A stretch of DNA of 64,000 bases, from positions 1 to 64,000 of IMG/VR virus record IMGVR_UViG_3300009502_000026. One strand, written 5' to 3'. This stretch comes from a virus. Positions within the stretch are counted from its first letter, which is position 1, and the number at the start of each line of letters is the position of its first letter. Under the pieces are notes generated by a model. The model searched no databases, was not told the DNA's origin, and was given only the letters and a program-made list of their open reading frames with translations. The position numbers and the translations under genes were made by a program. Positions 1 through 64,000 of the stretch are shown piece after piece.

Positions 1-344
1 CCATCCACACCACCGGCATATCCCGTGGCCTGCCAGAGATTCGAAAGGTAAAGGAGAGCCCGTTCCATGTTGCCAGTCGTTGGCTCCGTCACGGACGGAA
101 CCAACTCAGCAATCACGTCCCCAAAGCCAATCCCACGGACAGGATCAATTGTCCTGGACTGGCTGGGGTTGAACTGGCTCACTACACCCATCTGAGTGAG
201 TGCCTTGTTCCCCTGCCCATACGAGGGTGCCAAAAGACGGACCTTCTGGCTTACCGCTGTCCTTGTATTCGGGGTAGTCCCGTAGTCATAAATATAGGAA
301 CTTCCCTGGAGTCCATTTTGTGGACGGCTATCAGTGTTAGGCAT
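1..344 (-). CDS. Putative tail tube protein (C-terminal part outside window)
   Basis: An open frame starts with ATG at 344, behind a good AGAGGG ribosome binding site, and runs off the window edge, so only about 114 N-terminal residues are visible. It begins MPNTDSRPQNGLQGSSYIYD and contains QVRLLAPSYGQGNK-like and DPVRGIGFGDVIAELVPSV stretches, typical in style of major tail proteins of large myoviruses. It lies immediately downstream of the tail sheath gene, where the tube gene usually sits. The tube assignment therefore rests on synteny and general sequence style, not on a diagnostic motif; another major virion protein is possible. Confidence 0.6.
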   Translation of the reverse strand, partial: MPNTDSRPQNGLQGSSYIYDYGTTPNTRTAVSQKVRLLAPSYGQGNKALTQMGVVSQFNPSQSRTIDPVRGIGFGDVIAELVPSVTEPTTGNMERALLYLSNLWQATGYAGGVD

Positions 345-421
345 ATCAACCCTCTAGGCCAACAAGTTTGAGGCTTTCATAATCCGGCAGGGATAGGGTT
401 TCCAACGAAGGGAAGTGGAAT

Positions 422-453
422 CCTACCTGGGGTTGTTTCCAACCCCAGGTAGG
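422..453 (-). terminator. Perfect 14-bp hairpin between sheath and tube genes
   Basis: A 14-bp perfect inverted repeat (422-435 with 440-453) closes a 4-base loop. It lies 15 bases past the sheath stop codon. The bases following it on the minus strand are not U-rich, so it may be a partial terminator or an RNA processing/stability element that sets relative sheath and tube mRNA levels, rather than a standard intrinsic terminator. Confidence 0.55.
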
Positions 454-467
454 TTATCCAACGGTTT

Positions 468-3400
468 CTACGCTGCCGCACTCTGGGATCGAAGGAAATA
501 TTGGACCTTGATGTAGATAAGGGGGAATACAGGTACGAAATATCCTTCTACAAGAGCCCCAGTGGGATCAGAAGGATCTGCTGTAACAGAGATTCCCGTG
601 TAGGAAGTGATGAGTTGCTCTGCCACGGCACGCTTGAACATCATGTTCAAGCGTCCTTCCATCTGTGAGAACAGAGCCGGTAGGTACTTCACTCCAACGA
701 AGGGCTGGAGAGTGTCCCTTGTCCGAATCTGCATCTCGTCTGCAATCTGGATGACCGTAGGAGTCTTGGTCAGAACATTGGTCATGTTCGTGGTCAGACC
801 ATGACGGACCTTGATGAACGGAGCATTCGATTCCAGGACGGTCACACCATCCTGGGCGATCTGGTTCATCTGGACCGTATCCAGAATCCGACCAAGAGCC
901 GTGAAGCCCACTACCCTCTTGTTCTCCCAAGGCGTTGCTACGTCATTGAGAGGGCTGAAGGTCAGTGCCCCTAGGGAGATTGCCAAGTACCTACCGTCTA
1001 CCAGATACTCACGAGAAACCCCGTAAGCATCCGTCAACGAGAAGGTTGTCACGTCCGGGTACACGATACGGACACGCATGGAACCCGTGCCCCGTGCCAT
1101 GGACCGAACCGTCTGGGGAAGAGTTCCCGAAGCACACCCGAAGATTGCAGTCCTCTCCGACTGGTACCGTGCCGAGGATTGCACGTCACAGTTGATTGCC
1201 GTGTAGGAAAGAAGCTGTGTGGTTGCCGGTGTCACCGGGAGGATCAACCGAGGCTTGATTCCACCAGGGAGAGAGGCTCCCGAGGAAGCATCAATCGCTG
1301 AAAGGTAATCGTTCTGTGAAGCATCCGAATACCCAGTCTGCTTCCTTACCTGAAGAGTTCCCACTACAGGGCATCCCTGCAAGAAAGCGAAGTACGCAGC
1401 CAGGGACAGGGGGTTGTCAGGACTTACAGGTCCGTACTCCCGAGTTACATCTGCGAGCTTGAAGAAGAGCTTCGGAGTGAAGTCCTGCTTCGTATAGGTG
1501 TAATCCACGTAGTAGACCTGACCGACAGCGGGCTCATCCCCGTTCTTATCGTAGGTATCCACCAGTGCCGTATCTCCTACTGCCACACCGTCAGTATTGG
1601 TGACCGTAGTCTCCAGACCCGGAATGGACAGGTTAGGAATGCTTCCGTTGGTGGTATGCGTAGCAGACACCCGGAAGGTGATCGTGGCATTCGCCCCGGT
1701 CGGATAGAGGAGTCCACCTTCCCTGGGAAGAATCGTGAGACACAGACCCGTCTTGGAATCCCTGTAGGTCTGGCCTACAAAACCGTCTGCTCCACTTCCC
1801 GAGTTGAAGAAGGAAGTATTGGCAGAACCCGTCCCGTTCACCGTATCCGAAGAGTGAACGAAGTAGCCTACCAGTGCCCCCTGTCCCGTTGCCCCGGACC
1901 CAGCCGCAGCAATCAGGTTGGTTCCGATTGCCAGGGCATTTGCAGCCGAAGCATTGTCCACACGGATGCTGGACCCGGCACCTAGAGTCTTCGACTGAAG
2001 GTACAGGTAATCAACATTCGTCGGGTCCTTCTCTGCCTTGGCAAGTGCCTTACCAGCGAAGTAAGTAACATCAGCCGCAGCATTGAAGAGGAAGGCACTG
2101 AGGGTTGCAGGAACCTGTGCATGGCTCATCAGAGCCGAAACCGTCTGCCGTACTGTTACGGAATGCCTACCATCCGTCTGTCCCGAAGCGAACCCAAGGA
2201 TGGTATTGGCAGAATCATTCCCGATTGTCAGAGATGCAGACTGGCCGTACCCACCACCCACGATTCGGATTGATGCACCTTCCTGGACTGCGGATACCCC
2301 AGTGACACCGGATGCTGTAATAGCAGCCGCAAGCTGGAAGAGGGCCGAACCTGCTGTACCCACGGGGCCTAGAGCCGTCAGTGTACCGGGGCCTGAAGCC
2401 GTGAAGGTACAGGTGATCAGGGAATTCTGAACAAAGAACGTGAACCTGTTGTTTGCAGGAGCCGTGGGATCAGAACCATTATAGAAGGTAATGGCAGGCT
2501 GGCTGTCCCTGGCATCACCCCAATGAAGGGCAGGGATCTGTCCACCGGCCCAACCAACTGTCCCCAGAAGGCTGGGGAGCATGACCGTAGCCCCACCCGC
2601 TGCCTCACCCGTCTCACCGTTAGCAATGGCGAACTTGGTGTTGCCCGTGGAAGCCTGCATGGTCAGGTGGCACTGGGCCAAAGCCGAATGTGCCGTCAGA
2701 GTTCCCGCACCAGGGAAGATACGGTTGCGGAGGACCATCCTATCATACGGAAGCCGTCCAACCGTGGTTGCTACCGTGTACCGAGTAGCAATTGGACCCT
2801 GAACCAGCTTGGTCTGGATACCGAGGGTTGCCGCACCAGTATCAATACCTGCCAGGACTGCGAAGTCCCGAGCCCCTGCCGTAGTGATGAACTCCAGGTA
2901 ACCCGCATCTGCGGCATCTGCAACAGCCAGGGTCAGAGTGAACTGAAGCTGTCCTGTTGCAAGAGCAGTACAGTTGACCGTGCCATTCAGGCCACCAACA
3001 CCATTAATCGTGGCTAGCTGGGTCTGAATCTGAGCAGCCAGAAGTGCTGGGGTTGCATAGGTTCCAGGAGTCAGGGTGATAATCTGATTGCCAGAAAGAC
3101 CACTGACACTACCAGTGTAGTGCAGAGTCAGACGGTCATACTCATTGACAGCAATCGTGATAGACCCGAAAGAGGTTGCCGTCTTGTAATGAGGAGCTAC
3201 CAATGCAGCCGCCGCATTCACAGCCGCTACATAGTGAGCTACCGTTGCACCCGCTACCGTGCCCGTAACTGCCGTGAGAACATCACCGTCCACGTTCAGG
3301 GCTACACCATCATCCAGACCCGAAGTGAGGTTGTAAGTCGTCTCACCCGAAGCAGGAGTGTAACCAACCTCATCACCAACGAGATAAGCCAGAGCACCTA

Positions 3401-5417
3401 CCCGGCTAGAACCCGTGGGATGGAGAAGGTCCATACCAGCGGCTAGACCCGTCTGGTCTGCCGCACCATCAAAGGTCACCCTGAGATGGTCAGAAGCCGA
3501 AGGCACGAAGTAGAAGGGCCCAGGGCTCCCGAAAGCAAACTTCGCAGGAGTTGTGTTCGAAGTGGCAAACTGGACCGTGACGAGTTCCTCTACAGGAGCT
3601 CCACCTTCGATCCTGGAATCAGGGAAGAACTCACTCCCCGAGGGGAAGTTCACAGTGATGACCGAAAGGTCCGTTCCCTTGCCAGTCAGGGAAGCCCCGT
3701 AGAGCCTTGCTGCCGTCGAGAGCTTCGTAACCGTGTAAGTACCCGTTCCACCTGGACCTGGGATCACACAGCCCAAGGAGTAGCCCCCAGTGGACCCACC
3801 CACAGAAGCTTCGTCCACCATCACCGAGTAGTAGAAGGTGGCATACACCGAGGCACCCTCTGGGACCGAAGTTGCCAGAGTGATCGTGGAAGTAGTGGAG
3901 TCCACCTTCAGGACCGTGACCGGGCCCCGAGCGAGAGCATCCGTGACGTTGAAGCCCCAGTAGGCAATCACAAGGTCAGGACGGTTCGTGGGGAGGTCAA
4001 TCCTGCCATTGGCAAGAAGGTTGAAATTCGTTGCCCCCAGAGGGTTGCCACGCCCGTTGCCGGTCGTCGGCTGGAATGGAAGCTGGAACTGGGTGAGGCT
4101 GGACACATTCGGGGTCACCGAAGTGTTCAGCACCGGAGTACAAGATGCCATATATGCCCTGGCATCCACCATCAGGGACGAAACCTGATTGGAACCAAAG
4201 GTTGTGGCACCTACCGTGTGTACACCCGGAAGAACCTTGAATGCCGTCCCCCAGATGATTGTGTCATCCTTGAGAACGAAGCTCACACCATCAATGTAGG
4301 TAGACGAGATGGAAGCAGATTCAACCGTGAGAGCACAGCGGTCAATGTTAGTAACCCCAATGTTCTCCAGGTAATCGAAGGTGTCCTGCCATGTGTTGTA
4401 GTAATAGGTGATCGTTACCCTGGCACCCGCAGCCGGGGGCTGAGACAGGATTACGGCACCCGTAGTACCATTGACAGAAACCGGGATGACCTGAACACCA
4501 GCTACACGTACCGTAAGGGTAGCAGGATCAGTAGTAGTCACACCCCCGTTGGAACCGTCTACGATGGGACGGTTGAAGACGTAGAAGGTAGCATTCCTAG
4601 CCGTGCTCGTCCGATCAGTGATTCCAAGTACCGTGTTGGCAGAGCCAGTCCCAATCACGATGCTCTGTGCAGCCGAAAGAGCAATGCAAGTCAGACCCAG
4701 GTTACTGACATAGACCGAAGCCGTCAGAGTCCTGAGTGCAGCCGTATTGATCGCAGCTACCACAGCCGCAGCCGTTACAGCCGTACCAATGGGCAGAGTG
4801 ATGTTGGTCTGAGCCGAACCATCAACAGACACCTGGAGGGTGTTGTTGATGGAGGACATGTTGAAGTTCTGTCCGTTGATCCCGTACAGGATTGCAGCCG
4901 TGGTGGTAACCTGTGCGGAGACATCATCCGTCACCAGGGTATCCGTCCGGTCAAAGTAGTAGGTGCAACGGACTACATCCGTGACTAGGGGGGTAGCTGC
5001 AATCTCTACGATGCCCTTCCGGCCATCCACAGAGAGAACCACCACCGGGATGTTATTGATTTTCACTGACACTGAACCCACGGAGTTCGTGAGAGTGCCC
5101 GTTCCATCACCATTCACCAGAGGACGGTTGCGTACCTGAAGCTTTGTAAGAGTCGCTCCATCCCAGTCACCCAGAGTGACAGAACCATCTGGGTTAATGG
5201 CTACAACAGCCCGACCCGTCTCATCCTCATCCACGATTCTCTGGTCAATGGTAGCAGAGCTACCCCGAACAAGCTGGAGTCCTGTGCGGGACAGAAGCTC
5301 GTTACCAGTCCCAATCAGAATCGGAATCCTGGAAGGAATCGAAGTGGGGGGAGTGGGTACCTCAAACTGAGTCTGAGTGTATACTCCAGGAGGCAGGTAG
5401 CCGGTGTCATCGAGCAT
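468..5417 (-). CDS. Giant contractile tail sheath protein (1649 aa)
   Basis: The N terminus MLDDTGYLPPGVYTQTQF carries the PGVY(T) opening typical of phage sheath proteins. The last 250 residues (DAYGVSREYLVDGRYLAISL, TALGRILDTVQMNQIAQDGV, VAEQLITSYTGISVTADPSD) read as the conserved sheath core that polymerises around the tube. Most sheaths are roughly 400-900 residues; the extra length here is Ala/Gly/Thr/Val-rich beta-type sequence. At least two Ig-like insertions share the pattern NRP-V-G ... VSV-G--G-V ... YYF/YYN (about residues 96-160 and 282-345). The start is ATG with AGGAG eight bases upstream and the frame is intact to TAG. Role: contracts on host contact to drive the tube through the envelope. 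Confidence 0.85.
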   Translation of the reverse strand: MLDDTGYLPPGVYTQTQFEVPTPPTSIPSRIPILIGTGNELLSRTGLQLVRGSSATIDQRIVDEDETGRAVVAINPDGSVTLGDWDGATLTKLQVRNRPLVNGDGTGTLTNSVGSVSVKINNIPVVVLSVDGRKGIVEIAATPLVTDVVRCTYYFDRTDTLVTDDVSAQVTTTAAILYGINGQNFNMSSINNTLQVSVDGSAQTNITLPIGTAVTAAAVVAAINTAALRTLTASVYVSNLGLTCIALSAAQSIVIGTGSANTVLGITDRTSTARNATFYVFNRPIVDGSNGGVTTTDPATLTVRVAGVQVIPVSVNGTTGAVILSQPPAAGARVTITYYYNTWQDTFDYLENIGVTNIDRCALTVESASISSTYIDGVSFVLKDDTIIWGTAFKVLPGVHTVGATTFGSNQVSSLMVDARAYMASCTPVLNTSVTPNVSSLTQFQLPFQPTTGNGRGNPLGATNFNLLANGRIDLPTNRPDLVIAYWGFNVTDALARGPVTVLKVDSTTSTITLATSVPEGASVYATFYYSVMVDEASVGGSTGGYSLGCVIPGPGGTGTYTVTKLSTAARLYGASLTGKGTDLSVITVNFPSGSEFFPDSRIEGGAPVEELVTVQFATSNTTPAKFAFGSPGPFYFVPSASDHLRVTFDGAADQTGLAAGMDLLHPTGSSRVGALAYLVGDEVGYTPASGETTYNLTSGLDDGVALNVDGDVLTAVTGTVAGATVAHYVAAVNAAAALVAPHYKTATSFGSITIAVNEYDRLTLHYTGSVSGLSGNQIITLTPGTYATPALLAAQIQTQLATINGVGGLNGTVNCTALATGQLQFTLTLAVADAADAGYLEFITTAGARDFAVLAGIDTGAATLGIQTKLVQGPIATRYTVATTVGRLPYDRMVLRNRIFPGAGTLTAHSALAQCHLTMQASTGNTKFAIANGETGEAAGGATVMLPSLLGTVGWAGGQIPALHWGDARDSQPAITFYNGSDPTAPANNRFTFFVQNSLITCTFTASGPGTLTALGPVGTAGSALFQLAAAITASGVTGVSAVQEGASIRIVGGGYGQSASLTIGNDSANTILGFASGQTDGRHSVTVRQTVSALMSHAQVPATLSAFLFNAAADVTYFAGKALAKAEKDPTNVDYLYLQSKTLGAGSSIRVDNASAANALAIGTNLIAAAGSGATGQGALVGYFVHSSDTVNGTGSANTSFFNSGSGADGFVGQTYRDSKTGLCLTILPREGGLLYPTGANATITFRVSATHTTNGSIPNLSIPGLETTVTNTDGVAVGDTALVDTYDKNGDEPAVGQVYYVDYTYTKQDFTPKLFFKLADVTREYGPVSPDNPLSLAAYFAFLQGCPVVGTLQVRKQTGYSDASQNDYLSAIDASSGASLPGGIKPRLILPVTPATTQLLSYTAINCDVQSSARYQSERTAIFGCASGTLPQTVRSMARGTGSMRVRIVYPDVTTFSLTDAYGVSREYLVDGRYLAISLGALTFSPLNDVATPWENKRVVGFTALGRILDTVQMNQIAQDGVTVLESNAPFIKVRHGLTTNMTNVLTKTPTVIQIADEMQIRTRDTLQPFVGVKYLPALFSQMEGRLNMMFKRAVAEQLITSYTGISVTADPSDPTGALVEGYFVPVFPLIYIKVQYFLRSQSAAA

Positions 5418-5491
5418 TGGAATCTCTCCTAGTCCTTTAGGCAGGCATCACCAATTCACATCAACCACAGCCCCTCTGGGACTGGGAAAAC

Positions 5492-5507
5492 CCTGGAGTG
5501 ATCCAGG
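5492..5507 (-). terminator. Weak terminator-like hairpin
   Basis: CCTGGA-TCAC-TCCAGG (read on the minus strand) forms a 6-bp stem followed by GTTTTCCC. It lies between the zinc-ribbon gene ending at 5563 and the sheath start, so it could end the upstream transcript in part. Confidence 0.35.
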
Positions 5508-5555
5508 TAGCACAAGGGATTTATCTACATCTTGTCCAGGGCTATTGCCCGGTTA

Positions 5556-5594
5556 CCGAAGGTCAGACATCCTTAGAGAGTTTCTGACCTTCGG
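5556..5594 (-). promoter_or_regulatory. 12-bp hairpin spanning a stop codon
   Basis: The arms 5556-5567 and 5583-5594 are perfectly complementary (12 bp) with a 15-base loop. The stop codon of the zinc-ribbon gene (5563-5565) is in one arm. There is no U-tract, so an mRNA 3'-end stabiliser or processing site is as likely as termination. Confidence 0.4.
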
Positions 5595-6015
5595 CTTTGA
5601 TAACTCCAATGGCGCTAGCATGAACTTTTCGACCTAGTTCGGCTGCTTGACGTTCCACTGGGGTCATCACTCGATAGCTACCATCATCGTTCCGAGACAG
5701 GTCATAACCCGTACTTCCAGGGTTGCTAGCTATAACTCGTCTCTTGTCTTCAACTCTGGAGATAATGCCATTCCACTTCTGTTTGGCATCAATCCCAATC
5801 ACCCGGTCTACATCATGGTCAATCGAGGCCATCCCCGTATCCTGGGGACCCATTCCCTTGACTGTAGATGAGAAGGCAACACTCATCGAAGACGGCACCA
5901 ACCTGGATGCCATCTTCCCACACTTGCACTTGGTCGGAGATTCTGGGGTGGAGGCAGAACCCCTACCAGAGAATCTCAAACCGCAAGCTTCACACTGATA
6001 GCTGTAGGTGGGAAT
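5563..6015 (-). CDS. FmdB-like zinc-ribbon protein, apparent ATT start
   Basis: Small protein (about 150 aa if started at ATT 6015-6013). Read from there it begins with PTYSYQCEACGLRFSGRGSA and continues SPTKCKCGKMASRL, a CxxC ... CxC zinc ribbon in the FmdB style, directly comparable with the start MPTYDFKCSKC of the gene at 51167-51544. The first ATG-type start (5979) would lie inside the ribbon and destroy it. The codon in the Met position is ATT, and AGAGAGG sits six bases upstream at normal spacing. The C-terminal two thirds is hydrophilic and of unknown role. It lies between the sheath gene and a lysine-rich cargo gene. Function is not known; metal binding is inferred from the cysteines. 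Confidence 0.65.
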   Translation of the reverse strand: MPTYSYQCEACGLRFSGRGSASTPESPTKCKCGKMASRLVPSSMSVAFSSTVKGMGPQDTGMASIDHDVDRVIGIDAKQKWNGIISRVEDKRRVIASNPGSTGYDLSRNDDGSYRVMTPVERQAAELGRKVHASAIGVIKAEGQKLSKDV

Positions 6016-6073
6016 GGTGTACCTCTCTGACTATGGGAGAGGTATAGAGGAGATATGGCAGAGAAAAGTGAAC

Positions 6074-6982
6074 CTATCGGGCGTTGTGAGTTAAAGACTC
6101 TGCATTCTTCCTGGTGACATGAAGCATCTCTTCCAAATCTTCAAGCTGCCTGTCATGCTCTTCACGGTCCTTATCAAAGTCCTTCCCGGCTCCTTCAAGG
6201 ACTTTCCCATCCTTCTTATGTTCATCAAGGATATCGTAGAGCTTTTCCTCAAAAGCCCTCAACTTGGGCACATCCTTGATGGTCTTCTTGTTTGTAGCAT
6301 AGATTTCGTCATCATATTCCTTCTTGGTGTCCTTGAAGCGTTTGGATGCCTTATCTTGAGTACTCTTGATTTCTTTGAGCTTCGCTGGAGACACCTTATG
6401 TGTGGTCTTCTTCTTGTGGCTAGTTATAGCCTGCTCAACTTCTCCAATTTTACTCTTCAGTGTTCCCTGAAGGTCAGTGTTCCTCTCAGCGTACCTACCC
6501 TTGGTGCCTTCCTTCTTGTCCTTCTCCACTTGAGCGTTCGTAGCAGAGAGAAGGTCTTCCAAGGTCTTCTTCACTTCTTGAAGTTCAGATACCACATGAT
6601 GGGGGTTCTGACTTGTCCCCACTGAGAAAGTGACTCTGTTATAGTAGGAATTGGGGTCAACTTTGACCTTGCTATTCTTATCACCTTTGAGTTGCTTCAG
6701 TTTGCTATCCAAATCACCACCGGACTCTCCAGTTTCTTTGGATTTCTCTTCAGCCTTATCCGGTGCCCTCTCTTCCTTCTCCGGTGCCTTCTGAGACTCA
6801 GAACCACCCGAAGGAGCCTTCACCGTATGCTTGACATGACTCTTGGGGTGATCCTTCAAGTACTTGTCCAGAGCTTCCTGTGAAGGGAACTCCATAGCTG
6901 TCTTCAGGATAGGAAGCAGATGGGGCCGAAGCTCAAGGTTGGAATGAGCTAACTTGATGAGCTTAGTCCGAAGTGTGTCTAC
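6074..6982 (-). CDS. Lys/Glu-rich cargo protein with LRSKLIRLAH propeptide
   Basis: 302 aa if the conserved leader is included. In frame upstream of the first ATG (6895) are 29 codons encoding VDTLRTKLIKLAHSN followed by LELRPHLLPILKTA, the propeptide module shared with eleven other proteins here. No ATG, GTG or TTG starts it; the Met position is GTA (6982-6980), with GAGG eight bases upstream. The next segment, FPSQEALDKYLKDHP, is a second shared module, also present in the products at 30450 and 55732. The rest is highly charged, Lys/Glu/Asp-rich and predicted helical/coiled. I infer an internal head protein processed on maturation. If translation starts at 6895 the leader is lost. Confidence 0.6.
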   Translation of the reverse strand, partial: VDTLRTKLIKLAHSNLELRPHLLPILKTAMEFPSQEALDKYLKDHPKSHVKHTVKAPSGGSESQKAPEKEERAPDKAEEKSKETGESGGDLDSKLKQLKGDKNSKVKVDPNSYYNRVTFSVGTSQNPHHVVSELQEVKKTLEDLLSATNAQVEKDKKEGTKGRYAERNTDLQGTLKSKIGEVEQAITSHKKKTTHKVSPAKLKEIKSTQDKASKRFKDTKKEYDDEIYATNKKTIKDVPKLRAFEEKLYDILDEHKKDGKVLEGAGKDFDKDREEHDRQLEDLEEMLHVTRKNAESLTHNAR

Positions 6983-7027
6983 CCTAGGTCCTCACCCTTG
7001 AAACGTAATAGGATTTCTACTTGACGG

Positions 7028-8149
7028 TCACTTGATGACTTCGTAGTTCTTGAGGGGATGCTGGAAGTACATGTCCCTGTAGGGCCGAAGTCCCAGAGAT
7101 TCGGCTACCATAGTAGTAGTCCCTGTGAAACCCTCAATGGAAACCGTCAAGGGAACGAAAGCCCCCCATTCAGTCTCTACAGTCACCGAGATAGATGAGT
7201 TATAGAAGTAGTCATCACCATTCTCATCGTAGACTTCTTCGGACTCGCCACCCATGGAAACATCTGTAATCTCAACACCTTGGGAAGATAAAGTAGGCCG
7301 AAGGATGCCCCAGAGATACACGGCTGTCTGATCCGCTATCTCCATCTGGGCATTAGTGTCACGGGTCATCACTGTAATGTCTAGGGTCTGTTCCCACTTG
7401 CCCCCGTACTGGAGGTAAGCATCCTGACGGTAGGGGGTGACAATCACAGCGAACCTATCACCTACCGCTACCCGGTGCCCAAAGGCAAGTACACACCCTG
7501 GAATGGGCTTGTTGACCCCTGTATTGTACTCCAGGGGCCAAGGACCCGAAGACTCCCCAGGATACCTGTAGTCTGCGGTCAAAGACAATCCCCGTGGAAG
7601 GGGCTCCCTCAACGTGAAGACTGACCCGTCTTCGTTGAGGGTGTAGTCCACACCTTCAACCAGTTTCCGAGAACTGGGGAGTTCATAGAGCCGCAGGCTC
7701 CTACGAAGGGGTGTATGGAGGAGTGTCCCCTCTACAGGGGAAGTCATCATCACCTGTTCGGCCTGAACAGTATACAGGGGGTCAACGTGGAACTCTTTCT
7801 CACCTGTAATCTCACAGTAGTAGGCACCTGGGAGAGATGGGAACACCCCCCTATTGTCCTGGATGGCTATGGCATCTTCCCGTACCCACTCACAAGATAG
7901 ACCTGTGTAGTTAGGAACGTAAGCCAAGAAGCAATAGCTCTTGAGAGTTCCCATGAAGTTGTCGGCAGACAACTGTAACTTGTTTGCTTGACCACCCTTG
8001 ACAATGATCCCGTACTGGGGTCTCTCTTTGAAAGAATATTTACCCTGGATATTGTCGGGTAGGTCTGGATAGGCTGGGTGATTCGCCCAGAACTCACGGA
8101 GTTCCAGGATGAACCTACGTTTTGTGGCCTGGGTTAAGTGAAGGAACAA
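7028..8149 (-). CDS. Virion structural protein, neck/completion-like
   Basis: 373 aa, soluble and beta-rich. It opens MFLHLTQATKRRFILELREF and includes WANHPAYPDLPDNIQGKYSF and VDYTLNEDGSVFTLREPLPR, the latter resembling phage structural Ig-type inserts. There is no signal peptide, membrane segment or enzyme motif. It is co-directional with a block of structural genes, which supports a neck, tail-completion or connector role, but the exact position in the virion cannot be read from sequence. Confidence 0.5.
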   Translation of the reverse strand: MFLHLTQATKRRFILELREFWANHPAYPDLPDNIQGKYSFKERPQYGIIVKGGQANKLQLSADNFMGTLKSYCFLAYVPNYTGLSCEWVREDAIAIQDNRGVFPSLPGAYYCEITGEKEFHVDPLYTVQAEQVMMTSPVEGTLLHTPLRRSLRLYELPSSRKLVEGVDYTLNEDGSVFTLREPLPRGLSLTADYRYPGESSGPWPLEYNTGVNKPIPGCVLAFGHRVAVGDRFAVIVTPYRQDAYLQYGGKWEQTLDITVMTRDTNAQMEIADQTAVYLWGILRPTLSSQGVEITDVSMGGESEEVYDENGDDYFYNSSISVTVETEWGAFVPLTVSIEGFTGTTTMVAESLGLRPYRDMYFQHPLKNYEVIK

Positions 8150-8190
8150 GTGATCTCCCTACACTACCGGGTTACAGGAGAATCAACGGA

Positions 8191-8511
8191 CTACTTGGAC
8201 ATCTTCTTCAATTCGGTCTTGACCCGCTTGGCAACTTCACCCTTCCAAGAACTCGCATTATTGAGGAAGTAGGCTACAATCCCCTTACCAGAATCAGCAC
8301 CGTAGTTATCTGTAATCTTGTCCAAACCAGACATAGCTTCCAAGTAGGGCTTGGCTGCGAAGTTGACATTCTTCCAGTCCCGACGAATCTCGTCTGCAAT
8401 CTCATGGAGCGGACGTGTGCTATCTGCCGTGAGAATAGGGAGTAGATGTGGGCGTAGCTCAGGATTTGCGTGAGCTAGACGAATGATCTTGGAACGGAGA
8501 GGATCGGTCAT
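8191..8511 (-). CDS. Small propeptide-bearing protein (106 aa)
   Basis: The start is ATG 8511, giving MTDPLRSKIIRLAHANPE followed by LRPHLLPILTADS, the shared head-targeting-like module. The mature part (about 78 aa, ending VKTELKKMSK) is basic and has no recognised motif. A longer frame upstream of 8511 is ignored because it has no relation to the family and would overlap the next gene. Its ribosome binding site (AGGAG) lies in the 3' arm of a 9-bp hairpin (8515-8537). Confidence 0.65.
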   Translation of the reverse strand: MTDPLRSKIIRLAHANPELRPHLLPILTADSTRPLHEIADEIRRDWKNVNFAAKPYLEAMSGLDKITDNYGADSGKGIVAYFLNNASSWKGEVAKRVKTELKKMSK

Positions 8512-8514
8512 GGA

Positions 8515-8537
8515 TAGAACTCCTACAAGGAGTTCTA
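8515..8537 (-). promoter_or_regulatory. Hairpin enclosing a ribosome binding site
   Basis: The 9-bp perfect stem 8515-8523/8529-8537 has a 5-base loop. The AGGAG of the gene starting at 8511 is in the arm nearer the start codon, so folding would hide it. Possible translational control; also a possible weak terminator for the gene ending at 8549. Confidence 0.45.
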
Positions 8538-8548
8538 CCATAGGGAAG

Positions 8549-8980
8549 CTACTTAGGAGTCTTGAGCTTGATGATTCCTTGATGAAGAGCATCCTTGTCC
8601 AGATTGGATTCAGGACGGGGCATGTGAGGTAGACCCCCACGAAGAGCATCAATGTCAATCTTAGGGGATGACTCCCACAAGGTAGACAACTCTTCAACTT
8701 CCCTCTTGGCAAGGACACCCTTGAGCTTGCGGTAAGGCCACAGAGCCGTGTGGATCTTCTGCTTCAGTCTCAAGTAGGGAAGGTAAGCAGGACTGAGACT
8801 AAACTTGCGGTGTAGTTTTGGGGTTTGGAGTCGGAGCTTCAGGAAAAGTAGTGCCTCTACTGACACCATCTTTGAGATGGGGCCCTTCAGTTGCGTCTGA
8901 TAGAAATCCTCTAGGGTCTTGTGGATTCTCTCCACCTTTACCTGAAAAGAATAGATGATCTTGGGGGTCTTGAAAATCAT
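8549..8980 (-). CDS. Basic protein of unknown function, downstream of actin-like gene
   Basis: 143 aa, rich in Lys, Leu and aromatic residues (VKVERIHKTLEDFYQTQLKG, LRLKQKIHTALWPYRKLKGV). The start codon overlaps the stop of the actin/Hsp70-like gene (ATGA at 8977-8980), which implies translational coupling. A partner or accessory of the ATPase is possible from position alone; no family is recognised. Confidence 0.5.
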   Translation of the reverse strand: MIFKTPKIIYSFQVKVERIHKTLEDFYQTQLKGPISKMVSVEALLFLKLRLQTPKLHRKFSLSPAYLPYLRLKQKIHTALWPYRKLKGVLAKREVEELSTLWESSPKIDIDALRGGLPHMPRPESNLDKDALHQGIIKLKTPK

Positions 8981-9987
8981 TCTGCGTACTCCTGGAGAGC
9001 TTGTACCAATAGACCTTGTGCTACTGCATTCAGAGGATCAACCGCTGCCCGTACTTCAGAAATCTCGATGGGGAACTTCTTCCTCTTCCGGTCAAACACC
9101 ATATTGAAGAAGTCCAAGAAACCCCCAGCCTTGGATGTCCCACCAGAGACAATCATGGGGATAGGCTTCGGAGCCGAGAACTTATGGGCAATGTTCCCGA
9201 ACTGAAGAGCAATCTGGTCCAGAACGTACTCCACCATTGAACGGTAGTAGAACACCAGTGCCTCTTCCTCCCGACCCTTGGGAGCCATGAGGTCAATGCC
9301 CTTCTCCTTCAGATAGCACAGACGTGCCTGGGTGGACCCGATGGACGTAGCCGCACCATGGTCAATCCAGTCACCCCCACGGGCAACACTGAAACTCAGT
9401 GCCTCAATAGTGTTCAGTGCCAGAGCTACGTTTACCATCCCCGAACCGAAAGAAATCCCAATCCCAGAGAAGCCTTCCTTGGCTGTTTCACTGTAGATAA
9501 TCCCCATGGCTTCATTCGCAGCCGTAGGGGTGTACCCACAGTCCCGAACAATTCTCTCCAGGATTCCTCGATGGTAGATCACGTCCCGGTCTGTTTGGTC
9601 CATAGGTGCCGCAGGGACCGAGAAGTAGCAATGTTCCTTCTCGACTCTTGGGTCACCCAAGACAGACTTGATCAGGAGTGCCAGAATCTCCAGGGCATCC
9701 CCTTCTCTGGAGGAAATCATCCCTGAAGCCAAGGGCCTACGGGCTTCTCGGCCGAAGATGTTGGCTGTCTCCAGAGCAGCATCTCCGAGAATAAGAATCT
9801 CGTTGGGCCTCTCAACGTAGCCCACACCAGTGAGCTTCAACATTTTCTTGGCTTCCACAGGAAGCTCCAGGAAGGCATCCCGGATACGCCTAGTCTCTAC
9901 ACCTTTGAGAGTCTTTCGTGCGGAAACAATATTCATTGTACCAATATCTGCCCCGACCCCTGGAGAAAGCTTCTCAACCATTACCAA
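8977..9987 (-). CDS. Actin/Hsp70-like ATPase (ParM/MreB/FtsA superfamily)
   Basis: 336 aa, the expected size for an actin-fold ATPase. Phosphate-1 loop: GADIGTMNIV (residues 12-21, Asp14-x-Gly-Thr). Connect-type segment: TAANEAMGIIYSE. Phosphate-2-like segment: GIGISFGSGMVNVAL. Adenosine loop: MIVSGGTSKAGGF near residue 290. The phosphate-2 segment lacks the usual acidic first residue. The C terminus, DPLNAVAQGLLVQAL, resembles the DPxxAVAxG ending of Hsp70/MreB-like proteins. It lies inside a structural operon between an overlapping upstream gene (9974-10519) and a coupled downstream gene. Candidate roles are a filament that positions or segregates phage DNA, or an assembly chaperone; sequence alone cannot choose. 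Confidence 0.8.
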   Translation of the reverse strand: MVMVEKLSPGVGADIGTMNIVSARKTLKGVETRRIRDAFLELPVEAKKMLKLTGVGYVERPNEILILGDAALETANIFGREARRPLASGMISSREGDALEILALLIKSVLGDPRVEKEHCYFSVPAAPMDQTDRDVIYHRGILERIVRDCGYTPTAANEAMGIIYSETAKEGFSGIGISFGSGMVNVALALNTIEALSFSVARGGDWIDHGAATSIGSTQARLCYLKEKGIDLMAPKGREEEALVFYYRSMVEYVLDQIALQFGNIAHKFSAPKPIPMIVSGGTSKAGGFLDFFNMVFDRKRKKFPIEISEVRAAVDPLNAVAQGLLVQALQEYAE

Positions 9988-10519
9988 TCCCTCGTTTCTT
10001 CTTGGTAGCCCTCAAGGTATTACTCGCTTCATCCACAGAACCACCCACCAAATGTTCCGTAGGGGCAGTTACTTCGGCCTTAACTTCACCAATAGTGGGG
10101 ATGAAGACCTCTTCAGGCTGTCCTGTGAATACCTGTCTGTCCCTAGCACTTACCCCAACACCCTTGAGTTCATGTACTTCCTTACGGAGTTCCTGAACCG
10201 TATGTGTCAAGGTATCTATCCTCCCTATCAATACCTGAAGTAATTCAGAGGAGACAGTTGTGGGTGGGACAATGACCTTCGGGATAGGTTGTACCAAGGG
10301 TGCCTGGAAAGGCACCCTTATTTCACCCGCTGGCCGAACCTCTCTGGGTTCATCCTCCGCTCTCACTCTTACCTTCCCAGTGGTCTTTGCCAGTCTAAGG
10401 TCCACAGACCGTTCTGCCAGACCGGCTTCAACCCAAATGCTATTACCCCCTGGAACCTTCCCATACCCAAGATCATTGAGGGAAGTGTCTACCAAGGCTG
10501 TGATTGCTACCCTACTCAT
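9974..10519 (-). CDS. Coiled-coil protein coupled to actin-like ATPase
   Basis: 181 aa. The N-terminal half is Val/Pro/Arg-rich, a central coiled coil follows (about 105-135, IGRIDTLTHTVQELRKEVHE), and the basic tail ends ATKKKRGIGNG. It overlaps the ATPase start by 14 bases and is itself coupled by an ATGA overlap to the gene upstream. The arrangement resembles filament ATPase plus adaptor pairs, but no ribbon-helix-helix DNA-binding motif is evident. It may instead be a structural protein. Confidence 0.5.
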   Translation of the reverse strand: MSRVAITALVDTSLNDLGYGKVPGGNSIWVEAGLAERSVDLRLAKTTGKVRVRAEDEPREVRPAGEIRVPFQAPLVQPIPKVIVPPTTVSSELLQVLIGRIDTLTHTVQELRKEVHELKGVGVSARDRQVFTGQPEEVFIPTIGEVKAEVTAPTEHLVGGSVDEASNTLRATKKKRGIGNG

Positions 10520-11064
10520 CGGAATATGTTGATCTTCTGGAGTGCCTTGGTAATCAACGGGAACATGAGTTTAGCACACTCCACGGCTGCTCTCTTGTAC
10601 CCTCTATTAATGAATGTGTGTTCCAGGATCAGAGGATGCACCCACACCGAATGGGTATAAGGTGCGACCTTCATAATCATTGTGCCATTGCTCTTACGGA
10701 TAGGAATTTGATCCGAGATGTCCACCACATCCCTGGTTACATGAAGGATTCTATCATAGACCTTCTGTTCGGCTTCAGTCTTCCCTCGCTTGGGTCTCTT
10801 GGGCTTCGTCCCAGCTATGATCCTATCCCAATCACAGTAAATGACAATCTCATTGTTGGCAATCTCATACTTAAAGGACTCATAGAACTCAGGGCCACCC
10901 CCGGAGAACCCCTGCTTTGCAGCATCAATCTTGGCTTCCTTTACGATGGAAGCTACAATGACTTCCCCCATCTTTTGAAGGATCGTTAGGGGTATCACCA
11001 TCGTGATGACCCCACCCTTTATAGATGAGAGAGGGGTACTAGACCCCTTCTTCTCTATTGTCAT
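10516..11064 (-). CDS. Putative head-tail completion protein
   Basis: 182 aa. The segments VIPLTILQKMGEVIVASIVK, FYESFKYEIANNEIVIYCDW and APYTHSVWVHPLILEHTFIN, with aromatic residues in a mixed alpha/beta pattern, resemble HK97 gp10-type neck/tail-completion proteins. That resemblance is by eye. The ATG at 11064 has no clear ribosome binding site; the ATG at 11001 (MVIPLTILQK) is preceded by GGGTGGGG at good spacing and may be the true start. The end overlaps the next gene (ATGA). Confidence 0.5.
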   Translation of the reverse strand: MTIEKKGSSTPLSSIKGGVITMVIPLTILQKMGEVIVASIVKEAKIDAAKQGFSGGGPEFYESFKYEIANNEIVIYCDWDRIIAGTKPKRPKRGKTEAEQKVYDRILHVTRDVVDISDQIPIRKSNGTMIMKVAPYTHSVWVHPLILEHTFINRGYKRAAVECAKLMFPLITKALQKINIFR

Positions 11065-11169
11065 GGTTCAGCCTAATCGAAAGAATGAGTCAAATCCCAG
11101 CCTTGCCCTCTATGCCCATGGGAACCAAACCTGACTCTTGCTCTTGTAAGCTCCAAATCATGCTCCGAA

Positions 11170-12546
11170 TCATCCATTTACGATGTTCTCCCAAGCCGGG
11201 GTACGTCCTCTTTCTTCAGTGCTAGGATTGTCCCCAGCATCATCTGTCCCCATTGGGAGGGCATTGTCAGGAGTGACAGGGAAGGCAGGATCGGTACGGA
11301 CATCCCTTGGGAGTCTCCAGGGGTAGTATGTGTACCTTGTCCCCGGCCAAGTGATGTTCTCATACCCATCAATGGGAACCAAGTAACGAATGTCATTAGC
11401 TTCTATGTAAGCAATGTTGAAGTGCTGTTGAAGGATGTTTCCACGAGCAGATGGACGCCTGACAGGACCAATTGAGTATCGGTCATTGTTCTGCTTCACC
11501 ATGAAGTCTCTTTGAGACATCACCGGACTGGGGCCCATGAAAACTTCGTAGGTGTGTTCCTTCCTACGCCCGTACTCTGACTGAGAGACACGTCTCTCAG
11601 AGTCATCTGGGGCTACAATCACATCATAGGGACCTTCATAGCCCCCAACCCAACCTGTACCAAAGCAGGAACGGCACCTATTGGAAGGTTGCTTGTTAAA
11701 CTCCAGGGACTTGGGATCGGTCTGATCACACTGGCAAGGAACACCAGCAACCTTCATCACGAAGAGCCGAACACGCTCCCCACCCTGTTCCAAGATCCAT
11801 TGATTCCGTCTGATAGCTTCCTTCCAGATGTAATCCAGGTTCTCAATGTCCATGCTCCCTACAGGATAGGTCTGGTCAAGGGGAGTCTCCCGAAGACCCC
11901 CAGGAACCGTAGGATCTACCGCTACAGTCGTGATTCGGTAGTAGACCTTCTTGTCTATTTCTGGGGCTACCAAATTCCTAAGAGTGTAGTAGGTGATTAG
12001 GACTATTGAATTCTCAGTTGGGAGGGTTGGTCCAACATTCCTCTGTGTACCGGGGTCTATGTCAGGGACATCTACAAGGGTTACTTCCCCGTTAGGGCCG
12101 AAGACAGATGACACCCTTACAGGAATACCGTCAATAGTGACATAGACATCTTCAGGTGAGTTCCCTGAAATTCCCTGAGTACCCCTCTTGTGGATTGGGT
12201 GTGCTGTTTTGAAGGTCCAGCGTCGGTCGTTAGAGGCATCCCCACGGGACTGCCATCCTGTATCCCACGGAATCATCTCTCTGGAAACCAAGGCTACGTC
12301 TGTGAAGTCTCGGAAAAGTGTACCCCCTACAGGAAAAGCATTGAGCCTCTTGTATGGTCCACGATCCGAGCCATCGGATCGGTAGATGTTCACCCCCCGA
12401 ATCACCCAGGAGACGTTAGCATTGAGAATTGTAGGGTCATCCCACCGTACATCCAGCACTCCCGAAAGGAAGGCACTGGTTACTGTCCCGTTCGTGGGAC
12501 ACTGTGGGTAATTGACACCTGGAGGGGGGTCCCAACCAGCCGACAT
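11170..12546 (-). CDS. Neck/baseplate-type structural protein with zinc motif
   Basis: 458 aa. The N-terminal third is fibronectin-III-like (VRWDDPTILNANVSWVIRGV, NIYRSDGSDRGPYKRLN). A zinc-ribbon segment then reads VPCQCDQT ... NRCRSCFGTGWVGGYEGPYD, about residues 269-310. The Cys pairs plus FGTG-GGY pattern is one I associate with structural proteins of large myoviruses. The start is ATG with AGGAGG, which is part of an imperfect hairpin (12549-12574). Virion location is unknown. Confidence 0.55.
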   Translation of the reverse strand: MSAGWDPPPGVNYPQCPTNGTVTSAFLSGVLDVRWDDPTILNANVSWVIRGVNIYRSDGSDRGPYKRLNAFPVGGTLFRDFTDVALVSREMIPWDTGWQSRGDASNDRRWTFKTAHPIHKRGTQGISGNSPEDVYVTIDGIPVRVSSVFGPNGEVTLVDVPDIDPGTQRNVGPTLPTENSIVLITYYTLRNLVAPEIDKKVYYRITTVAVDPTVPGGLRETPLDQTYPVGSMDIENLDYIWKEAIRRNQWILEQGGERVRLFVMKVAGVPCQCDQTDPKSLEFNKQPSNRCRSCFGTGWVGGYEGPYDVIVAPDDSERRVSQSEYGRRKEHTYEVFMGPSPVMSQRDFMVKQNNDRYSIGPVRRPSARGNILQQHFNIAYIEANDIRYLVPIDGYENITWPGTRYTYYPWRLPRDVRTDPAFPVTPDNALPMGTDDAGDNPSTEERGRTPAWENIVNG

Positions 12547-12548
12547 GA

Positions 12549-12574
12549 GAGATTCCTCCTAGTGGAGGTTTCTC
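12549..12574 (-). promoter_or_regulatory. Imperfect hairpin enclosing AGGAGG site
   Basis: On the minus strand GAGAAACCTCC-ACTA-GGAGGAATCTC pairs 5 bp next to the loop, then two A-A mismatches, then 4 bp. The AGGAGG serving the gene that starts at 12546 is in the second arm. Confidence 0.4.
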
Positions 12575-12589
12575 ATAGTCGAATCAACA

Positions 12590-12898
12590 CTAGGGGGTTA
12601 CGGGGTCGGGCTGAGTAGGAGCAGGAACCGGGGCAGGCTGATCCATCTGGACGATATCACCTTCCTTGGTGATCTGCCAGGGAGTCCCCTCGACAATCCC
12701 TACCCTCTTGGCGGCACCGGACATGACATCATGTGCCTTGGTCTCGATCTGGTCCAGATTGCCCAGGAGACGGGCCTTGCGAGCCTCGCCCTGTCCAATC
12801 TCCAGGAGAACCGTCTGTGCCGTCTGACGGAGACGATTCAGTTCGTCCATCTCCGTCTGTTCCATCTTGCCCATGTTCTTGAAGCCTTCACTCATCAC
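12590..12898 (-). CDS. Small coiled-coil protein
   Basis: 102 aa, GTG start (an ATG is the next codon). It is an amphipathic helical protein (MDELNRLRQTAQTVLLEIGQ, LLGNLDQIETKAHDVMSG) with a Pro-rich tail (PAPVPAPTQPDPVTP). It overlaps the preceding gene by 4 bases, in a row of three small coupled genes. No signal peptide or membrane helix. Function unknown; an assembly or lysis-accessory role is conceivable from the neighbours only. Confidence 0.5.
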   Translation of the reverse strand: MMSEGFKNMGKMEQTEMDELNRLRQTAQTVLLEIGQGEARKARLLGNLDQIETKAHDVMSGAAKRVGIVEGTPWQITKEGDIVQMDQPAPVPAPTQPDPVTP

Positions 12899-13251
12899 TG
12901 AACTCCGTTCGGCAGAATCGGGTTGGTAGCCACCAATGGTCTTACACTACCCGAACGCCTAGGAGGGTTAGAAAGATTTGTGAAGGGGCCAGAAGAACGA
13001 ACAGCATACTGAAACTGTTTGGTCTCATCCCTGAGAACCACCATGTCAGCTTGAAGATGAGCCACACTGGAACGCAAATCCCCGATAGCGTTGATCCTCG
13101 TATCGGGGGGTATGGGCCTGATTGTCGGGACTGTAGGTGTACTTCTCACTTGGGATGTCCCAGTAGCAGTACGAACACCCAGATACACCGGAACCGTAGA
13201 AAGGGCCAAGGTGAGCGTTGCCACCATGACCTTAGTGCCTGTTGAGCCCAT
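12895..13251 (-). CDS. Membrane-anchored small protein
   Basis: 118 aa. Residues 7-25 (KVMVATLTLALSTVPVYLGV) form an N-terminal membrane anchor or uncleaved signal. After a Pro-rich linker (TVPTIRPIPPDTR) comes a short helix (LRSSVAHLQADMVVLRDETK). The topology, a single N-terminal anchor with a periplasmic helix, is like inner-membrane spanin components, but this is topology only. It overlaps the genes on both sides. Confidence 0.5.
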   Translation of the reverse strand: MGSTGTKVMVATLTLALSTVPVYLGVRTATGTSQVRSTPTVPTIRPIPPDTRINAIGDLRSSVAHLQADMVVLRDETKQFQYAVRSSGPFTNLSNPPRRSGSVRPLVATNPILPNGVQ

Positions 13252-13585
13252 TTCGGATCTCCTGTAGAATGTCTCTTATGAAGGTTACCGAAACTCGAAG
13301 CTCACGCATTGAAGCCGAAGTCTCCTGTACCGCATCAACTAGTTCATTGTGTTGACGTGTCAATTGGTCAATACGTGACTCTGCCTGATGAACTCGGTCC
13401 TTAAGTGAGTTCACTTCATTCTGAGCTACAGCGTTGGTAACCTGAAGATGTACACCCCAGAGAACCAACGGAATTACAAGTACTGAGAGAATCTTGAAAG
13501 CCCAATCAGCCCATTTCTGGGCCTCCACGGTTCCACTAGTCTCTCTACCCGCCCCCCCTGCACCCAACCTTTGCTGCTCTGTCAT
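13232..13585 (-). CDS. Single-TM coiled-coil protein (holin/spanin-like topology)
   Basis: 117 aa. A soluble N terminus precedes one membrane helix (about 28-50, FKILSVLVIPLVLWGVHLQV), and a long coiled coil fills 58-112 (VNSLKDRVHQAESRIDQLTR). This resembles XhlA-type or Rz-type lysis proteins, but also any membrane-tethered coiled coil. It heads a three-gene overlapping cluster of small membrane/coiled-coil proteins. The amidase (27599-28399) is far away, so a lysis cassette is only tentative. Confidence 0.5.
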   Translation of the reverse strand: MTEQQRLGAGGAGRETSGTVEAQKWADWAFKILSVLVIPLVLWGVHLQVTNAVAQNEVNSLKDRVHQAESRIDQLTRQHNELVDAVQETSASMRELRVSVTFIRDILQEIRNGLNRH

Positions 13586-13676
13586 TCCTAAGACCTTTGT
13601 GGAAGGTTGTAACCCCCACCACTTAGTTTCTATAGGAACAGGAACGAAGGAAGACGCAGCCTCTTACCTCTAAGAG

Positions 13677-13682
13677 ATTATA
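13677..13682 (-). promoter_or_regulatory. Candidate -10 box (TATAAT) upstream of small membrane-protein cluster
   Basis: A perfect TATAAT on the minus strand lies in the 203-base gap between the VWA gene and the 13585 start, about 90 bases upstream of that start. No good -35 hexamer is found at 16-18 bases, so support is limited. The rest of the gap holds only the hairpin at 13745-13771. Confidence 0.3.
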
Positions 13683-13744
13683 GAATCAGGATTGAATGGA
13701 ATTTAGGACTGCTAAGAGGATCAGGAAAGTGGGGCGAAGATTCC

Positions 13745-13771
13745 GCATGACCTGAAACACACAGGTCATGC
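13745..13771 (-). terminator. 10-bp hairpin after VWA gene
   Basis: GCATGACCTG and CAGGTCATGC form a perfect 10-bp stem with a 7-base loop, starting 18 bases past the VWA stop codon. There is no U-tract on either side. A transcript-end function is likely by position. Confidence 0.5.
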
Positions 13772-13788
13772 AGAGCCTTTGAGGGTCT

Positions 13789-16257
13789 CTAGCTGTACTT
13801 GACAGTGAAGTATTCGCCCTTGATGAATACCGTCAAGAGGATATCACCGGGGAGGACGTAGAACACCCCATCCTCCTTTTCGGCCTTGGCGAGCTTGATA
13901 CCGGGATACTTGGCTTCGATCTGGTCTGCCGTGAGTGCCTTGCTGGCACCCAGAGATTCAGGGATGAGCCCAGTTGCACCGATATAGAACACCAGGGGAC
14001 TGACTTCGACCTTGAAGAGTCGGTCGATCATGTCATCCACCTTGCGGAGGGTGGTGGTCAGAGTCTCCACAGCCTTGTCCTTGTTGGTGGGAGACTGGAA
14101 GGAACTCAGGGTGTCCTGAATCTCTCCCTTGGTCAGACCCGCAAGAGCCAACTGTGCCTGAGCCATCCCGTTGCTCTCCAGCCCCAGGAACTCTGCATAG
14201 ATGGGGTAGCACAGGGCATCCACATCATCCAGAGTGGTCTTGCCAGAGAGCTTCTTGACACCCCAGGGCTCATGGTTCGCAAGAGCCAAGTCCAGAGTGG
14301 GCTTGTCCACTTCCTTCCCACCCACCTTCACTGTGAACCGACGCTGAAGGAAGGCATTCCCGGAGAGGAGCTTGCCCAGGTTGGTGATCTTGGGAGTCCC
14401 AAGCTCGATCTTGTAGGAGAGCCGGGTGTCCACATCACCCTTGGCGATGGCATCATCCAGGTTGGGGTGGATGGAAGTCGTCGGCGGGGAGAAGTACAGG
14501 CTCGACGTGAGAAGGTACGTCTTGAGCTCTGCCACCTGTTCCGGGGTGTACTTGGTGCTCTCCGACTTGAGGACAGCACTCAGGAGCTTGGACACCACCT
14601 GAAGGCCCAGGAGGTTGGGGAACACCGTGGGCTTGATCCCGTAGTCCTGATCGTACTCCACCAAGGGGCACTTGCCGAACGGGAGAACGTAGGTGGTATC
14701 CGGGTTGAAGTCCCCAGTCACCATGCCCATGTCCTTCAGGGCCTTGAAGCACCGCTTGTCCGTGGTACGGATGGGGAACTCTGGGGAATTGCACACCCCG
14801 TCCCCAACCAACGTATAGTTATTGAAAGAGGACAAATCCAGGGTGATCCCGGCAACCTTGGGAATCACGTTCCCCGTCGCCTTCTCGATGAGGTCAACCG
14901 GCTGGAACAGGAGCACGTTGATGGTAGCCGTGTTCCTGTTGAACTCGAAACTTCCGACCTTCACGAACCCAGTGGAAGCCTTCGGCTTGGTCTCATAGGC
15001 AGGCTCCGTCAAGGAGCCGTCCGGGTTGCGAACACCGGACACCTTCTTGAGTCCCCGACGCTTGTACCCTGCCGTGAAGGGCTTCATGTCCACCGTGAGG
15101 GAGCTCCGGTACTCATCCAGGACTGCCAGGACTGCCAGGAGACTCGGGCCCGTGGTGGGGAGCCCCAGGGATGCCGTCTTGGTGAATGCCTTGGGGGTGA
15201 AGATGGCCGTCTCCACATCCGAAGCCATTGCAGCAATCTCGGTGCTCACCAGTGCCCGTGCGTGCTGAACCAGGAGCTCCGTGTGACGGCTGCTCACCAG
15301 GGCATACTTGGCATCGTTGAGCCTGCCCTCGGAAATCAGGGCTCGGCAGTAGGCCAGGACAGGGGTGATCGGAGCCGTATCCCCACAGACCGGAAGCATG
15401 GACTTGTTGTACTCTGCCTCACTCAGGGGGAAGAGCCGGTATGCCGTCTTGTCATCGGCAGGAGCCAACCCCTGGACCGTGAGGGCACCTTCCGCACCCA
15501 GCACCTTCTTGGCCGACGTGCTCACGAAGAGGGCATAGCCTCCACCCTTCGGCATCGGAATCTCCACCACCGGAGCCATTGCACCGGCTACCAGCTTGGT
15601 GGTGTCATACAGGGCCGTGTAGACCTGCTTGATGTCCCGTGCCTGGATACACGTCCCGGAGCACTGGTTGGAGATGTTGCTCAGGAGCCCGAAGTCACAC
15701 CAATCCCGGTAGGCAATGGTGTTCACGAAGCAACAGGGGTGCTTCTTGATCTGGTCCACCGCTGCCTGGATGGCCCGGAACTCACTGGAGGGGCTCCGGT
15801 CATTGGCGAAACCATCGGTGTGCAGGGAGATGGAAGTGGTCTCGCTGTCCTGAACGAGCTTCTCCGCTTCCACCAGGGACTGAGAGATACAGGTCATGCA
15901 GGTTGCCCTGATGGACCGGATCTCCTTGATGAAGGGGCTGTTCGCAGCCATCACGTCCGAGATGAGCTCCCGCTTGAAGTGGACCTTCACATCCCCCATG
16001 CTGGAGTAGGAGAGGAGAGACACCCGGAGCGACGGGGAGTTGAACTCACTGAGAGTGAGAACCTTCTCCACCATCGTCTTCAGGGGGTCCATGTCTCCGT
16101 ACATGGACCCCGACCTGTCAACGATGATGATGTGATGGCTGGGCTTCGGAACTGCCTTCTTGGAGGGGTCTGCCGAGAGATTCTCGGCCTCCACCTGGAA
16201 GTAGGACCGGGGCTTGCCTGCGAACGAACACAATGCGAACTTGCTGGACGTAGACAT
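13789..16257 (-). CDS. Von Willebrand factor A domain protein (822 aa)
   Basis: Residues 42-240 form a VWA fold with a complete MIDAS-type metal site: VDRSGSM (Asp47-x-Ser49-x-Ser51), a Thr near 119-122 (RATCMTC) and LHTDGFANDRS (Asp148). The remaining 580 residues are unassigned, mixed alpha/beta, with no signal peptide or membrane helix, so the protein acts in the cytoplasm or in the virion. VWA proteins bind partners through the metal and often work with AAA+ ATPases, but none is adjacent here. The gene stands alone between hairpin 13745-13771 and a conserved promoter-like motif (16304-16339), so it is probably its own transcription unit. Start ATG with AAGGATGA upstream. Confidence 0.8.
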   Translation of the reverse strand: MSTSSKFALCSFAGKPRSYFQVEAENLSADPSKKAVPKPSHHIIIVDRSGSMYGDMDPLKTMVEKVLTLSEFNSPSLRVSLLSYSSMGDVKVHFKRELISDVMAANSPFIKEIRSIRATCMTCISQSLVEAEKLVQDSETTSISLHTDGFANDRSPSSEFRAIQAAVDQIKKHPCCFVNTIAYRDWCDFGLLSNISNQCSGTCIQARDIKQVYTALYDTTKLVAGAMAPVVEIPMPKGGGYALFVSTSAKKVLGAEGALTVQGLAPADDKTAYRLFPLSEAEYNKSMLPVCGDTAPITPVLAYCRALISEGRLNDAKYALVSSRHTELLVQHARALVSTEIAAMASDVETAIFTPKAFTKTASLGLPTTGPSLLAVLAVLDEYRSSLTVDMKPFTAGYKRRGLKKVSGVRNPDGSLTEPAYETKPKASTGFVKVGSFEFNRNTATINVLLFQPVDLIEKATGNVIPKVAGITLDLSSFNNYTLVGDGVCNSPEFPIRTTDKRCFKALKDMGMVTGDFNPDTTYVLPFGKCPLVEYDQDYGIKPTVFPNLLGLQVVSKLLSAVLKSESTKYTPEQVAELKTYLLTSSLYFSPPTTSIHPNLDDAIAKGDVDTRLSYKIELGTPKITNLGKLLSGNAFLQRRFTVKVGGKEVDKPTLDLALANHEPWGVKKLSGKTTLDDVDALCYPIYAEFLGLESNGMAQAQLALAGLTKGEIQDTLSSFQSPTNKDKAVETLTTTLRKVDDMIDRLFKVEVSPLVFYIGATGLIPESLGASKALTADQIEAKYPGIKLAKAEKEDGVFYVLPGDILLTVFIKGEYFTVKYS

Positions 16258-16303
16258 ATCTGGGTCATCCTTGGGGCAGGGCTGTTTATGCGTGCCTCAC
16301 GAA

Positions 16304-16339
16304 TACTTACCCCCTCGGGAAGGAAACTTAACCTAAATT
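16304..16339 (-). promoter_or_regulatory. Phage-type bipartite promoter, copy A (VWA gene)
   Basis: On the minus strand ATTTAGGTTAAGTTTCC (from 16338) is followed by GTAAGTA (16310-16304). GTTAAG and GTAAGTA are separated by exactly 16 bases, as in the copies at 30376 and 60497. The motif is 47 bases upstream of the VWA start. I infer a promoter read by a phage-encoded or altered polymerase. Confidence 0.65.
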
Positions 16340-16399
16340 GTGATCGAGAAGTTCAGAATCAGTGAGGGACTACATTGTAGCAGAGTTACACACCCTGTA

Positions 16400-17854
16400 C
16401 TACCACCCCGTAGGAGTAACCTTGTAGTGCTTGAACTTCAACTGAAGGATGTTCAGTTGCTTCGGGGTGAACGATTGCCGTGCCTTGACCCTATCAGCAA
16501 GAGACTTCACGAAAGTCTTAGTCCATTCATCTCTAGCTGCTCTAGCTGCCGTCCAGAGTTCCCGTAGAGAGCCCAGCCTGGGATCTTCTCCTGGAGTTGC
16601 AGGTACCGGAGGCTCGGGCTTGTGCTCTGGCTTAAAATCAGGCTTCGGCTCTGGCGATGGAGGTACAGGCTTGGGTACAGGCTTGGGTTCAGGCTTCGGA
16701 GGCTCTGGTTTCACAGGCTCCGGTTCCTTTACCGTAACGATAGACTGTTCTTCCTGTTCACCTTCAGGAAGCTTCTGGACTATGATCCTCTTGAAAGCTT
16801 CCTCATGCTCTGGGGTCAGATGACTTGTCAGATACCTGGAGAAAGACTCTGCAAAGTGTTCCTCTTGGTCCGTTGCTGAATAGGGTGTGGGGAACTTTGC
16901 AAAAGTCTGCCTCTTACGCAAAATCTTCTGAAGTTCTGTTACCTTAATGAGCCCCCCACCATCAATCTCGACATATACACCTTTGTAAGAAAGAATACGA
17001 GGTTTATTAGTGTAGCCTTTGACATTGATTGGAAACTCTTCACCTACTGCCGGAAGCTTTGGTGACTCTCCACCCTTATACTTGACATCCATGTGGTGTT
17101 TTCCCCACATGGATTTCGTGGCACCATCCATGAACTTCCGCCACCAGCGATGAGCTAATTCATGGAGGAGAGTCTCAACATCATCCACTCTCACACTGGG
17201 ATGTGGACGAAGGTAAACATCATCCTTTGCAACATTGTACCAAGCTAGTGTACTTGCCTTGCTAATCTGCCCTACAATGAAGACATCACCATAGAGAACC
17301 TTGAGAAAGGCAGGCACTTTTCGTAGAAACACCTGGGCTCGCTCCACCACTTCCTTGGTTGAAGCAAGCTCCTTCCCCTGAAGGTGCAAGGTGTTGTGGA
17401 CCTTGAGTTTCCCTATGGTGAAGAGTTCTTCTCTGCCACTGACTACACCCTCAGTCCTCTGGGGCCAATCCGCAGCTTCTACCAGGAGCCGAAGATTGTC
17501 CTCATTCCGCTGATACCAAGTCCAGATATTCCGAGCTACACCAGCTACAGACACAAACATCCGTGCGGCTGTTTCAAGCTTCCTAACCTTGGTAGGTGGG
17601 ATTGACCGTGTGCCTAGAACCCAGTTGGTGTATTCCTTTCCCTTGTTGACAAGGCTCACCCACGGGTTCCGCAAATCATATTTCACGGTCCAATCACTAG
17701 GTTTCCCACCGGAGGCGCTCTGGATAGCACGATACTTCACTAGAAAGTTTTGGTAGGCTTCCATGAAGCTACCTCTGATCCTAGTAGTATCTGCCTCGGT
17801 GTACTCAGCACCGAACAGGAACCTGGAAGCTACCTTATGAGGGGATAGGTGCAT
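16400..17854 (-). CDS. HExxH metalloprotease with Pro-rich linker and shared C-terminal domain
   Basis: 484 aa. The zinc-binding motif LLHELAHRWWRKF (HELAH at 231-235) is followed about 100 residues on by EEHFAESFSRYL, the usual place of the third, Glu ligand in gluzincins. After a Lys/Pro/Glu-rich linker (about 365-415) comes a terminal domain RLGSLRELWTAARAARDEWT, nearly the same as in the zincin at 20023-21669. The N terminus (MHLSPHKVASRFL) carries a VA-RFL motif seen also at 61532. It is probably a packaged or late protease; the substrate is unknown. First of a run of cargo-like genes. Confidence 0.7.
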   Translation of the reverse strand: MHLSPHKVASRFLFGAEYTEADTTRIRGSFMEAYQNFLVKYRAIQSASGGKPSDWTVKYDLRNPWVSLVNKGKEYTNWVLGTRSIPPTKVRKLETAARMFVSVAGVARNIWTWYQRNEDNLRLLVEAADWPQRTEGVVSGREELFTIGKLKVHNTLHLQGKELASTKEVVERAQVFLRKVPAFLKVLYGDVFIVGQISKASTLAWYNVAKDDVYLRPHPSVRVDDVETLLHELAHRWWRKFMDGATKSMWGKHHMDVKYKGGESPKLPAVGEEFPINVKGYTNKPRILSYKGVYVEIDGGGLIKVTELQKILRKRQTFAKFPTPYSATDQEEHFAESFSRYLTSHLTPEHEEAFKRIIVQKLPEGEQEEQSIVTVKEPEPVKPEPPKPEPKPVPKPVPPSPEPKPDFKPEHKPEPPVPATPGEDPRLGSLRELWTAARAARDEWTKTFVKSLADRVKARQSFTPKQLNILQLKFKHYKVTPTGW

Positions 17855-17869
17855 TGGAGGGGTGCATCC

Positions 17870-18673
17870 TTACAGATTCACGTCTTCCATGTCCCTCACG
17901 AAGTCTGCCCAGTCAGCCTTCCAACCACTTGGACGACCACCCTGACGACCCAGATAGAGAACCGTGCCCTTGGTAGGATTGAAGGTTGTTGGGTGCCCTA
18001 CTCTCTGAACGGCATACATCCCAAAGACAAGATTACCTTCCTTGGTCATTCTCATCTGGGGGACAAGTCCGCTGAAATAGACACTGTAACGGCTCTCCCC
18101 CTGGGCGGAACCAGCCTCAACATAGTCATCTATGATTTCCATGTGAGTCTTAGTCGGAAGCTTGCCATTCTTGTCCTTCAGATACACACACTCCATGTGT
18201 ACCTTGCCCTCAGTGCCCTTCTCCACACCGGAGCCAATCGGGGTGAACCTACCAAGGCCAGTTTCCTTACCGGGCTGGACACCATAGAAGAAAATCTTCT
18301 TATGGTCCTGGTCCATTTCAATAGTGTAACCCTTGTGGTCCTTGTCTACCACACGCCCCGTCTGACGGTGATACTCACGGCAGGTTTCCTCATTCTGTTC
18401 ATTAGTGTTGACATTCACGTCAACACTAACAAGTTCACCTACGGACAAGGGGCCCCGACGAGCTTCTACTGAACCCAACAGAGGTACACCCTGCTTTTCC
18501 AAAATCTCCTGAACCTCATCCGGGGTGTACTTCTTAGCCCTGAGCATCACCCATGCTACGAAGTCCTCAGAGGTAGGGGAGAAAGCCGTCTTCCCTAGAA
18601 CCGGAAGAAGCTCATTCCGAAACTCAGGGTGTTCGTGGGCTAGCTTGATGACCTTGGACCGGAGAGTTTCCAT
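17870..18673 (-). CDS. Propeptide-bearing cargo protein (267 aa)
   Basis: The N terminus METLRSKVIKLAHEHPE then FRNELLPVLGKTA is the shared leader module. A helical stretch (YTPDEVQEILEKQGV) follows, then a beta-rich domain (TGRVVDKDHKGYTIEMDQDH, VHMECVYLKDKNGKLPT). No catalytic motif is recognised. It sits in a block of leader-bearing genes (17870-19980), suggesting a protein packed inside the head and processed there. ATG start with AAAGGAA upstream. Confidence 0.6.
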   Translation of the reverse strand: METLRSKVIKLAHEHPEFRNELLPVLGKTAFSPTSEDFVAWVMLRAKKYTPDEVQEILEKQGVPLLGSVEARRGPLSVGELVSVDVNVNTNEQNEETCREYHRQTGRVVDKDHKGYTIEMDQDHKKIFFYGVQPGKETGLGRFTPIGSGVEKGTEGKVHMECVYLKDKNGKLPTKTHMEIIDDYVEAGSAQGESRYSVYFSGLVPQMRMTKEGNLVFGMYAVQRVGHPTTFNPTKGTVLYLGRQGGRPSGWKADWADFVRDMEDVNL

Positions 18674-18717
18674 TGCGGGATTCCTTTGTCTCTTGTAACT
18701 AATCAGAGGAGTAGTGG

Positions 18718-19161
18718 CTACTCTTCATCTTCCAGGATAGCACCAAGCATCTTCACGAAGTCAGCCGGGGGCAGACCCTTCATGCGTTCCTTGGTCTCAG
18801 GCTTGGCATTCTGAAGGAACTTCCGCATGAGTTCTGCATCCGAGAGCTTCACACCACTCTTCGGCTTGTCCTTCTTGAACTTCTTGACCTCATCTGCATC
18901 ATCATCCTTGAGCTTGTGCTCATCCATCACGGACTTCACATTCTCATGGTACTTGCCAGCGTAGGTCTTGTTCTTCCAGGAGCTACCCTCGGGGAGAGCA
19001 CCCTCACTACCAATGTCCTCACACTTCCGGGTTCCATCATCCCAGTTAGTGCCATCTTCACACCGCTCATGGGGTGTGGATGCCAGGATGGGGAGGATGT
19101 GGGGACGAAGCTCAAGGTTGGAATGAGCTAGACGGATCAGTTTGCCACGTAGGGTTGTCAC
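18718..19161 (-). CDS. Small charged propeptide-bearing protein
   Basis: 147 aa. The leader MTTLRGKLIRLAHSNLE then LRPHILPILAST is followed by a Cys-containing segment (CEDGTNWDDGTRKCEDIG) and a Lys/Asp-rich helical C terminus (DADEVKKFKKDKPKSGVKLS). Start at ATG with AGAGGAGAT. The head-cargo role is inferred from the leader and charge only. Confidence 0.6.
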   Translation of the reverse strand: MTTLRGKLIRLAHSNLELRPHILPILASTPHERCEDGTNWDDGTRKCEDIGSEGALPEGSSWKNKTYAGKYHENVKSVMDEHKLKDDDADEVKKFKKDKPKSGVKLSDAELMRKFLQNAKPETKERMKGLPPADFVKMLGAILEDEE

Positions 19162-19173
19162 TGGAAATCTCCT

Positions 19174-19980
19174 CTACTTCTTAATATCCTGGGATTCATT
19201 CCTAGACTTCTTCTCATGCCAGTCAGACCACTTTTTATGCCTAGCTGCTTTTTCCTTGTGAGTCTTAGCCTCTTCGTGCTTACCCGCCTTGGTAGCAGCT
19301 TCGGCAGCTTCTTCATGAGCTTCAGTAGCTCGCCTGTGGCTACTACCCGCTATATAGTGGTCATCCCCAGTATTCTGATGCGTCTCTTCATAGTGCTTGG
19401 CAGCTTTTGAATTCTCTTCAGCACCTTCAGTTCTATCTTCAGCATAGTTCTTGGCATGGGAATAGGCATCATCTAATGCCTTCTGCTTGTGATGCTTGGC
19501 CTTTTCCTCATGGTGCTGGGCCTTCTCAGTATTTCCACGTTCCTTATGATGCTTGGCTGCATCTTCATGTTTCTTTGCAACATCATTATGGAGCTTCTCC
19601 CCCTCCCAATGTTGGTGTCCAGTGTCATCCAGTTTCTCGGAAGCCTTGTCTGCGGTAGAAGAGATGGCATCATCTTCCTGCTTCTTCTTCTTCTCAATGC
19701 CTTCATGGTGTTCCTTGGCCTTATCCTCCTTCCCCTTTTCATGCTTCTCTAGGTCACCATTCTTCTTGTCGAACATCTCTCGGATGTGCTTCTGCTCATC
19801 CTTGGGGAGAGAATCGAAATCGACCTTGTTATGTGTCTCAGGATTGGTGAACTTCTTGGTTTCGATATAGGCATCAAAACCCCCACCCATAGCCGTCTTC
19901 AGGATAGGAAGAAGATGTGGACGAAGATCGAGATTGGAATGGGCCAGACGAATCAACTTGCCACGAAGAGTGTCAGTCAT
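19174..19980 (-). CDS. His/Lys/Glu-rich repetitive cargo protein
   Basis: 268 aa. The leader MTDTLRGKLIRLAHSNLD then LRPHLLPILKTAM is followed by about 180 residues of imperfect helical repeats (AKHHKERGNTEKAQHHEEKA, EAATKAGKHEEAKTHKEKAA), which read like degenerate TPR/coiled units loaded with His, Lys and Glu. The composition resembles T4-like internal proteins. The short gene at 30450 has the same repeat style (DTDKAKYHEDKAKYHEKKEL). Many plus-strand open frames opposite this gene are low-complexity shadows. DNA or metal binding is possible but unproved. Confidence 0.65.
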   Translation of the reverse strand: MTDTLRGKLIRLAHSNLDLRPHLLPILKTAMGGGFDAYIETKKFTNPETHNKVDFDSLPKDEQKHIREMFDKKNGDLEKHEKGKEDKAKEHHEGIEKKKKQEDDAISSTADKASEKLDDTGHQHWEGEKLHNDVAKKHEDAAKHHKERGNTEKAQHHEEKAKHHKQKALDDAYSHAKNYAEDRTEGAEENSKAAKHYEETHQNTGDDHYIAGSSHRRATEAHEEAAEAATKAGKHEEAKTHKEKAARHKKWSDWHEKKSRNESQDIKK

Positions 19981-20022
19981 AGATAGATCCTCTCTGTCTA
20001 CAGCGTATAAGACGGCTACCGA

Positions 20023-21669
20023 TCAGAAACCCTTACCGGGTTCTATCTTGTATTGCTTGAATTTCCTACCAAGGATATCTGTCTGCTTGTAGGTGAGCTT
20101 CTTACCAGCTTTGATCTGATCCCCAATAGACTTCACGAACTTCATGGTCCAGTCATCGGACCCTGCCCGTGCAGCTTTCCAAAGATCCCGGAGGGACCCC
20201 AACCTAGAGTCTTCCTTGGGTTCATGGACTACAGGCTCGGGAGCTACAGTCTTAGGGGCTACCGGGAATCTACTGGGTGGGAGAGGGCTAGAGAGATGAG
20301 TAGCCTTGTATATCTCCACCAGTGCCTTCCGGTACTTCCCTGCGGCATCTGGCACCCTACTGAGTGTGCCGAAGAACTTGTCCTGGTAGATTCCAGCATA
20401 AGGGCCGTAATTTGCCTCTTCATAACTAGGACGAGGCAGTAATCCTACGAATATCTTGAGTGCCCTCTCCGGGTCTGCATCCGGTAAGAGTACCAGCATT
20501 TTCTTGAACTTATAGATGGAGTCCGTCAGTCGAGTCTGGAACTCGATGTCATCCAAAGCATGAATATCTGTTTCCTGGAAATTCTGTACTCCCTGATTCT
20601 TCAACTTCAGGAGTGCCTTCAACCTTTCCTGTCTCTGCTTACCATCTTCCTCTGTCTTGGCATTAGCAGGAAAATCCTTCATCATCCATTGCTTGTACTG
20701 GGGTGTCTTCATCCTCTGCCCTGGAAGCCCTGCTACAGGAGCCGTCCAGTTGTCCATATTCACAGAGAATGACAGGTATGCTTGAGCTAGATGCTGGAGT
20801 TCATGCCGAATCGTTTGACGGAACTGATCCTCCAGTTGCTTCGGGTTCAACTCCCGGATACCCCCTTCGGCCTCAACAGGAAACCATAGGCTCAGGGTCT
20901 TCAATGGGGCTTGCCATTGTCCACCTGGATTCTTGCCCCCACCATAATCCCCATTTAGTTTAACGTGAATGATCTTCCAGGATTTGATACCCCCTGCAAT
21001 ACCCTCCCGATACATCTCCAGGAGACTCTCATTTGCCTTGTTTTGCTTGGGATCATCTGTCTTACCAAGATTCAGTGTTTTGATTGTATCTTGAATCTTC
21101 TTCTCCATGTGGGCTTCAAGGTCAATCTTGTAGCGCCAACCGGACAAGTCCAAGTTAAAATCCTGCTTGATCTGCCCGTTCCTCTCAATACCGTGTGCAG
21201 ACCCCGCTATGCCCTTTAACTTGCCCCAAGCTTCATCATACTTCTTCTGATCCCCTTCGGCATTCCGAATGTTTGCTTCCACCATTTCTATCGTGAAGTC
21301 AAAGCTCTTCTTCAAACTCTCAGGGTCAGACTTCAAGAGTTCATTGAACTTACTGAACGTAGCCCCACCATGACCATATCCCAACCGAGACATGGCTAGA
21401 AGAGAAAATTCCTGGTAAGCCTTGAAGGCTTCCCTGGACTTCCCCTTGTCAATGGTATCTCGGGCAGTCTTGATGGTTTTCTCCAGGTTAGTCTTCAGTA
21501 ACTTTTGATCCGCAATGTAGCTCAAGTAAGCACCGGGACCATTCCATTGAAGAACTGAAGCTATGACAATGGGGAAAGCCCAGTCAAAGATAGTAGACAC
21601 CATCGCTGGAGGGGCTTCAAGAGTCCCTGCTAGGTGCTCCAAGACAACTTTGGTAGGTGAGGGTATCAC
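20023..21669 (-). CDS. HExxH metalloprotease with shared RLGSLR domain
   Basis: 548 aa. Zinc motif RQTIRHELQHLAQAYLSF (HELQH at 289-293). Before it is a helical region of about 200 residues rich in Lys (LEKTIKTARDTIDKGKSREA). The C-terminal 75 residues (RLGSLRDLWKAARAGSDDWT, KLTYKQTDILGRKFKQYKIE) are clearly paralogous to the end of the zincin at 16400-17854, though the catalytic halves differ. The N terminus, PTKVVLEHLAG, is a loose variant of the VA-RFL motif; residues 20-50 are hydrophobic (FDWAFPIVIASVLQW) and could touch a membrane. Substrate unknown. Confidence 0.65.
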   Translation of the reverse strand: MIPSPTKVVLEHLAGTLEAPPAMVSTIFDWAFPIVIASVLQWNGPGAYLSYIADQKLLKTNLEKTIKTARDTIDKGKSREAFKAYQEFSLLAMSRLGYGHGGATFSKFNELLKSDPESLKKSFDFTIEMVEANIRNAEGDQKKYDEAWGKLKGIAGSAHGIERNGQIKQDFNLDLSGWRYKIDLEAHMEKKIQDTIKTLNLGKTDDPKQNKANESLLEMYREGIAGGIKSWKIIHVKLNGDYGGGKNPGGQWQAPLKTLSLWFPVEAEGGIRELNPKQLEDQFRQTIRHELQHLAQAYLSFSVNMDNWTAPVAGLPGQRMKTPQYKQWMMKDFPANAKTEEDGKQRQERLKALLKLKNQGVQNFQETDIHALDDIEFQTRLTDSIYKFKKMLVLLPDADPERALKIFVGLLPRPSYEEANYGPYAGIYQDKFFGTLSRVPDAAGKYRKALVEIYKATHLSSPLPPSRFPVAPKTVAPEPVVHEPKEDSRLGSLRDLWKAARAGSDDWTMKFVKSIGDQIKAGKKLTYKQTDILGRKFKQYKIEPGKGF

Positions 21670-21692
21670 ACTGGAACGTGTGAATCGGAGGT

Positions 21693-22262
21693 CTACCGTA
21701 GACCTTCCAGAAGTGCCGCTAGGATGAAAGCGTGTCCCATCTTCCGGTCAGGACAGTTCACCACATCTTTGAGAGTCATACCCAGTGCTAGATGGTCATA
21801 CCCATCAAAGTCCCAGAGAGTGAGAGACCCCCGTTCCTGGTACAACTCCCTGAGCTTCCAGAAAGCCCAAGTCTCTGCTACAGTGTGGGCATAGAGAGGG
21901 ATATAGACCTTCTTCCTGGCCTCCAGGTAAGTGAGCTTCTTCCCTCCCCAATAGGTATAGAGAGGTAAAACACCCTTCCCCATCGGGTACCGTTCGGCTC
22001 TTGAATTCTCCCAACCTTCCTTAGCCCAATCGAAGTAGGCTTGGGTGGGATTCTGGTCACTGTCTACATGTTGGAGATATACTTTGGCATGTTGCCAAGC
22101 ATTCTCCATTGTCCTGGATTCTGGGACAACGGCACCTTCATAGAGGGGTACGGGTCCGAGAAGGAACGGACTGAGCCCTCTACTCCAATTTCTGGACCTG
22201 GAAGTGGTATCTATGGTGTCTTCGGGACGAGGTTCTTTGAACCCAATGACTCTGACTGGCAT
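21693..22262 (-). CDS. DUF6939-like protein, distant NADAR look-alike
   Basis: 189 aa. The pattern RNWSRGLSPFLLGPVPLY, TMENAWQHAKVY, ERYPMGKGVLPLYTYWGGKK, DFDGYDH and RKMGHAFILAALLE matches my memory of the DUF6939 family of phage and bacterial proteins. Its spacing of ENAWQ-K and MGHA--LA--L recalls NADAR (ADP-ribose/ADP-ribosylation-linked) proteins, which is inference. It lies 12 bases before the metacaspase stop, co-directional with it. Enzyme activity is unproved. Confidence 0.6.
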   Translation of the reverse strand: MPVRVIGFKEPRPEDTIDTTSRSRNWSRGLSPFLLGPVPLYEGAVVPESRTMENAWQHAKVYLQHVDSDQNPTQAYFDWAKEGWENSRAERYPMGKGVLPLYTYWGGKKLTYLEARKKVYIPLYAHTVAETWAFWKLRELYQERGSLTLWDFDGYDHLALGMTLKDVVNCPDRKMGHAFILAALLEGLR

Positions 22263-22274
22263 CCCCTAGTTACG

Positions 22275-23090
22275 CTACCAGATGAGGGGACGGTCCTTCA
22301 GATCGTTAGCACCCTCAAGCTGGGGCACCTGTGAGTAGTGGGACTGACACAGGAACTTGTCCATCTCAGGGACGATTTTACTGAGTGGGGTATTGAGAGG
22401 GTTGTTCTTCAACACATGAAGAAGAGCATAGGTCATTGCCCCATTGTACCTGCCCTGGAAATTGGCATCAGCCGAAGTCTGATTACTCTTGCATCCAGAG
22501 ATATAGGCTAAATTGAGTTCAAGACCTGTAGGTGTAGACCTTCCCGTGATCTTGGTAGCCCTTATTCCCTTCTCCCTAGCCGTCTGGAGTCTCCAGTCAA
22601 TGTCAGCCGGGCAAGGATAGAGCTTGTGCAAGTCAGTAGCATGGTCGTGAGGCATCATCTCCTTCGTGAGATCCCCAGAGTGACAGCTATCACTGAGCCA
22701 CACTACGTTGGTCCCGGCAGGAATGCCCTGGAAAATGGCATTGAACTCCTTGTCCCGGAGCATGTGCAGATCAGTCCAATCGAAGTCTACAGGACAAATT
22801 GCCTCATCAAGACCATCTACCTCACCTTGCGGATTCCTGGTAGGAACCTGGGCACCATGTCCTGAATACTGGAAAACCACATGGTTCCCAGGCACCATCG
22901 CTTGCTTGAGCCACAGGAGCCTCTCTACGATGGCTTGCTTCGTAGCACGCTCATCCACCAGGAGTCGGATTTCCTCCCTCTTGAAACCCCTGGAAACAAG
23001 GTAATCTGCCATGTCTGTGACATCATCAACACATCCCCGAAGAGGACATCCTATGTACTTGTTGATGCCTACTAGCAATGCACGGTTCAT
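22275..23090 (-). CDS. Metacaspase-like cysteine protease (caspase fold, C14)
   Basis: 271 aa from ATG 23090, which follows a perfect GGAGGT site; a longer frame upstream is not used. The catalytic dyad is intact: His78 in VVFQYSGHGAQVP and Cys136 in VVWLSDSCHSGDL. The start MNRALLVGINKYIGCPLRGC, the VDDVTDMADYL segment and the later AYISGCKSNQTSADA and NGAMTYALLHVL are standard for bacterial/type I metacaspases, which cleave after Arg or Lys. No signal peptide or prodomain is seen. Its neighbours are a DUF6939-like gene and a tail-spike-like gene. It may cleave host or phage proteins, or interfere with host death pathways. Confidence 0.88.
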   Translation of the reverse strand: MNRALLVGINKYIGCPLRGCVDDVTDMADYLVSRGFKREEIRLLVDERATKQAIVERLLWLKQAMVPGNHVVFQYSGHGAQVPTRNPQGEVDGLDEAICPVDFDWTDLHMLRDKEFNAIFQGIPAGTNVVWLSDSCHSGDLTKEMMPHDHATDLHKLYPCPADIDWRLQTAREKGIRATKITGRSTPTGLELNLAYISGCKSNQTSADANFQGRYNGAMTYALLHVLKNNPLNTPLSKIVPEMDKFLCQSHYSQVPQLEGANDLKDRPLIW

Positions 23091-23113
23091 CTTTGACCTC
23101 CAAGACACCCTAC

Positions 23114-24670
23114 CTACGGGGGAGGAGCAGTAAGGGGAGCATAGTAGATGTCCCACCTAATGTCAGTAGGGATTCCAAGATTGTTCTGAATAACAGGGTA
23201 ACCTACACCGAAGATGCAAAGATAGCCCACAGAGGGTGTATTAGCCACATTGGCTGTATTCTCCTTCAAAGTGACAACACCACCAGCCGTAAATGTAAAT
23301 CTTGCAAACCCCAGGTCATTCCCAAAGGAAACAGTCCCCCAACCGGCCATACTATTAGGGATGTAGGGGAGTACATCTTGACCATTCAACACATATTTAC
23401 TCCCACAGAAATGAAACAACCCGTAAGAGCACTCTACGGTAATTGGGAATGTTGTAGCGTCGAGGTCTAACGCAGTACAATCATAGATTGCTCCCCGAAG
23501 GTCAACATCAGTGTATGTCCCGATCACCACATTGGGGGAAGGGATATTGTAATCATTGTTGAACCTAGTGCCCCGGCAAAACACCATAGAGTTGCCTGAA
23601 CCGGCACCGGCAGTATAAATAGAAAGGAACCCAGGAATCACGGCACCTGACAAGTCTACAACACTATTGGGTATCCCTGCCTGTGCAGGGAGAGCGAGCA
23701 TTACAGAGCCACTCAACCCAAATGAGTTATCAAAAGTGAATCCCCCATGAATGACTATTGAAGGAGCAAGACCCGTCCCATTGAACAGACCAGGGCCCAT
23801 GTAGTAATCTGAGCTTGTAACAAATCCAACTACCCCACAGGTAGTGTCCATCTCAAAAGAAGGTTGTCCTTGCAAGTAAATGGAACCTGTAGTGATTACA
23901 CCATCAGAAACGGTTCTGGTACCATTACAGAAGAGGTACTTCCCACGACCCATCACCGGAACCCAGGTAACGGAATCATCGTAAGTGAGAACAGTATCGT
24001 ACAGAACACACCCGTTGAATTCGGTGTAGGTGACGTTATTTGCTGAAATGAGTCCCTTACAAATCACATCGTAGGCAAAGATCCTCCCTGCTTGCTTGAA
24101 AAGAATAGCTTCATCAGGAGGAGCCGAAACGTCATCCTTTATACATAGAACATTAGAAATCTCACACCAATCGGTGAGGAAGGTATTCACACCATTCCCA
24201 TCGAGCCTCAGACACCATGCAGAAGCACCAGAAGTAGCATGTAAGGTAAGGTTTCTCATGGTGAAGAAACCAATTGCTATGCCTGCCAAAGGTGCCCATT
24301 CGAAGGCACTCCCAGATGCAGGCATTATGATCGTAGACTTGGCATCCAGACCTACCAATGCTGTGTTATCATAGGGTGCCCAAACCACATTCTCAGCATA
24401 AGCACCAGGGAACACTACAATGGTAGTCCATGTAGTCAGGTTCCCTACAGCATCCATGATGGTTGTGAAGGGTGCCCCAAGAGAACCATCTGAAGGTGCC
24501 CCTCCTGAATAGGAACCGTCTACGAACAGGACATGAGCATAGGGGGCAATGCTTCCTCCAGCACTTCCAGTAACCCAGTTGACCCCATCAAAGACCGGAA
24601 CTTGCCCAGCCGTAGCTCCCGGCCAAATGGATTGGAGAATCTGATCAATGCGTCGTCTCAGGACGGACAT
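23114..24670 (-). CDS. Beta-helix tail spike/fibre with MSVLRR anchor
   Basis: 518 aa. Residues 1-33 (MSVLRRRIDQILQSIWPGAT, GQVPVFDGVNWV) are the same N-terminal anchor as in the collagen-like fibres at 40712 and 45085 (and, more loosely, 41530). The body has pectate-lyase-like right-handed beta-helix character (SLGAPFTTIMDAVGNLTTWT, TIVVFPGAYAENVVW, TMRNLTLHATSGAS), as in phage tailspikes that bind or cut surface polysaccharide. The C terminus is a small beta domain. It lies outside the main fibre locus, beside the metacaspase. No catalytic residues can be assigned. Confidence 0.7.
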   Translation of the reverse strand: MSVLRRRIDQILQSIWPGATAGQVPVFDGVNWVTGSAGGSIAPYAHVLFVDGSYSGGAPSDGSLGAPFTTIMDAVGNLTTWTTIVVFPGAYAENVVWAPYDNTALVGLDAKSTIIMPASGSAFEWAPLAGIAIGFFTMRNLTLHATSGASAWCLRLDGNGVNTFLTDWCEISNVLCIKDDVSAPPDEAILFKQAGRIFAYDVICKGLISANNVTYTEFNGCVLYDTVLTYDDSVTWVPVMGRGKYLFCNGTRTVSDGVITTGSIYLQGQPSFEMDTTCGVVGFVTSSDYYMGPGLFNGTGLAPSIVIHGGFTFDNSFGLSGSVMLALPAQAGIPNSVVDLSGAVIPGFLSIYTAGAGSGNSMVFCRGTRFNNDYNIPSPNVVIGTYTDVDLRGAIYDCTALDLDATTFPITVECSYGLFHFCGSKYVLNGQDVLPYIPNSMAGWGTVSFGNDLGFARFTFTAGGVVTLKENTANVANTPSVGYLCIFGVGYPVIQNNLGIPTDIRWDIYYAPLTAPPP

Positions 24671-24800
24671 AGCTTCACCTACCTAGTCGAGAGGTACTAT
24701 CGGGAAAACAGTGAGAGCAACTCCACAGTAAGTGGTAGAACACCCCTCAATGGCTTCTTCTAGTACTATCGGCAGTAACTCTGCTATAAACTGAAGGAGT

Positions 24801-25844
24801 ATGTCCTCCTTCTTCAGGTACAAACCACCATACACCAGGACTACATTCAACCCCAGGGCACCGACCCCTACAGGTATCTACCTGTTTGAAACCCCAGCCA
24901 TGATCTGGGTAAAGGGGCCTAGGGAACTCCTGGATAAAGCAGGGCCATTCCTGAAGAAACTAGGACTCGCCAGAAGCCATACGGGTGAGGGTGAATGGTT
25001 CACTGACCCTGATATGAACCCTGACTACTTTGCCCCCAAACTCAGAGAGTTTGTCAAGCAATTCAATACAGAGAATACACAAGACAAGACAGCTACATCC
25101 ATAGCAGCCCGCTTTATGGCCGCTTACAATCCCTACAGGACCCACACTCATCTCCCAGGCTCCCACCGGGACAAGGAATGGGATGAGAATGTCATAGCCC
25201 CTAGACGTGTTCCCCAAGGCAAAATCTCATATAGTACTGAAGATGATGGTTACGGGCACTTCACTGTCTATGTGCAAGGCCCTCTAACCTCGATGGAATA
25301 CCTCATCCCAGACTTGAAGAAGATGGGATTTACTGAGAAGCACAAAGACTCCAAAGACACCATTTGGGAAAGACCTGATGAAGGTAGAAACTTGAAGTTC
25401 TGGGGTGACAATGAGGAAATGGCTCTCCATTTCCTCATTGAAGACCTAGAGAAAGAACTCAAGGTGCCCGAGGCACCGGAGCCACCACAACATCGAGAAC
25501 CCCCAAAGGATGAGATCACTCAGAGATTTGAACAGAACCTCTGCATCTCCATTCCCTTCAGCCTCAAGGATGAGGCCAAACATCTGGGTGGACGCTGGGA
25601 TCAAGCCCGCAAGCTCTGGTGTATGCCCGACAAACGTTCCCTGGAGAAACTCCAGGAGATCCAAGCTGGCTTGTGTGTCAAGATCCCCTATGAGTACAAG
25701 GATGAAGCCAAGAAGCTAGGAGGCTCCTGGAACCCCACTGAACGCAAGTGGTGTCTACCCAGCCCCGAAGCCGTCGAGAAGCTTCTAGCAATCATCCATG
25801 CAGGGTCATCTCAAAAGGTAGCCAGTCTGTACCTGTCTCGCTAG
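24801..25844 (+). CDS. Protein with two DUF5710-like repeats
   Basis: 347 aa, ATG after AAGGAG. The C-terminal half has two tandem units, CISIPFSLKDEAKHLGGRWD and CVKIPYEYKDEAKKLGGSWN, each ending in a KxWC-P segment: the DUF5710 pattern (V-Y-KD-AK-LGA-WD ... K-W). The N-terminal half has an unnamed charged domain and TSIAARFMAAYNP; the protein ends QKVASLYLSR, so the VA-(R/L)-(F/Y)-L motif appears twice. It is a plus-strand island, and its stop shares CTAG with the convergent neighbour. The 130-base gap upstream (24671-24800) is a divergent control region with only a weak TATAAA. Confidence 0.6.
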   Translation: MSSFFRYKPPYTRTTFNPRAPTPTGIYLFETPAMIWVKGPRELLDKAGPFLKKLGLARSHTGEGEWFTDPDMNPDYFAPKLREFVKQFNTENTQDKTATSIAARFMAAYNPYRTHTHLPGSHRDKEWDENVIAPRRVPQGKISYSTEDDGYGHFTVYVQGPLTSMEYLIPDLKKMGFTEKHKDSKDTIWERPDEGRNLKFWGDNEEMALHFLIEDLEKELKVPEAPEPPQHREPPKDEITQRFEQNLCISIPFSLKDEAKHLGGRWDQARKLWCMPDKRSLEKLQEIQAGLCVKIPYEYKDEAKKLGGSWNPTERKWCLPSPEAVEKLLAIIHAGSSQKVASLYLSR

Positions 25845-26221
25845 GATTTCCCACGATTGGACTTGGGCATCAAGAGATTCCCGTCTGCATCTACCAAATC
25901 TGCATCAAATCCAGAATTCCTAAGACTCTCGACCTCTCCGAAGAGGGTCAACGGAGAATTCTCTGGATACTGAGCCCTCAACCGACTGATGATGATAGCA
26001 AGTGTCTTCTTGCTATCCAATTCCAGGTTCCAGCGGGCATAATTGTCTGCCCACATGCACAGAATCCTGAGTTCATGCCAATTGATCCTGAGAGTGATAT
26101 CTTCCTTGATAAGACAGGGTACACCCGTAGTGCCACATTTAGGACAGGAAGATGCCCCCCGTAGCTCCTCATCTGTGAACTCTGCCGAACAAGAAGTACA
26201 CCTGATAGTCTTCTCTTCCAT
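25841..26221 (-). CDS. Small zinc-ribbon protein
   Basis: 126 aa. The N terminus has a CxxC-CxxC zinc ribbon (TIRCTSCSAEFTDEEL, ASSCPKCGTTGVPC). The rest (LRINWHELRILCMWADNYAR, TLAIIISRLRAQYPENS) is helical and reminiscent of small phage/host regulatory proteins, without a named family. It ends on a shared CTAG with the plus-strand gene. It may form an operon with the GIY-YIG-like gene 3 bases upstream. Confidence 0.6.
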   Translation of the reverse strand: MEEKTIRCTSCSAEFTDEELRGASSCPKCGTTGVPCLIKEDITLRINWHELRILCMWADNYARWNLELDSKKTLAIIISRLRAQYPENSPLTLFGEVESLRNSGFDADLVDADGNLLMPKSNRGKS

Positions 26222-26224
26222 AGA

Positions 26225-26515
26225 TCACTCCAAGTACATCCCCAGAGAACCACCGTCCACCAGGAAATCCACAAGGTCTTGGATATCCTTTGTGTATTGA
26301 AACCACTCCCCGTGAATGAGAGAGCCACGGAATAAATAGTGAAGAGCAGCCTCATCCTTCTTGGACCCGAAGGTCTCCACAAGGACAAGTAGCTCCGTTG
26401 CATTGTAGGTCTGTGCTTCTCGCCGACGATGATTCCCAGTACGGGTAGTGAAACCTATCTTCACCCTATCTTCATTCAGGGGCTTGAGAAAGTAGATAGT
26501 TGGGGTGATACCCAC
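26225..26515 (-). CDS. T5orf172/GIY-YIG-like nuclease domain protein
   Basis: 96 aa. The order IYFLKPLNEDRVKIGFTTR (GIY ... KIG pair), RRREAQTYNATELLVL, KDEAALHYLFRGSLIHGEWF matches the T5orf172 branch of GIY-YIG proteins: a small single domain with the conserved Arg, Glu/His and EWF end. These domains are often linked with phage DNA metabolism or homing. No separate DNA-binding part is present, so it may act alone as a nicking nuclease or be a decayed homing gene. Confidence 0.65.
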   Translation of the reverse strand: MGITPTIYFLKPLNEDRVKIGFTTRTGNHRRREAQTYNATELLVLVETFGSKKDEAALHYLFRGSLIHGEWFQYTKDIQDLVDFLVDGGSLGMYLE

Positions 26516-26537
26516 GTTAGGATTTACGCTTTACGGC

Positions 26538-27572
26538 TCAGAACTGAGCCATCCACTTCTTGACTTCATCTGATAACTCACTCGGCTTCACAACCCTGGT
26601 AGTCAACAGTTCTGCAAACCATTCCCTAGGGTTCTTACGGGCATATTCCGTAGGCATCCAATCACTCAGCTTGTTCTGGTACAGATTCTCTCGACGCTGG
26701 TATGCCTCTGAAGGGGTATTCTCCCGCTTCACCACAAGGTCATTCATCTCTTTCACCTTGATTTCAATCTCAAGGTTTACAGCCGTAATCCTCTCCTTGA
26801 GTCCTGGAGTAGCTTCCAGTAACTCAGAAGTAGGGTGGTGCCTGATGTATGGAGGCTTCCACCCCTGAGAGACAATGGTAGCCATGTCATTGGGAGATGG
26901 ATTCAAGAGTTCAACCTCTGTGAGCTTCCCACCCTTCCCAGGTACAGGCTTGATGACCCTGTACTTCCTGGTCACCTTCTCATTGTGAGTGAAAGGATTG
27001 TCCCAACTTGTGATTTCTACGATAGCACCCTTGGCTACCATTCTCAGGAGTTTGCCCTTGTCAAGTTCAAGCTTGGCTATCTCTTCCCTGAGAATATCAT
27101 AGGGGTCCACAGCTTGAGCTTTAGTAGGGGCTTCCTCCTTGGCCCAGATGAACTTCTCAATGATCTTCCCGTTGTTGAATTTGCCCGGCACGTTGTTGTA
27201 GTGATACCAGTGAGCTAGCTCATGGATGAACGTGAAATAGTTATCACCGGATTTCAAAGCATTGGGGAGAATCTGAACGTGGTTTGTATTGGGGTCAAAG
27301 AATGACCGTTGAGCGGCACCCTTCCCCTTGACTACTATGTCCACCTTCCCCCTGAGAGGGAACCCAGCACTGGAGAAGTCCCTACTGGCTTTCTCCAGAC
27401 CCTCTCGGATCATGCCCAAGTAATCTATGTAATGATGATAAATGTGAATAACGAAACCCCCTGTCTCGATGACAGTGATGAGTTCCACAGCTTCCTTCAA
27501 GATTGGAAGGAGATGGGGTCTAAGCTCCGGTTGAGTGTGGGCTAGATGGATGAGACTAGATCGAAGAGTCAT
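26538..27572 (-). CDS. Propeptide-bearing HExxH metalloprotease
   Basis: 344 aa. The leader MTLRSSLIHLAHTQPE then LRPHLLPILKEA precedes a zincin domain with FTFIHELAHWYHY (HELAH at 117-121). A likely third ligand is in NPREWFAELLTTRVV near residue 325, the EWFAE pattern of gluzincins. The pairing of leader and protease is the best case for a protease carried inside the head and injected. It lies between the GIY-YIG-like gene and the amidase. Its target is unknown. Confidence 0.72.
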   Translation of the reverse strand: MTLRSSLIHLAHTQPELRPHLLPILKEAVELITVIETGGFVIHIYHHYIDYLGMIREGLEKASRDFSSAGFPLRGKVDIVVKGKGAAQRSFFDPNTNHVQILPNALKSGDNYFTFIHELAHWYHYNNVPGKFNNGKIIEKFIWAKEEAPTKAQAVDPYDILREEIAKLELDKGKLLRMVAKGAIVEITSWDNPFTHNEKVTRKYRVIKPVPGKGGKLTEVELLNPSPNDMATIVSQGWKPPYIRHHPTSELLEATPGLKERITAVNLEIEIKVKEMNDLVVKRENTPSEAYQRRENLYQNKLSDWMPTEYARKNPREWFAELLTTRVVKPSELSDEVKKWMAQF

Positions 27573-27598
27573 ATCTGAACATGGAATCGAAGCAATAC

Positions 27599-28399
27599 CT
27601 AATCCCCCGGACGCTGGACCAACAACCCGTGAGGATACCCGTCGCTCTTGAGAGCATTCATGGTATCCCTGCCAGGAACACCATCTGAGGTAAGATGATA
27701 CTTGGTCTGAATAGGCTTCCAGAAGTTCAGGTCTTCATTCTGATCCAATCTGAAGCCCTTGTAGCCAGCCTTTAGAAGAGCATTGAAGATGTAGTCATTC
27801 GGATCTCCAGGACCCTTCTGTGAGTTCTGATTCCGATGCCCATAGATACCTACCACTGACTCAGCCTTCTTGGCATCCACAAGTCTAGCAATGGTGCCCC
27901 TGACTGAAGGTGAGAGTGTGTTAGCAGACGTGACTGGAACCTGCCTCTGGATGGGATGGTTGAAGTCTGCCAAGAGCCGGGTGAGGGTATCCAGGAACTT
28001 GACTGCAACAGCAATCTGTCCCTCATACAAAGACCCGTCATCATCTTGGACCATCTCAATCCCGAGAGTGAAGGGGTTGACGGCTGTAGCGTGCCAAGTG
28101 AAGTTCTTGATAGGGTCATTGGAGACTATGATGGTCCCATCAGTATCCAGGGTGTAGTCCCAGGAAACGTCCCTGGACGTGTGTGCCTGATACTTGGCAT
28201 AGGCTTCGGCCCTTGTGGAAGGCTTGATCCCAGGCTTGAGAGGACCCATCTTGCCATGAACCGTGTGCATGACAATAGCCCGAATCCACAGGGTCCTGGC
28301 ATTGAAGTCAGTAGCCTTGGGTACCTGGGGGTCATCCAACCAGGAGACCGTCTCCAGACCTGGGGTATCTAGCTTCTGACCATTAAGGACAATTGACAT
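27599..28399 (-). CDS. N-acetylmuramoyl-L-alanine amidase (endolysin)
   Basis: 266 aa from ATG 28399 behind GGAGG. It has an Amidase_2/PGRP fold: zinc ligands His in IRAIVMHTVHG and His in VVGIYGHRNQNSQKGPGDPN, with the Asp of GPGDP in the usual third place, and the substrate groove segment NFTWHATAVNPFTLGIEMV. The C-terminal 45 residues (FWKPIQTKYHLTSDGVPGRD) form a short peptidoglycan-binding-like repeat. It has no signal peptide, so export needs a holin, or it acts from the virion. It cuts the bond between MurNAc and L-Ala. Confidence 0.8.
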   Translation of the reverse strand: MSIVLNGQKLDTPGLETVSWLDDPQVPKATDFNARTLWIRAIVMHTVHGKMGPLKPGIKPSTRAEAYAKYQAHTSRDVSWDYTLDTDGTIIVSNDPIKNFTWHATAVNPFTLGIEMVQDDDGSLYEGQIAVAVKFLDTLTRLLADFNHPIQRQVPVTSANTLSPSVRGTIARLVDAKKAESVVGIYGHRNQNSQKGPGDPNDYIFNALLKAGYKGFRLDQNEDLNFWKPIQTKYHLTSDGVPGRDTMNALKSDGYPHGLLVQRPGD

Positions 28400-28451
28400 A
28401 GAGCCTCCAATGGAGACTCTACATAGCGAGGACACCGGATGGGGGTGGAAT

Positions 28452-30374
<1,923 letters not shown>

Positions 30375-30375
30375 C

Positions 30376-30411
30376 TACTTACCCCACGGGACGGAAAACT
30401 TAACTCGAAAT
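30376..30411 (-). promoter_or_regulatory. Phage-type bipartite promoter, copy B (ligA)
   Basis: ATTTCGAGTTAAGTTTTCC (minus strand, from 30411) and GTAAGTA (30382-30376) have the same 16-base spacing between GTTAAG and GTAAGTA as copies A and C. GTAAGTA ends four bases before the ligA ATG (30371), so if it is a -10 box the mRNA would be leaderless or nearly so. Confidence 0.65.
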
Positions 30412-30449
30412 CGTACCGGACGTTAGGACACCTATAGGCACCGGGGGTT

Positions 30450-30875
30450 TTGACCCTCCGCTCCAAACTGATCCGATTGGCTCACTCTAACACTGAACTT
30501 CGTCCACATCTGCTCCCACTCCTGAAGACAGCCACGGACTTCCCTACACAGGAAGCTCTTGACAAATACCTCAAGGAACACCCGGACGCTGACAAGTCCA
30601 AGCACAAAGTTGTATCCAAGTCATCTGTGGATGCTGACAATGCCAGTGCAAAGGCAGACAAAGCATCACAGACTGCAAATACTACTTGGGGCACCTATAA
30701 GGAGAAGAACCATTCGGATGCTAGGGACCTCCACTGGGAAGCCAAGAACCAGCACAACAAGGCCAAAGAAGAGGCCAAGAAGAATGGTGACACTGACAAG
30801 GCCAAGTACCATGAGGACAAGGCCAAGTACCATGAGAAAAAGGAACTGGGGCACGATAAGGACGCTTATCGTTGA
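30450..30875 (+). CDS. Small Lys/His-rich propeptide-bearing cargo protein
   Basis: 141 aa with a TTG start (30450). The leader TLRSKLIRLAHSNTE then LRPHLLPLLKTA is followed by the second module FPTQEALDKYLKEHP, and then Ala/Lys/His-rich helices (DTDKAKYHEDKAKYHEKKEL) like those of the product at 19174-19980. The ribosome binding site is poor (GGGGG five bases away). It is the first gene of a plus-strand island opposite ligA. Inferred internal head protein. Confidence 0.65.
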   Translation: MTLRSKLIRLAHSNTELRPHLLPLLKTATDFPTQEALDKYLKEHPDADKSKHKVVSKSSVDADNASAKADKASQTANTTWGTYKEKNHSDARDLHWEAKNQHNKAKEEAKKNGDTDKAKYHEDKAKYHEKKELGHDKDAYR

Positions 30876-30921
30876 CCCTTTACTTCCCCTCTCAAAGACC
30901 ACCCTTACCTGGGATAAGACA

Positions 30922-31707
30922 ATGACCCTGACCTCAAAACTGATCCGTCTCGCCAGTCAGAACCCTGCTCTCAAGCCCCACATCGCAGCCATCCTGAAGG
31001 AAGCCTCAATGTCTGAGCCTGACTTCTGGAAGCTCATCGAACCTTATGGCTGGGGGACCAAGACCACAGATTACAAAGCCATCAAGAAGAGCCTGATGGG
31101 GAAACTGTCTCCTGATGAGGCAGAGGGACTCCAGACTACAATGATGAAGCTGGAAGGCAAGCTTTACAAGGCTCTGAAAAACCTGAACATTGTGTCAGGT
31201 GACACCATGGGTGACCTCATTGCCCACATCATAGGGATGGGCAAGAAGGAATTCGAAGCGGTAATCAAGGACCCCCAACTAGCCTACCAGCGTTACCAGA
31301 GCGGTCAGTACACGGAGTCCTTCAGCTACGCTCTCCCACACAAGAGTGACTACAAGAATCTCAACGTCACCAAATTCACTGACTGGGCACAGGAGGTTAT
31401 TGGTAACTACACAATGATCCTCAATGCCTCTGAAGATGACATCCCCTGGAAGTCCAAGCTTGCGGCTCCCTTGAAGAAGGTCATCTCAATCATGGAGAAG
31501 TTCGTTGAGACAAAGGATGTAGCCACCTTCTTGGACAACGAAGCAGAAGCCAAGAAAGAGTCTGAAGAAGTGGGCAAGATTCTCAGTAGGTTGCAGCTTG
31601 GCTGGAGTATACCTAAAGAGGGTTCCCTGGAGAGTGCCGTTCATTTCAGCGGCAATAAGTGGGGTGTCTGGAACCTGTTCACTGATGTGCGGGACTACCT
31701 GAGCTAG
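30922..31707 (+). CDS. Propeptide-bearing cargo protein (261 aa)
   Basis: Starts at ATG 30922, giving MTLTSKLIRLASQNPA then LKPHIAAILKEAS, a divergent copy of the shared leader. A longer open reading in the same frame upstream is the shadow of the preceding gene. The mature part is helical (EAEGLQTTMMKLEGKLYKAL, LAAPLKKVISIMEKFVETKD) and ends with a small beta unit (VHFSGNKWGVWNLFTDVRDY). No known family. Its stop shares CTAG with the convergent methyltransferase gene. Confidence 0.6.
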   Translation: MTLTSKLIRLASQNPALKPHIAAILKEASMSEPDFWKLIEPYGWGTKTTDYKAIKKSLMGKLSPDEAEGLQTTMMKLEGKLYKALKNLNIVSGDTMGDLIAHIIGMGKKEFEAVIKDPQLAYQRYQSGQYTESFSYALPHKSDYKNLNVTKFTDWAQEVIGNYTMILNASEDDIPWKSKLAAPLKKVISIMEKFVETKDVATFLDNEAEAKKESEEVGKILSRLQLGWSIPKEGSLESAVHFSGNKWGVWNLFTDVRDYLS

Positions 31708-32474
31708 TCCTTCAGCAAGTCCAACACCCCAATGTTCTCAATAGGGACTGGTGTTGCTACATCAATCTTGGACTTGATAATATCACAATAGGAAGGCTCC
31801 TTCTCAATCAGGATGGACTTCCTACCCATCCTCTGAGCTACAATCCCTACAGTCCCACTACCTGCAAAGGGGTCCAATACGGTGTCCCCTACGTCTGTGT
31901 AGACCTCCAGAACACGCTGAACCAAGCTAGGTGGGAAAGCCGCAGGATGCTCGGACCTGATGGAATCTTCTCCAACGGTACTCCAGATTGCCCTCTGACT
32001 GATCTTGCGTGCTCGTATCTCCTGGGCACCCCCACCGATCTTACGGAAGGTGTACAAGTGCTCAAACTCAGGTACAGCCCTGGGTGCCGAGATTGCGTGC
32101 TTACCCCCGGTCACTTTTGCAAAATCCTTCTGCCAGATACGCTGTGCCTGAAGTACCAATCCATGAGCCATCCCAAATGCCCAGTACACCCACCCCATAG
32201 GCATCTCACAAGGTTCCTCAGTACCTAAGATGTCCCTACTAGGAATGATGTCTCCAAAATTGAATACTGCATACCCCCCTCTTACAAGCACTCTCTCTAC
32301 CTCAGACATACAACGGTTCAAGAGGCCAAACAGGACACCAATACGGATGTCCGGTTCGTAGTCTTTCCCAACCCCGTATGGAGGAGACGTGAATACCAGA
32401 TGAACTGATTCTGAAGGGAGGGTAGGCAGGACTTCTTCGAACAACCCACAAAAAACCCGGCATTCAGGTGTCAT
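31704..32474 (-). CDS. Site-specific DNA methyltransferase (N4-C/N6-A, beta type)
   Basis: 256 aa from ATG 32474. The catalytic motif IV is FTSPPYGVG near the N terminus, and the AdoMet-binding motif I (DPFAGSGTVGIVAQRMGRKS) is near the C terminus. This permuted order is typical of beta-class amino-methyltransferases. A target-recognition region lies between (WQKDFAKVTGGKHAISAPRA). No matching restriction gene is adjacent, so it is likely an orphan enzyme protecting phage DNA from host restriction. The specificity cannot be read. Confidence 0.85.
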   Translation of the reverse strand: MTPECRVFCGLFEEVLPTLPSESVHLVFTSPPYGVGKDYEPDIRIGVLFGLLNRCMSEVERVLVRGGYAVFNFGDIIPSRDILGTEEPCEMPMGWVYWAFGMAHGLVLQAQRIWQKDFAKVTGGKHAISAPRAVPEFEHLYTFRKIGGGAQEIRARKISQRAIWSTVGEDSIRSEHPAAFPPSLVQRVLEVYTDVGDTVLDPFAGSGTVGIVAQRMGRKSILIEKEPSYCDIIKSKIDVATPVPIENIGVLDLLKD

Positions 32475-32534
32475 GCTGGGATCATACCCCAACAAAACGT
32501 AGGCTGATTATTCGTCTACCTACAAACGGACCAA

Positions 32535-33494
32535 CTAACTGATGAGGGTGGAGGCATGAGCCAGAAGTGTGCAAAGCCCCAAAACTATTGGGAAAACAAC
32601 GAAATTACGGGGGGACAAAACGCCCCGGCCGACGCTGGGACCGAAGCTTGATCTAATGCCAACTCCGTACTTAGGCTGAGACACACCACGGATGAACTTG
32701 GTAGTCCTTGCCTTCATCTCCGTGGCCTTATCGAACTGTTGCTCAGCATTCTGCTTCAAGGACTCATACTTGGAGGACTTCTCAATCGAGAGTGAGATGC
32801 CTCCAATGCTGTAGTCAAACTCGTCTGCCGTCCAGTTCATTGCCAGGGAAAAGCAAGCATGGGTGATGGCATTCCACAGGATTGCCGTTCTCCAAATAGG
32901 CTTCTTTGCCACCAAGTCATCAATGGTTCTGAGGTCTTCAGTCTCCGGGGGAAACATGTTCCACCAGTCCATGCTTCTCTCGATGTACTCAGCAAGTTCG
33001 GCATCTTCCCATAGCTGCCCGAAGACCCTGTTGTAAGACCCAATGGTGCCTTCATGCTCTGGGGGACGGAAGCGATAGAACTTGTCAGGAGAGTTTTTCA
33101 ATACATTTTGTGTGCTTACACACACGAATCTGTACCAATCCGCAACAGTGAGATCGTACATATACTGTCGCACCGGGAGAGTTTCTACGGACTTCACTGG
33201 CAGGTAAACGACAGCATCCCCGACAACAGACAACACCATATCACCGGGTTTGAGAGTCTCGGCCGGAACCTTATCCTCCAGGCCCAGCCCAAGGTAGACC
33301 GGGTGGCCTCCGGTCAACACCATGGTTCCTACATCGTTGGTGACAGCAACGATATGCTCCCAAGGAACCTCATTGCGAATGACATTCTCAATGCGTTTCC
33401 ACTCGACGTTGCCATCAGGGGATACCGAACGCACTTTGAGTTTGCCCGTATGGTAAGATGACTTGACCCTCACACGCTGCGCTTCGGTCAACAT
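32535..33494 (-). CDS. Split intein C-fragment (134 aa) plus C-extein of virion protein
   Basis: 319 aa. Residues 1-134 are an intein C-part: VRSVSPDGNVEWKRIENVIR, block B TGGHPVYLG (TxxH), AETLKPGDMVLS, block F YMYDLTVADWYRFV, and block G NVLKN with Ser135 as the +1 nucleophile. The penultimate His is Lys. Residues 135-319 (SPDKFYRFRPPEHEGTIGSY, AELAEYIERSMDWWNMFPPE) read as the second half of a structural protein that has no start of its own, ending in a hydrophobic tail. Its partner is the product of 34303-34791. The start overlaps the nuclease gene by 7 bases; GAGAGG precedes the ATG. Confidence 0.85.
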   Translation of the reverse strand: MLTEAQRVRVKSSYHTGKLKVRSVSPDGNVEWKRIENVIRNEVPWEHIVAVTNDVGTMVLTGGHPVYLGLGLEDKVPAETLKPGDMVLSVVGDAVVYLPVKSVETLPVRQYMYDLTVADWYRFVCVSTQNVLKNSPDKFYRFRPPEHEGTIGSYNRVFGQLWEDAELAEYIERSMDWWNMFPPETEDLRTIDDLVAKKPIWRTAILWNAITHACFSLAMNWTADEFDYSIGGISLSIEKSSKYESLKQNAEQQFDKATEMKARTTKFIRGVSQPKYGVGIRSSFGPSVGRGVLSPRNFVVFPIVLGLCTLLAHASTLIS

Positions 33495-34261
33495 TCAAGT
33501 TCCCTCTCAGTCCACACCTTAAACGACCATCCCAGCCTATGGGCTTCTTCTTCAGCTACCCCCAAACGTACCCTGACCTTCTCGTACCCACAATAGGCCG
33601 GGTCCAAAGCATAAGAAGGCTTAACCTCGATCAGGGTATGTGTCCCATTCTGATGGGTAACAATGAAATCCGGTAGGATATGCCAGCCATTGGGCAACGC
33701 CAGGCAGTCCTCAAATACGTAGGATATTACATCATTTAGATGGTCTAACAATTCAGATGCCCGTTTTTCGTAAGATGACCTAACCTTAAATCGCCCTCCC
33801 TTGACAGACTGGACCCATTCTGCCTTCCCATAGGGGTAGTTGAACTCAGGGTGGGATTTGATGAACAACACCCTGTTCCGGGAATACTTTGCCCTCGTAG
33901 ATGGCCTGTCAAAGTTCCCGGCAGCCCACTGTGCTTCCAATTGTCCAGGGCGGGATTTCCCCTTCCATGAACGACCAACACGTACACCCACATCATGCAG
34001 CACCCCCCTAGATGCTGGGTTCCACATAGCCCGGGTGAGCCGCTGGATGCTTCCTTGACCTAGCCCTGTCACGACCATCATGTCTGCCCAGGAAGTTCCC
34101 TGGGAGTGAAGTTCAGTGATGATGTCCCGGCGCACGCCCACAATCTTCTCATTGCCCTTCTTGGGTCGTCCCCTCTTAGCGAACTCTACATAGGTCACAC
34201 CATGCTTCTCCAGCAACGGCACGAGTTTAGGGTGCGGGATGGAAACCTGCATACAAGTCAT
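33488..34261 (-). CDS. Free-standing PD-(D/E)XK nuclease inside the split-intein gene
   Basis: 257 aa from ATG 34261 (34252 or GTG 34273 are also possible; none has a clear ribosome binding site). The N-terminal half is DNA-binding in style: a basic stretch RGRPKKGNEKIVG, a helix-turn-helix-like ITELHSQGTSWADMMVVTG, and a GRSWKGKSRPGQLEAQ module like NUMODs of homing enzymes. The C-terminal domain is a nuclease: SSYEKRASELL (Glu165), LPDFIVTHQNGTHTLIEVKP (Asp198, Glu212, Lys214). It lies between the two split halves, where known fractured genes carry a homing endonuclease. It probably cuts uninterrupted copies of the gene. Confidence 0.75.
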   Translation of the reverse strand: MTCMQVSIPHPKLVPLLEKHGVTYVEFAKRGRPKKGNEKIVGVRRDIITELHSQGTSWADMMVVTGLGQGSIQRLTRAMWNPASRGVLHDVGVRVGRSWKGKSRPGQLEAQWAAGNFDRPSTRAKYSRNRVLFIKSHPEFNYPYGKAEWVQSVKGGRFKVRSSYEKRASELLDHLNDVISYVFEDCLALPNGWHILPDFIVTHQNGTHTLIEVKPSYALDPAYCGYEKVRVRLGVAEEEAHRLGWSFKVWTERELEC

Positions 34262-34302
34262 CGAATATAGCACAGAAAACGATAGTGTTTGTCTGGTGGG
34301 GA

Positions 34303-34791
34303 TTAGCTCGTCACGATGGTGTAAAGATCTTCCAAACTCACGATGATCTTCTCCCCATCAGCATCCACCTCGATAGTCTCCTCTCCTCCGAGACATTGAT
34401 CTCGGAGGAGCAACCGGAGTTTCCCCACCATGTCCAGCATTGCCATGGAGAACGGTGGGACAATCGTGGTGCCTGAGACCACGACTGCCCACTCCTGAAC
34501 AACTTGCTGTGTCTGTGCCCCAGCGAACTCCTGGAAGGTCCACCTGATCCTGTAGTCCCCAGCCGTAGCTGAGACAGGGATCTGGAGGGAGGCATAGTAC
34601 TCCCCTACCGTGGGATGGAGGGGTGCCCTGGTTGCACTCCCAATGAGTACCTCCAGGTGGGACACAGGGTCTACATAGTAGATCGCATACGTGATGCTGA
34701 AGGCATCCGATGGGTTACCCTGTGAGTTGGTAAGGAAGATGTCTAGGTCTCCCCTACCAAGTGTCTGATTTGGTGTGAATACAACACCCAT
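34303..34791 (-). CDS. N-extein of virion protein plus 30-aa split intein N-fragment
   Basis: 162 aa. Residues 1-132 are the first half of a structural protein (MGVVFTPNQTLGRGDLDIFL ... DMVGKLRLLLRDQ). Residues 133-162 begin with Cys133 and read CLGGEETIEVDADGEK ... SLEDLYTIVTS, closely patterned on the very short N-fragment of the atypical split intein AceL-TerL (C--GDT--ETEDGK-K-EDLY). Trans-splicing to Ser135 of the 32535-33494 product would give a 317-residue protein joined as LLLRDQ-SPDKFYRF. The host protein's role (neck or baseplate) is not identified. Confidence 0.85.
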   Translation of the reverse strand: MGVVFTPNQTLGRGDLDIFLTNSQGNPSDAFSITYAIYYVDPVSHLEVLIGSATRAPLHPTVGEYYASLQIPVSATAGDYRIRWTFQEFAGAQTQQVVQEWAVVVSGTTIVPPFSMAMLDMVGKLRLLLRDQCLGGEETIEVDADGEKIIVSLEDLYTIVTS

Positions 34792-34809
34792 GGCTACACC
34801 TTTGAAGGG

Positions 34810-35820
34810 TTACTTACCACCCTTGCCCCCGCCATCCCCACCATCCTTACCGCCACCATCCCCACCACCAGTAGGAGTGGAGGTCGTGGAGGTATACGGA
34901 GACGATGTGAAGCCACCGTCAATGAGGAAGATATCGTTGAGACATGCCTCAAAGGACCCACCAGTAAGGGCTTCACTATTGGAGAGCATGAACCCAACAT
35001 GTGTGTATGGGTCCCTACCGTCCCCTGTGAGAGATACATCCAGGGACCTGAAGAGGACCCAATCCTGTGGGAGGCTGTCCGAACTAGATGTACCGTAGTA
35101 CCACTCAATGAGGGTGCCTTCCACCCGAAGCTTCAGGTATGTGGACCCTGGCTGTACCACACCCGTGGCACTAAGGCTACCAATGGACCCAGCCTCCGTA
35201 GCAGCTACCAACATACCCCCACCTACCCCTAGCCAAATCACATGCTTGGCTACGAGGTCTTGTGCTCCACGCCAGGCAAGGAACTGGATGGTAGAGGTAG
35301 GATCTCCATTAACGATAGTCATCAGCCGGATAGCCACAGAAAAGTGCCACTTATCCACAGAGTCAAGACTCACGTAGAAACGTGGCCCATCGAACGTAGT
35401 CCCCAAAGCTACAGCACCTTCAGGAAGGCCCAAATGAAACCCTGTGCCGTCCACACCAACCGTGGCACCGGACACAGTTCCAGGGTCCACGAACACTCCC
35501 GTAGACTGCCAGAAGTCTGGGGAGGACGCAGGGGGGAACCCCTTCTGAGAACCCTTTGTGAAGATGCTGATGTAGAGTTCCAGCAACCCATCATTGTTGA
35601 GGGAATACACTAGGTCCCCTGGGGAATAGTCAGTGTTGGTATCCCACTGACCCTTCAGGAAACCAAGCTTGTTGGAAACAAGGGAGCGGTACCGTGTACC
35701 ATCAATGGCATACCTGGCCTTTGTACCCTCAGCCGCTAGAGCCCCACTCAAGGTGCCATCTGGAGTCTCCAGGGACATCCTGACCATCCTGCTTGTACTA
35801 CCGGAACCACCGTCACCCAT
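34810..35820 (-). CDS. Fibre-locus lectin-like structural protein
   Basis: 336 aa. The N-terminal part holds a carbohydrate-binding-like motif (DYSPGDLVYSLNNDGLLELY, FPPASSPDFWQSTGV). The middle is jelly-roll/concanavalin-like beta sequence (KWHFSVAIRLMTIVNGDPTS, KLRVEGTLIEWYYGTSSSDS). It ends in a Gly/Lys/Asp-rich tail (GGGDGGGKDGG). First of the fibre block, directly upstream of the split structural gene. A receptor-binding or adaptor role is inferred. Confidence 0.5.
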   Translation of the reverse strand: MGDGGSGSTSRMVRMSLETPDGTLSGALAAEGTKARYAIDGTRYRSLVSNKLGFLKGQWDTNTDYSPGDLVYSLNNDGLLELYISIFTKGSQKGFPPASSPDFWQSTGVFVDPGTVSGATVGVDGTGFHLGLPEGAVALGTTFDGPRFYVSLDSVDKWHFSVAIRLMTIVNGDPTSTIQFLAWRGAQDLVAKHVIWLGVGGGMLVAATEAGSIGSLSATGVVQPGSTYLKLRVEGTLIEWYYGTSSSDSLPQDWVLFRSLDVSLTGDGRDPYTHVGFMLSNSEALTGGSFEACLNDIFLIDGGFTSSPYTSTTSTPTGGGDGGGKDGGDGGGKGGK

Positions 35821-35824
35821 GGTA

Positions 35825-36121
35825 CTACCCTCTTGTCTGGGACTCTATCCACTGTAAGCAAGTATCAACTAGGTAGCAGAACCCGGCTGAGGCCAATGCG
35901 AACACCACAGCATGGAGGGGTACCCTCCAGAGGGGTACCCTTCCCCACTGTCCTAGAAGGTATAACACCATCCAGGTGAACCACCCGCTATGGAAGCCAG
36001 TGCAGTAGGAGCATTGGAAAAGAGACTTCAGGAACTTCCCACGGTGCAGGAATAGGGTCTTGTTCTGAAGCCCGAAACAGACACCATACGCTACAAGGAG
36101 TGGGAACAGTGACAGTGACAT
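35825..36121 (-). CDS. Small membrane protein, DUF1360-like
   Basis: 98 aa. Three hydrophobic helices (about 3-20, 43-61, 68-88) surround LFQCSYCTGFHSGWFTW, the Cys-Cys-GFH-G pattern of DUF1360-type small membrane proteins. It sits between two structural genes. A holin-like or superinfection-related role is possible; the motif itself has no known function to my knowledge. Confidence 0.55.
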   Translation of the reverse strand: MSLSLFPLLVAYGVCFGLQNKTLFLHRGKFLKSLFQCSYCTGFHSGWFTWMVLYLLGQWGRVPLWRVPLHAVVFALASAGFCYLVDTCLQWIESQTRG

Positions 36122-36134
36122 CTACCCCTTGCCT

Positions 36135-36392
36135 TCAGGGGGCTCTCCAGAACTGAGTGACTCCCGTTGGGAGTGGTGCCCCTGTGACCGCATTGGTAGA
36201 AGTCCAGGACACCATTCCCTGGGGACCTACACCCTCAAAGGCATAGGTCACAGACGGCGTACCGCCATCAGGTCCCGGGAATAGCCCTGAATATCGGTAG
36301 GTGCCATGAGCACGGTAGGTGCAATCCGTAGCTGGAAGAACACCTGGAAATTCACCATCGTAGGTGGTCACTGGAGGTCCGTCCCGTCCCAT
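36135..36392 (-). CDS. Small fibre-locus protein, FWRA family
   Basis: 85 aa from ATG 36392, overlapping the preceding gene by 25 bases. The pattern (GPPVTTYDGEFPGVLPATD, TPSVTYAFEGVG, VSWTSTNAVTGAPLPTGVTQ, FWRAP end) repeats in the 77-aa product at 46542-46775. Each member sits directly after a member of the 340-residue LPWxG family, so they may be paired subunits or chaperones. Confidence 0.55.
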   Translation of the reverse strand: MGRDGPPVTTYDGEFPGVLPATDCTYRAHGTYRYSGLFPGPDGGTPSVTYAFEGVGPQGMVSWTSTNAVTGAPLPTGVTQFWRAP

Positions 36393-37390
36393 ACTAGGGA
36401 CCAATACCCAAGGTTGATGTAATGGATATCCCCCTGTGACAGGTGTGTTGCGTACCCTGGTGTAGTCGTGGGTGCCCTGAAAAACGTACTCATCCCCTTA
36501 TAGGAGTTAGCCCTTTCACTGAATCCCCACCCATCTGCCCTGTAGGCAATCCAAGGAACGGGGATAGCAACATATTTGTTGGGGAAATACATGTGGATAA
36601 TAGTCAAGTCCCCACCCCAGACACCCCAATCCCCATTCCAGCCATAGGGCCTACCCCTACCAACACACCCATTGGCAGAGTTGAACCAACACTTTCCATT
36701 GTGACCCCCGGGATCGGAGTCACCCGCCACCTGACGCCGGAATACATTACCTCCAGTAAGATCACCTGTGTCAGCAAACGACGCTTTCACTACATACTTG
36801 TCCCCAGTGTCTACTGAGCACGTCTCAGTTACAGGGTCCAAATGGATCAGGGTGTGAGAGTAGTTTGCCACTAGGGAGGCATAGCAGTGACAGTAGAATC
36901 CCTGTGGGTCTGTATCCTGCCCGACCGCTGCCATGTAAAATGAAGACCCGTCTGCCAGAAACAACTGCCCATCGCACATGAGCAAGTTAGTGCCGGGTGT
37001 GTAGGTAGGTGGAGTTGTTTCCGTTCCAGTATCTAGCACCCCACTCTTGAGGTACTGGATTGTCCACTGACTCCGGTCGGTTGTGCTCTTCCTGATGAAA
37101 AGCAATGTCTGTGTAGGGGACGTTCCAGCATGGCGAATCGCCACATAGGGGAGAGTACCCACAGTCTCCAGGATTGTAGTCAGCGTAGCAAGGTCTGCGG
37201 GTACAACAACCTGACCCCCAGGACCGCCCGTGCTTGCACTGACGAAGACCCAGCCGCAAGCACCAGTGCTTGCTGGTCTTTGAGCCTGGTCAGACAGAAA
37301 CCAGCACAAGTTAGCAATGACTTGTGCCCCGTTGGACACAAGAGAGCTACCATGGAGAGTATCAAATGGGTGAAGGAACTTGAAAGCCAT
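36368..37390 (-). CDS. Fibre-locus paralogue 1 (340-aa LPWxG family, divergent)
   Basis: 340 aa, aromatic and Gly-rich, no signal peptide. It opens MAFKFLHPFDTLHGSSLVSN and ends INLGYWSLVWDGTDLQ, the most divergent of six products of similar length whose ends read (L/M/F)PWxG. It is probably a tail-tip or receptor-binding protein given its place among collagen-like fibres. Overlaps the next small gene. Confidence 0.5.
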   Translation of the reverse strand: MAFKFLHPFDTLHGSSLVSNGAQVIANLCWFLSDQAQRPASTGACGWVFVSASTGGPGGQVVVPADLATLTTILETVGTLPYVAIRHAGTSPTQTLLFIRKSTTDRSQWTIQYLKSGVLDTGTETTPPTYTPGTNLLMCDGQLFLADGSSFYMAAVGQDTDPQGFYCHCYASLVANYSHTLIHLDPVTETCSVDTGDKYVVKASFADTGDLTGGNVFRRQVAGDSDPGGHNGKCWFNSANGCVGRGRPYGWNGDWGVWGGDLTIIHMYFPNKYVAIPVPWIAYRADGWGFSERANSYKGMSTFFRAPTTTPGYATHLSQGDIHYINLGYWSLVWDGTDLQ

Positions 37391-37398
37391 AGAGACTC

Positions 37399-37935
37399 CT
37401 AGGGGGGTGTGGGCATGTGGGCATACGAAACGTTGATGTTCGAAGCACAGTAGAGAGTCCCACCCCCTGTGATGGATTCACAGAACAGGGCTATCCTCAT
37501 GGTGGCGGAAGGCTCAACCCATACGCTGTAGGGAGCAAGGGTGTCACTGACCACGGGCCCAGGGATCGCAAGCAAGTCACCCGTGTCCACATTCCGAAAA
37601 CTCAGGACGGCTCCGTCAACATCAGCAACAGAGATGCGAGCCAGGACTTCCAAGATGTAGTTCGTGGTGAAACCTGTCTTCACGAACTGGGACGGGTCTA
37701 GCAGTATGATGTCTGACACCCGGGTAGGCGTGGCAGGTGCCGAGGACACACCACTACCCAGTAGGAGAACGGATGGACCTGGATCACCCGCTGGACCTGG
37801 ATCACCCGCTGGACCTGGATCACCCGCTGGACCTGGATCACCCGCTGGACCTGGATCACCCGCTGGACCTGGATCACCCGCTGGACCTGGAGGGCCTGGA
37901 GGTCCCCCTGCGGTTAGAGGACTGAAGATAGGCAT
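37399..37935 (-). CDS. Collagen-like short fibre with perfect 18-bp repeats
   Basis: 178 aa. Residues 11-53 are Gly-x-Y triplets, mainly six perfect copies of AGDPGP. The C-terminal 120 residues (SVLLLGSGVSSAPATPTRVS, DIILLDPSQFVKTGFTTNYI) form the same domain as at the ends of the products at 41530 and 47804. A collagen stalk with a C-terminal knob implies a trimeric fibre. The usual MSVLRR anchor is missing; the N terminus is only MPIFSPLTAGG. Confidence 0.7.
   Translation of the reverse strand: MPIFSPLTAGGPPGPPGPAGDPGPAGDPGPAGDPGPAGDPGPAGDPGPAGDPGPSVLLLGSGVSSAPATPTRVSDIILLDPSQFVKTGFTTNYILEVLARISVADVDGAVLSFRNVDTGDLLAIPGPVVSDTLAPYSVWVEPSATMRIALFCESITGGGTLYCASNINVSYAHMPTPP
37775..37882 (-). 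repeat. Six perfect 18-bp tandem repeats in a fibre gene
   Basis: Unit GGACCTGGATCACCCGCT (plus strand) occurs six times without a mismatch, followed by a partial unit. It encodes the collagen-like AGDPGP hexapeptide. Identity at third codon positions indicates recent expansion; copy number may vary between isolates without shifting the frame. Confidence 0.9.
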
Positions 37936-38334
37936 TTAGGTACCCTCGGAAACCTGGGCATCCCCAGAGCCACCCACAACATCCTCCCAAACACCATGAA
38001 CTACACCAACGTAGACAGGTGATGGAAACTCATAGTACATCTGATGCCCCAGGGGCACCTTGAAACTCAGGTTGGTTGCACCCGTGCCGAACTTCACATA
38101 AAGGATCGAGTTTGTGGACGCATTGTAGATGGAGGCACTCTTACGGTTTGGGTTTGCAGCTAGAAGCTGCACATCCACAGTAGAATGACCTACAACAGTG
38201 AGACCCTCCAAGGTAGGGGCTGCAAGGCACTCTACAGGGAGAGGATTATCCCTGGTAATTGGATTGCCATCAACATCAACCAATACCTCTGCTTCACCTG
38301 GAATGGGCATTGTCGCATCCTCTGCCGTGACCAT
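37936..38334 (-). CDS. Fibre-locus beta-domain protein
   Basis: 132 aa. Contains LLAANPNRKSASIYNASTNS, LYVKFGTGATNLSFKVPLGH and YEFPSPVYVGVVHGVWEDVV, the NPxR--IYN ... G--YE-P--VY-G--G-W pattern of small beta domains found in phage tail and head-decoration proteins. Its start codon abuts the next stop. Role in the fibre complex is inferred. Confidence 0.5.
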   Translation of the reverse strand: MVTAEDATMPIPGEAEVLVDVDGNPITRDNPLPVECLAAPTLEGLTVVGHSTVDVQLLAANPNRKSASIYNASTNSILYVKFGTGATNLSFKVPLGHQMYYEFPSPVYVGVVHGVWEDVVGGSGDAQVSEGT

Positions 38335-38346
38335 GGGTGGCTAGAG

Positions 38347-38685
38347 TCACCCTGCCACCTTTTCTACAAGTCGAATGCCTGTGACACCGGGGGGGCCGTG
38401 TGAACCGGACCTATCCGAATCTGTCCAGACAACGGAAGACCCTGACACATAACCTGTCAGAACATACAGATAAGCGACTGACCCACTCTGAGAGAAGGGA
38501 ATAGTATAGTGTGTAAAGGGGTCAGTTGGAGCACTGACGTTAAATGTCCCAAAATGAGCTTCGTAGGGGACTTTGTAGGGTGAGAGGGATACGGGAAGCT
38601 CCGACACAGAAGTATTCGGAGTCGGGGTCTGGTAATGCAGACTTGACGGAGTGAACGCATCGCTGAGAAGTGTTACATCACCCAT
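38347..38685 (-). CDS. Unknown fibre-locus protein (112 aa)
   Basis: Beta-rich, with an FNVSAPTDPFTHYTIPFSQS segment and a short GPPGVTGIRLVEK end. No family recognised. It touches the next gene by one base (38685) and is co-directional with fibre genes, so a virion component is likely. Confidence 0.45.
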   Translation of the reverse strand: MGDVTLLSDAFTPSSLHYQTPTPNTSVSELPVSLSPYKVPYEAHFGTFNVSAPTDPFTHYTIPFSQSGSVAYLYVLTGYVSGSSVVWTDSDRSGSHGPPGVTGIRLVEKVAG

Positions 38686-39671
38686 CAGTAGATCGGGTCA
38701 ATCCCGCCCCATGGAAGCCAGAAGTCACCCATTGCAATCAGGTTCTTGGTCCCACCATTCTCGTCAGCAGTGGCCCCCTGGAAGATCGGGGTGTTGTACT
38801 GCATCCTGAAGAGATGGCTCATTCCCTTGTATGGATACCGGAGCTTGTCAACCATCTTGGGCTGACCATCGGGGGGCATGGGGAAGACATACCAGGACTC
38901 ACAGCCACCATTGTAGTCCCCATTGGGTACCCACCCCATCCAGAGACCTGGAATCGTGGTAGCTACACCATTGACACTGGTACGACCCCCAATAGAGCCA
39001 TACTGTGTGTTGGTACGCCCGATCATGTACTGGTATCTGAGGGTGATGTAAAGCCCGTTATCGTAGGTCTTCCAATAGGCATGGTGAAGAATGTAGGGAT
39101 TGGTGTCCCAATTGAAGATGGGAGTCCCCTTGTCCAGGCCAAAGAAGAAGAGAGGATTACCCCCCAGGTAGAGAGGCCACCCACTCATCCAGAAACAGTA
39201 ACCCTCAGCAGCATCACCTACCACTGCATGGAAACGATAGGTCCCATTGTCAGGGATCAACCGCCAATCCCAGTTGGTGGAATCGGACCACATATCCCCA
39301 TCCGTGGCAGTGGGTACCTCAGTGGGAGAACCCCCAGTGACGAACCCAGCGGACAGAGACCAGTAGACCTTGAAGGTGTTGTAATTGTATGGGTAGTGGT
39401 AGACAAGGAACTCAAACTTGTTCCCATACGAATCTGTAGGCATCCTGAAACGAATCCAGGAATTGTTGTTGTTGAACCCCAAGGCACCAGGCTTCCAGGT
39501 ACTTACAGGACCGGGGACAATAGTGCCATCCACTGTATTCCCCCAGCCATTAACACCATCCCCAGATCCAACCTGAGTCCAGCCCGCTGCAACAAGACGT
39601 TCGAATAGCAGCCACCAGGCATGGAAGCAATCCGTAGGGTTCTTGTTGGTGTTTGTTGTATCCCAAGCCAT
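38685..39671 (-). CDS. Fibre-locus paralogue 2 (LPWxG family)
   Basis: 328 aa. It starts MAWDTTNTNKNPTDCFHAWW and has SGDGVNGWGNTVDGTIVPGP, GYCFWMSGWPLYLGGNPLFF and a C-terminal GDFWLPWGGIDPIY. It is a close relative of the next gene (39687), sharing these segments, and a distant one of those at 43008, 44040 and 46784. Likely receptor-binding tip. Confidence 0.55.
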   Translation of the reverse strand: MAWDTTNTNKNPTDCFHAWWLLFERLVAAGWTQVGSGDGVNGWGNTVDGTIVPGPVSTWKPGALGFNNNNSWIRFRMPTDSYGNKFEFLVYHYPYNYNTFKVYWSLSAGFVTGGSPTEVPTATDGDMWSDSTNWDWRLIPDNGTYRFHAVVGDAAEGYCFWMSGWPLYLGGNPLFFFGLDKGTPIFNWDTNPYILHHAYWKTYDNGLYITLRYQYMIGRTNTQYGSIGGRTSVNGVATTIPGLWMGWVPNGDYNGGCESWYVFPMPPDGQPKMVDKLRYPYKGMSHLFRMQYNTPIFQGATADENGGTKNLIAMGDFWLPWGGIDPIY

Positions 39672-39686
39672 TGTCCTACCTCACCC

Positions 39687-40703
39687 TCACATCACCGGGT
39701 CGGAACCGTTCCAAGGAAGCCAGAATTCGTGTAGAAGCATCCAGTTCTTGGTGCCACCATCCATGTTGGCAGTTGCCCCTGTTGGGAGAGTGCCAGACAT
39801 GAGAAGTCTGAACATGGTACCGACACCCTTTGTGGTGTAATGACACTCCAAAGCCTGATCAGGTGTTCCCGGAGGGAGTGCTGGGTACGTGTACCTGGCA
39901 CCGTACAGGCCGTAGATGTTCCCATCGGCGTAGTACATGGGAACCAGGATAGGCAGGTAGGTCATGGTCCCTGGCAGGGTGCTGGTCCTACCCATGAGGG
40001 TCTGACCCATCACGTTGCAGTTGTCGTGATGTGCAGCGTTCATGCCTAGGTGCCTGTAGGCAGTCAAAATGCACGGGTTATCCGCCCAGCCGTTGTGTAT
40101 TCCCCTCTCGCCCACATGGAAGACGTAGGGGAACGTGTCTCCTGCCAGACGGGTGCTGTCAGCAAGCTTGTCCAGCCCAAAGAAGAACAGGGGCCGATCA
40201 CCAACGAACACGTACCAACCACTCATCCAGAAGCAGTAGCCTTCATCAGCCCCACCAGCCACGACATGCTGCCGATAGGTCCCTGGCCCAGGGAGGAAGG
40301 TGTAGTTCGTTGGGTAGAGACGACGGACTTCATCCGTTGCACTGGGTCGAATGGTCACATCAGGAGTACCCGAAACAAAGCGGTCAAAGGGTGACCAGTA
40401 CAGGTACCAATTGCAACTATCCCCGCCACGCTGGATGATGATCTCAATCCTGTTGCCGTCAGCATCACCTTCATCAGGGACAGGCATTGCCAACCGAACC
40501 CAACTACCATCCGTATGGTAGTCAGCCGCACTTGCTACAGGGCCGGGTACAACGGTGCCACCATTGGCAGTGTTGGCCCATGTGGCACCGTTACCAGAAC
40601 CCTTCTGAATCCAACCAACGTTCTTGAGTGCAGAAACGAGGTTCCACATGGTCTCGTAGCTGTCAGCGGGAAACAGATTGGCGTAATCAAAGTTCCAGGC
40701 CAT
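39687..40703 (-). CDS. Fibre-locus paralogue 3 (LPWxG family)
   Basis: 338 aa, tandem relative of 38685-39671: MAWNFDYANLFPADSYETMW, GSGNGATWANTANGGTVVPG, GYCFWMSGWYVFVGDRPLFF, LHEFWLPWNGSDPVM. The conserved core with changed surface segments suggests duplication followed by diversification of binding specificity. Confidence 0.55.
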   Translation of the reverse strand: MAWNFDYANLFPADSYETMWNLVSALKNVGWIQKGSGNGATWANTANGGTVVPGPVASAADYHTDGSWVRLAMPVPDEGDADGNRIEIIIQRGGDSCNWYLYWSPFDRFVSGTPDVTIRPSATDEVRRLYPTNYTFLPGPGTYRQHVVAGGADEGYCFWMSGWYVFVGDRPLFFFGLDKLADSTRLAGDTFPYVFHVGERGIHNGWADNPCILTAYRHLGMNAAHHDNCNVMGQTLMGRTSTLPGTMTYLPILVPMYYADGNIYGLYGARYTYPALPPGTPDQALECHYTTKGVGTMFRLLMSGTLPTGATANMDGGTKNWMLLHEFWLPWNGSDPVM

Positions 40704-40711
40704 GACTTCCC

Positions 40712-41449
40712 CTAGGTGTACGCAACACCCACCTGTGCAGTGAGTGTTGTCGTATCTGTTGGGCTGCTTCCGGTAGCCTTAGTTGCCACCATTGACAACC
40801 AATAGGTTCCAGGAGACAGAGTGATCAGGGGGACCGTGAACACAGCCCCCGTAGTTGAGGAGATTGTGGTTGGGTAGGGTGGGTCAAGAACACTCAACCC
40901 AGTTGTCCGGTCAATTAGGTCTACCTTCCAACTGCAACCACTTGATACCTGACCAAACCCTTGGAACTCAAGGTACAAGGTCATTCCAACAGGAACCGTG
41001 TACCAGCCTGTTAGAAGAACTGTAGCCCCAGCCTCAACAGATCCCGGGTCCATGGTTGAGAACAACGAACAGATCGGGAGAGGTCCAACACTTCCATCCG
41101 GGCCTGAAGGCCCCCTTGGGCCTGAAGGGCCAGATGGACCCTCTGGACCAGATGGGCCCTCTGTGCCCGACGGTCCGGGACTACCTGAAGGACCCTCCGG
41201 TCCTGGTGGTCCTGATGGCCCACCGGGAGATCCCGAAGGACCCTCTGGTCCTGACACTCCACGGGGACCTGAAGGACCAGAGGGACCTGATGGTCCCAGT
41301 GAACCTGATGGTCCAGGCAATCCTTGAGGCCCTTGACGAGGATAAACAGGTACCCACGAAGTACCATTCCAGACTGGCATCTGACCGGGCAACGCACTCG
41401 GCCAGAGTGTCTCCAGAACTTGGTCTAATCTCCTTCGTAGAACCGACAT
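40712..41449 (-). CDS. Collagen-like fibre with MSVLRR anchor, form 1
   Basis: 245 aa. Anchor 1-33 ([33 protein letters not shown]), Gly-x-Y collagen-like region about 38-120 ([10 protein letters not shown] type), then a unique C-terminal beta domain ([35 protein letters not shown]). Predicted trimeric fibre. The ribosome binding site is in the loop of a 5-bp hairpin (41456-41472). Confidence 0.7.
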
Positions 41450-41455
41450 TTGGAA

Positions 41456-41472
41456 CTCTTACCTCACAAGAG
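41456..41472 (-). promoter_or_regulatory. Small hairpin presenting a ribosome binding site
   Basis: CTCTT-GTGAGGT-AAGAG (minus strand) loops out GAGG just ahead of the fibre ATG at 41449. Only 5 bp, so chance is possible. The rest of the 80-base gap shows no clear promoter. Confidence 0.3.
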
Positions 41473-41529
41473 CATCAAAGGAATACCGGAGACTAAGCAA
41501 TAAACCTAAACTCCGAAAGACATGAAACT

Positions 41530-42474
41530 CTATGGGGTGGTGTAGGAGACGTTGACGTTTGCAGATGTGTACAGAGTCCCACCCCCAGCAATACTCAAAC
41601 AGAACAGAGCAATACGCCTAGGAGTGATCAACGTGAACGTAGTGATGAATGTAGTAAGAACGTCACTCACTACAGGCCCAGGCACCGCTAGGATATCTCC
41701 TGTATCCACATCCCACAAAGACAAGACGGCCCCCGCAGAATCAGCTACAGTAAGCCTAGCCATGACCTCAATACTGAACTCAGTGGTATAACCTACTTTG
41801 GTGAACCTAGAGGGGTTCACTAAAGTGATATCAGAGACTCTCTTGATAGTGGCAGGTAGTGAAGAATCACCACTACCCAACTCAACAACACTAGGTCCAG
41901 GATACCCTACAGCACCTGTTGGACCGGATGGCCCTAATGGACCTGATGGACCTGATGGACCTGACGGACCAGGATCACCTTGGGGACCCGAGGGACCCGA
42001 AGGTCCAGGGTCGCCTTGAGTGCCTGATGGACCTGAAGGCCCAGGGTCACCTTGCAGTCCAGAAGGTCCCGAAGGTCCTGATGGACCCGAAGGCCCAAGG
42101 TCACCCTGCGGGCCTGACGGGCCTGATGGTCCCGATGGACCTGTACTACCCGTTGGACCCGAAGGACCCGAGGGTCCTGTGGGGCCTGTTAGACCTACGG
42201 GGCCTGATGGACCTGATGGCCCGGAGGGCCCCGAAGGGCCTTGAATACCCTGAATACCTTGGATGCCTTGGATACCCTGGGGTCCGGTAGCTCCCCGCAA
42301 GCCTATACCAACTGGACCTGGAGGACCACTCGGCCCACTTGGTCCACTTGGACCTATGGAACCTGGAGGGGGATACCCGGGTACCCATTGAAAACCATTC
42401 CAGACAGGAACCTGCCCTGGTTGTGGGTTCGGCCAAAGTCTCTCAAGGATTTGAGTCAGGCTATCGGAGGGCAT
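41530..42474 (-). CDS. Collagen-like fibre with variant anchor and shared knob
   Basis: 314 aa. Anchor [20 protein letters not shown] then [14 protein letters not shown] (a variant of the MSVLRR module), then about 150 residues of Gly-x-Y including four QGI triplets and many GPSGPSG units. The C-terminal 120-residue knob ([20 protein letters not shown] ... [20 protein letters not shown]) is shared with 37399 and 47804. The longest stalk but one in the locus. Confidence 0.72.
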
Positions 42475-42503
42475 TGGTTCCTACATTCCTCAACCATAAG
42501 ATG

Positions 42504-42995
42504 CTAAGTGAGTTGCCTCACGTAGACAATGGAACCTGCCCTCAAAGCCCCCCCATGCCATTGTAACCCTGTAGGATCAGGTGCATCATTGGCACTCCAG
42601 TCTACAGGTTTACTGTCACTATCCCGAATTGCCGTCATCAGGAAGGTAGAGACAGTTGGGATAAGACCGTCCTGGGGGAGGGCAATAGGTTGTGAGGACA
42701 CCATGAAAAGTGTAGCTTCAACAAAGCTAGTGTCATCCAGAGTAACCGTGTAAGTCCTTACCGGAACGACAAGAACACTAGAGGGTGTACGGTCTGGAAT
42801 TATGACAGGTTTGAGAAGCCCCACATACATCACAGGATCATTAAAACTAGTATCTTCAGGTTCTACAGGATGAGTGACTGTAGGAATCAACTGAACAGCC
42901 GGGGTCAAATTCGGCAGAACAATGTACTTACTCCTGATAGGGAACAGAGGAGCACACGGATTGGTGTCAGGAAGATTGATCCCGTAGTCAGTCAT
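42504..42995 (-). CDS. Unknown fibre-locus protein (163 aa)
   Basis: Two weak internal repeats (VILP/VIIPD-TP ... VPVRTYTVTLDDTSFVEATL and PTVTHPVEPEDTSFNDPVMY), beta-rich with many Pro and Val. The end (GLQWHGGALRAGSIVYVRQL) is Gly/Trp-containing. No family recognised; assigned to the fibre complex by position only. Confidence 0.45.
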   Translation of the reverse strand: MTDYGINLPDTNPCAPLFPIRSKYIVLPNLTPAVQLIPTVTHPVEPEDTSFNDPVMYVGLLKPVIIPDRTPSSVLVVPVRTYTVTLDDTSFVEATLFMVSSQPIALPQDGLIPTVSTFLMTAIRDSDSKPVDWSANDAPDPTGLQWHGGALRAGSIVYVRQLT

Positions 42996-43007
42996 CGAAC
43001 CCTCCCG

Positions 43008-44030
43008 TTACGGGGGTGGGAGACAGATAGGTTGTGTGCTGTTCCCAGACCATGGGAGGATGACCTTATTGAAAACCACCCAGTCCATGATTGGTGGGGG
43101 AGTCAGGTCTGTGGAAAGAGCCGTTCCAGAAGCGAACAGAGGAGCATTCCACATCACCGATGCAAGCACTCCCTTGGTACAACTGTAGGAGTAGACAGTA
43201 GACCGAAGAAGAGTCACCTTCAAGGGATTGTACATCCCATGAACATCAGGTCCAGTAGCCTGATCACTAGCAGGAACACTGAGACTGTTTGCATTCCCAC
43301 TGAAGGGCAACATTCTCCAGTTGCCTCTAGCAGCAATGGTCTTATCAATCCAACCGCTACCTGTCCAAGAGTCTGTACCACAACAAGAGGCATAACCCCC
43401 AGGTCCACCATAAGGAGTATCAGTACCCTGGGATAGAGTGTAGTAGGGGTCAATGTCATCTGCCCTGGAGATGTTCACCTTTGCCAACATCAGGAGAACT
43501 AGGTTCTCCCAAGCTGTACCCCACAGGAACATGTAGAAGTCCTGGATGTCACTACCTGCCTTGTCAAATGCAATCAGGTTAGCTACATACGTCCCGTTGG
43601 CAGGGAAGACAACATGGTATTCTGAAACCCAACCGGGAGGGCCAGACTCTCCATTTACATCTCTCACACAGAAGGGCCGAGCATCCTCTGGTTGGTCCGG
43701 GAGAGAACCATCTCCAGCGGTGTAGCCGAGGGACTTCCAACCTTCAGTGGTGTACCAGACTTTCCAGACGTTGCTACCCTGGTTGAAGAAGCACACCCCA
43801 CGGGACAATCCATCAGTACCCTGTTGGATCTCCACGTATGCGTATTGGCTCTGGAGGGAATCTGCCATGAAGCCAGCCCCACCTTCAATTCTTCCTCCAG
43901 GAGTCCCAGGAGTCCCATCTGACCAAGCACAGATAGTGTAGCTACAGTTGGCAACTAGATATAGAACTACCTGTTCAAACCAACCATGGTCGGTGGCAGG
44001 GAACTGATTGATTAGACTATGCTGTGCCAT
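43008..44030 (-). CDS. Fibre-locus paralogue 4 (LPWxG family)
   Basis: 340 aa. N-terminal motif SLINQFPATDHGWFEQVVLY, LVANCSYTICAWSDGTPGTP; middle NLIAFDKAGSDIQDFYMFLW and MLAKVNISRADDIDPYYTLS; C terminus KVILPWSGNSTQPICL. It is close to the next gene (44040) in all these segments, with different sequence between. Confidence 0.55.
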   Translation of the reverse strand: MAQHSLINQFPATDHGWFEQVVLYLVANCSYTICAWSDGTPGTPGGRIEGGAGFMADSLQSQYAYVEIQQGTDGLSRGVCFFNQGSNVWKVWYTTEGWKSLGYTAGDGSLPDQPEDARPFCVRDVNGESGPPGWVSEYHVVFPANGTYVANLIAFDKAGSDIQDFYMFLWGTAWENLVLLMLAKVNISRADDIDPYYTLSQGTDTPYGGPGGYASCCGTDSWTGSGWIDKTIAARGNWRMLPFSGNANSLSVPASDQATGPDVHGMYNPLKVTLLRSTVYSYSCTKGVLASVMWNAPLFASGTALSTDLTPPPIMDWVVFNKVILPWSGNSTQPICLPPP

Positions 44031-44039
44031 GACAGACTC

Positions 44040-45074
44040 CTAGACCGGGTTCCGGCAGAGAGGTTGAGTTCCATCTTCCCAAGGGAATACCAGACGACCC
44101 TGGACTACATAGTCCCTGGAAGGAGGGGGTCCGAGGGTTGTAGAGAAAGATGTACCTGTGCCGAAGTTGGTGGCATTCCAGTACATATTCTTGAGAGACC
44201 CCTTGGGGAGGTTAGGGTAGTTACTATCACCGTTACGTCCAATCAAAATTCTTGAAGGGTGATATCTACCATGGGCATCTTGTGTGTAACCACATCCAGG
44301 ATTACCAATAGCCCCATTACTCCATGTTGTATTAGGGGCAAAGTAAGCTGATCGGTATGTACCATTGTTGATAGGATTGTTCCTATTGAACCATGCAGAC
44401 CCAGTATGCCATTCATTCTCACCCGTAAGATTCAACATAGAATCAAGACCGTAAGAAGTATCAACCCCAAGGTGCATGGGATAATACGGATCAACGTCGT
44501 CAGCTAGAGCAATGTTGATCCTTGCCAACATCAGGAAACCTTGGGAAGACCAATTTATGTTCCACAGGAACATGTAGAAGTCCTGTGTGTCCCCCCCGGC
44601 TGTGTCATAACCAATGATGCTAGCTGTATAGGTGTTGTCCCCAGGCATCGTATAATTTCTCTCATTAGTGTATGCAGGAGGGGGTGCATCCACATTCCAA
44701 GAAGTCATGTTGAAGGGTCGGCAATCATTGGGTGCATCCGGTACGTTGTAGGTACCCAAGCCACCCCCCGTACTGTTCCAACCACTCACTGTGTATCGAA
44801 CTACCCAGTAGTGAGAGGCATTACTGATGTTCTGGAAGAGCACCCCACGAGAAAGACCTCCAGGGCTCTGTTGAAGCTCAACGTAAGCACCTTCAGTACT
44901 GAGGTCTCCTACAACCACCCCTCCCAGGATACGTCCATGGGGAGGTACAGCATCAATCCCATCACTCTGGGCAAAGATGGAGTACCCACAGTTATCCACG
45001 AGGAACTGAGCTACCGTTCTCATCCAACCTACGTTGGTTGCTGGGAACTGATTGACTAGTGTGTGCTTTGCCAT
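44040..45074 (-). CDS. Fibre-locus paralogue 5 (LPWxG family)
   Basis: 344 aa. TLVNQFPATNVGWMRTVAQF, LVDNCGYSIFAQSDGIDAVP, YDTAGGDTQDFYMFLWNINW, MLARINIALADDVDPYYPMH, GRLVFPWEDGTQPLC. A tandem duplicate of 43008-44030. A Shine-Dalgarno GGGAG lies partly in a small hairpin before the ATG. Confidence 0.55.
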   Translation of the reverse strand: MAKHTLVNQFPATNVGWMRTVAQFLVDNCGYSIFAQSDGIDAVPPHGRILGGVVVGDLSTEGAYVELQQSPGGLSRGVLFQNISNASHYWVVRYTVSGWNSTGGGLGTYNVPDAPNDCRPFNMTSWNVDAPPPAYTNERNYTMPGDNTYTASIIGYDTAGGDTQDFYMFLWNINWSSQGFLMLARINIALADDVDPYYPMHLGVDTSYGLDSMLNLTGENEWHTGSAWFNRNNPINNGTYRSAYFAPNTTWSNGAIGNPGCGYTQDAHGRYHPSRILIGRNGDSNYPNLPKGSLKNMYWNATNFGTGTSFSTTLGPPPSRDYVVQGRLVFPWEDGTQPLCRNPV

Positions 45075-45084
45075 CGAAATCTCC

Positions 45085-46185
45085 CTATGGGATCAGCCCG
45101 AAATCAACATGAACCTCTGCCGAAACAAACACCCTATCCGCCGATGTGCTCCCACCAGACAATGACCTAGAAATAAGCACCATCCTCTTGGAACTATGAG
45201 AAGCTGGGGGGTCAATGAAACTACGGTTGAGGTTTACTATGTACAAAGTGGGTGTGGTAGCCGACGTAGTTATGGGACTAACGGAGAGAAGAGACGTTGA
45301 AGGGTCTTCAGGTCTCACAAGGTCCAGGGTTGCATCAGTCAGAGTGCCTGTGATGTAAGCTATCATCCTAAGAGTCAGTACAATTCGATATCCAAAAGGA
45401 GGGATATAGTCATCTAGGGTAATCAAAGGAGAATACCCTAGCTGGGTAGTACCATTGAAAGAGGTATCCCCAGAACCCATGGAGATAGAAGTAGGCCCCT
45501 GAAAACCTCTTGGTCCAGAAGGTCCTAATTCACCTTGAGGACCGGATGGCCCTAATGGACCGGATGGACCCGAAGGCCCAAGGTTACCTTGTGGACCAGA
45601 TGGACCCAAGGGGCCTGAAGGACCGGATGGACCCGAGGGTCCTATAGTCCCCTGCGGGCCTGATGGTCCTGACGGGCCCAAAGGCCCAGATGTACCTTGA
45701 GGGCCTGATGGTCCCGAAGGTCCAGTTGGACCTGATGTGCCTGGATTACCTTGTGGACCTGAAACACCTTGGGGACCGGAAGGGCCTGTAGGCCCCGAGG
45801 GACCGGGATAACCTCTTGGACCTGATGGACCTGACGGACCTGACGGACCTAATGGTCCTGACGGGCCAGGATCACCTTGAGGGCCTGATGGTCCAGAAGA
45901 TCCTATTCCCCGTGGACCTCTTGGCCCTGTAGGTCCTTCAATTCCTTGGATACCTTGAATACCCTGCGGTCCAGAAGGACCAGAGACACCTGGGTCACCT
46001 TGAATACCCTGTGGACCACTTGGACCCAAAGGCCCACTAGGTCCAATTGGACCTGTCGGTCCCGAGGAACCTCCAGGATATGCCGGAACCCATGCAGTCC
46101 CATCCCATATTGGAATCTGACCGGGTAACGCATTCGGCCAGATTGTTTCCAAAATCTGGTCTAGCTGTCTCCGTAGGACCGACAT
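45085..46185 (-). CDS. Collagen-like fibre with MSVLRR anchor, form 2
   Basis: 366 aa, the longest collagen-like stalk here. Anchor [35 protein letters not shown]; Gly-x-Y from about 36 to 230 ([26 protein letters not shown]); C-terminal knob of a different type ([40 protein letters not shown]), related to the other knobs only in its edges. It likely trimerises. Confidence 0.72.
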
Positions 46186-46223
46186 TAGGACTCCTACTCC
46201 ACGAGTTGATCGGGGAACTATCG

Positions 46224-46466
46224 TTACAGGTGAGTGAGTGACTTCATGGATCGAATTTCATCCACGAAACTCAAAGCACTTACCTTAGCTACCCGATTGA
46301 AGTAGTCCCGTTTCAAGTCCTTGATGGAATCAATCTTCTCGAAACAGAAGTATACCCTATCTCCTTCTCGGACTGTCTCCTTGAATGGAACTCCTGCTAC
46401 CTTGAGGTATGCAGCGTAGTAAAGGTCTGAAGTCTTGTAAAAGGAGTCATCAAAGGGAGAAGCCAT
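46224..46466 (-). CDS. DUF5659-like small protein
   Basis: 80 aa. [40 protein letters not shown] and [12 protein letters not shown] match the TSDLY-AAYL--- G--- RV-F-FE pattern of DUF5659 proteins, common in phages, function unknown. It sits alone within fibre genes. Confidence 0.55.
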
Positions 46467-46491
46467 GTCTGGACCTATGCTCCTCTGAATA

Positions 46492-46514
46492 CTACCCAGT
46501 TTATTACTGAGTAG
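46492..46514 (-). terminator. Hairpin downstream of 46542 gene
   Basis: CTAC-C-CAGT / ACTG-A-GTAG, 8 bp with one mismatch and a TTATT loop, in the gap after the stop of the FWRA-family gene. No U-run follows. Likely transcript-end or spacer structure. Confidence 0.35.
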
Positions 46515-46541
46515 GGTAGGTTCAGAGAAGACATTAGGATT

Positions 46542-46775
46542 TCAGTTGGCACGCCAGAAGATAGTGATGCCAATAGGTTTTGGGGTGCCCCCTGTAGGGT
46601 CAGTGGATGTCCATGCCTTGAAGCCCACAGTCAGTCCTGAGCCTTCCCAACGATAGGTGACAGTAGGACCACTTGACGGAAAAGCACCCTGGAATGATGT
46701 CAGCATACGGGTGCTTGGCACCATTCCAGGCAGTACTGGAGGGGAGACAATTGGTTCCATGTAAAAATCAGACAT
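46542..46775 (-). CDS. Small fibre-locus protein, FWRA family
   Basis: 77 aa. SPPVLPGMVPSTRMLTSFQG, FPSSGPTVTYRWEGSGLTVG, AWTSTDPTGGTPKPIGITIF, WRAN: paralogue of the product at 36135-36392 over nearly its whole length. As there, it follows a 330-340-residue LPWxG-family gene (46784-47770). Confidence 0.55.
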   Translation of the reverse strand: MSDFYMEPIVSPPVLPGMVPSTRMLTSFQGAFPSSGPTVTYRWEGSGLTVGFKAWTSTDPTGGTPKPIGITIFWRAN

Positions 46776-46783
46776 ACTATCTC

Positions 46784-47770
46784 CTACGGGGTTGCCAGGG
46801 GAGCCGTGGTGTCACCAGTCCAGGGCATGATGAATTCGCTGAAGCACACCCCGATCTTATTGGCAGTCCCCAAGGCTACTAGAGGCTGCCCAGTACCAAT
46901 CACATTTACGTTTGGATTGATACCCACGTTGGGGATATACCCCTTGGTCTCTGTATCATTGATAACACCGGAACCACCATAGTTATAGGGTCTGGCTAGA
47001 TGAACCGAAGGGGGATGGTAAGCTCCATTCACGTCCGCTCCGAACCATGTTCCGGCGAACATGTCCTGGTTTTGAGTAATATAGAATTGTGTCGTGATGG
47101 TTCGATAGTTACCTCCAACAACCTTCCTCCCACACCATCCCGTAAAACAGAGGGTAGGAGTGTAGAACATGTCCGATGAACCCGTACTTTCGGCACGGGC
47201 ACAATTAGTCCCAGTTGCCATCCGGTACACAAATGGTTCCGAATCATTAGAACGCTCGATCACAACGGCAAACATCCCAAACATGAAATGGGGGTTCCAC
47301 GAGGTACCCCAAGCGAAAGACATGAATCTCCCATCAGTGGAATCCACGAAAGCGTGACAGGCACTTGTACCATCTGCCGGGAATGCCATTGCCACAACAG
47401 GAGTGTCAGCATTATAGATATTGAGTGTAAAGGACTTTGCTAAAGTGTCCACACCCATACCCGGTGTGGTAATGGTTTCAGTTATACCATCCCATCCCTT
47501 AATGGCATTGAGCATCTTCCATGCAGTAGGGGAAACAGCATTGGTACACCAAAATGCAACCCCACGAGAGGACACCGTATGTGTCAATTCCACCCAGGCA
47601 TTTGTGTGTGCTAGGGTTCCCGATGGAAGGGGTCCACCAGTATATTTACTAGTACCATCCGAATAATATGATACTTCATACCCCCCAGACGTGACTAGGA
47701 GACCAACCACAGTCTCCATCCACTCAGGAATCGTTGAGGGAAACTGATTGACTAGGTACACCTGAGACAT
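46784..47770 (-). CDS. Fibre-locus paralogue 6 (LPWxG family)
   Basis: 328 aa. VYLVNQFPSTIPEWMETVVG, LLVTSGGYEVSYYSDGTSKY, MFGMFAVVIERSNDSEPFVY, SEFIMPWTGDTTAPL. The NQFPxT start and PWxG end place it with 43008 and 44040. It carries more Cys than its relatives. Confidence 0.55.
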   Translation of the reverse strand: MSQVYLVNQFPSTIPEWMETVVGLLVTSGGYEVSYYSDGTSKYTGGPLPSGTLAHTNAWVELTHTVSSRGVAFWCTNAVSPTAWKMLNAIKGWDGITETITTPGMGVDTLAKSFTLNIYNADTPVVAMAFPADGTSACHAFVDSTDGRFMSFAWGTSWNPHFMFGMFAVVIERSNDSEPFVYRMATGTNCARAESTGSSDMFYTPTLCFTGWCGRKVVGGNYRTITTQFYITQNQDMFAGTWFGADVNGAYHPPSVHLARPYNYGGSGVINDTETKGYIPNVGINPNVNVIGTGQPLVALGTANKIGVCFSEFIMPWTGDTTAPLATP

Positions 47771-47803
47771 GGCTTGACCTACCCCTCACTATGGGTGTTA
47801 CTA

Positions 47804-49441
47804 TTAGGTGTAAGTAACCTTGACGTTGGCTGAAGAGTAGAGAGTACCACCACCAGCAATTGACACACAGAACAGGGCAATACGCCGAATGGCAGCAACA
47901 GCAAACGTAGCTGTGAAAGTTGTAAGTGCAACTCCCAACACGGGACCCGGAGCAGCAAGAGGGGCCAATGTATCTACATCCATTAGAGACAATACTGCCC
48001 CAGCCGGGTCCGCTACGTCTAGTTTAGCAAATACCTCCAAAGTAAAGACAGGGGTGAAACCTACCTTAGAGAACTGGGCAGGATCAATCAAGAGAATGTT
48101 AGATACCCTAGTCAAAAGTGCCGGGGCTGCACTATCCCCACTACCTAGATCAAGGACACTAAATCCCGGATCGACAGGAGCACTAGAGGGGCCAGAAGGA
48201 CCCAGGAAGAGAATCTTACATAGGGTTCCAACACCCCCCCAAGTTTCAACCGAGTAACCTACAACAACTACAGAGTTAGTAGCACCCGGAGGGGCCGTAG
48301 CTGTAACCGTGCCTGCCGTTGTGGCAGACATATAGAGCTTTGTACCAGGAAGAATTGCTCCATGCCCTGCTTCAATTGCTACAGAGCACATAGTCCCTGC
48401 CATTGCAACCTTGTCAATGCAAGGAGAAGAAGCTACACACGTTGCTGTGATCAGAATACCCGCACAATTCTGACCAGGGGCTGTTGCATTAGACAAAGCA
48501 ATCCTGCCAACACCTACAAGATCAAGGAGACTGACAACACTCCCAACTGCCATTGGAGTATCAGACATAACAGAGAAGTTGGCAGACATGGTATCACCCT
48601 TGAGATGGGTTTTACCACCATTCCCGTCCACCACAACCCCAGTACCCGTCAGAGTGCCTACCCCTGAAGTTCCATCTACGGTGGCTGCTACACCAGAGAC
48701 CGAAGCGAGACCCGCAGTTCCCGTCAACGAGGCTGTGGAAGCTCCGGTTACCGAGACACTGTTTCCGGTGGATGTAACCGAGATGGGCTGGACAGACTGC
48801 ATCGTGAGGGATGTACCCCCCGTGTGATTGATCAGTGCAACAGCCGCACTGAGAACCAAAGATCCTGCCCCACTAAGGGTCATGTCACTAGCAAAGATAG
48901 GGACATCTGCCCCTACCGTTATATCATCTGCCCCGGTGTTGTAGGCAAACCTGAACCCAGTTGCTTCCTGCCAGAAACAACCCGCTGTATCCCTAGCAAC
49001 ACCAGCAATATCTCCACGATGAATGGAGAAGCCAGTAATCAGAGCCGGAACAGGAGTTCCAGGACCCGCTGCCCAATTGAAGTGGACTACTCGATCAGCA
49101 ATGTCTACAACCGTAGAGTTTACGGTAGTAGTTGTGCCATTGACAGTAAGATCACCTGTAATGGTGACCTTACCAGAACCCAGGAATTCATAGGTTGGAT
49201 TGTCTACACCATTACCGAAGCTGATCTTCTGAGCAGCCGGTGTCAAGTCAATATGAAAATAGGGCTTGACCCCTCCAGAGAAGATGTAGAAGGAGTTAGC
49301 CAGACCAACTCCAGTCATGTTGAAGTAAATCTGGTCAAACGTCATGCCGAACAGAGGACCAGAATCCACCGGAGCAAGAGTCCCAAGAGCGGAACCACCA
49401 GGGAACCTACCAGCGAGGAGTTGTTCTACGGACGTGGACAT
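47804..49441 (-). CDS. Large tail fibre protein with shared knob
   Basis: 545 aa. DLTVNGTTTTVNSTVVDIAD followed by RVVHFN is a common tail-fibre stretch. Then come Ser/Thr/Val/Gly-rich beta repeats (SVTGASTASLTGTAGLASVS), a Gly/Ala domain (IEAGHGAILPGTKLYMSATT) and the 120-residue knob SVLDLGSGDSAAPALLTRVS shared with 37399 and 41530. A short GPSGPS stretch is the only collagen-like remnant. Start ATG with AAGGGAG. It heads the fibre transcript. Confidence 0.68.
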   Translation of the reverse strand: MSTSVEQLLAGRFPGGSALGTLAPVDSGPLFGMTFDQIYFNMTGVGLANSFYIFSGGVKPYFHIDLTPAAQKISFGNGVDNPTYEFLGSGKVTITGDLTVNGTTTTVNSTVVDIADRVVHFNWAAGPGTPVPALITGFSIHRGDIAGVARDTAGCFWQEATGFRFAYNTGADDITVGADVPIFASDMTLSGAGSLVLSAAVALINHTGGTSLTMQSVQPISVTSTGNSVSVTGASTASLTGTAGLASVSGVAATVDGTSGVGTLTGTGVVVDGNGGKTHLKGDTMSANFSVMSDTPMAVGSVVSLLDLVGVGRIALSNATAPGQNCAGILITATCVASSPCIDKVAMAGTMCSVAIEAGHGAILPGTKLYMSATTAGTVTATAPPGATNSVVVVGYSVETWGGVGTLCKILFLGPSGPSSAPVDPGFSVLDLGSGDSAAPALLTRVSNILLIDPAQFSKVGFTPVFTLEVFAKLDVADPAGAVLSLMDVDTLAPLAAPGPVLGVALTTFTATFAVAAIRRIALFCVSIAGGGTLYSSANVKVTYT

Positions 49442-49519
49442 TGCAGGGACTCCCTTTCAGGATGTTGCTCAGGTGTCAATCTAACTGAGAGGATCAAATA
49501 GCTATTGAACCAAAGCACC

Positions 49520-49535
49520 CCTGTATGAATACAGG
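49520..49535 (-). terminator. Short hairpin in the 49442-49604 gap
   Basis: CCTGTA-TTCA-TACAGG on the minus strand, 6 bp, between the structural gene ending at 49605 and the fibre gene. The gap also holds GTTTAGGTTAGATT on the plus strand, a partial likeness to the phage promoter motif in the wrong orientation; I see nothing else. Confidence 0.3.
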
Positions 49536-49604
49536 AGAGTGCCTTCTTGGGGCAATTTGCCCACGTTTAGGTTAGATTATGAGGGAGAGAAGAGGAGAAA
49601 CTAG

Positions 49605-50306
49605 TTACGGAAGGAGAGCGCCCGTGTTGTCATACACGGTGATTGCCGCACCAGCCGTATTCCGGTAGGTGAAAGTAGCCTGGAGAAGTCCGAAGATGTT
49701 GCCCTCTGCATAGCTGATGTAGAACGAGGAGTCAGCCGTGAGGATGTCCTTGAACTTCCGGTAATCGAACCTGGAAGCATTCGTGACAGCCGGGGTTACC
49801 ATCGGAATGAATGCAGCAGCAACACGCACCTGATAATTGTTGGGGCAAGTGTAGATCGCCCCAGCACAGATACGGAGAACGTCAATCACCGTACCGGACG
49901 AGTTTCCAGCACCCGTCAGGACCGTTCCACCGTTCACTCCAGGCTGTGCCTGAATGACCGTATTGATGTCACCAACAGCAAGAGACGACCCTGCACGCAT
50001 CCGAGCAATGATGCCCAGTGCCGCACCATTCGCCTGTGCAGCCGTCAGAGACGGGGTACCCGCACCCTGGTCTTCTACGTTACTGATGAGATACGCTGCG
50101 AGTCCACGGGTCACACCCTGGACGTACAGAGTTCCCGCACCACCAACACGGGTAACAACGATGTCCCCAACCGGAGCGTTGACGTACCGAGGGCCCTGGG
50201 GATGGGGCTCATTCGGGACATTGTACTGGGACTTGTTCGGCCAGAGATCCTTGATCTGGAGGATCGAATCAGGGATGTCAGTCCTACGCTTGCACACGAA
50301 CGGCAT
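49605..50306 (-). CDS. Virion structural protein (233 aa)
   Basis: Opens MPFVCKRRTDIPDSILQIKD and LWPNKSQYNVPNEPHPQGPR, then a long Ala/Gly/Thr-rich middle (TRGLAAYLISNVEDQGAGTP, SLTAAQANGAALGIIARMRA). I recall this MP-VCKRRTDIP style from structural proteins of other large phages. High-expression features (strong AGAGAGG, biased codons like the sheath) suggest an abundant virion protein, perhaps a head decoration. Confidence 0.55.
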   Translation of the reverse strand: MPFVCKRRTDIPDSILQIKDLWPNKSQYNVPNEPHPQGPRYVNAPVGDIVVTRVGGAGTLYVQGVTRGLAAYLISNVEDQGAGTPSLTAAQANGAALGIIARMRAGSSLAVGDINTVIQAQPGVNGGTVLTGAGNSSGTVIDVLRICAGAIYTCPNNYQVRVAAAFIPMVTPAVTNASRFDYRKFKDILTADSSFYISYAEGNIFGLLQATFTYRNTAGAAITVYDNTGALLP

Positions 50307-50395
50307 GGGAAACCTCTCTTCTTAGGGACCTAGGTGATGAAGTAAGTGGGAGTCTACAATCTTATAGAGGATAATAGGAACTCCACCGAAACAAA

Positions 50396-51160
50396 TTACG
50401 GGGAGTGGTTCACGATTGTAATGAGTGCTGTGAAGGGAGGGTTACCTCCGTCCGCTGCCAGATTGATTTCTGGGGGACATGACCCCGTTATCTGGATATT
50501 CTCTCCAGGCATAATGATAGTCGGAGGCATACCAAGGTTGAAGCTCATGTAGATAGGTGTTCCACGGGGAGTATCTATGTTGAAGAACTGAAGGGTACAG
50601 GCAAACGCTGGAAGCTGGAGACTCATCACCCCTGTAGTATCCAGCGTATCCGGGTATACACCAGCAGCATATCCCCAAGCTAGGTTAGGAACTACTCCAG
50701 TAACCGTGAACACAGGGGCCGAAGTCACATAGAAGTCCGGGGGTGCAATCACCGTGATTGGACCTTCGGCTTCATACAGACCCGTAGACTTGTTGAAGGG
50801 TCGGATACGAACGTACTGGACATTCTTGTCCGGTGGAAGAGAGCTTGCCACACCTGGATTACTGGCAGTCGTGAACTCATCCGGGTCATAGACAAATCGG
50901 GTGAGGTTCCGGTCATTTTCTCCCGGAAGCATGTTCCGTTTGGAAATCAGGTTCTTGGAAATCCAAAAGTTATTGACAGTATCTTCGTGGATTAGAAGGG
51001 TCCCAAACCCAGGCACCCCGAACCCTGCCCCATAGGCATCATTCAGACAAGATGCTCCCCGAAGCTGCAACTGGCTAATGTTTGCACGGGTGGGAATCGT
51101 GAGGTTGATCAGGTTCTCAGACCTGTACTGAACACTGGGAACATCTCTCGGACGTGACAT
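50396..51160 (-). CDS. Virion structural protein (254 aa)
   Basis: Beta-rich, no cysteine or enzyme motif: VQYRSENLINLTIPTRANIS, NNFWISKNLISKRNMLPGEN, IYMSFNLGMPPTIIMPGENI. It is co-directional with the structural gene at 49605 and the zinc-ribbon gene at 51167, with 6-bp spacing to the latter. Unknown place in the virion. Confidence 0.45.
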   Translation of the reverse strand: MSRPRDVPSVQYRSENLINLTIPTRANISQLQLRGASCLNDAYGAGFGVPGFGTLLIHEDTVNNFWISKNLISKRNMLPGENDRNLTRFVYDPDEFTTASNPGVASSLPPDKNVQYVRIRPFNKSTGLYEAEGPITVIAPPDFYVTSAPVFTVTGVVPNLAWGYAAGVYPDTLDTTGVMSLQLPAFACTLQFFNIDTPRGTPIYMSFNLGMPPTIIMPGENIQITGSCPPEINLAADGGNPPFTALITIVNHSP

Positions 51161-51166
51161 GGGCTT

Positions 51167-51544
51167 CTACCCCTTCTTTTCCTGCGTAATCATTGGCTCA
51201 TAAGTGGAAGTGTCTTTCCCCTTCTCAGCCGCAAGTTTCTTGGCTTCCTGCCAAGTACCTACTTGCTCCCCACCTACATTCGGGACTAGCTTGGCTACAG
51301 GGGCTTCCTTCTTACGTTCGGCTTGCTTGGCATCCAGACGGGCATTCTTCTCCCGCATCTGTCCACCAATTCGATTCACTTTCCCAGGCCAGTCATCCCC
51401 CTTGAGGATAAAACTAGCCACTGAAATCTGTCTATTTGCGGTAGCCCCACACTTCTCACAAGTCTGGGGGGTGTCATCATGGATGGAAAGTCTCCGTTCG
51501 AACTCATCGTGACACTTGGAGCACTTGAAATCATAGGTAGGCAC
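51167..51544 (-). CDS. FmdB-like zinc-ribbon protein
   Basis: 125 aa with a GTG start. MPTYDFKCSKCHDEFERRLS and TCEKCGATANRQISVASF form a standard CxxC-CxxC FmdB-type ribbon; a charged helical tail follows (REKNARLDAKQAERKKEAPV). The AGGAG site lies in the loop of a 6-bp hairpin (51546-51566). It is the paralogue that shows where the ATT-started gene at 5563 begins. Confidence 0.7.
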   Translation of the reverse strand: MPTYDFKCSKCHDEFERRLSIHDDTPQTCEKCGATANRQISVASFILKGDDWPGKVNRIGGQMREKNARLDAKQAERKKEAPVAKLVPNVGGEQVGTWQEAKKLAAEKGKDTSTYEPMITQEKKG

Positions 51545-51545
51545 T

Positions 51546-51566
51546 TGGACTTCTCCTGTCAGTCCA
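51546..51566 (-). promoter_or_regulatory. Hairpin presenting a ribosome binding site
   Basis: TGGACT/AGTCCA, 6 bp, with the loop GACAGGAGA holding AGGAG ahead of the GTG at 51544. Confidence 0.35.
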
Positions 51567-52902
51567 CATTACCCCCGAAAGCTACCTCTTTGAGAACTCT
51601 TAGGGTTGCCAAAACATGCTTGCAAACCTTGTGATTCCCACCAGGGTCCCGAACAGAGGGGTCTGAAGCAGTCCCCCTGGGCTTCCCATACAGGTAGCCA
51701 CCCACCATTGCCCAATGTTCCGGTCCTTGGAACTGCCAGTAGTCACAGGAACAATCCACCTGTATGTGAAGCTTGCTAAGTGACTTGATGTTACCTTTTC
51801 TCAATGCACGAAGCCGAACTCTGTAGGGTTGACCCTTGCTTCCGGGTACTGCGAAATGCCAGATGCCGTTCTTGGCATCGAACCTCTTGAGCTTGGGTGT
51901 GATCCTTCGGGACTTCTCCACTACTTCTATGGGAAGGTCACTTTCAAGGTCTGCCATCTTAGCTGCAACCCTTGACCCAAACGAAGCCTCCAGGGCGGAT
52001 TCCGTCAAGATAGACAACACCACCATAGCCTGATGGTCGGAAGCCTTCTTATTTTCGTAGTCAAAACCTTCCGGGATCACCTTTGCAGACCCAGGAGCAC
52101 CCCTAGTCTCCTCACCCCGATCCAAGGTATGCCCTGGCATCTTGGCATCATCTTCAGGGTAAGTGTAAGGCTCCCCATAGGTAGGGGTGGGAAGGTCTAG
52201 GGTATCCCCTGGACGGTCATCCTGGGGTTTCCTCAGAGGGGGGTCAGTTTCCCGGTAGAAGTCAGCTAGGACCCTGTGGACAGAGGCTTCATGGGTCTCT
52301 CGCCACTCCTTGGCTCGATCCGCAGGGTTCCTCACACCACCCCCAGGAACCCGTTGGAACTTACCCTCAGTCTTCGGGTTTTTCCGGTCTTCTTGATCAA
52401 CTGAATACCATTGTTCCCGGTTGATGAAGTCATACCGGACTTTATTTCGTTCTTTGATTTCAGACTTGTTCTTCTCGTAATAACGATGGGAGTAGAGCTT
52501 GGCTTTGTCTCCCTGTGCCTTCTGCTTGGGTATAGGGAATCGTTGCTGCTCTCCAGCTAAAGCTTCGGCTTCCACTCTCCGTGGAGTGATGTTATTCTTG
52601 TAGGGGTGACCGTATTCCTCCCCAGGCTTACCTAAAGTCCTGATAGGTACCTTCTCCCCCTCACTGGGGTTGGAAGGTCCAGGACCATTGTAGTTAGCCT
52701 CTGGAAGTACGTTGTCTCTACCCTTACCATGTTCCTTCGGGAGGGGGAGTACATCCCTTTCCGCAGAGCCAGGGGTATAGGAATCGCCTGGAAGAGTACT
52801 CTTACCACCTTCTTCAATGCCTTTGTCACTCCTCTCATCTACATAGGTCTTTGTGGACCACTCATTCACGGGAGGACGGACGGCTGTTCTAGGTGTAGTC
52901 AC
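51559..52902 (-). CDS. SWIM zinc-finger-like protein (447 aa)
   Basis: GTG start. The first 270 residues are low-complexity, charged and Pro-rich. The C-terminal part (about 330-445) has QVDCSCDYWQFQGPEHWA ... GNHKVCKHVLATLRVLKE, a CxC ... CxH pattern like SWIM zinc fingers, which bind DNA or proteins. GSRVAAKMADLES near residue 305 recalls the VA-RFL motif. It may be a packaged DNA-binding protein. The 72-base gap to the plus-strand gene is a divergent start region. Confidence 0.6.
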   Translation of the reverse strand: MTTPRTAVRPPVNEWSTKTYVDERSDKGIEEGGKSTLPGDSYTPGSAERDVLPLPKEHGKGRDNVLPEANYNGPGPSNPSEGEKVPIRTLGKPGEEYGHPYKNNITPRRVEAEALAGEQQRFPIPKQKAQGDKAKLYSHRYYEKNKSEIKERNKVRYDFINREQWYSVDQEDRKNPKTEGKFQRVPGGGVRNPADRAKEWRETHEASVHRVLADFYRETDPPLRKPQDDRPGDTLDLPTPTYGEPYTYPEDDAKMPGHTLDRGEETRGAPGSAKVIPEGFDYENKKASDHQAMVVLSILTESALEASFGSRVAAKMADLESDLPIEVVEKSRRITPKLKRFDAKNGIWHFAVPGSKGQPYRVRLRALRKGNIKSLSKLHIQVDCSCDYWQFQGPEHWAMVGGYLYGKPRGTASDPSVRDPGGNHKVCKHVLATLRVLKEVAFGGNVD

Positions 52903-52974
52903 GGTACTACTTCCCGTACCTATTGACTAGGAACCGGGCAACCGATAGAATCACTATCCCCAACGGGAGTTAGT

Positions 52975-53535
52975 ATGACCAACCTCCTGAATGTCCTTGA
53001 CCGAGATTTGGTGATCCTTCACAAGGGAGACACTATCCCTGTAAAGATCAGTGATGCCTTAGCTGCTTCCGGTTGGGCCGGTGGACAGTTCTGCCGTTGG
53101 ATTGATGACGGTTCAGGAGACCTTACTGTAGCACTTGCTGATGGTAGGTACTGCGGATTCATGCCATTTGGTAGCAGCGAATCCGGGGACCAGTACACCG
53201 CAATGACCAATCAGAACCCAACGTATAAGTACGTTGTGATGTTCTTTGGTGGCAACGTAGTCTACACCAAGACCTATGAGACTTACGGGTACTTGGCCCG
53301 TCATGGTCTGGGCCCCCTTACACCCATTGTCTACATCCCAAACCAATCTCTCTACATTTCAGAGAATGGTAAAATCACAAATGAGGATGAGTCAGATTTT
53401 GCAATCTTCCCTCCCCACACCTTCCCAGATGGTTCACCAATTCTAGTTAGATTTGTATTCTTCGGTGTATGTGCAGTTCCCCCGCAAACATCCACCAAGT
53501 TCTATCTGGCTACCCAGACCAACTTCGGGGTCTAG
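52975..53535 (+). CDS. Unknown plus-strand protein (186 aa)
   Basis: ATG after GGGAG. Mixed alpha/beta with many aromatic residues (GGQFCRWIDDGSGDLTVALA, YKYVVMFFGGNVVYTKTYET, IYIP/VYIPNQSLYISENGKI). A lone island gene on the plus strand whose stop shares CTAG with the convergent neighbour. No family recognised; it may be a structural 'moron' gene. Confidence 0.5.
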   Translation: MTNLLNVLDRDLVILHKGDTIPVKISDALAASGWAGGQFCRWIDDGSGDLTVALADGRYCGFMPFGSSESGDQYTAMTNQNPTYKYVVMFFGGNVVYTKTYETYGYLARHGLGPLTPIVYIPNQSLYISENGKITNEDESDFAIFPPHTFPDGSPILVRFVFFGVCAVPPQTSTKFYLATQTNFGV

Positions 53536-54209
53536 GGGTTCTTCGGAGTCTTAGCTGGGGGTTCAGCAATGAACCTATTGAGAAGCGATAGCTCCATGGC
53601 ATGGGGTTGCTTCAGGATATCATCTACATCCGGGGGTGCCTTGCGTGCCTGAGCCCTTGCCTTAGCAACGGACACATCTGCATTGTCCATCTCTTTGACA
53701 GCCTTCCCAGCTATGTCTGAAGTGTTGGACAAAGCCTTTGTCTTGGCTAATTCCTCGACTTCCCGCTTCTCAGGGTTGTCAAAGAACATATTTTCAGCAG
53801 AAGGGGCACCGGAATTATCCGAGACCCCATGCTTTGCCATGTACTGACTGACAACTGACGTTGCAGAGGGCATCTTCCTTGAAGACCGGAAATGAGATCC
53901 TTGCACAGCATTATCCACTTTCTCACGGTCTGATATTGTCAAAAGGCCCTTCAAGAAATCCTGCCCCATGACTGCCAGAGCATAAGAAGTACGATCCAAA
54001 GATCGTTCCAACTCTTCCAACTGCTTTGGAGTAGCCTCAAGGATATCCCCAGCAACCTGATAGAAATGGTCCTTGTGCTCGGACCTATCTACCAAAGTCA
54101 TAGCTCTATTCAGAAGATGACTGAGACGATGGGCTCTTACCCTGGCATCCGTGACACCTTCAGTCAGGATTGCCCAGGCAGCTTGACTAGATGCAGTACG
54201 TTGGGTCAC
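53532..54209 (-). CDS. Helical protein of unknown function (225 aa)
   Basis: GTG 54209 is preferred to TTG 54242 because GGGAG precedes it at good spacing. Helix-rich (TDARVRAHRLSHLLNRAMTL, ILEATPKQLEELERSLDRTS, EVEELAKTKALSNTSDIAGK) with no Cys motif. It may be a scaffold-like or cargo protein. The site is in the arm of hairpin 54213-54233. Confidence 0.5.
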   Translation of the reverse strand: MTQRTASSQAAWAILTEGVTDARVRAHRLSHLLNRAMTLVDRSEHKDHFYQVAGDILEATPKQLEELERSLDRTSYALAVMGQDFLKGLLTISDREKVDNAVQGSHFRSSRKMPSATSVVSQYMAKHGVSDNSGAPSAENMFFDNPEKREVEELAKTKALSNTSDIAGKAVKEMDNADVSVAKARAQARKAPPDVDDILKQPHAMELSLLNRFIAEPPAKTPKNP

Positions 54210-54212
54210 AGG

Positions 54213-54233
54213 TATCTCCCTAACAGGGAGATA
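54213..54233 (-). promoter_or_regulatory. 8-bp hairpin enclosing a ribosome binding site
   Basis: TATCTCCC-TGTTA-GGGAGATA (minus strand) is perfect over 8 bp; GGGAG in the second arm is six or seven bases from GTG 54209. Likely to reduce initiation until opened, for example by ribosomes finishing the gene at 54245. Confidence 0.45.
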
Positions 54234-54244
54234 GCATAGCAAGA

Positions 54245-55378
54245 TTACTCACTAGAAATGAGTCTGCCCTGCTTCTTGGCAACACCCATCTCAATGTTCT
54301 TCCAGACCATCAGGGGTTCCACAGCCTTGATCCTTGCCAGGATGCCGGGGTTGTCCGAGTACATGTCAATTGCTTCCTTGACCCGGGTCTTCCAGTGCCG
54401 AACCTTCATCTCCCAGATGAAGTCACTCTCCTCCTGGACCACAGGGGGATTGTCTCCAGAGGAAGCAACAATCACCCTAGTAACCTCCGGGGGTCGGGCT
54501 GCATTGGGGAGAAGCCCTTCCAAGGTATCTGAAGCCCTGGGGGATACTACATCACCAGTAGCAGACTCGTAACTGAGGTCTGCACGGGTAGTAACCGGGG
54601 GCTTCGGTTTGGCTTCCAGCCCAATTGCCTTGGGGGGTGGAGAGTTATCGAGCCTGGAAGTCTCCCTCATAGCAGAAGAGGAATCACTCACCACTGTAGC
54701 CTGCTTTGCAGGAGTGCGAATCTTCCCTACCGTCCTACCAACGGAATCAGGAAGTTCCACCGGGAGAGGCTCAGACATGGAAACCGTTACTGTGGGCTCA
54801 TGGAACTGAGGGGTTGCAGAAACCTTGACCTCATCAGCCTTGGGAACTGAAGCTACCTTCTCCCTGTATGCCTGTGCCGGGGTTACCGGCTTGACTGAAA
54901 CAGGGGGAGGGGTGACATTCACCTGAGCTTGTGCCTCAAACTGTGCTCCCTCTGCCTTTTCCCGTGCAGCCTTGGTAGCAAAACCCACATACCGATCTTC
55001 CTCAACGATCACCTTGGAGGGGGAAACCGGGGGTGCCTCCTTCTTGACAGAACCCACCACCCGTTCATCATCCGTCACAGTATCCACCGACATGGAATTT
55101 GGCTTCTTGGCAGGGTCCTGACCCTGTGCTGGACGGACCTTCACCCCAGCCGCAACGGGGAGAAGCTCTGTCATCTCCTCACCTACTGGAATGAACCACC
55201 CTGCCTTCAATGCAGCATTGAACTCAGGGTAGGCAATCTCCTGACCCTGAAACTTCAGGGTCACACCATCGAACTGCACAACCTCATTCTGGTTCAAGTC
55301 CTTCTGAACCTTGCCCAGATGAATCTTGGTTCTAGCCTTGTAGGCCACGAAAGTTCCTGTCATGAACTCACTCATCAT
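54245..55378 (-). CDS. Large-phage protein with Pro/Val/Lys-rich linker (377 aa)
   Basis: A folded N-terminal domain (FMTGTFVAYKARTKIHLGKV, DLNQNEVVQFDGVTLKFQGQ, PEFNAALKAGWFIPV) is followed by about 200 residues of disordered Pro/Val/Ala/Lys sequence and a helical end (MKVRHWKTRVKEAIDMYSDN, MVWKNIEMGVAKKQGRL). The NE-V-FDG----G ... GW pattern recurs, as I recall, in structural-block genes of large phages; function unknown. Confidence 0.5.
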   Translation of the reverse strand: MMSEFMTGTFVAYKARTKIHLGKVQKDLNQNEVVQFDGVTLKFQGQEIAYPEFNAALKAGWFIPVGEEMTELLPVAAGVKVRPAQGQDPAKKPNSMSVDTVTDDERVVGSVKKEAPPVSPSKVIVEEDRYVGFATKAAREKAEGAQFEAQAQVNVTPPPVSVKPVTPAQAYREKVASVPKADEVKVSATPQFHEPTVTVSMSEPLPVELPDSVGRTVGKIRTPAKQATVVSDSSSAMRETSRLDNSPPPKAIGLEAKPKPPVTTRADLSYESATGDVVSPRASDTLEGLLPNAARPPEVTRVIVASSGDNPPVVQEESDFIWEMKVRHWKTRVKEAIDMYSDNPGILARIKAVEPLMVWKNIEMGVAKKQGRLISSE

Positions 55379-55386
55379 CTCACCTA

Positions 55387-55671
55387 TCAGTTTTGGGGGA
55401 GCTTCCCCTCAGTATGTCTCTTCAACAATACCAAGGGTTGAACTGCTTCAGCTAGTCTTTGTTGTAAGGCTACCAGAAAATTAGCACTTACCCTTACCCT
55501 AGCTACCACTTCAGCCGATGAGTCTACAGGTGAGTACAATAGAAAGTCAAGAAGTGTTTCTTGATCACTCTCTGTGATGACCCTAATGGCATTGGTATAC
55601 ACCCCTCTTGGATTGACTCCAACAGCAAGGGTAATCCTATCCGGGTCAAGTTCTACTTTGGTATCACCCAC
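55387..55671 (-). CDS. DUF3467-like small protein
   Basis: 94 aa, GTG start with GGAGAG. PRGVYTNAIRVITESDQETL, LDFLLYSPVDSSAEVVARVR, VSANFLVALQQRLAEAV matches the Y-N---V--S---- LDF ... RV--S pattern of DUF3467. Nine bases before the next start codon region; co-transcribed with 54245. Confidence 0.55.
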   Translation of the reverse strand: MGDTKVELDPDRITLAVGVNPRGVYTNAIRVITESDQETLLDFLLYSPVDSSAEVVARVRVSANFLVALQQRLAEAVQPLVLLKRHTEGKLPQN

Positions 55672-55731
55672 AAGGCTCTCCGGTAGCTTTACTGTACCGA
55701 AGCAATCCTAGTGTTCTCGGCTGGAATGAAA

Positions 55732-57474
55732 CTAGACGTAGATACCAGTCAGATTCTCTGCCATGTTCTTACCCGAAAGGGTGATCTGGAGTCCTACCCC
55801 AGTCAGCTTGACCAGACCCTCACCTAGAAGCTTCACAATGATAGGGTTCTTGGGGTCATACTTCCCAAGCCCCTCACGTCCAAAAGCCTCTCCTCGGGAA
55901 CCCGCCTTGTAGGACTTGATGATCTTCAGTGCCTTCTTCTCATCCTCCGAGAGCTCAACCTGTGTCTCAGACGGGAGAAGCTTCTGAAGGTTGTCAGGAT
56001 TTACATAAACAGAGGCATAGGGTGTTCCCCCAATGAAACCCTTCACAACAGCACCATTCATCGGAATGGGGTAGTTCTTGTCATCCAAGTCTACCTGATT
56101 CTTGGGGTTGAACATGTTTGCCCCTCCCCAGGAACCCCATTCAAGCTTGTAGCGTCCCGTCCCTAGGTCAACTACAGCCGTGAAACCTCTACGGCCCTCA
56201 CCACCGGGATCTACTGGAGAGTAGGTATTTGAAGGGATCACTCTGATGTCCCTACGCCCGTAATCCACTTCTTTCAGAACATTCCTGATACCTTGGGGCA
56301 AGTCCTTTGTCAACATGTACTGACCCGAAGCTTCCTTGATAAGAGGAAGAAGGTCCCCACGGAACTCAGGATGGGAGTGGGCGAGCTTGATGATCTGGGA
56401 CCGGAGGCTAGCTCTCTTCTGCCCCTGGAAAGGAACATCCATATCAGACATAGCAGCATTGTAAGCTCTCCATACCTGATACATCTTCCGCATGGGGAAA
56501 CGGTACTGATCAGCTTCCTCATCGGTCTTGGCACTCATCTGCTTTTTGACAAGATCACTCTTAATATCATCAACAGCATGGAATTCCTTCTGAACCTTGT
56601 CCTTCTCCCCACTCTTCATCCTCTTCACAAGGTCTTTCTGAAGAGCTTTTACTGCCGGATGGCGATATGCCTTGTCCTTGTCCAAGTCTGCATCTGGCAT
56701 CTTTTCCATAGCATCCTGAAGATGCTTGGGCATTGCCTTGACCTCTGGGGGAACCTTCAACCCAGGAGGGGCCTTTTGAGGATAGTAACCGTTCTTCCTC
56801 TCATTCTTGTAAGTATCAGACTTGTGGTGCTCATCGTGATTGAAAGCTACTGAATGATTTTCTGGCTTGGCCTTGGGATGAGCCTTGAGGTACTCATCCA
56901 TAGCTTCCTGGGTCTTGAACTCCATAGCTGTCTTCAAGATAGGGAGAAGGTCTCCTCGGAACTCAGGGTGAGCATGGGCGAGCTTGATGACCTTAGACCG
57001 GAGAGATTGTGTGTTCACGTCTGCATTCCTCTGCTTGAGAAGGTAGATGTTCGTCTCATGTGCATTGGCTAGTGCCATGATGAAGTCATCCAAACCGAGA
57101 GTCATCTCCCCAGAACCCTTGATGGCTTCATAGAGTTCCTTCAGAATCACCTGAAGTTTCTCTTCCAACATCAAGGCCCTGAAAGGGATGTCACCTGACT
57201 TCCCATAGTATTTCCTGAGTGCCCGCATTGTGAGGGCTTCAATCCCAAGGGGCTCCACGGCTCCTGGACCAAAGTATGAGACGATCTTCTCAGCTAGACC
57301 ATCAACCTCATCTGACACACTCACATAGAGACGGTTGAAAAGATCATGGTCAGAGTAAGAGATAGCCCCATTGGTCTGCCAATGTGAGGTCCAGTGGGAC
57401 CAATGCAAAGCCTTCAGAAAGGCTAGGGCCTGTACCAGGAGACTCTTGGTGCTGTCGGAGGAAGGGGTTCCCAT
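55732..57474 (-). CDS. Polyprotein: Dps-like domain plus two leader-delimited cargo domains
   Basis: 580 aa in three parts. Residues 1-150 resemble Dps/ferritin-like proteins (LKALHWSHWTSHWQTNG, HDLFNRLYVSVSDEVDGLAE: His, Asp and Glu at the usual ferroxidase-type positions). Residues 158-183 (LRSKVIKLAHAHPE, FRGDLLPILKTA) and 357-382 (LRSQIIKLAHSHPE, FRGDLLPLIKEA) are internal copies of the leader module. The middle part begins with the second module (FKTQEAMDEYLKAHP) and is Lys/His-rich; the last is a beta domain (RRGFTAVVDLGTGRYKLEWG). The internal leaders suggest cutting by the head-maturation protease into separate cargo proteins. Confidence 0.72.
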   Translation of the reverse strand: MGTPSSDSTKSLLVQALAFLKALHWSHWTSHWQTNGAISYSDHDLFNRLYVSVSDEVDGLAEKIVSYFGPGAVEPLGIEALTMRALRKYYGKSGDIPFRALMLEEKLQVILKELYEAIKGSGEMTLGLDDFIMALANAHETNIYLLKQRNADVNTQSLRSKVIKLAHAHPEFRGDLLPILKTAMEFKTQEAMDEYLKAHPKAKPENHSVAFNHDEHHKSDTYKNERKNGYYPQKAPPGLKVPPEVKAMPKHLQDAMEKMPDADLDKDKAYRHPAVKALQKDLVKRMKSGEKDKVQKEFHAVDDIKSDLVKKQMSAKTDEEADQYRFPMRKMYQVWRAYNAAMSDMDVPFQGQKRASLRSQIIKLAHSHPEFRGDLLPLIKEASGQYMLTKDLPQGIRNVLKEVDYGRRDIRVIPSNTYSPVDPGGEGRRGFTAVVDLGTGRYKLEWGSWGGANMFNPKNQVDLDDKNYPIPMNGAVVKGFIGGTPYASVYVNPDNLQKLLPSETQVELSEDEKKALKIIKSYKAGSRGEAFGREGLGKYDPKNPIIVKLLGEGLVKLTGVGLQITLSGKNMAENLTGIYV

Positions 57475-57507
57475 ACTGCCACCTATTGATAGAGGAATGA
57501 GTGAGGT

Positions 57508-59682
57508 CTAACTGTCAGCACTTATGCTTAGAGCCAACCTTCGGAGGAGAGAAGCTAGGATATGCTTCTCATTCAATCTGGCAAAGAGACGGTCCATGAT
57601 CGGCATGATTTTCTCTTCGAAGGTCTTCTCCTCAATGTACATATCATTATCGTAGGTCATCCAGTTCAACCATGGATTGCTGATCCCAGACTTGCAGAGG
57701 CGATGGTAAACATACTGTTCACAGACCCGTGCCCATACCTCAACGGAAGAAAAGGCATAGCTCAACTTCCGACTATCCCCACCATTCATCTTGGTGTAGT
57801 ACTTATCCGCTGCCTCCACTAGCACTGGAGAAAGTTCTGTCTTGTACTTTGCTTCTGTAACAGTTTTGTAGTAGTATGGATGATCTTTGGGAAGATCATA
57901 CATGCTCTGTCCTGTAAGTTCCTTGATGGCACCTTCCAGAGAGAAATCGTAAACCCCTGGAACCCTATTCTTCCATCGGGTGTAGTCTGGGGTAACCAGA
58001 ATAGTTTCTATCAGTTCAGGTATCTCAGGGAAATTGCCTGCTATACGGCCAAAATAGGCATTGGGGGTTTTGAACCATGTTGCAGCATAGTCCAGGGTCA
58101 CTCCAGTCCTACCAAAGATATTCCCGTCTGGGGATCTCCTAGCTTCCTCGGGGTTATCCTGAAGGTTTATCCGGTAGGCTAGAAGCTCATCCAAGTAGTG
58201 ACTGAGTTCATGTGCCAGGACACCCTCATAGTCCTCCCCAAATGTCACCCTTGGTTGCCATACGTTTCGATCCTCCCAAGCAAAGTAGCTAGCCTTTGCC
58301 ATGAAACCACTAGATCCCCCGAACCTGAAAGCTAGACCCTTCTTGTGCTTACCGCAGAAACCCTTCCCAAACACCCTCTCCAGGTCTGAGATAGCTCTGG
58401 ACACCCTGCCAAGGGTCTCTCTTTTCGATTCTTCAGTGTAGCTCCCCAGGAACTCCACATCACCTGTGTCATGTGTAGTCTGGAATTCCTCTACAGACAT
58501 TGGCTTCCAAGTCAGAGGTTCCAAAGGGATACCATCTCTGATAGCCTTGTTCTTCCCCAACTCATCCATGGACTCCTTGATGTTGTCAAGGAAATACCCG
58601 TTAGGGAGAATCTTCCTGTCTACAGCTTCCTGGATGACCCTCTGGAACGAGGGGAGAGTTTTCACCTGATTGAGAACCGTGAGTACCTTCCGCTGCTCAC
58701 GAGGGATGTTCTTCTTGCCCTCACTGACCATCTTGACATAGTACTTCCGTAGATTGCTGAGTACAAAGTCAGTGGGACCGTCAACTTCCACCTTGGCTTC
58801 TCTCTTCAGGATATCCTCAATAGGTTCCTGTACCTGTCCACCCTTGATGATATTGACATGAACTCCAGCCCTACGTTGGGCCTTCAGGAGTATAGCTTGT
58901 GACTTCAGCCAGTAGTCACGCTTTTGCTCCAAAGGGATTGTATCATCGTTTGCAGCATCCTTCCAAGCCTTGTCACTACGGATAACCTCACCACGAATCT
59001 CGGTTTTCTCCTCTTCGGGCATATCAAACCATGCCCCAGGATTCTCTTCCTCATGGGGGGTGAGTCCCAGACTCCTACCATCCCCTTTACCGAGAAGGAT
59101 TATCTTGCGGAGAAGTACCTTGACCCCCGTAGGGACTGCCTCCAGCCGAAGAACACTCTTGAAGAAACCAGGGTAGTCAATGTCATACTGAAGGCTTGGG
59201 TCACGCTCCTCATCATTGATGTCCATGCTGATTGCTTGTCGAACCACACGGAGCACCAATGGAGATACTTCTTGCCAATGCAATCCTCGGAGCCCCCGAA
59301 GGATCTTGGTTACATAGACAAGTGCCTGACGGTCCTGAGTAGGTAGGAGCTTGGCTACCCCACGTAGGGGAGTAGCAATGATCTTGACCCCTGGACCGTA
59401 CTCCCCAGCTTCACATTCATCTGCGAACTGAAGGCAAGCTACAACGAATTCCTTGTGGAAGAATCTCCGAACGGAAAGAAACTTCCGAACTTCACCCTCA
59501 GTGTAGAACGGGTTATTCAGGATGGCAGACTGAGCAATCTGGAGTGCAATACCTGCCGTGACTACTTCCAAGGCAGGAGTAGGCTGCTCTTTCTCAGTAG
59601 ATGCAAGCACAGGTAGAAGATGCACCCGTAGAGATGGGGTTTGCTGGGCAAGATGGATGAGACTTGACCGGAGGTTCATCAT
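57508..59682 (-). CDS. Large propeptide-bearing HExxH metalloprotease (724 aa)
   Basis: The leader MNLRSSLIHLAQQTPS then LRVHLLPVLAST is the shared module. The zinc motif is EGVLAHELSHYLDELLAY (HELSH at 491-495), preceded by YFAWEDRNVWQPRVTFGEDY. The downstream segment FSSVEVWARVCEQYVYHRL fits the third ligand, as in polyvalent-protein proteases of phages and plasmids. The 400 N-terminal residues are helical with no named domain. It is likely injected with the genome and acts on host proteins. Next to the Dps-like polyprotein. Confidence 0.72.
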   Translation of the reverse strand: MMNLRSSLIHLAQQTPSLRVHLLPVLASTEKEQPTPALEVVTAGIALQIAQSAILNNPFYTEGEVRKFLSVRRFFHKEFVVACLQFADECEAGEYGPGVKIIATPLRGVAKLLPTQDRQALVYVTKILRGLRGLHWQEVSPLVLRVVRQAISMDINDEERDPSLQYDIDYPGFFKSVLRLEAVPTGVKVLLRKIILLGKGDGRSLGLTPHEEENPGAWFDMPEEEKTEIRGEVIRSDKAWKDAANDDTIPLEQKRDYWLKSQAILLKAQRRAGVHVNIIKGGQVQEPIEDILKREAKVEVDGPTDFVLSNLRKYYVKMVSEGKKNIPREQRKVLTVLNQVKTLPSFQRVIQEAVDRKILPNGYFLDNIKESMDELGKNKAIRDGIPLEPLTWKPMSVEEFQTTHDTGDVEFLGSYTEESKRETLGRVSRAISDLERVFGKGFCGKHKKGLAFRFGGSSGFMAKASYFAWEDRNVWQPRVTFGEDYEGVLAHELSHYLDELLAYRINLQDNPEEARRSPDGNIFGRTGVTLDYAATWFKTPNAYFGRIAGNFPEIPELIETILVTPDYTRWKNRVPGVYDFSLEGAIKELTGQSMYDLPKDHPYYYKTVTEAKYKTELSPVLVEAADKYYTKMNGGDSRKLSYAFSSVEVWARVCEQYVYHRLCKSGISNPWLNWMTYDNDMYIEEKTFEEKIMPIMDRLFARLNEKHILASLLRRLALSISADS

Positions 59683-59703
59683 CCTCCGGTGAACATAGGA
59701 AAG

Positions 59704-60492
59704 CTACTCAGTGGTCAGAGAAAACCCCACAGGAATATCAGTGATATCAGTGATAGCCCCACCATGCCAAACAAAGTGGAAAGGTCCGGCTCCATAGGTA
59801 TCTTCCCCAAGACACTTCTCGGTGATAGCCTTGGCATCACCCAAACCCATCCCAGAGACAGTTCGAACGAATTTGATGTAAGTGATCTTGTTGTGATGAA
59901 CACTACCATCAAGGGTCTGTGCAGGATTCAAGTGACACAAGAGTCCAGTATCACCACGCTTCCTCTTGGGAAGCGGTGCTGAAATCACAAGATCAGGGGC
60001 TACAGGTGAGAATGACTGTGCTAGAACAGGGGTGCCCACATTAAGGGTACCCGGTACACCCTCTGGTCCCGTCATTCCTTGAGAACCCTTGGGCCCTGGA
60101 GGTCCCGCCACACCTTGAGGACCCTTGGGTCCAGGAGGTCCAGGGGGTCCCTTGAAGTTCTTGGTATTGATCAGGATAGCCAGATTGTCGAGCTTGGTTT
60201 CCAGTGCCCTCTGTTGGGTCTGGACAGCCTCCACCACCCCAACCATCCGGTCCACGGTACGAAGGATCAGCAAGGTCTCATCATGCCGAGAACTCAATGC
60301 CTCGGTAACCAAAGCCTCCAGAGTCTCCAACTGAGCCTGAAGAGTTACCCAGTGAGGGTCTTCCTTGAGTGTGACATTCGTTTCAGATGTTACACTAGGA
60401 TTAGCAGCATTATCCTCAATATCCAGAAGTCTGAGAGCCACATCACCGGGTAGGTTAGAGTGTAGGATGGCAGGGATATCCTTTGGGTCCAC
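59704..60492 (-). CDS. Coiled-coil/collagen-like protein with L7/L12 C-terminal-like domain
   Basis: 262 aa, GTG start. Residues 46-112 are a coiled coil (LQAQLETLEALVTEALSSRH), 114-148 are Gly-x-Y (GPPGPPGPKGPQG), and 201-229 (NKITYIKFVRTVSGMGLGDA, KAITEKCL) follow the ribosomal bL12 C-terminal pattern K--VIK-VR--TGLGL-EAK-LVE. That helix-turn-helix is the part that contacts translation factors. The end (HFVWHGGAITDITDIPVGFS) is not L12-like. It could be a virion fibre using an L12-like fold, or a ribosome-directed factor. It has its own promoter motif. Confidence 0.65.
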   Translation of the reverse strand: MDPKDIPAILHSNLPGDVALRLLDIEDNAANPSVTSETNVTLKEDPHWVTLQAQLETLEALVTEALSSRHDETLLILRTVDRMVGVVEAVQTQQRALETKLDNLAILINTKNFKGPPGPPGPKGPQGVAGPPGPKGSQGMTGPEGVPGTLNVGTPVLAQSFSPVAPDLVISAPLPKRKRGDTGLLCHLNPAQTLDGSVHHNKITYIKFVRTVSGMGLGDAKAITEKCLGEDTYGAGPFHFVWHGGAITDITDIPVGFSLTTE

Positions 60493-60496
60493 ACCT

Positions 60497-60535
60497 TACT
60501 TACGGCATGGACCTGGAATCTTAACCCAAAATCGT
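60497..60535 (-). promoter_or_regulatory. Phage-type bipartite promoter, copy C
   Basis: TACGATTTTGGGTTAAGATTCC (minus strand, read in two parts: TACGATTTTGG, GTTAAGATTCC) and GTAAGTA (60503-60497) with the same 16-base spacing. GTAAGTA ends four bases before the GTG of the collagen/L12-like gene, as at ligA. Confidence 0.65.
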
Positions 60536-60554
60536 AGGGACTACAGGTAGGTGT

Positions 60555-60737
60555 TTAGTCTACACTAGCATCCACCACGTCAATGCTCGGGAGCACATCC
60601 ACCGGAACCGGGGGGGCATCCTGGGCATCCGTGGCATCCACCTGGGCATCCGTGGCATCCACGGTAGCATCGGTAGTGTCAGGAGTTTCGGAACAGCCGA
60701 GGGAGAGGACAACTAGGGTGAAGAGAAAGTACTTCAT
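60555..60737 (-). CDS. Small outer-membrane-type lipoprotein with Asp-Ala repeats
   Basis: 60 aa. Signal peptide MKYFLFTLVVLSLG with lipobox LSLG-C; Cys15 would be lipidated. The mature part is acidic with near-repeats of VDATDAQ and a Pro/Val end (PPVPVDVLPSIDVVDASVD). The size and lipoprotein nature fit an Rz1-like outer spanin or a superinfection-exclusion lipoprotein, but it lacks the Pro-richness of Rz1. The coding repeat GCATCCGTGGCATCCACCTGG is nearly perfect at DNA level. Gap 60738-60850 shows nothing else. Confidence 0.7.
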   Translation of the reverse strand: MKYFLFTLVVLSLGCSETPDTTDATVDATDAQVDATDAQDAPPVPVDVLPSIDVVDASVD

Positions 60738-60850
60738 GCCCCAAGGTGTAGAACAGGCAGACTATTGGTGCAACCCGAATCTGAGAGGGAGATACCGATT
60801 TCTCAGTGACCGTACATAGGATGTCTACTTTTGAAGACTCCACCCCTTCA

Positions 60851-61495
60851 CTAATGTCCCTGACCCCAAGGGGTCACATATAGAGGTTTACCATCCCACT
60901 TATGGACACTTACAACAGAATTGATCCTAGCACCCCCGGGTCCTGGGGCTTTTCGGATGACAGGTCCAACATACTTCCCCGGAACAGGCATCACATGATC
61001 ATCACTGACAGACTTTTGAGCAATCTCACGAAGTTCTACCATCTTTGGAGAGGGCAAACCTACAACCTCATAAGTATCAGTCTGTGTTTGATCATAGCCC
61101 CAGGAACCAACCAGGATGTCCCCCACTTGAAGGCCATGCTGGAAGTTCTTTCTGGCATCTACCTGCTCTTGCTTGTAAGCTAGAGTCTTCTTTCGGTCAT
61201 CAATCGTATCCTGGATGTACTTGTCTCTGGGTGTCTCACCCATGAAGCTGTTGTACCACAAAGGCTTCTGAGACTTACCCATGAAGGCAACCGCACCGGG
61301 CTTACCCCTGGGAGTGATATAGGTATAGATTTCCAGATCCGTTCCCTGTGTATCCACAGAGACAGCATCCTTTGGGACATAGATACTATGGGGCACAGGC
61401 ACCCTTCGCATAGCCTTCTTCAGGAGAGGAAGAATCCTGTGACGAAGCTCAGGCTTCTCATGGGCTAGCTTGACGAGTCGGGTACAGAGGGTCAT
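60851..61495 (-). CDS. Propeptide-bearing protein (214 aa)
   Basis: The leader MTLCTRLVKLAHEKPE then LRHRILPLLKKA is followed by a beta domain (HSIYVPKDAVSVDTQGTDLE, IYTYITPRGKPGAVAFMG), a short helix (DTIDDRKKTLAYKQEQVDAR) and an SH3-like VGDILVGSWGYDQTQTDTYE. No catalytic motif. ATG with AAGGAA. Inferred head cargo. Confidence 0.6.
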   Translation of the reverse strand: MTLCTRLVKLAHEKPELRHRILPLLKKAMRRVPVPHSIYVPKDAVSVDTQGTDLEIYTYITPRGKPGAVAFMGKSQKPLWYNSFMGETPRDKYIQDTIDDRKKTLAYKQEQVDARKNFQHGLQVGDILVGSWGYDQTQTDTYEVVGLPSPKMVELREIAQKSVSDDHVMPVPGKYVGPVIRKAPGPGGARINSVVSVHKWDGKPLYVTPWGQGH

Positions 61496-61531
61496 TGGAA
61501 TTCCTTCATGGAATATGAGGCTAGAGACTAT

Positions 61532-61993
61532 CTACCGTGAAAGGGTCTCAACCAGAGCAGTCCACAGTGGATACCTGTGTTTCACATCCCCATCAGTATG
61601 ATAACTGGCAAAACTATCGGCAAAAGCTTCTTCCATGTTGTGTTGACCAAATGGAAGTGTGGATGTCTCCCAAGGATTGATACCCAACGCTTCGGCTGAC
61701 TCTATCAGATTCGAAAGACCAGCCTCGGATTCTACATGGTGCCCAAACTCATGGGTGAGAACAAAATCCTGGACAACTGAGGGCAACTCCCAGAACTTTG
61801 GGTAAAGCTCGATTCCCTTAGATGTGTACCTAGCTTCGGGATGACTGCCAGCCCCAGGATGGTCAATCTTTGTAATCCTCACCCTTGAATACTTACGAAG
61901 GGCAGAATGACGGGTGAAATACTTCTTCAGCCATGTCTCAAGATTGACTTCACGAAGAGCCCACAGAAATCTGGTTGCTACTCTGGTGTGCAT
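61532..61993 (-). CDS. Small HExxH metalloprotease with VA-RFL start
   Basis: 153 aa. MHTRVATRFLWALREVN starts with the VA-RFL motif, then a compact zincin: FVLTHEFGHHVESEAGL (HEFGH at 81-85) and EEAFADSFASYH about 40 residues later for the third ligand. This is near the smallest size for an autonomous zincin domain. The start abuts the preceding stop (61994). Substrate unknown. Confidence 0.68.
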   Translation of the reverse strand: MHTRVATRFLWALREVNLETWLKKYFTRHSALRKYSRVRITKIDHPGAGSHPEARYTSKGIELYPKFWELPSVVQDFVLTHEFGHHVESEAGLSNLIESAEALGINPWETSTLPFGQHNMEEAFADSFASYHTDGDVKHRYPLWTALVETLSR

Positions 61994-62374
61994 TTATCTT
62001 GCCCTTGTGTAAGAGCCTAACATGATCTTACTGACTTCTTTCAAGTCCAATCCAGGATTCAGACTTCCCAGCCGTACCCAGATTCTCCCATAGGCACCCT
62101 GAAGCCATCTCTTGAGGTCTTCATCGGAAACACCTAACCGCTTTGCAGTAGCTCCCGCAGATACCGCTAGAATCTCGGCTCTCTCGGCTGCAATGGCTGT
62201 CTTGTCACCACCCTTTGCCCGTGCCATCTCATCAGCTTGACCAAACATCCTAATAACCATGGCATCCAGCTTCTCTACCAAAAGATTACCTGCCTCTTTC
62301 AACATAGGGAGTAGGTGGGGTCGGAGAGAAGGCTCATTGTGGGCAAGTCGAATAATCTTGGAACGGAGAGTCAT
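61994..62374 (-). CDS. Propeptide-bearing helical protein (126 aa)
   Basis: The leader MTLRSKIIRLAHNEPS then LRPHLLPMLKEAG precedes an Ala-rich helical body (AAERAEILAVSAGATAKRLG, VSDEDLKRWLQGAYGRIWVR). First gene of an operon with the zincin at 61532 (adjacent stop/start). Function unknown. Confidence 0.62.
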   Translation of the reverse strand: MTLRSKIIRLAHNEPSLRPHLLPMLKEAGNLLVEKLDAMVIRMFGQADEMARAKGGDKTAIAAERAEILAVSAGATAKRLGVSDEDLKRWLQGAYGRIWVRLGSLNPGLDLKEVSKIMLGSYTRAR

Positions 62375-62387
62375 AGAACCTCAACGA

Positions 62388-62417
62388 TTGACAGAGATAG
62401 GGCAACTAGGGTAAGGT
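62388..62417 (+). promoter_or_regulatory. Candidate promoter, TTGACA next to start codon
   Basis: A perfect TTGACA (62388-62393) is followed 18 bases on by TAAGGT, which abuts the ATG at 62418. If used, the transcript would be leaderless or nearly so, as for ligA. The -10 is weak. Confidence 0.3.
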
Positions 62418-62978
62418 ATGACTATGAGCATTCTACTCCTCCAGGCAAACCCTGACCACACTTCATCTTTCAGCTATGTGATGTGTGATTCCATCCACCT
62501 ACAGGGAATGAATGCCAGAATCTCTGTAAGAGAAGATGACAGTATAGTAGTCTGTTGGAGGTCTGGCACTGAGAAGCTACATCTAGTCCTGAGAGGGGAC
62601 AACAATGTAGAGTGCCTGTCTGACAAGAATGTGTCGGAGGTAACAGGTCCCATAGAAGTCCTGGGTGTCCTTACCAGGGTCACCATTGGGGGAACCTGCA
62701 TCCTACTCCATGACCACATAGCCCGTAGGACTCACGGGATTCTCGTCTTCAAAGACCCTGATAACTTTGACTCCAAGGGTCTAGTCATCAGAGCTTTCAG
62801 AGATGCTTGCCAAGGGCCCTTCAAGTTCTATGAGAGTGCCCTGTCTCCCCCTCCATACAACAGGCAGGAACTCAATCGGGCTCTGGAGGCTTGGTTGACC
62901 AAGCCTTCCAACCTTGAGGACCAAGCTCCGAAGGTAGTCAGTACCCTGAAGAGTGCATGGGAGACAAGTAGGGCCTGA
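62418..62978 (+). CDS. Unknown plus-strand protein (186 aa)
   Basis: ATG start; a beta-rich N-terminal domain (ISVREDDSIVVCWRSGTEKL, HLVLRGDNNVECLSDKNVSE) and a helical end (LNRALEAWLTKPSNLEDQAP). No motif recognised. A lone plus-strand island gene convergent with the Dam-type gene, with only 6 bases between the stops. Confidence 0.55.
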   Translation: MTMSILLLQANPDHTSSFSYVMCDSIHLQGMNARISVREDDSIVVCWRSGTEKLHLVLRGDNNVECLSDKNVSEVTGPIEVLGVLTRVTIGGTCILLHDHIARRTHGILVFKDPDNFDSKGLVIRAFRDACQGPFKFYESALSPPPYNRQELNRALEAWLTKPSNLEDQAPKVVSTLKSAWETSRA

Positions 62979-62984
62979 TGGAGA

Positions 62985-63836
62985 CTAACCTGTAGGTGTG
63001 GATTGCAGCAAATCCAACAGTCCGGTCGATTCTGTAAAAGGTCCGTAGTACCCTACATATTCATATCTAGGTTGGGTACTTCTCCCTTGTGAGGGAGTAT
63101 GGTGCATCTCGGATTGCTTCAGCACATAGTCCCACAGTAAGTGCAATGTTCCGGGGTTGCACACCAAGACAGCAACCCCATCGGGTATCGCTTTATTCTT
63201 CACCCAATCATACATCAGCGACCAATCTTCCAAGTCCCACTTTGTTGACCCGTAGCCTGCTGTCTCTGGATAAGGAGAGTCCAGGTACACCAAGTCCCCT
63301 GGACGGGACCTGCTAACCGTCTCTTTCCAATTACCCCGAACATACTCCTCACAACCCCAGCCGGAACCATAAGACTCCTGCAAGCGTCTTAGCAAGAAGT
63401 AGGGGTCCCCACCATTCCTGGCTGTGTTGATTGGGGTTGCAAAAGAACCGTCATCATTGGTCTGCCATCTATTCCCCCAAGCTGAATAAAGGCACACCAT
63501 GAATCGAAGTGCTTTGTCCCTATCGGACAAACCATCAAAGTCTACATCTTTCAAGTCACGGTAGTACTGGATACGTTCAGGGGTGACATCTTCCAAAGTG
63601 GGTGCCTGCACCCTCCCCATAAGCCAATACTCTTGGGCTGACATCAACCAAGGATTCAGGTCACCTACAATCTGTGGGGTACTTGGAAATAGACTGCGGA
63701 CATAACGGGAAACTACCCCTGAACCCACAAAGGGTTCAATCCATCTACCAGACCCTCCCCAACCAAGGATGTAGTGCTCTAAGACAGACAGCATCCTAGT
63801 CTTTGCCCCGTTCCAGGGAAAGGGTGGGGGTTTCAT
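62985..63836 (-). CDS. Dam-type N6-adenine DNA methyltransferase
   Basis: 283 aa from ATG 63836 (TTG 63863 is an alternative). N-terminal motif PPFPWNGAKTRML and AdoMet motif I (WIEPFVGSGVVSRYV) come first, then the Dam-type catalytic region LVYLDSPYPETAGYG. The usual DPPY is DSPY; catalytic Asp, Pro and Tyr are kept. The order motif X, I, IV is the alpha (D12) class. Most relatives methylate GATC, but specificity is not readable here. Probably protects phage DNA or marks replication. The leader region (63866-63994) is strongly structured. Confidence 0.83.
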   Translation of the reverse strand: MKPPPFPWNGAKTRMLSVLEHYILGWGGSGRWIEPFVGSGVVSRYVRSLFPSTPQIVGDLNPWLMSAQEYWLMGRVQAPTLEDVTPERIQYYRDLKDVDFDGLSDRDKALRFMVCLYSAWGNRWQTNDDGSFATPINTARNGGDPYFLLRRLQESYGSGWGCEEYVRGNWKETVSRSRPGDLVYLDSPYPETAGYGSTKWDLEDWSLMYDWVKNKAIPDGVAVLVCNPGTLHLLWDYVLKQSEMHHTPSQGRSTQPRYEYVGYYGPFTESTGLLDLLQSTPTG

Positions 63837-63865
63837 GTTCTGTACAGTACCCTGGAACCCCAAAT

Positions 63866-63994
63866 AGCCGGGAGCCCGGCTCCTTTTGAGAACCGGGCTT
63901 CCGGGGGGTTCTACTCAGTTAGAGAAACTAGGCAGGTATTCCGCTATCAGCGGGTTACCGTGAGCCTTACGAGGCCCCTGGGGTTGTACGCCCC
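63866..63994 (-). promoter_or_regulatory. Structured noncoding region with stacked and competing hairpins
   Basis: Segments: 63866-63871/63876-63881 (6 bp, followed by CCTTTT on the plus strand); 63873-63879/63893-63899 (7 bp), which excludes the first; 63889-63894/63907-63912; 63936-63944/63950-63959 (two mismatched positions); 63964-63967/63972-63975; and 63980-63983/63991-63994. It lies upstream of the methyltransferase and runs to the window edge. Either a terminator region for a gene outside the window or a regulatory leader. It was checked for a tRNA fold and none was found. Confidence 0.4.
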
Positions 63995-64000
63995 AATACC

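Follow-up and report, generated by a model that had tools for sequence, protein, structure and literature searches.

The window, which is the whole 64,000-nt stretch of DNA analysed here, is part of a 94,090-bp IMG/VR record and carries a metacaspase gene of 271 aa at positions 22275..23090 on the minus strand, which the first-pass annotation had not specified, with the ATG at 23090 and the stop at 22275. The frame has no internal stop, and the GC content of the gene is 0.515 compared with 0.518 for the contig. A GTG start upstream of the ATG would yield a 293-aa ORF. The Shine-Dalgarno sequence GGAGGT precedes the ATG (minus strand, 23096..23101, read in the sequence and approximate to 1-2 bases) and therefore supports the ATG, not the upstream GTG, as the probable start. 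The upstream co-directional gene (23114..24670, minus strand, from the ORF list) ends 23 bp before this ATG and encodes a 518-aa protein that is fibre-like by sequence reading only and has no Pfam or PHROG match. The downstream co-directional gene (21693..22262, minus strand) starts 12 bp past the metacaspase stop and encodes a DUF6939 protein (PF22075, Pfam E 1.8e-6). The metacaspase would be expressed as a single gene within a run of co-directional genes.

The contig is from a tailed phage. Outside the window, the same record encodes a portal protein (phrog_16240), a large terminase (phrog_17415) and a match to a head-maturation protease (phrog_18299), and the window itself contains genes for an NAD-dependent DNA ligase, an endolysin-like protein 4.5 kb from the metacaspase and a Volactin-family actin-like protein (8977..9987, minus strand; PF25216, E 2e-71). 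The last is a marker of the phage clade, as is a conserved 458-aa phage protein (11170..12546, minus strand) with relatives in 21 contigs. At least 80 IMG/VR contigs encode homologs of the actin-like protein, and many of these contigs have the size of a huge phage. LR745208, an uncultured 485-kb phage that presumably stems from a study of huge phages, shares the gene order metacaspase, VWA-domain protein (52% identity), 458-aa protein (60%) and actin-like protein (72%). The VWA gene (13789..16257, minus strand, 822 aa; phrog_2426, Pfam VWA and synteny) serves in three phage records as a conserved landmark on the downstream side of the metacaspase. The distance between the two genes is about 0.8-1.0 kb in LR745208 and the 44-kb contig L198, and about 6 kb in the window, where six genes intervene, three of them tagged with a 28-aa repeat. 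The first-pass annotation had regarded the gene as phage-encoded, and this is borne out by the phage neighbors and by LR745208 and L198. Since a metacaspase precedes the VWA gene in these independent phage records as well, a host chimera is untenable and is largely refuted.

A Pfam search found Peptidase_C14 (PF00656) at residues 3-261 of the translated piece, with an E-value of 3e-29 and 102.8 bits against a curated cut-off of 21.4. The protein belongs to peptidase family C14 by this match, by its caspase fold and by its His-Cys dyad, His78 within SGHG and Cys136 within DSCHSG. The intact dyad had been read from the sequence in the first-pass annotation at these residue numbers, and both the Pfam score and the uninterrupted frame agree with that reading. 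Alignments of CgMCA and Yca1 to the window protein fall in two stretches, 3-150 (p20) and 195-263 (p10); the succession of p20 and p10 without a long linker is a feature of type I-like metacaspases. An AlphaFold (AF2) model built with a 36-sequence alignment had a mean pLDDT of 81 and a pTM of 0.80; the linker between the domains was modelled with low confidence. In a structure search, the 29 best matches among solved structures were all metacaspases or the Geobacter caspase-fold protein GSU0716, with E-values down to 6.5e-19. In TbMCA2, Cys92, Asp95, Ser156 and Asp211 were assigned to the basic S1 pocket (PMC4357240). Their counterparts in the window protein are C20, D23, S76 and D134, which are kept in 49-50 of 50 bacterial relatives, and the dyad is present in all 47 scorable viral relatives and the dyad plus the S1 pocket in 46 of the 47; because the GC-ND motif was part of the search patterns, C20 and D23 are to some extent conserved by construction, and H78, C136, S76 and D134 are unaffected. 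Cys136 and His78 would cut after Arg or Lys by means of the acidic S1 pocket formed by C20, D23, S76 and D134, and this P1 specificity is predicted from the pocket. We therefore describe the protein as a putatively active, short p20-p10 metacaspase of type I-like form, and give this description, taken jointly with the host-directed accessory role discussed below, about an even chance of being correct.

The calcium ligands of CgMCA include D198, D214 and D245 (PMC9622860). In the better of our alignments, D95 and D113 of the window protein match CgMCA D198 and D214, and K143 stands opposite D245, the position of TbMCA2 D220 (PMC9622860, PMC4357240). Two of three direct Asp ligands are therefore present (D95 and D113) and the third is a Lys, with a register at residues 112-114 that varies with the alignment. 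One alignment placed R112 opposite CgMCA D214; the pattern hydrophobic-D-D-[DE]-hydrophobic favors the alignment with D113. A loss of two calcium aspartates was dropped after the better alignment, which leaves one direct ligand lost. A basic residue, Lys or Arg, occupies the K143 position in 49 of the 50 bacterial relatives and in 35 of the 47 viral ones. With Lys143 standing in for one Asp ligand, the calcium dependence of the window metacaspase may be reduced or lost. The occurrence of Asp or of Lys/Arg at this one position constitutes a natural experiment on calcium control.

The type I metacaspases Yca1, CgMCA-I and TbMCA2 resemble the window protein in the alignment of p20 and p10, the dyad, the S1 pocket and the fold, but the window protein has no N-terminal prodomain. 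The closest resemblance is to short bacterial p20-p10 metacaspases (nearest L006, L007, L008, L009 and L045), which show 51-60% full-length identity and share the dyad, the S1 pocket and the basic residue at the calcium-ligand position; unlike the window gene, these uncharacterised copies have ordinary bacterial surroundings without phage genes. Orthocaspases such as MaOC1 have a p20 domain only, lack p10, and were reported to carry out calcium-independent autoprocessing (PMC5756287). They share with the window protein a prokaryotic caspase fold and, as predicted for it, a basic P1 residue. An assignment of the window protein to the orthocaspases was ruled out by the presence of p10. Among viruses, the LR745208 metacaspase is 53-55% identical to that of the window and likewise precedes the VWA gene in a setting of syntenic structural genes, but at about 0.8 kb from it rather than 6 kb, and in a record without annotation. 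The main text of the huge-phage paper PMC7162821 makes no mention of caspases. In a viral structure library, the significant matches came from viruses of eukaryotes, nearly all of them giant DNA viruses, and no phage protein was among them. The best of these matches, the metacaspases of Fadolivirus, Clandestinovirus and Medusavirus, are likewise virus-borne caspase-fold proteins but belong to viruses of eukaryotes and are only 11-32% identical to the window protein.

Caspase-fold proteases had been described as rare in phage genomes by the first-pass annotation. This held for deposited genomes, where the window protein matched one of 50,697 phage records (LR745208) and two distant bacterial relatives used as queries found LR745208 and one weak partial match. 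It did not hold for environmental viral contigs, where 49 loci were found. The result depended on search depth in IMG/VR: a single sequence found none, a two-sequence alignment found LR745208 only, and the 36-sequence alignment found 49 contigs with metacaspase relatives. Homologs in related phages, the search for which had been proposed as a check, exist in the same lineage (LR745208 and L198), and 49 IMG/VR contigs carry relatives. A large terminase was recognisable in 14 of 45 metacaspase records searched; the rest consists mainly of fragments and may include non-phage sequences. In the wider clade, 78 records collected through the Volactin, 458-aa and VWA genes included one with PF00656 (LR745208), and L198 was found later as a further carrier. 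The comparison of one in 78 clade records with 49 viral contigs indicates that the metacaspase is accessory within the phage clade and recurrent among viruses. We found no literature that treats phage metacaspases as a class, in a search that missed most subscription papers; the approximately 48 viral copies with conserved active sites have no description as a class in the papers that were searchable. Eight phage-related metacaspase operons have been noted in one bacterial species (PMC3501461), and phage-associated metacaspases are therefore not wholly new. The window protein itself is an addition to a known enzyme family, and what is notable is the repeated occurrence in phages. In two contigs (L238, 4621-6615; L243, 4450-6594), an intein-like insert whose core is HNH-like splits the metacaspase immediately after SGHG (SGHG/C...VFVHN/SQV). 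These copies would need splicing to give an active enzyme, since the insert interrupts the protein after the catalytic SGHG.

The sequences nearest to the window metacaspase are bacterial (47-60% identity), mostly from Bacteroidota and in ordinary bacterial surroundings, and the single nearest one is 58-60% identical. In the class of that bacterium, two of 395 genomes have a relative at E < 1e-30. In a tree built from 46 viral and 28 bacterial copies, about 10 changes between virus and bacterium labels were required, compared with 22 in shuffles, which implies repeated exchange between viruses and bacteria, probably in several events whose directions are unassignable. A single acquisition of the lineage copies received AU p values of 0.08 with three copies and 0.18 with two. 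The window metacaspase, carried by a huge tailed phage, would likewise have passed between phages and the bacterial gene pool. The dN/dS ratios of close viral metacaspase pairs with unsaturated dS were 0.08-0.23, whereas pairs with the window copy were saturated. These close pairs indicate that the gene is under purifying selection in viruses.

A 28-aa tag, LRxxLIRLAHxxPxLRPHLLPLLK, occurs in 12 copies on eleven predicted proteins of the 94,090-bp record. Nine of these proteins are encoded in the window (8191-8718, 17870-18673, 18718-19161, 19174-19980, 26538-27572, 55732-57474, 57508-59682, 60851-61495 and 61994-62374) and two outside it (87321-87737 and 89487-90653, contig coordinates). The proteins are otherwise unlike each other, and the tag is mostly at the protein start; it is internal in 55732-57474, where it occurs twice, and in 89487-90653. 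The tag is common to the huge-phage clade with or without a metacaspase, and several metacaspase-free relatives have 6-12 copies. None was found in the metacaspase contigs searched outside the window lineage. It may be a packaging or processing signal, and it was the one evident candidate for an Arg/Lys substrate of the metacaspase. A role of the tag as a general metacaspase substrate was rejected, as it is equally common in metacaspase-negative relatives.

The function of the enzyme can be read in several ways. Processing of virion proteins had been suggested in the first-pass annotation. In a role in virion or structural-protein processing, the metacaspase would trim tail fibers, the VWA protein or tagged proteins during assembly. 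The location of the gene would fit: it lies among structural genes, 23 bp past the one for the fibre-like protein, and in three phage records it precedes the VWA gene; the tag is also rich in Arg/Lys. However, the record has a separate head-maturation protease, the phrog_18299 match, and 77 of the 78 clade records, among them a 536-kb record that has the VWA gene, lack a metacaspase. The window metacaspase has no PHROG match, hence no match to a maturation-protease family. Because of the separate protease, the metacaspase-free relatives and the distribution of the tag, this role is weakened, and virion maturation is disfavored and quite improbable. An artefact is much less probable still, whether through fusion of host DNA with a phage contig or as a decaying, functionless passenger gene. 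The rarity of the metacaspase in the clade and the bacterial origin of its nearest single sequence would agree with it, but three phage records share the metacaspase-VWA arrangement, gene spacing is tight with a ribosome-binding site, GC content matches the contig and all active-site residues are retained.

Two further explanations place the target in the host. As a counter-defense protease, the enzyme would forestall suicide of the cell by specifically cleaving, or competing with, abortive-infection proteins of the host such as caspase-like proteins or gasdermins. Caspase-like proteases act in bacterial gasdermin defense, where they cut gasdermins (PMC9612521), and a patchy distribution with repeated exchange is typical of arms-race genes. 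Nevertheless, the neighbors of the metacaspase, when checked, included no linked defense, counter-defense, partner or target gene, and specifically no gasdermin, EACC1 or sensor partner of a caspase-gasdermin or EACC1-type system. The matches are at the domain level, with 76.8 bits over p20 in PADLOC and 34.9 for the NCBIfam EACC1-type model against a cut-off of 140. We consider counter-defense rather unlikely. A bacterial caspase homolog cuts an antitoxin (PMC7935541), and one viral metacaspase (L199) adjoins a holin-family gene; both would suit an executor of death or lysis that activates host zymogens or degrades host proteins late in infection and hastens death and release. The holin neighbor was observed once, though, the window contig already encodes an endolysin 4.5 kb from the metacaspase, and a check of the genes adjoining the latter revealed neither a gasdermin nor a toxin. 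The probability of this explanation is low.

The reading that we prefer, with roughly even confidence for and against, is a stand-alone, bacteria-derived accessory protease directed at the host, without a named target, for which activity, Arg/Lys specificity, calcium independence and role are all deduced. The targets of the metacaspase would be host proteins within the infected cell, and it would take no part in capsid maturation. Across unrelated metacaspase contigs no partner family recurs except HNH endonucleases and lineage-specific genes, and a stand-alone enzyme acting on cellular proteins fits this lack of a recurring neighbor. The bacterial caspase-fold proteases that cut antitoxins and gasdermins illustrate what its targets could be. 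The location upstream of the VWA gene in the structural region in three clade records runs counter to a host-directed role and could also indicate a role in the virion. In one lineage of metacaspase phages (L211, L222, L225, L227 and L229), genes for ClpS, Hsp20 and a ClpX-like ATPase lie nearby and form a possible proteolysis cassette. A partnership with ClpS and the N-end rule was rejected, as ClpS occurs in 4 of 46 records, all of one lineage (L211, L222, L225 and L229), and was not found in LR745208 or G000.

On the bacterial side, caspase-like proteases are enzymes of stress, death and defense. If phages widely carry active caspase-like proteases, the same fold serves both sides of the conflict. 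A more tentative proposal, which we regard as doubtful, is that huge and other tailed phages repeatedly domesticated short, calcium-freed metacaspases as a recurring class of host-directed effectors. The replacement of a calcium ligand by a basic residue would then represent release from calcium control, and this part shares the tentative standing of the whole. Such a class might be seen as established in viruses, because some copies (L238 and L243) carry inteins in the catalytic loop.

Two minor features of the surrounding genes were also observed. Three proteins around the metacaspase (16400-17854, 20023-21669 and 26538-27572) have HExxH motifs resembling those of zinc peptidases (HELAH, HELQH and HELAH, respectively) and match no Pfam family. 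A HINT/intein-like segment begins a conserved phage protein in the window (32535-33494) and in contig L004 (3006-3899), with weak Pfam matches to PT-HINT and Intein_splicing.

What the first reader, a model, noticed from the sequence alone, without database searches (positions are those of the whole stretch)
32535..34791. Virion gene broken by an atypically split intein (30-aa N-part, 134-aa C-part)
Two genes carry complementary intein halves. 34303-34791 ends with Cys133 and a 30-residue block A like the N-fragment of AceL-TerL (CLGGEETIEV ... EDLY). 32535-33494 begins with intein blocks B, F and G and ends in KN before Ser135. The flanks join to one 317-residue structural protein. Most natural split inteins break after block B; this break is right after block A, the rare layout with a very short N-fragment. 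The extein is a virion protein, not a polymerase or terminase. The virion would depend on trans-splicing.
Basis: partly seen in the sequence, partly recalled or inferred. Interest (0 to 1): 0.92.

Follow-up and report, generated by a model that had tools for sequence, protein, structure and literature searches.

The report
Phage connector gene fractured by split intein
In a large uncultured phage, the gene for a conserved virion (probable head-tail connector) protein is cut in two by a mobile, self-splicing 'split intein' with a DNA-cutting gene between the halves, and related phages show the same element absent, recently arrived, stripped of its nuclease, re-fused, scattered, or present twice in one gene.

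Summary
The two genes carry complementary intein parts (30-aa N fragment, 134-aa C fragment). The locus is therefore a 'fractured gene' in the sense of Dassa 2009. In 67 distinct relatives the flanks form one uninterrupted protein, joined exactly at the predicted junction. The +1 residue is Asn in all 67 and Ser or Cys in all 23 intein carriers found. The split lies after helix 1, as in AceL/GOS-TerL. Relatives include fractured loci with and without the nuclease, re-fused single-ORF inteins, halves 67 kb apart on opposite strands, and phages with a second split intein in the same gene, so that one protein comes from three polypeptides. Between two phages the whole element is 94-98% identical while the flanking exteins are 76-78%, which indicates recent homing as a unit. 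Splicing itself is untested. The window's own copy lacks both usual C-terminal histidines (block F Tyr, penultimate Lys), so its activity is less certain than that of its relatives. A new variant of a known kind: extein class, nuclease type and the complete series of states are new.

The parts
34396..34791 (-). N-extein (132 aa) of the probable head-tail connector: Ig-like beta domain plus helix, ends ...KLRLLLRDQ
   Evidence: 56-66% identity to uninterrupted homologues over its full length in most of them; N-terminal beta sandwich and helix in model
34306..34395 (-). N-intein fragment, 30 aa, Cys1 to stop (block A and first helix)
   Evidence: 50-68% identical to N-fragments of 29-36 aa in related fractured loci; same stretch is continuous in the re-fused inteins L103 and L104
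33488..34273 (-). free-standing nuclease gene (261 aa from GTG) between the halves; probable homing endonuclease
   Evidence: full-length relatives in the same position in other fractured loci; E169, PD202, E216-V-K218 invariant in relatives
33506..33679 (-). TnsA-like PD-(D/E)XK catalytic domain of the nuclease (residues 199-256)
   Evidence: Pfam PF08722 28.0 bits, cutoff 26.5; five relatives 26.2-36.5 bits
33093..33494 (-). C-intein fragment, 134 aa: lead helix, blocks B (TGGH), F (YDLTVADWYRF) and G (VLKN)
   Evidence: PDB inteins E 1.6e-5; family alignment; relative L104 folds as a HINT domain
32538..33092 (-). C-extein (185 aa) beginning Ser+1-PDKFYRFRPP
   Evidence: 52-76% identity to uninterrupted homologues

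Best explanation
A conserved virion gene, probably a head-tail connector, has been invaded by a mobile split intein that travels with its own nuclease gene. Three proteins are made: N-extein + 30-aa N-intein, the nuclease, and 134-aa C-intein + C-extein. The two intein parts associate into a HINT fold. Cys1 attacks, the chain passes to Ser+1, Asn134 cyclises, and a 317-residue connector with Ser at the junction results (inferred from class 1 intein chemistry). The PD-(D/E)XK TnsA-like nuclease cuts empty connector genes in co-infecting phages, and repair copies N-intein, nuclease and C-intein as one unit (transfer as a unit is shown by comparison in relatives; cutting was not assayed). Insertion at one of the most conserved motifs of the gene, and the need for splicing, protect the element from loss.
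For: Exact junction and intact reading frames. 67 empty exteins, all Asn+1, against Ser/Cys+1 in all 23 carriers. C-intein homology to solved inteins and HINT fold of the re-fused relative L104, with inteins and intein-like domains as the 40 best hits, from 3.5e-9 and including atypically split VidaL. Nuclease domain with invariant E..PD..EVK. Scattered distribution: at least 6 forced changes on the extein tree. L099 and L105 share N-int, nuclease and C-int at 94-98% DNA identity while their flanking exteins are 76-78%. Clean insert of about 1.35 kb in L105 against empty L038, whose flanks are 87-90% identical. Purifying selection on intein and nuclease in the L099/L105 pair, dN/dS 0.11-0.30.
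Against: No splicing or cleavage was measured. The window copy lacks the block-F His kept by 21 of the 23 carriers and has Lys as penultimate residue, so its own C-terminal cleavage may be slow or lost. The nuclease start codon is GTG without an obvious ribosome-binding site. Connector function rests on a weak profile match and one annotation; the extein model gave no significant PDB match.
Confidence: 0.87

Rival explanations
1. The element is a genuine fractured split intein, but the window's own copy has decayed: the two halves no longer splice and either assemble non-covalently or the phage copy is crippled.
For: Block F is DWYRF where relatives have WHNF or NHNL, and the penultimate residue is Lys where relatives have His or Ser; the window is the only carrier with no His at or beside either position.
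Against: All three reading frames are intact; Cys1, TGGH, block-F Asp, terminal Asn and Ser+1 are kept. Inteins without a penultimate His are known to splice (own knowledge). C37 has also lost the standard block-F His.
Confidence: 0.2
2. The nuclease between the halves is not a homing endonuclease but a virion or head-completion nuclease, like T4 gp4, that happens to lie there.
For: Its C-terminus matches phrog_218 'head closure' at 1.2e-6.
Against: It is found between the intein halves and not in empty or re-fused connector genes. It is transferred together with the intein, is largely deleted without loss of the halves in L110 and truncated in L132 and L138, and has a long conserved N-terminal part, HTH-like by eye, outside the catalytic domain.
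Confidence: 0.05
3. The gene is interrupted at RNA level (a self-splicing intron with an endonuclease ORF), not at protein level.
For: Phage virion genes are often hit by introns with free nucleases (PMC10448857 reports one in a tape measure gene).
Against: Both flanking ORFs run on into conserved intein coding sequence with catalytic residues, and relatives have the same intein as one continuous ORF; a +1 nucleophile is present in all carriers.
Confidence: 0.01
4. Two separate proteins with chance intein-like sequence.
For: The window N-gene alone has no Pfam, NCBIfam or PHROG match.
Against: 67 uninterrupted homologues and 22 further carriers at the same site.
Confidence: 0.005

Closest known systems
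Fractured genes (Dassa et al. 2009, NAR 37:2560; cited in PMC13014065, PMC6892783)
   Same: Gene halves each fused to one split-intein part, with a free-standing endonuclease gene between them; mainly phages.
   Different: Reported exteins were DNA synthesis and repair enzymes and the new nuclease family was Vsr-like (own knowledge of the abstract; the paper is not in the library held). Here the extein is a virion protein and the nuclease is TnsA-like; a Vsr-like one occurs only at the second site of the same gene.
AceL-TerL / GOS-TerL atypically split inteins (described in PMC13014065, PMC11766414)
   Same: Short N fragment (25 and 37 aa; here 29-36 in the family, 30 in the window), split after the first helix (S2 position).
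   Different: Extein is a connector-like virion protein, not the large terminase; sequence kinship with TerL inteins was not tested.
Fractured DNA polymerase B of jumbo phage MIJ3 (PMC6892783)
   Same: Jumbo phage gene split by an intein with an endonuclease gene between the halves.
   Different: Enzyme extein, HNH nuclease, Ser1, and blocks A, N2, B and N4 all lie in the N part.
Tn7 TnsA / PD-(D/E)XK nucleases
   Same: Catalytic domain PF08722 with E..PD..ExK.
   Different: Joined to a HTH-like N-terminal part and linked to a split intein; no transposon genes seen beside it.

Membership tests
Class 1 intein (HINT splicing domain) | Cys or Ser at position 1, block B TxxH, terminal Asn, Cys/Ser/Thr at +1 | tested here: met
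   Cys1, TGGH, Asn134, Ser+1 in the window; same set in the aligned relatives
Class 1 intein (HINT splicing domain) | Block-F and/or penultimate His assisting Asn cyclisation | tested here: not met
   Window has Tyr and Lys; 21 of 23 carriers keep block-F His. These residues help but do not define inteins.
Class 1 intein (HINT splicing domain) | HINT fold | tested here: met
   Tested on the re-fused relative L104: model matches 7oec 3.5e-9, 8ubs 8e-9, VidaL 6vgv 3.6e-8. Window halves could not be folded together.
Class 1 intein (HINT splicing domain) | Splicing activity | not testable with these tools
   needs co-expression
Atypically split intein, S2 type | N fragment of 15-37 aa, split after helix 1 | tested here: met
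   30 aa; in the L104 model the split point falls between helix 151-159 and helix 165-171; definition from PMC13014065
Fractured gene (Dassa 2009) | Conserved gene broken by a split intein with free-standing endonuclease gene between the halves | tested here: met
   N gene, nuclease and C gene in tandem, uninterrupted homologues exist
Fractured gene (Dassa 2009) | Endonuclease of the Vsr-like family (in half of the original loci) | tested here: not met
   TnsA-like at this site; Vsr/DUF559-like only at site b of L112
TnsA-like PD-(D/E)XK nuclease | PF08722 above cutoff and E..PD..ExK | tested here: met
   28.0 bits against 26.5; motif invariant in relatives
Homing endonuclease | Mobility of the element at the site | tested here: met
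   Tested in relatives: element 94-98% identical between phages whose flanking exteins are 76-78% identical; nuclease tree disagrees with extein tree for L098
Homing endonuclease | Cuts the empty site | not testable with these tools
   needs cleavage assay
Phage head-tail connector | Profile or fold match to connector proteins | tested here: inconclusive
   phrog_17327 E 1.3e-4 in 5 of 7; Tunturi_5 annotation beside tail genes; no significant PDB fold match

The most novel reading that the evidence does not exclude
One virion gene is a living series of split-intein evolution. Three insertion sites lie in its conserved motifs, and two unrelated nuclease types serve two of them. Phages exist with the site empty, fractured with nuclease, fractured after nuclease loss, re-fused into a cis intein, or with the halves dispersed 67 kb apart. 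In at least four phages the protein would have to be assembled from three polypeptides by two different natural split inteins.
Probability: 0.75. Interest if true: 0.85.

Novelty: new variant of a known kind. Interest (0 to 1): 0.76.

Why it matters
How split inteins arise, and whether nuclease entry breaks genes, has been argued from scattered examples. Here all the predicted intermediates occur at one site in related phages, including close pairs that differ by a single step (L105/L038 empty to occupied; L101/L110 nuclease loss; L104/L039 cis intein against empty), so the order of events can be tested directly. It also puts an essential-looking virion protein under compulsory trans-splicing, offers about 20 new natural S2-type split inteins with 29-36-residue N fragments for protein labelling, and suggests natural orthogonal pairs (site a and site b in one protein) for three-piece ligation.

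Tried and rejected
Single-sequence scans with the window C-intein, and two-sequence scans with C-intein and nuclease, found at most the 485-kb phage; the degenerate N-junction pattern was what opened the family. A family-wide block-A pattern found no other extein. L085, L088 and L089 looked like interrupted genes but only carry an upstream duplicate of the N-terminal domain. The extein model gave only weak, mostly Ig-like hits in PDB. Literature search for intein + TnsA + homing returned nothing relevant; the Dassa paper itself is not held.

Full report
What is in the window. On the minus strand three genes follow each other: 34303-34791 (162 aa), 33488-34273 (261 aa) and 32535-33494 (319 aa). 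The first consists of a 132-aa extein ending LLLRDQ and a 30-aa fragment from Cys to the stop; the third of 134 aa of intein ending in Asn and a 185-aa extein starting with Ser; together the exteins make 317 aa. The C fragment matches solved inteins (Pho RadA 1.6e-5, Mja KlbA 4.3e-5). The contig is a 94,090-base virus record.

Test by uninterrupted relatives. A scan of IMG/VR with the C-extein gave six phages in which both exteins are one ORF and abut exactly at the predicted junction. A profile scan raised this to 87 loci with 67 distinct exteins, every one with Asn at +1, LLRD[Q/N]|NPD[KR] in most. The intein carriers have Ser or Cys there instead, as splicing requires.

A family of carriers. 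A degenerate pattern for RD-x-Cys-block A returned 16 stretches, all of them true carriers at the same site. With a nuclease-profile scan and one contig from a Verrucomicrobiota MAG, there are 23 distinct contigs including the window: L098, L099/L107, L100 (the same phage as LR745208.1), L101, L102, L103/L097, L104, L105/L106, L108/L131, L109, L110, L111, L112, L116, L117, L118, L122, L124, L128, L132, L138, and C37 of genome G001. Twenty-one are split, and those measured break after 29-36 residues; in the model of L104 this lies between helix 151-159 and helix 165-171, the S2 position of AceL-TerL and GOS-TerL as defined in PMC13014065.

States seen. (i) Empty. (ii) Fractured with nuclease (window and most others). 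(iii) Fractured with the nuclease deleted: L110 is 100% and 99.1% identical to L101 on either side of a 771-bp deletion inside the nuclease gene; L111 has no nuclease match either; L132 and L138 keep remnants. (iv) Re-fused: L103 (162-aa intein) and L104 (154 aa) are single ORFs with different linkers, sitting in two different places of the intein tree, so two re-fusions or several splittings; the trees do not settle which. L104 carries a clean 465-bp insert against empty L039. (v) Dispersed: in JAKQDD010000211.1 the N half is at 93212-93697(-) and nuclease plus C half at about 24.6-26.3 kb(+), 67 kb apart on opposite strands. One inversion would explain it; a misassembly cannot be excluded.

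More than one intein in one gene. At a second site, NWxADEF|DYSIGG, L099 and L131 have a cis intein, L112, L116 and L124 a fractured one with a Vsr/DUF559-like nuclease, L138 a fractured one with a nuclease remnant, and L094 (Altiarchaeales MAG contig) a fractured one alone. In L112, L116, L124 and L138 the protein is encoded as three pieces, the middle one bearing an intein fragment at each end. L117 has a cis intein at a third site, FGP(F)|SGRGVLSP, and a Ser at the second site's +1 position without an intein, perhaps a footprint of loss.

Mobility. Carriers are scattered among empty phages: at least six changes are forced by well-supported branches. L098's nuclease groups with those of L099/L105 at 100/99, while its extein groups with L101, L102, L109, L110 and L112 at 100/100. 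Most directly, between L099 and L105 the N-intein, nuclease and C-intein are 98.0, 94.4 and 97.4% identical in DNA, while the exteins just outside are 76.2 and 77.8%, with the change at the intein borders. In that pair dN/dS is 0.11-0.30 in intein and nuclease while extein dS could not be computed (saturated). This is what homing of the three-part element as a unit should leave. That the nuclease does the cutting is inferred from its E..PD..EVK motif, invariant in all 11 aligned.

Fold. The re-fused relative L104 was modelled (mean pLDDT 73.9, intein mostly 80-92); the 40 best PDB matches are inteins or intein-like domains, from 3.5e-9, VidaL among them. The extein has an Ig-like N-terminal domain and a helical C-terminal part; the junction lies between helix 116-129 and a poorly modelled loop. 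No PDB match was significant. Its role as head-tail connector rests on phrog_17327 (1.3e-4, 5 of 7 relatives) and on the annotated homologue in phage Tunturi_5, near tail terminator and tail sheath genes.

Doubt about the window's own copy. In the family alignment block F reads WHNF or NHNL, or close variants with the His, in 21 of 23; the window has WYRF, and its penultimate residue is Lys where others have His or Ser (Ala in C37). All other key residues are kept and all frames are open. I put the chance that this particular copy is impaired at about 20%.

Relation to what is known. The layout is the fractured gene of Dassa et al. 2009, and a fractured polymerase is reported in jumbo phage MIJ3 (PMC6892783). 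Short-N natural split inteins are known from TerL, VidaL and PolB16 (PMC13014065). New here are the virion extein, the TnsA-like nuclease, the family of S2-type inteins, the co-existence of all states at one site, and the three-piece genes. I found no paper describing these in the library held; subscription papers are mostly missing, so priority is not proven.

Noticed in passing
L112:5464-9133, L116:3505-7290, L124:3544-7271, L138:3511-6076: Connector gene split into three polypeptides by two different split inteins (site a with TnsA-like nuclease, site b with Vsr-like nuclease, remnants in L138).
   Followed up: partly
L117:2348-3739: Third insertion site near the C-terminus of the same protein (FGPF|S...HN|SGRGVLSP, cis intein), plus Ser at the +1 position of site b without an intein, possibly a footprint of intein loss.
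   Followed up: partly
L092/L113 and L095/L114 (JAKQDD010000211.1): N half and nuclease-plus-C half 67 kb apart on opposite strands in a 155-kb contig.
   Followed up: partly
L101 against L110: Near-identical loci differing by a 771-bp deletion inside the nuclease gene, an intein caught just after losing its nuclease.
   Followed up: yes
L094:5992-7831: In an Altiarchaeales MAG contig the same extein is split at site b; the Vsr-like nuclease part is in frame with the C-intein, and the N-intein starts with Ser.
   Followed up: partly
L007:4702-6165, L099:3292-4569, L117:3797-4759, L101 (reverse) 2588-3097: Directly after the connector gene many of these phages carry another nuclease-like gene with YGVENP-type repeats, perhaps a second homing nuclease guarding the same region.
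   Followed up: no
L133, L134, L135, L136, L137: The same TnsA-like C-terminal nuclease domain in phage contigs without connector or intein matches nearby; other contexts of this nuclease family.
   Followed up: no
L085:6001-6267, L088:6001-6225, L098:9813-10064, L109 and others: An extra copy of the connector's Ig-like N-terminal domain is encoded just upstream in several phages.
   Followed up: no
window 37399-37935, 41530-42474, 45085-46185: Collagen-like Gly-repeat genes upstream in the same direction (last two match tail-fibre PHROGs, first by eye).
   Followed up: partly
window 31704-32495: DNA methyltransferase (N6/N4 type, Pfam 4.7e-30) directly downstream of the connector C half, same strand.
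   Followed up: no
window 28452-30371: ORF of 639 aa that reads like an NAD-dependent DNA ligase (by eye only).
   Followed up: no
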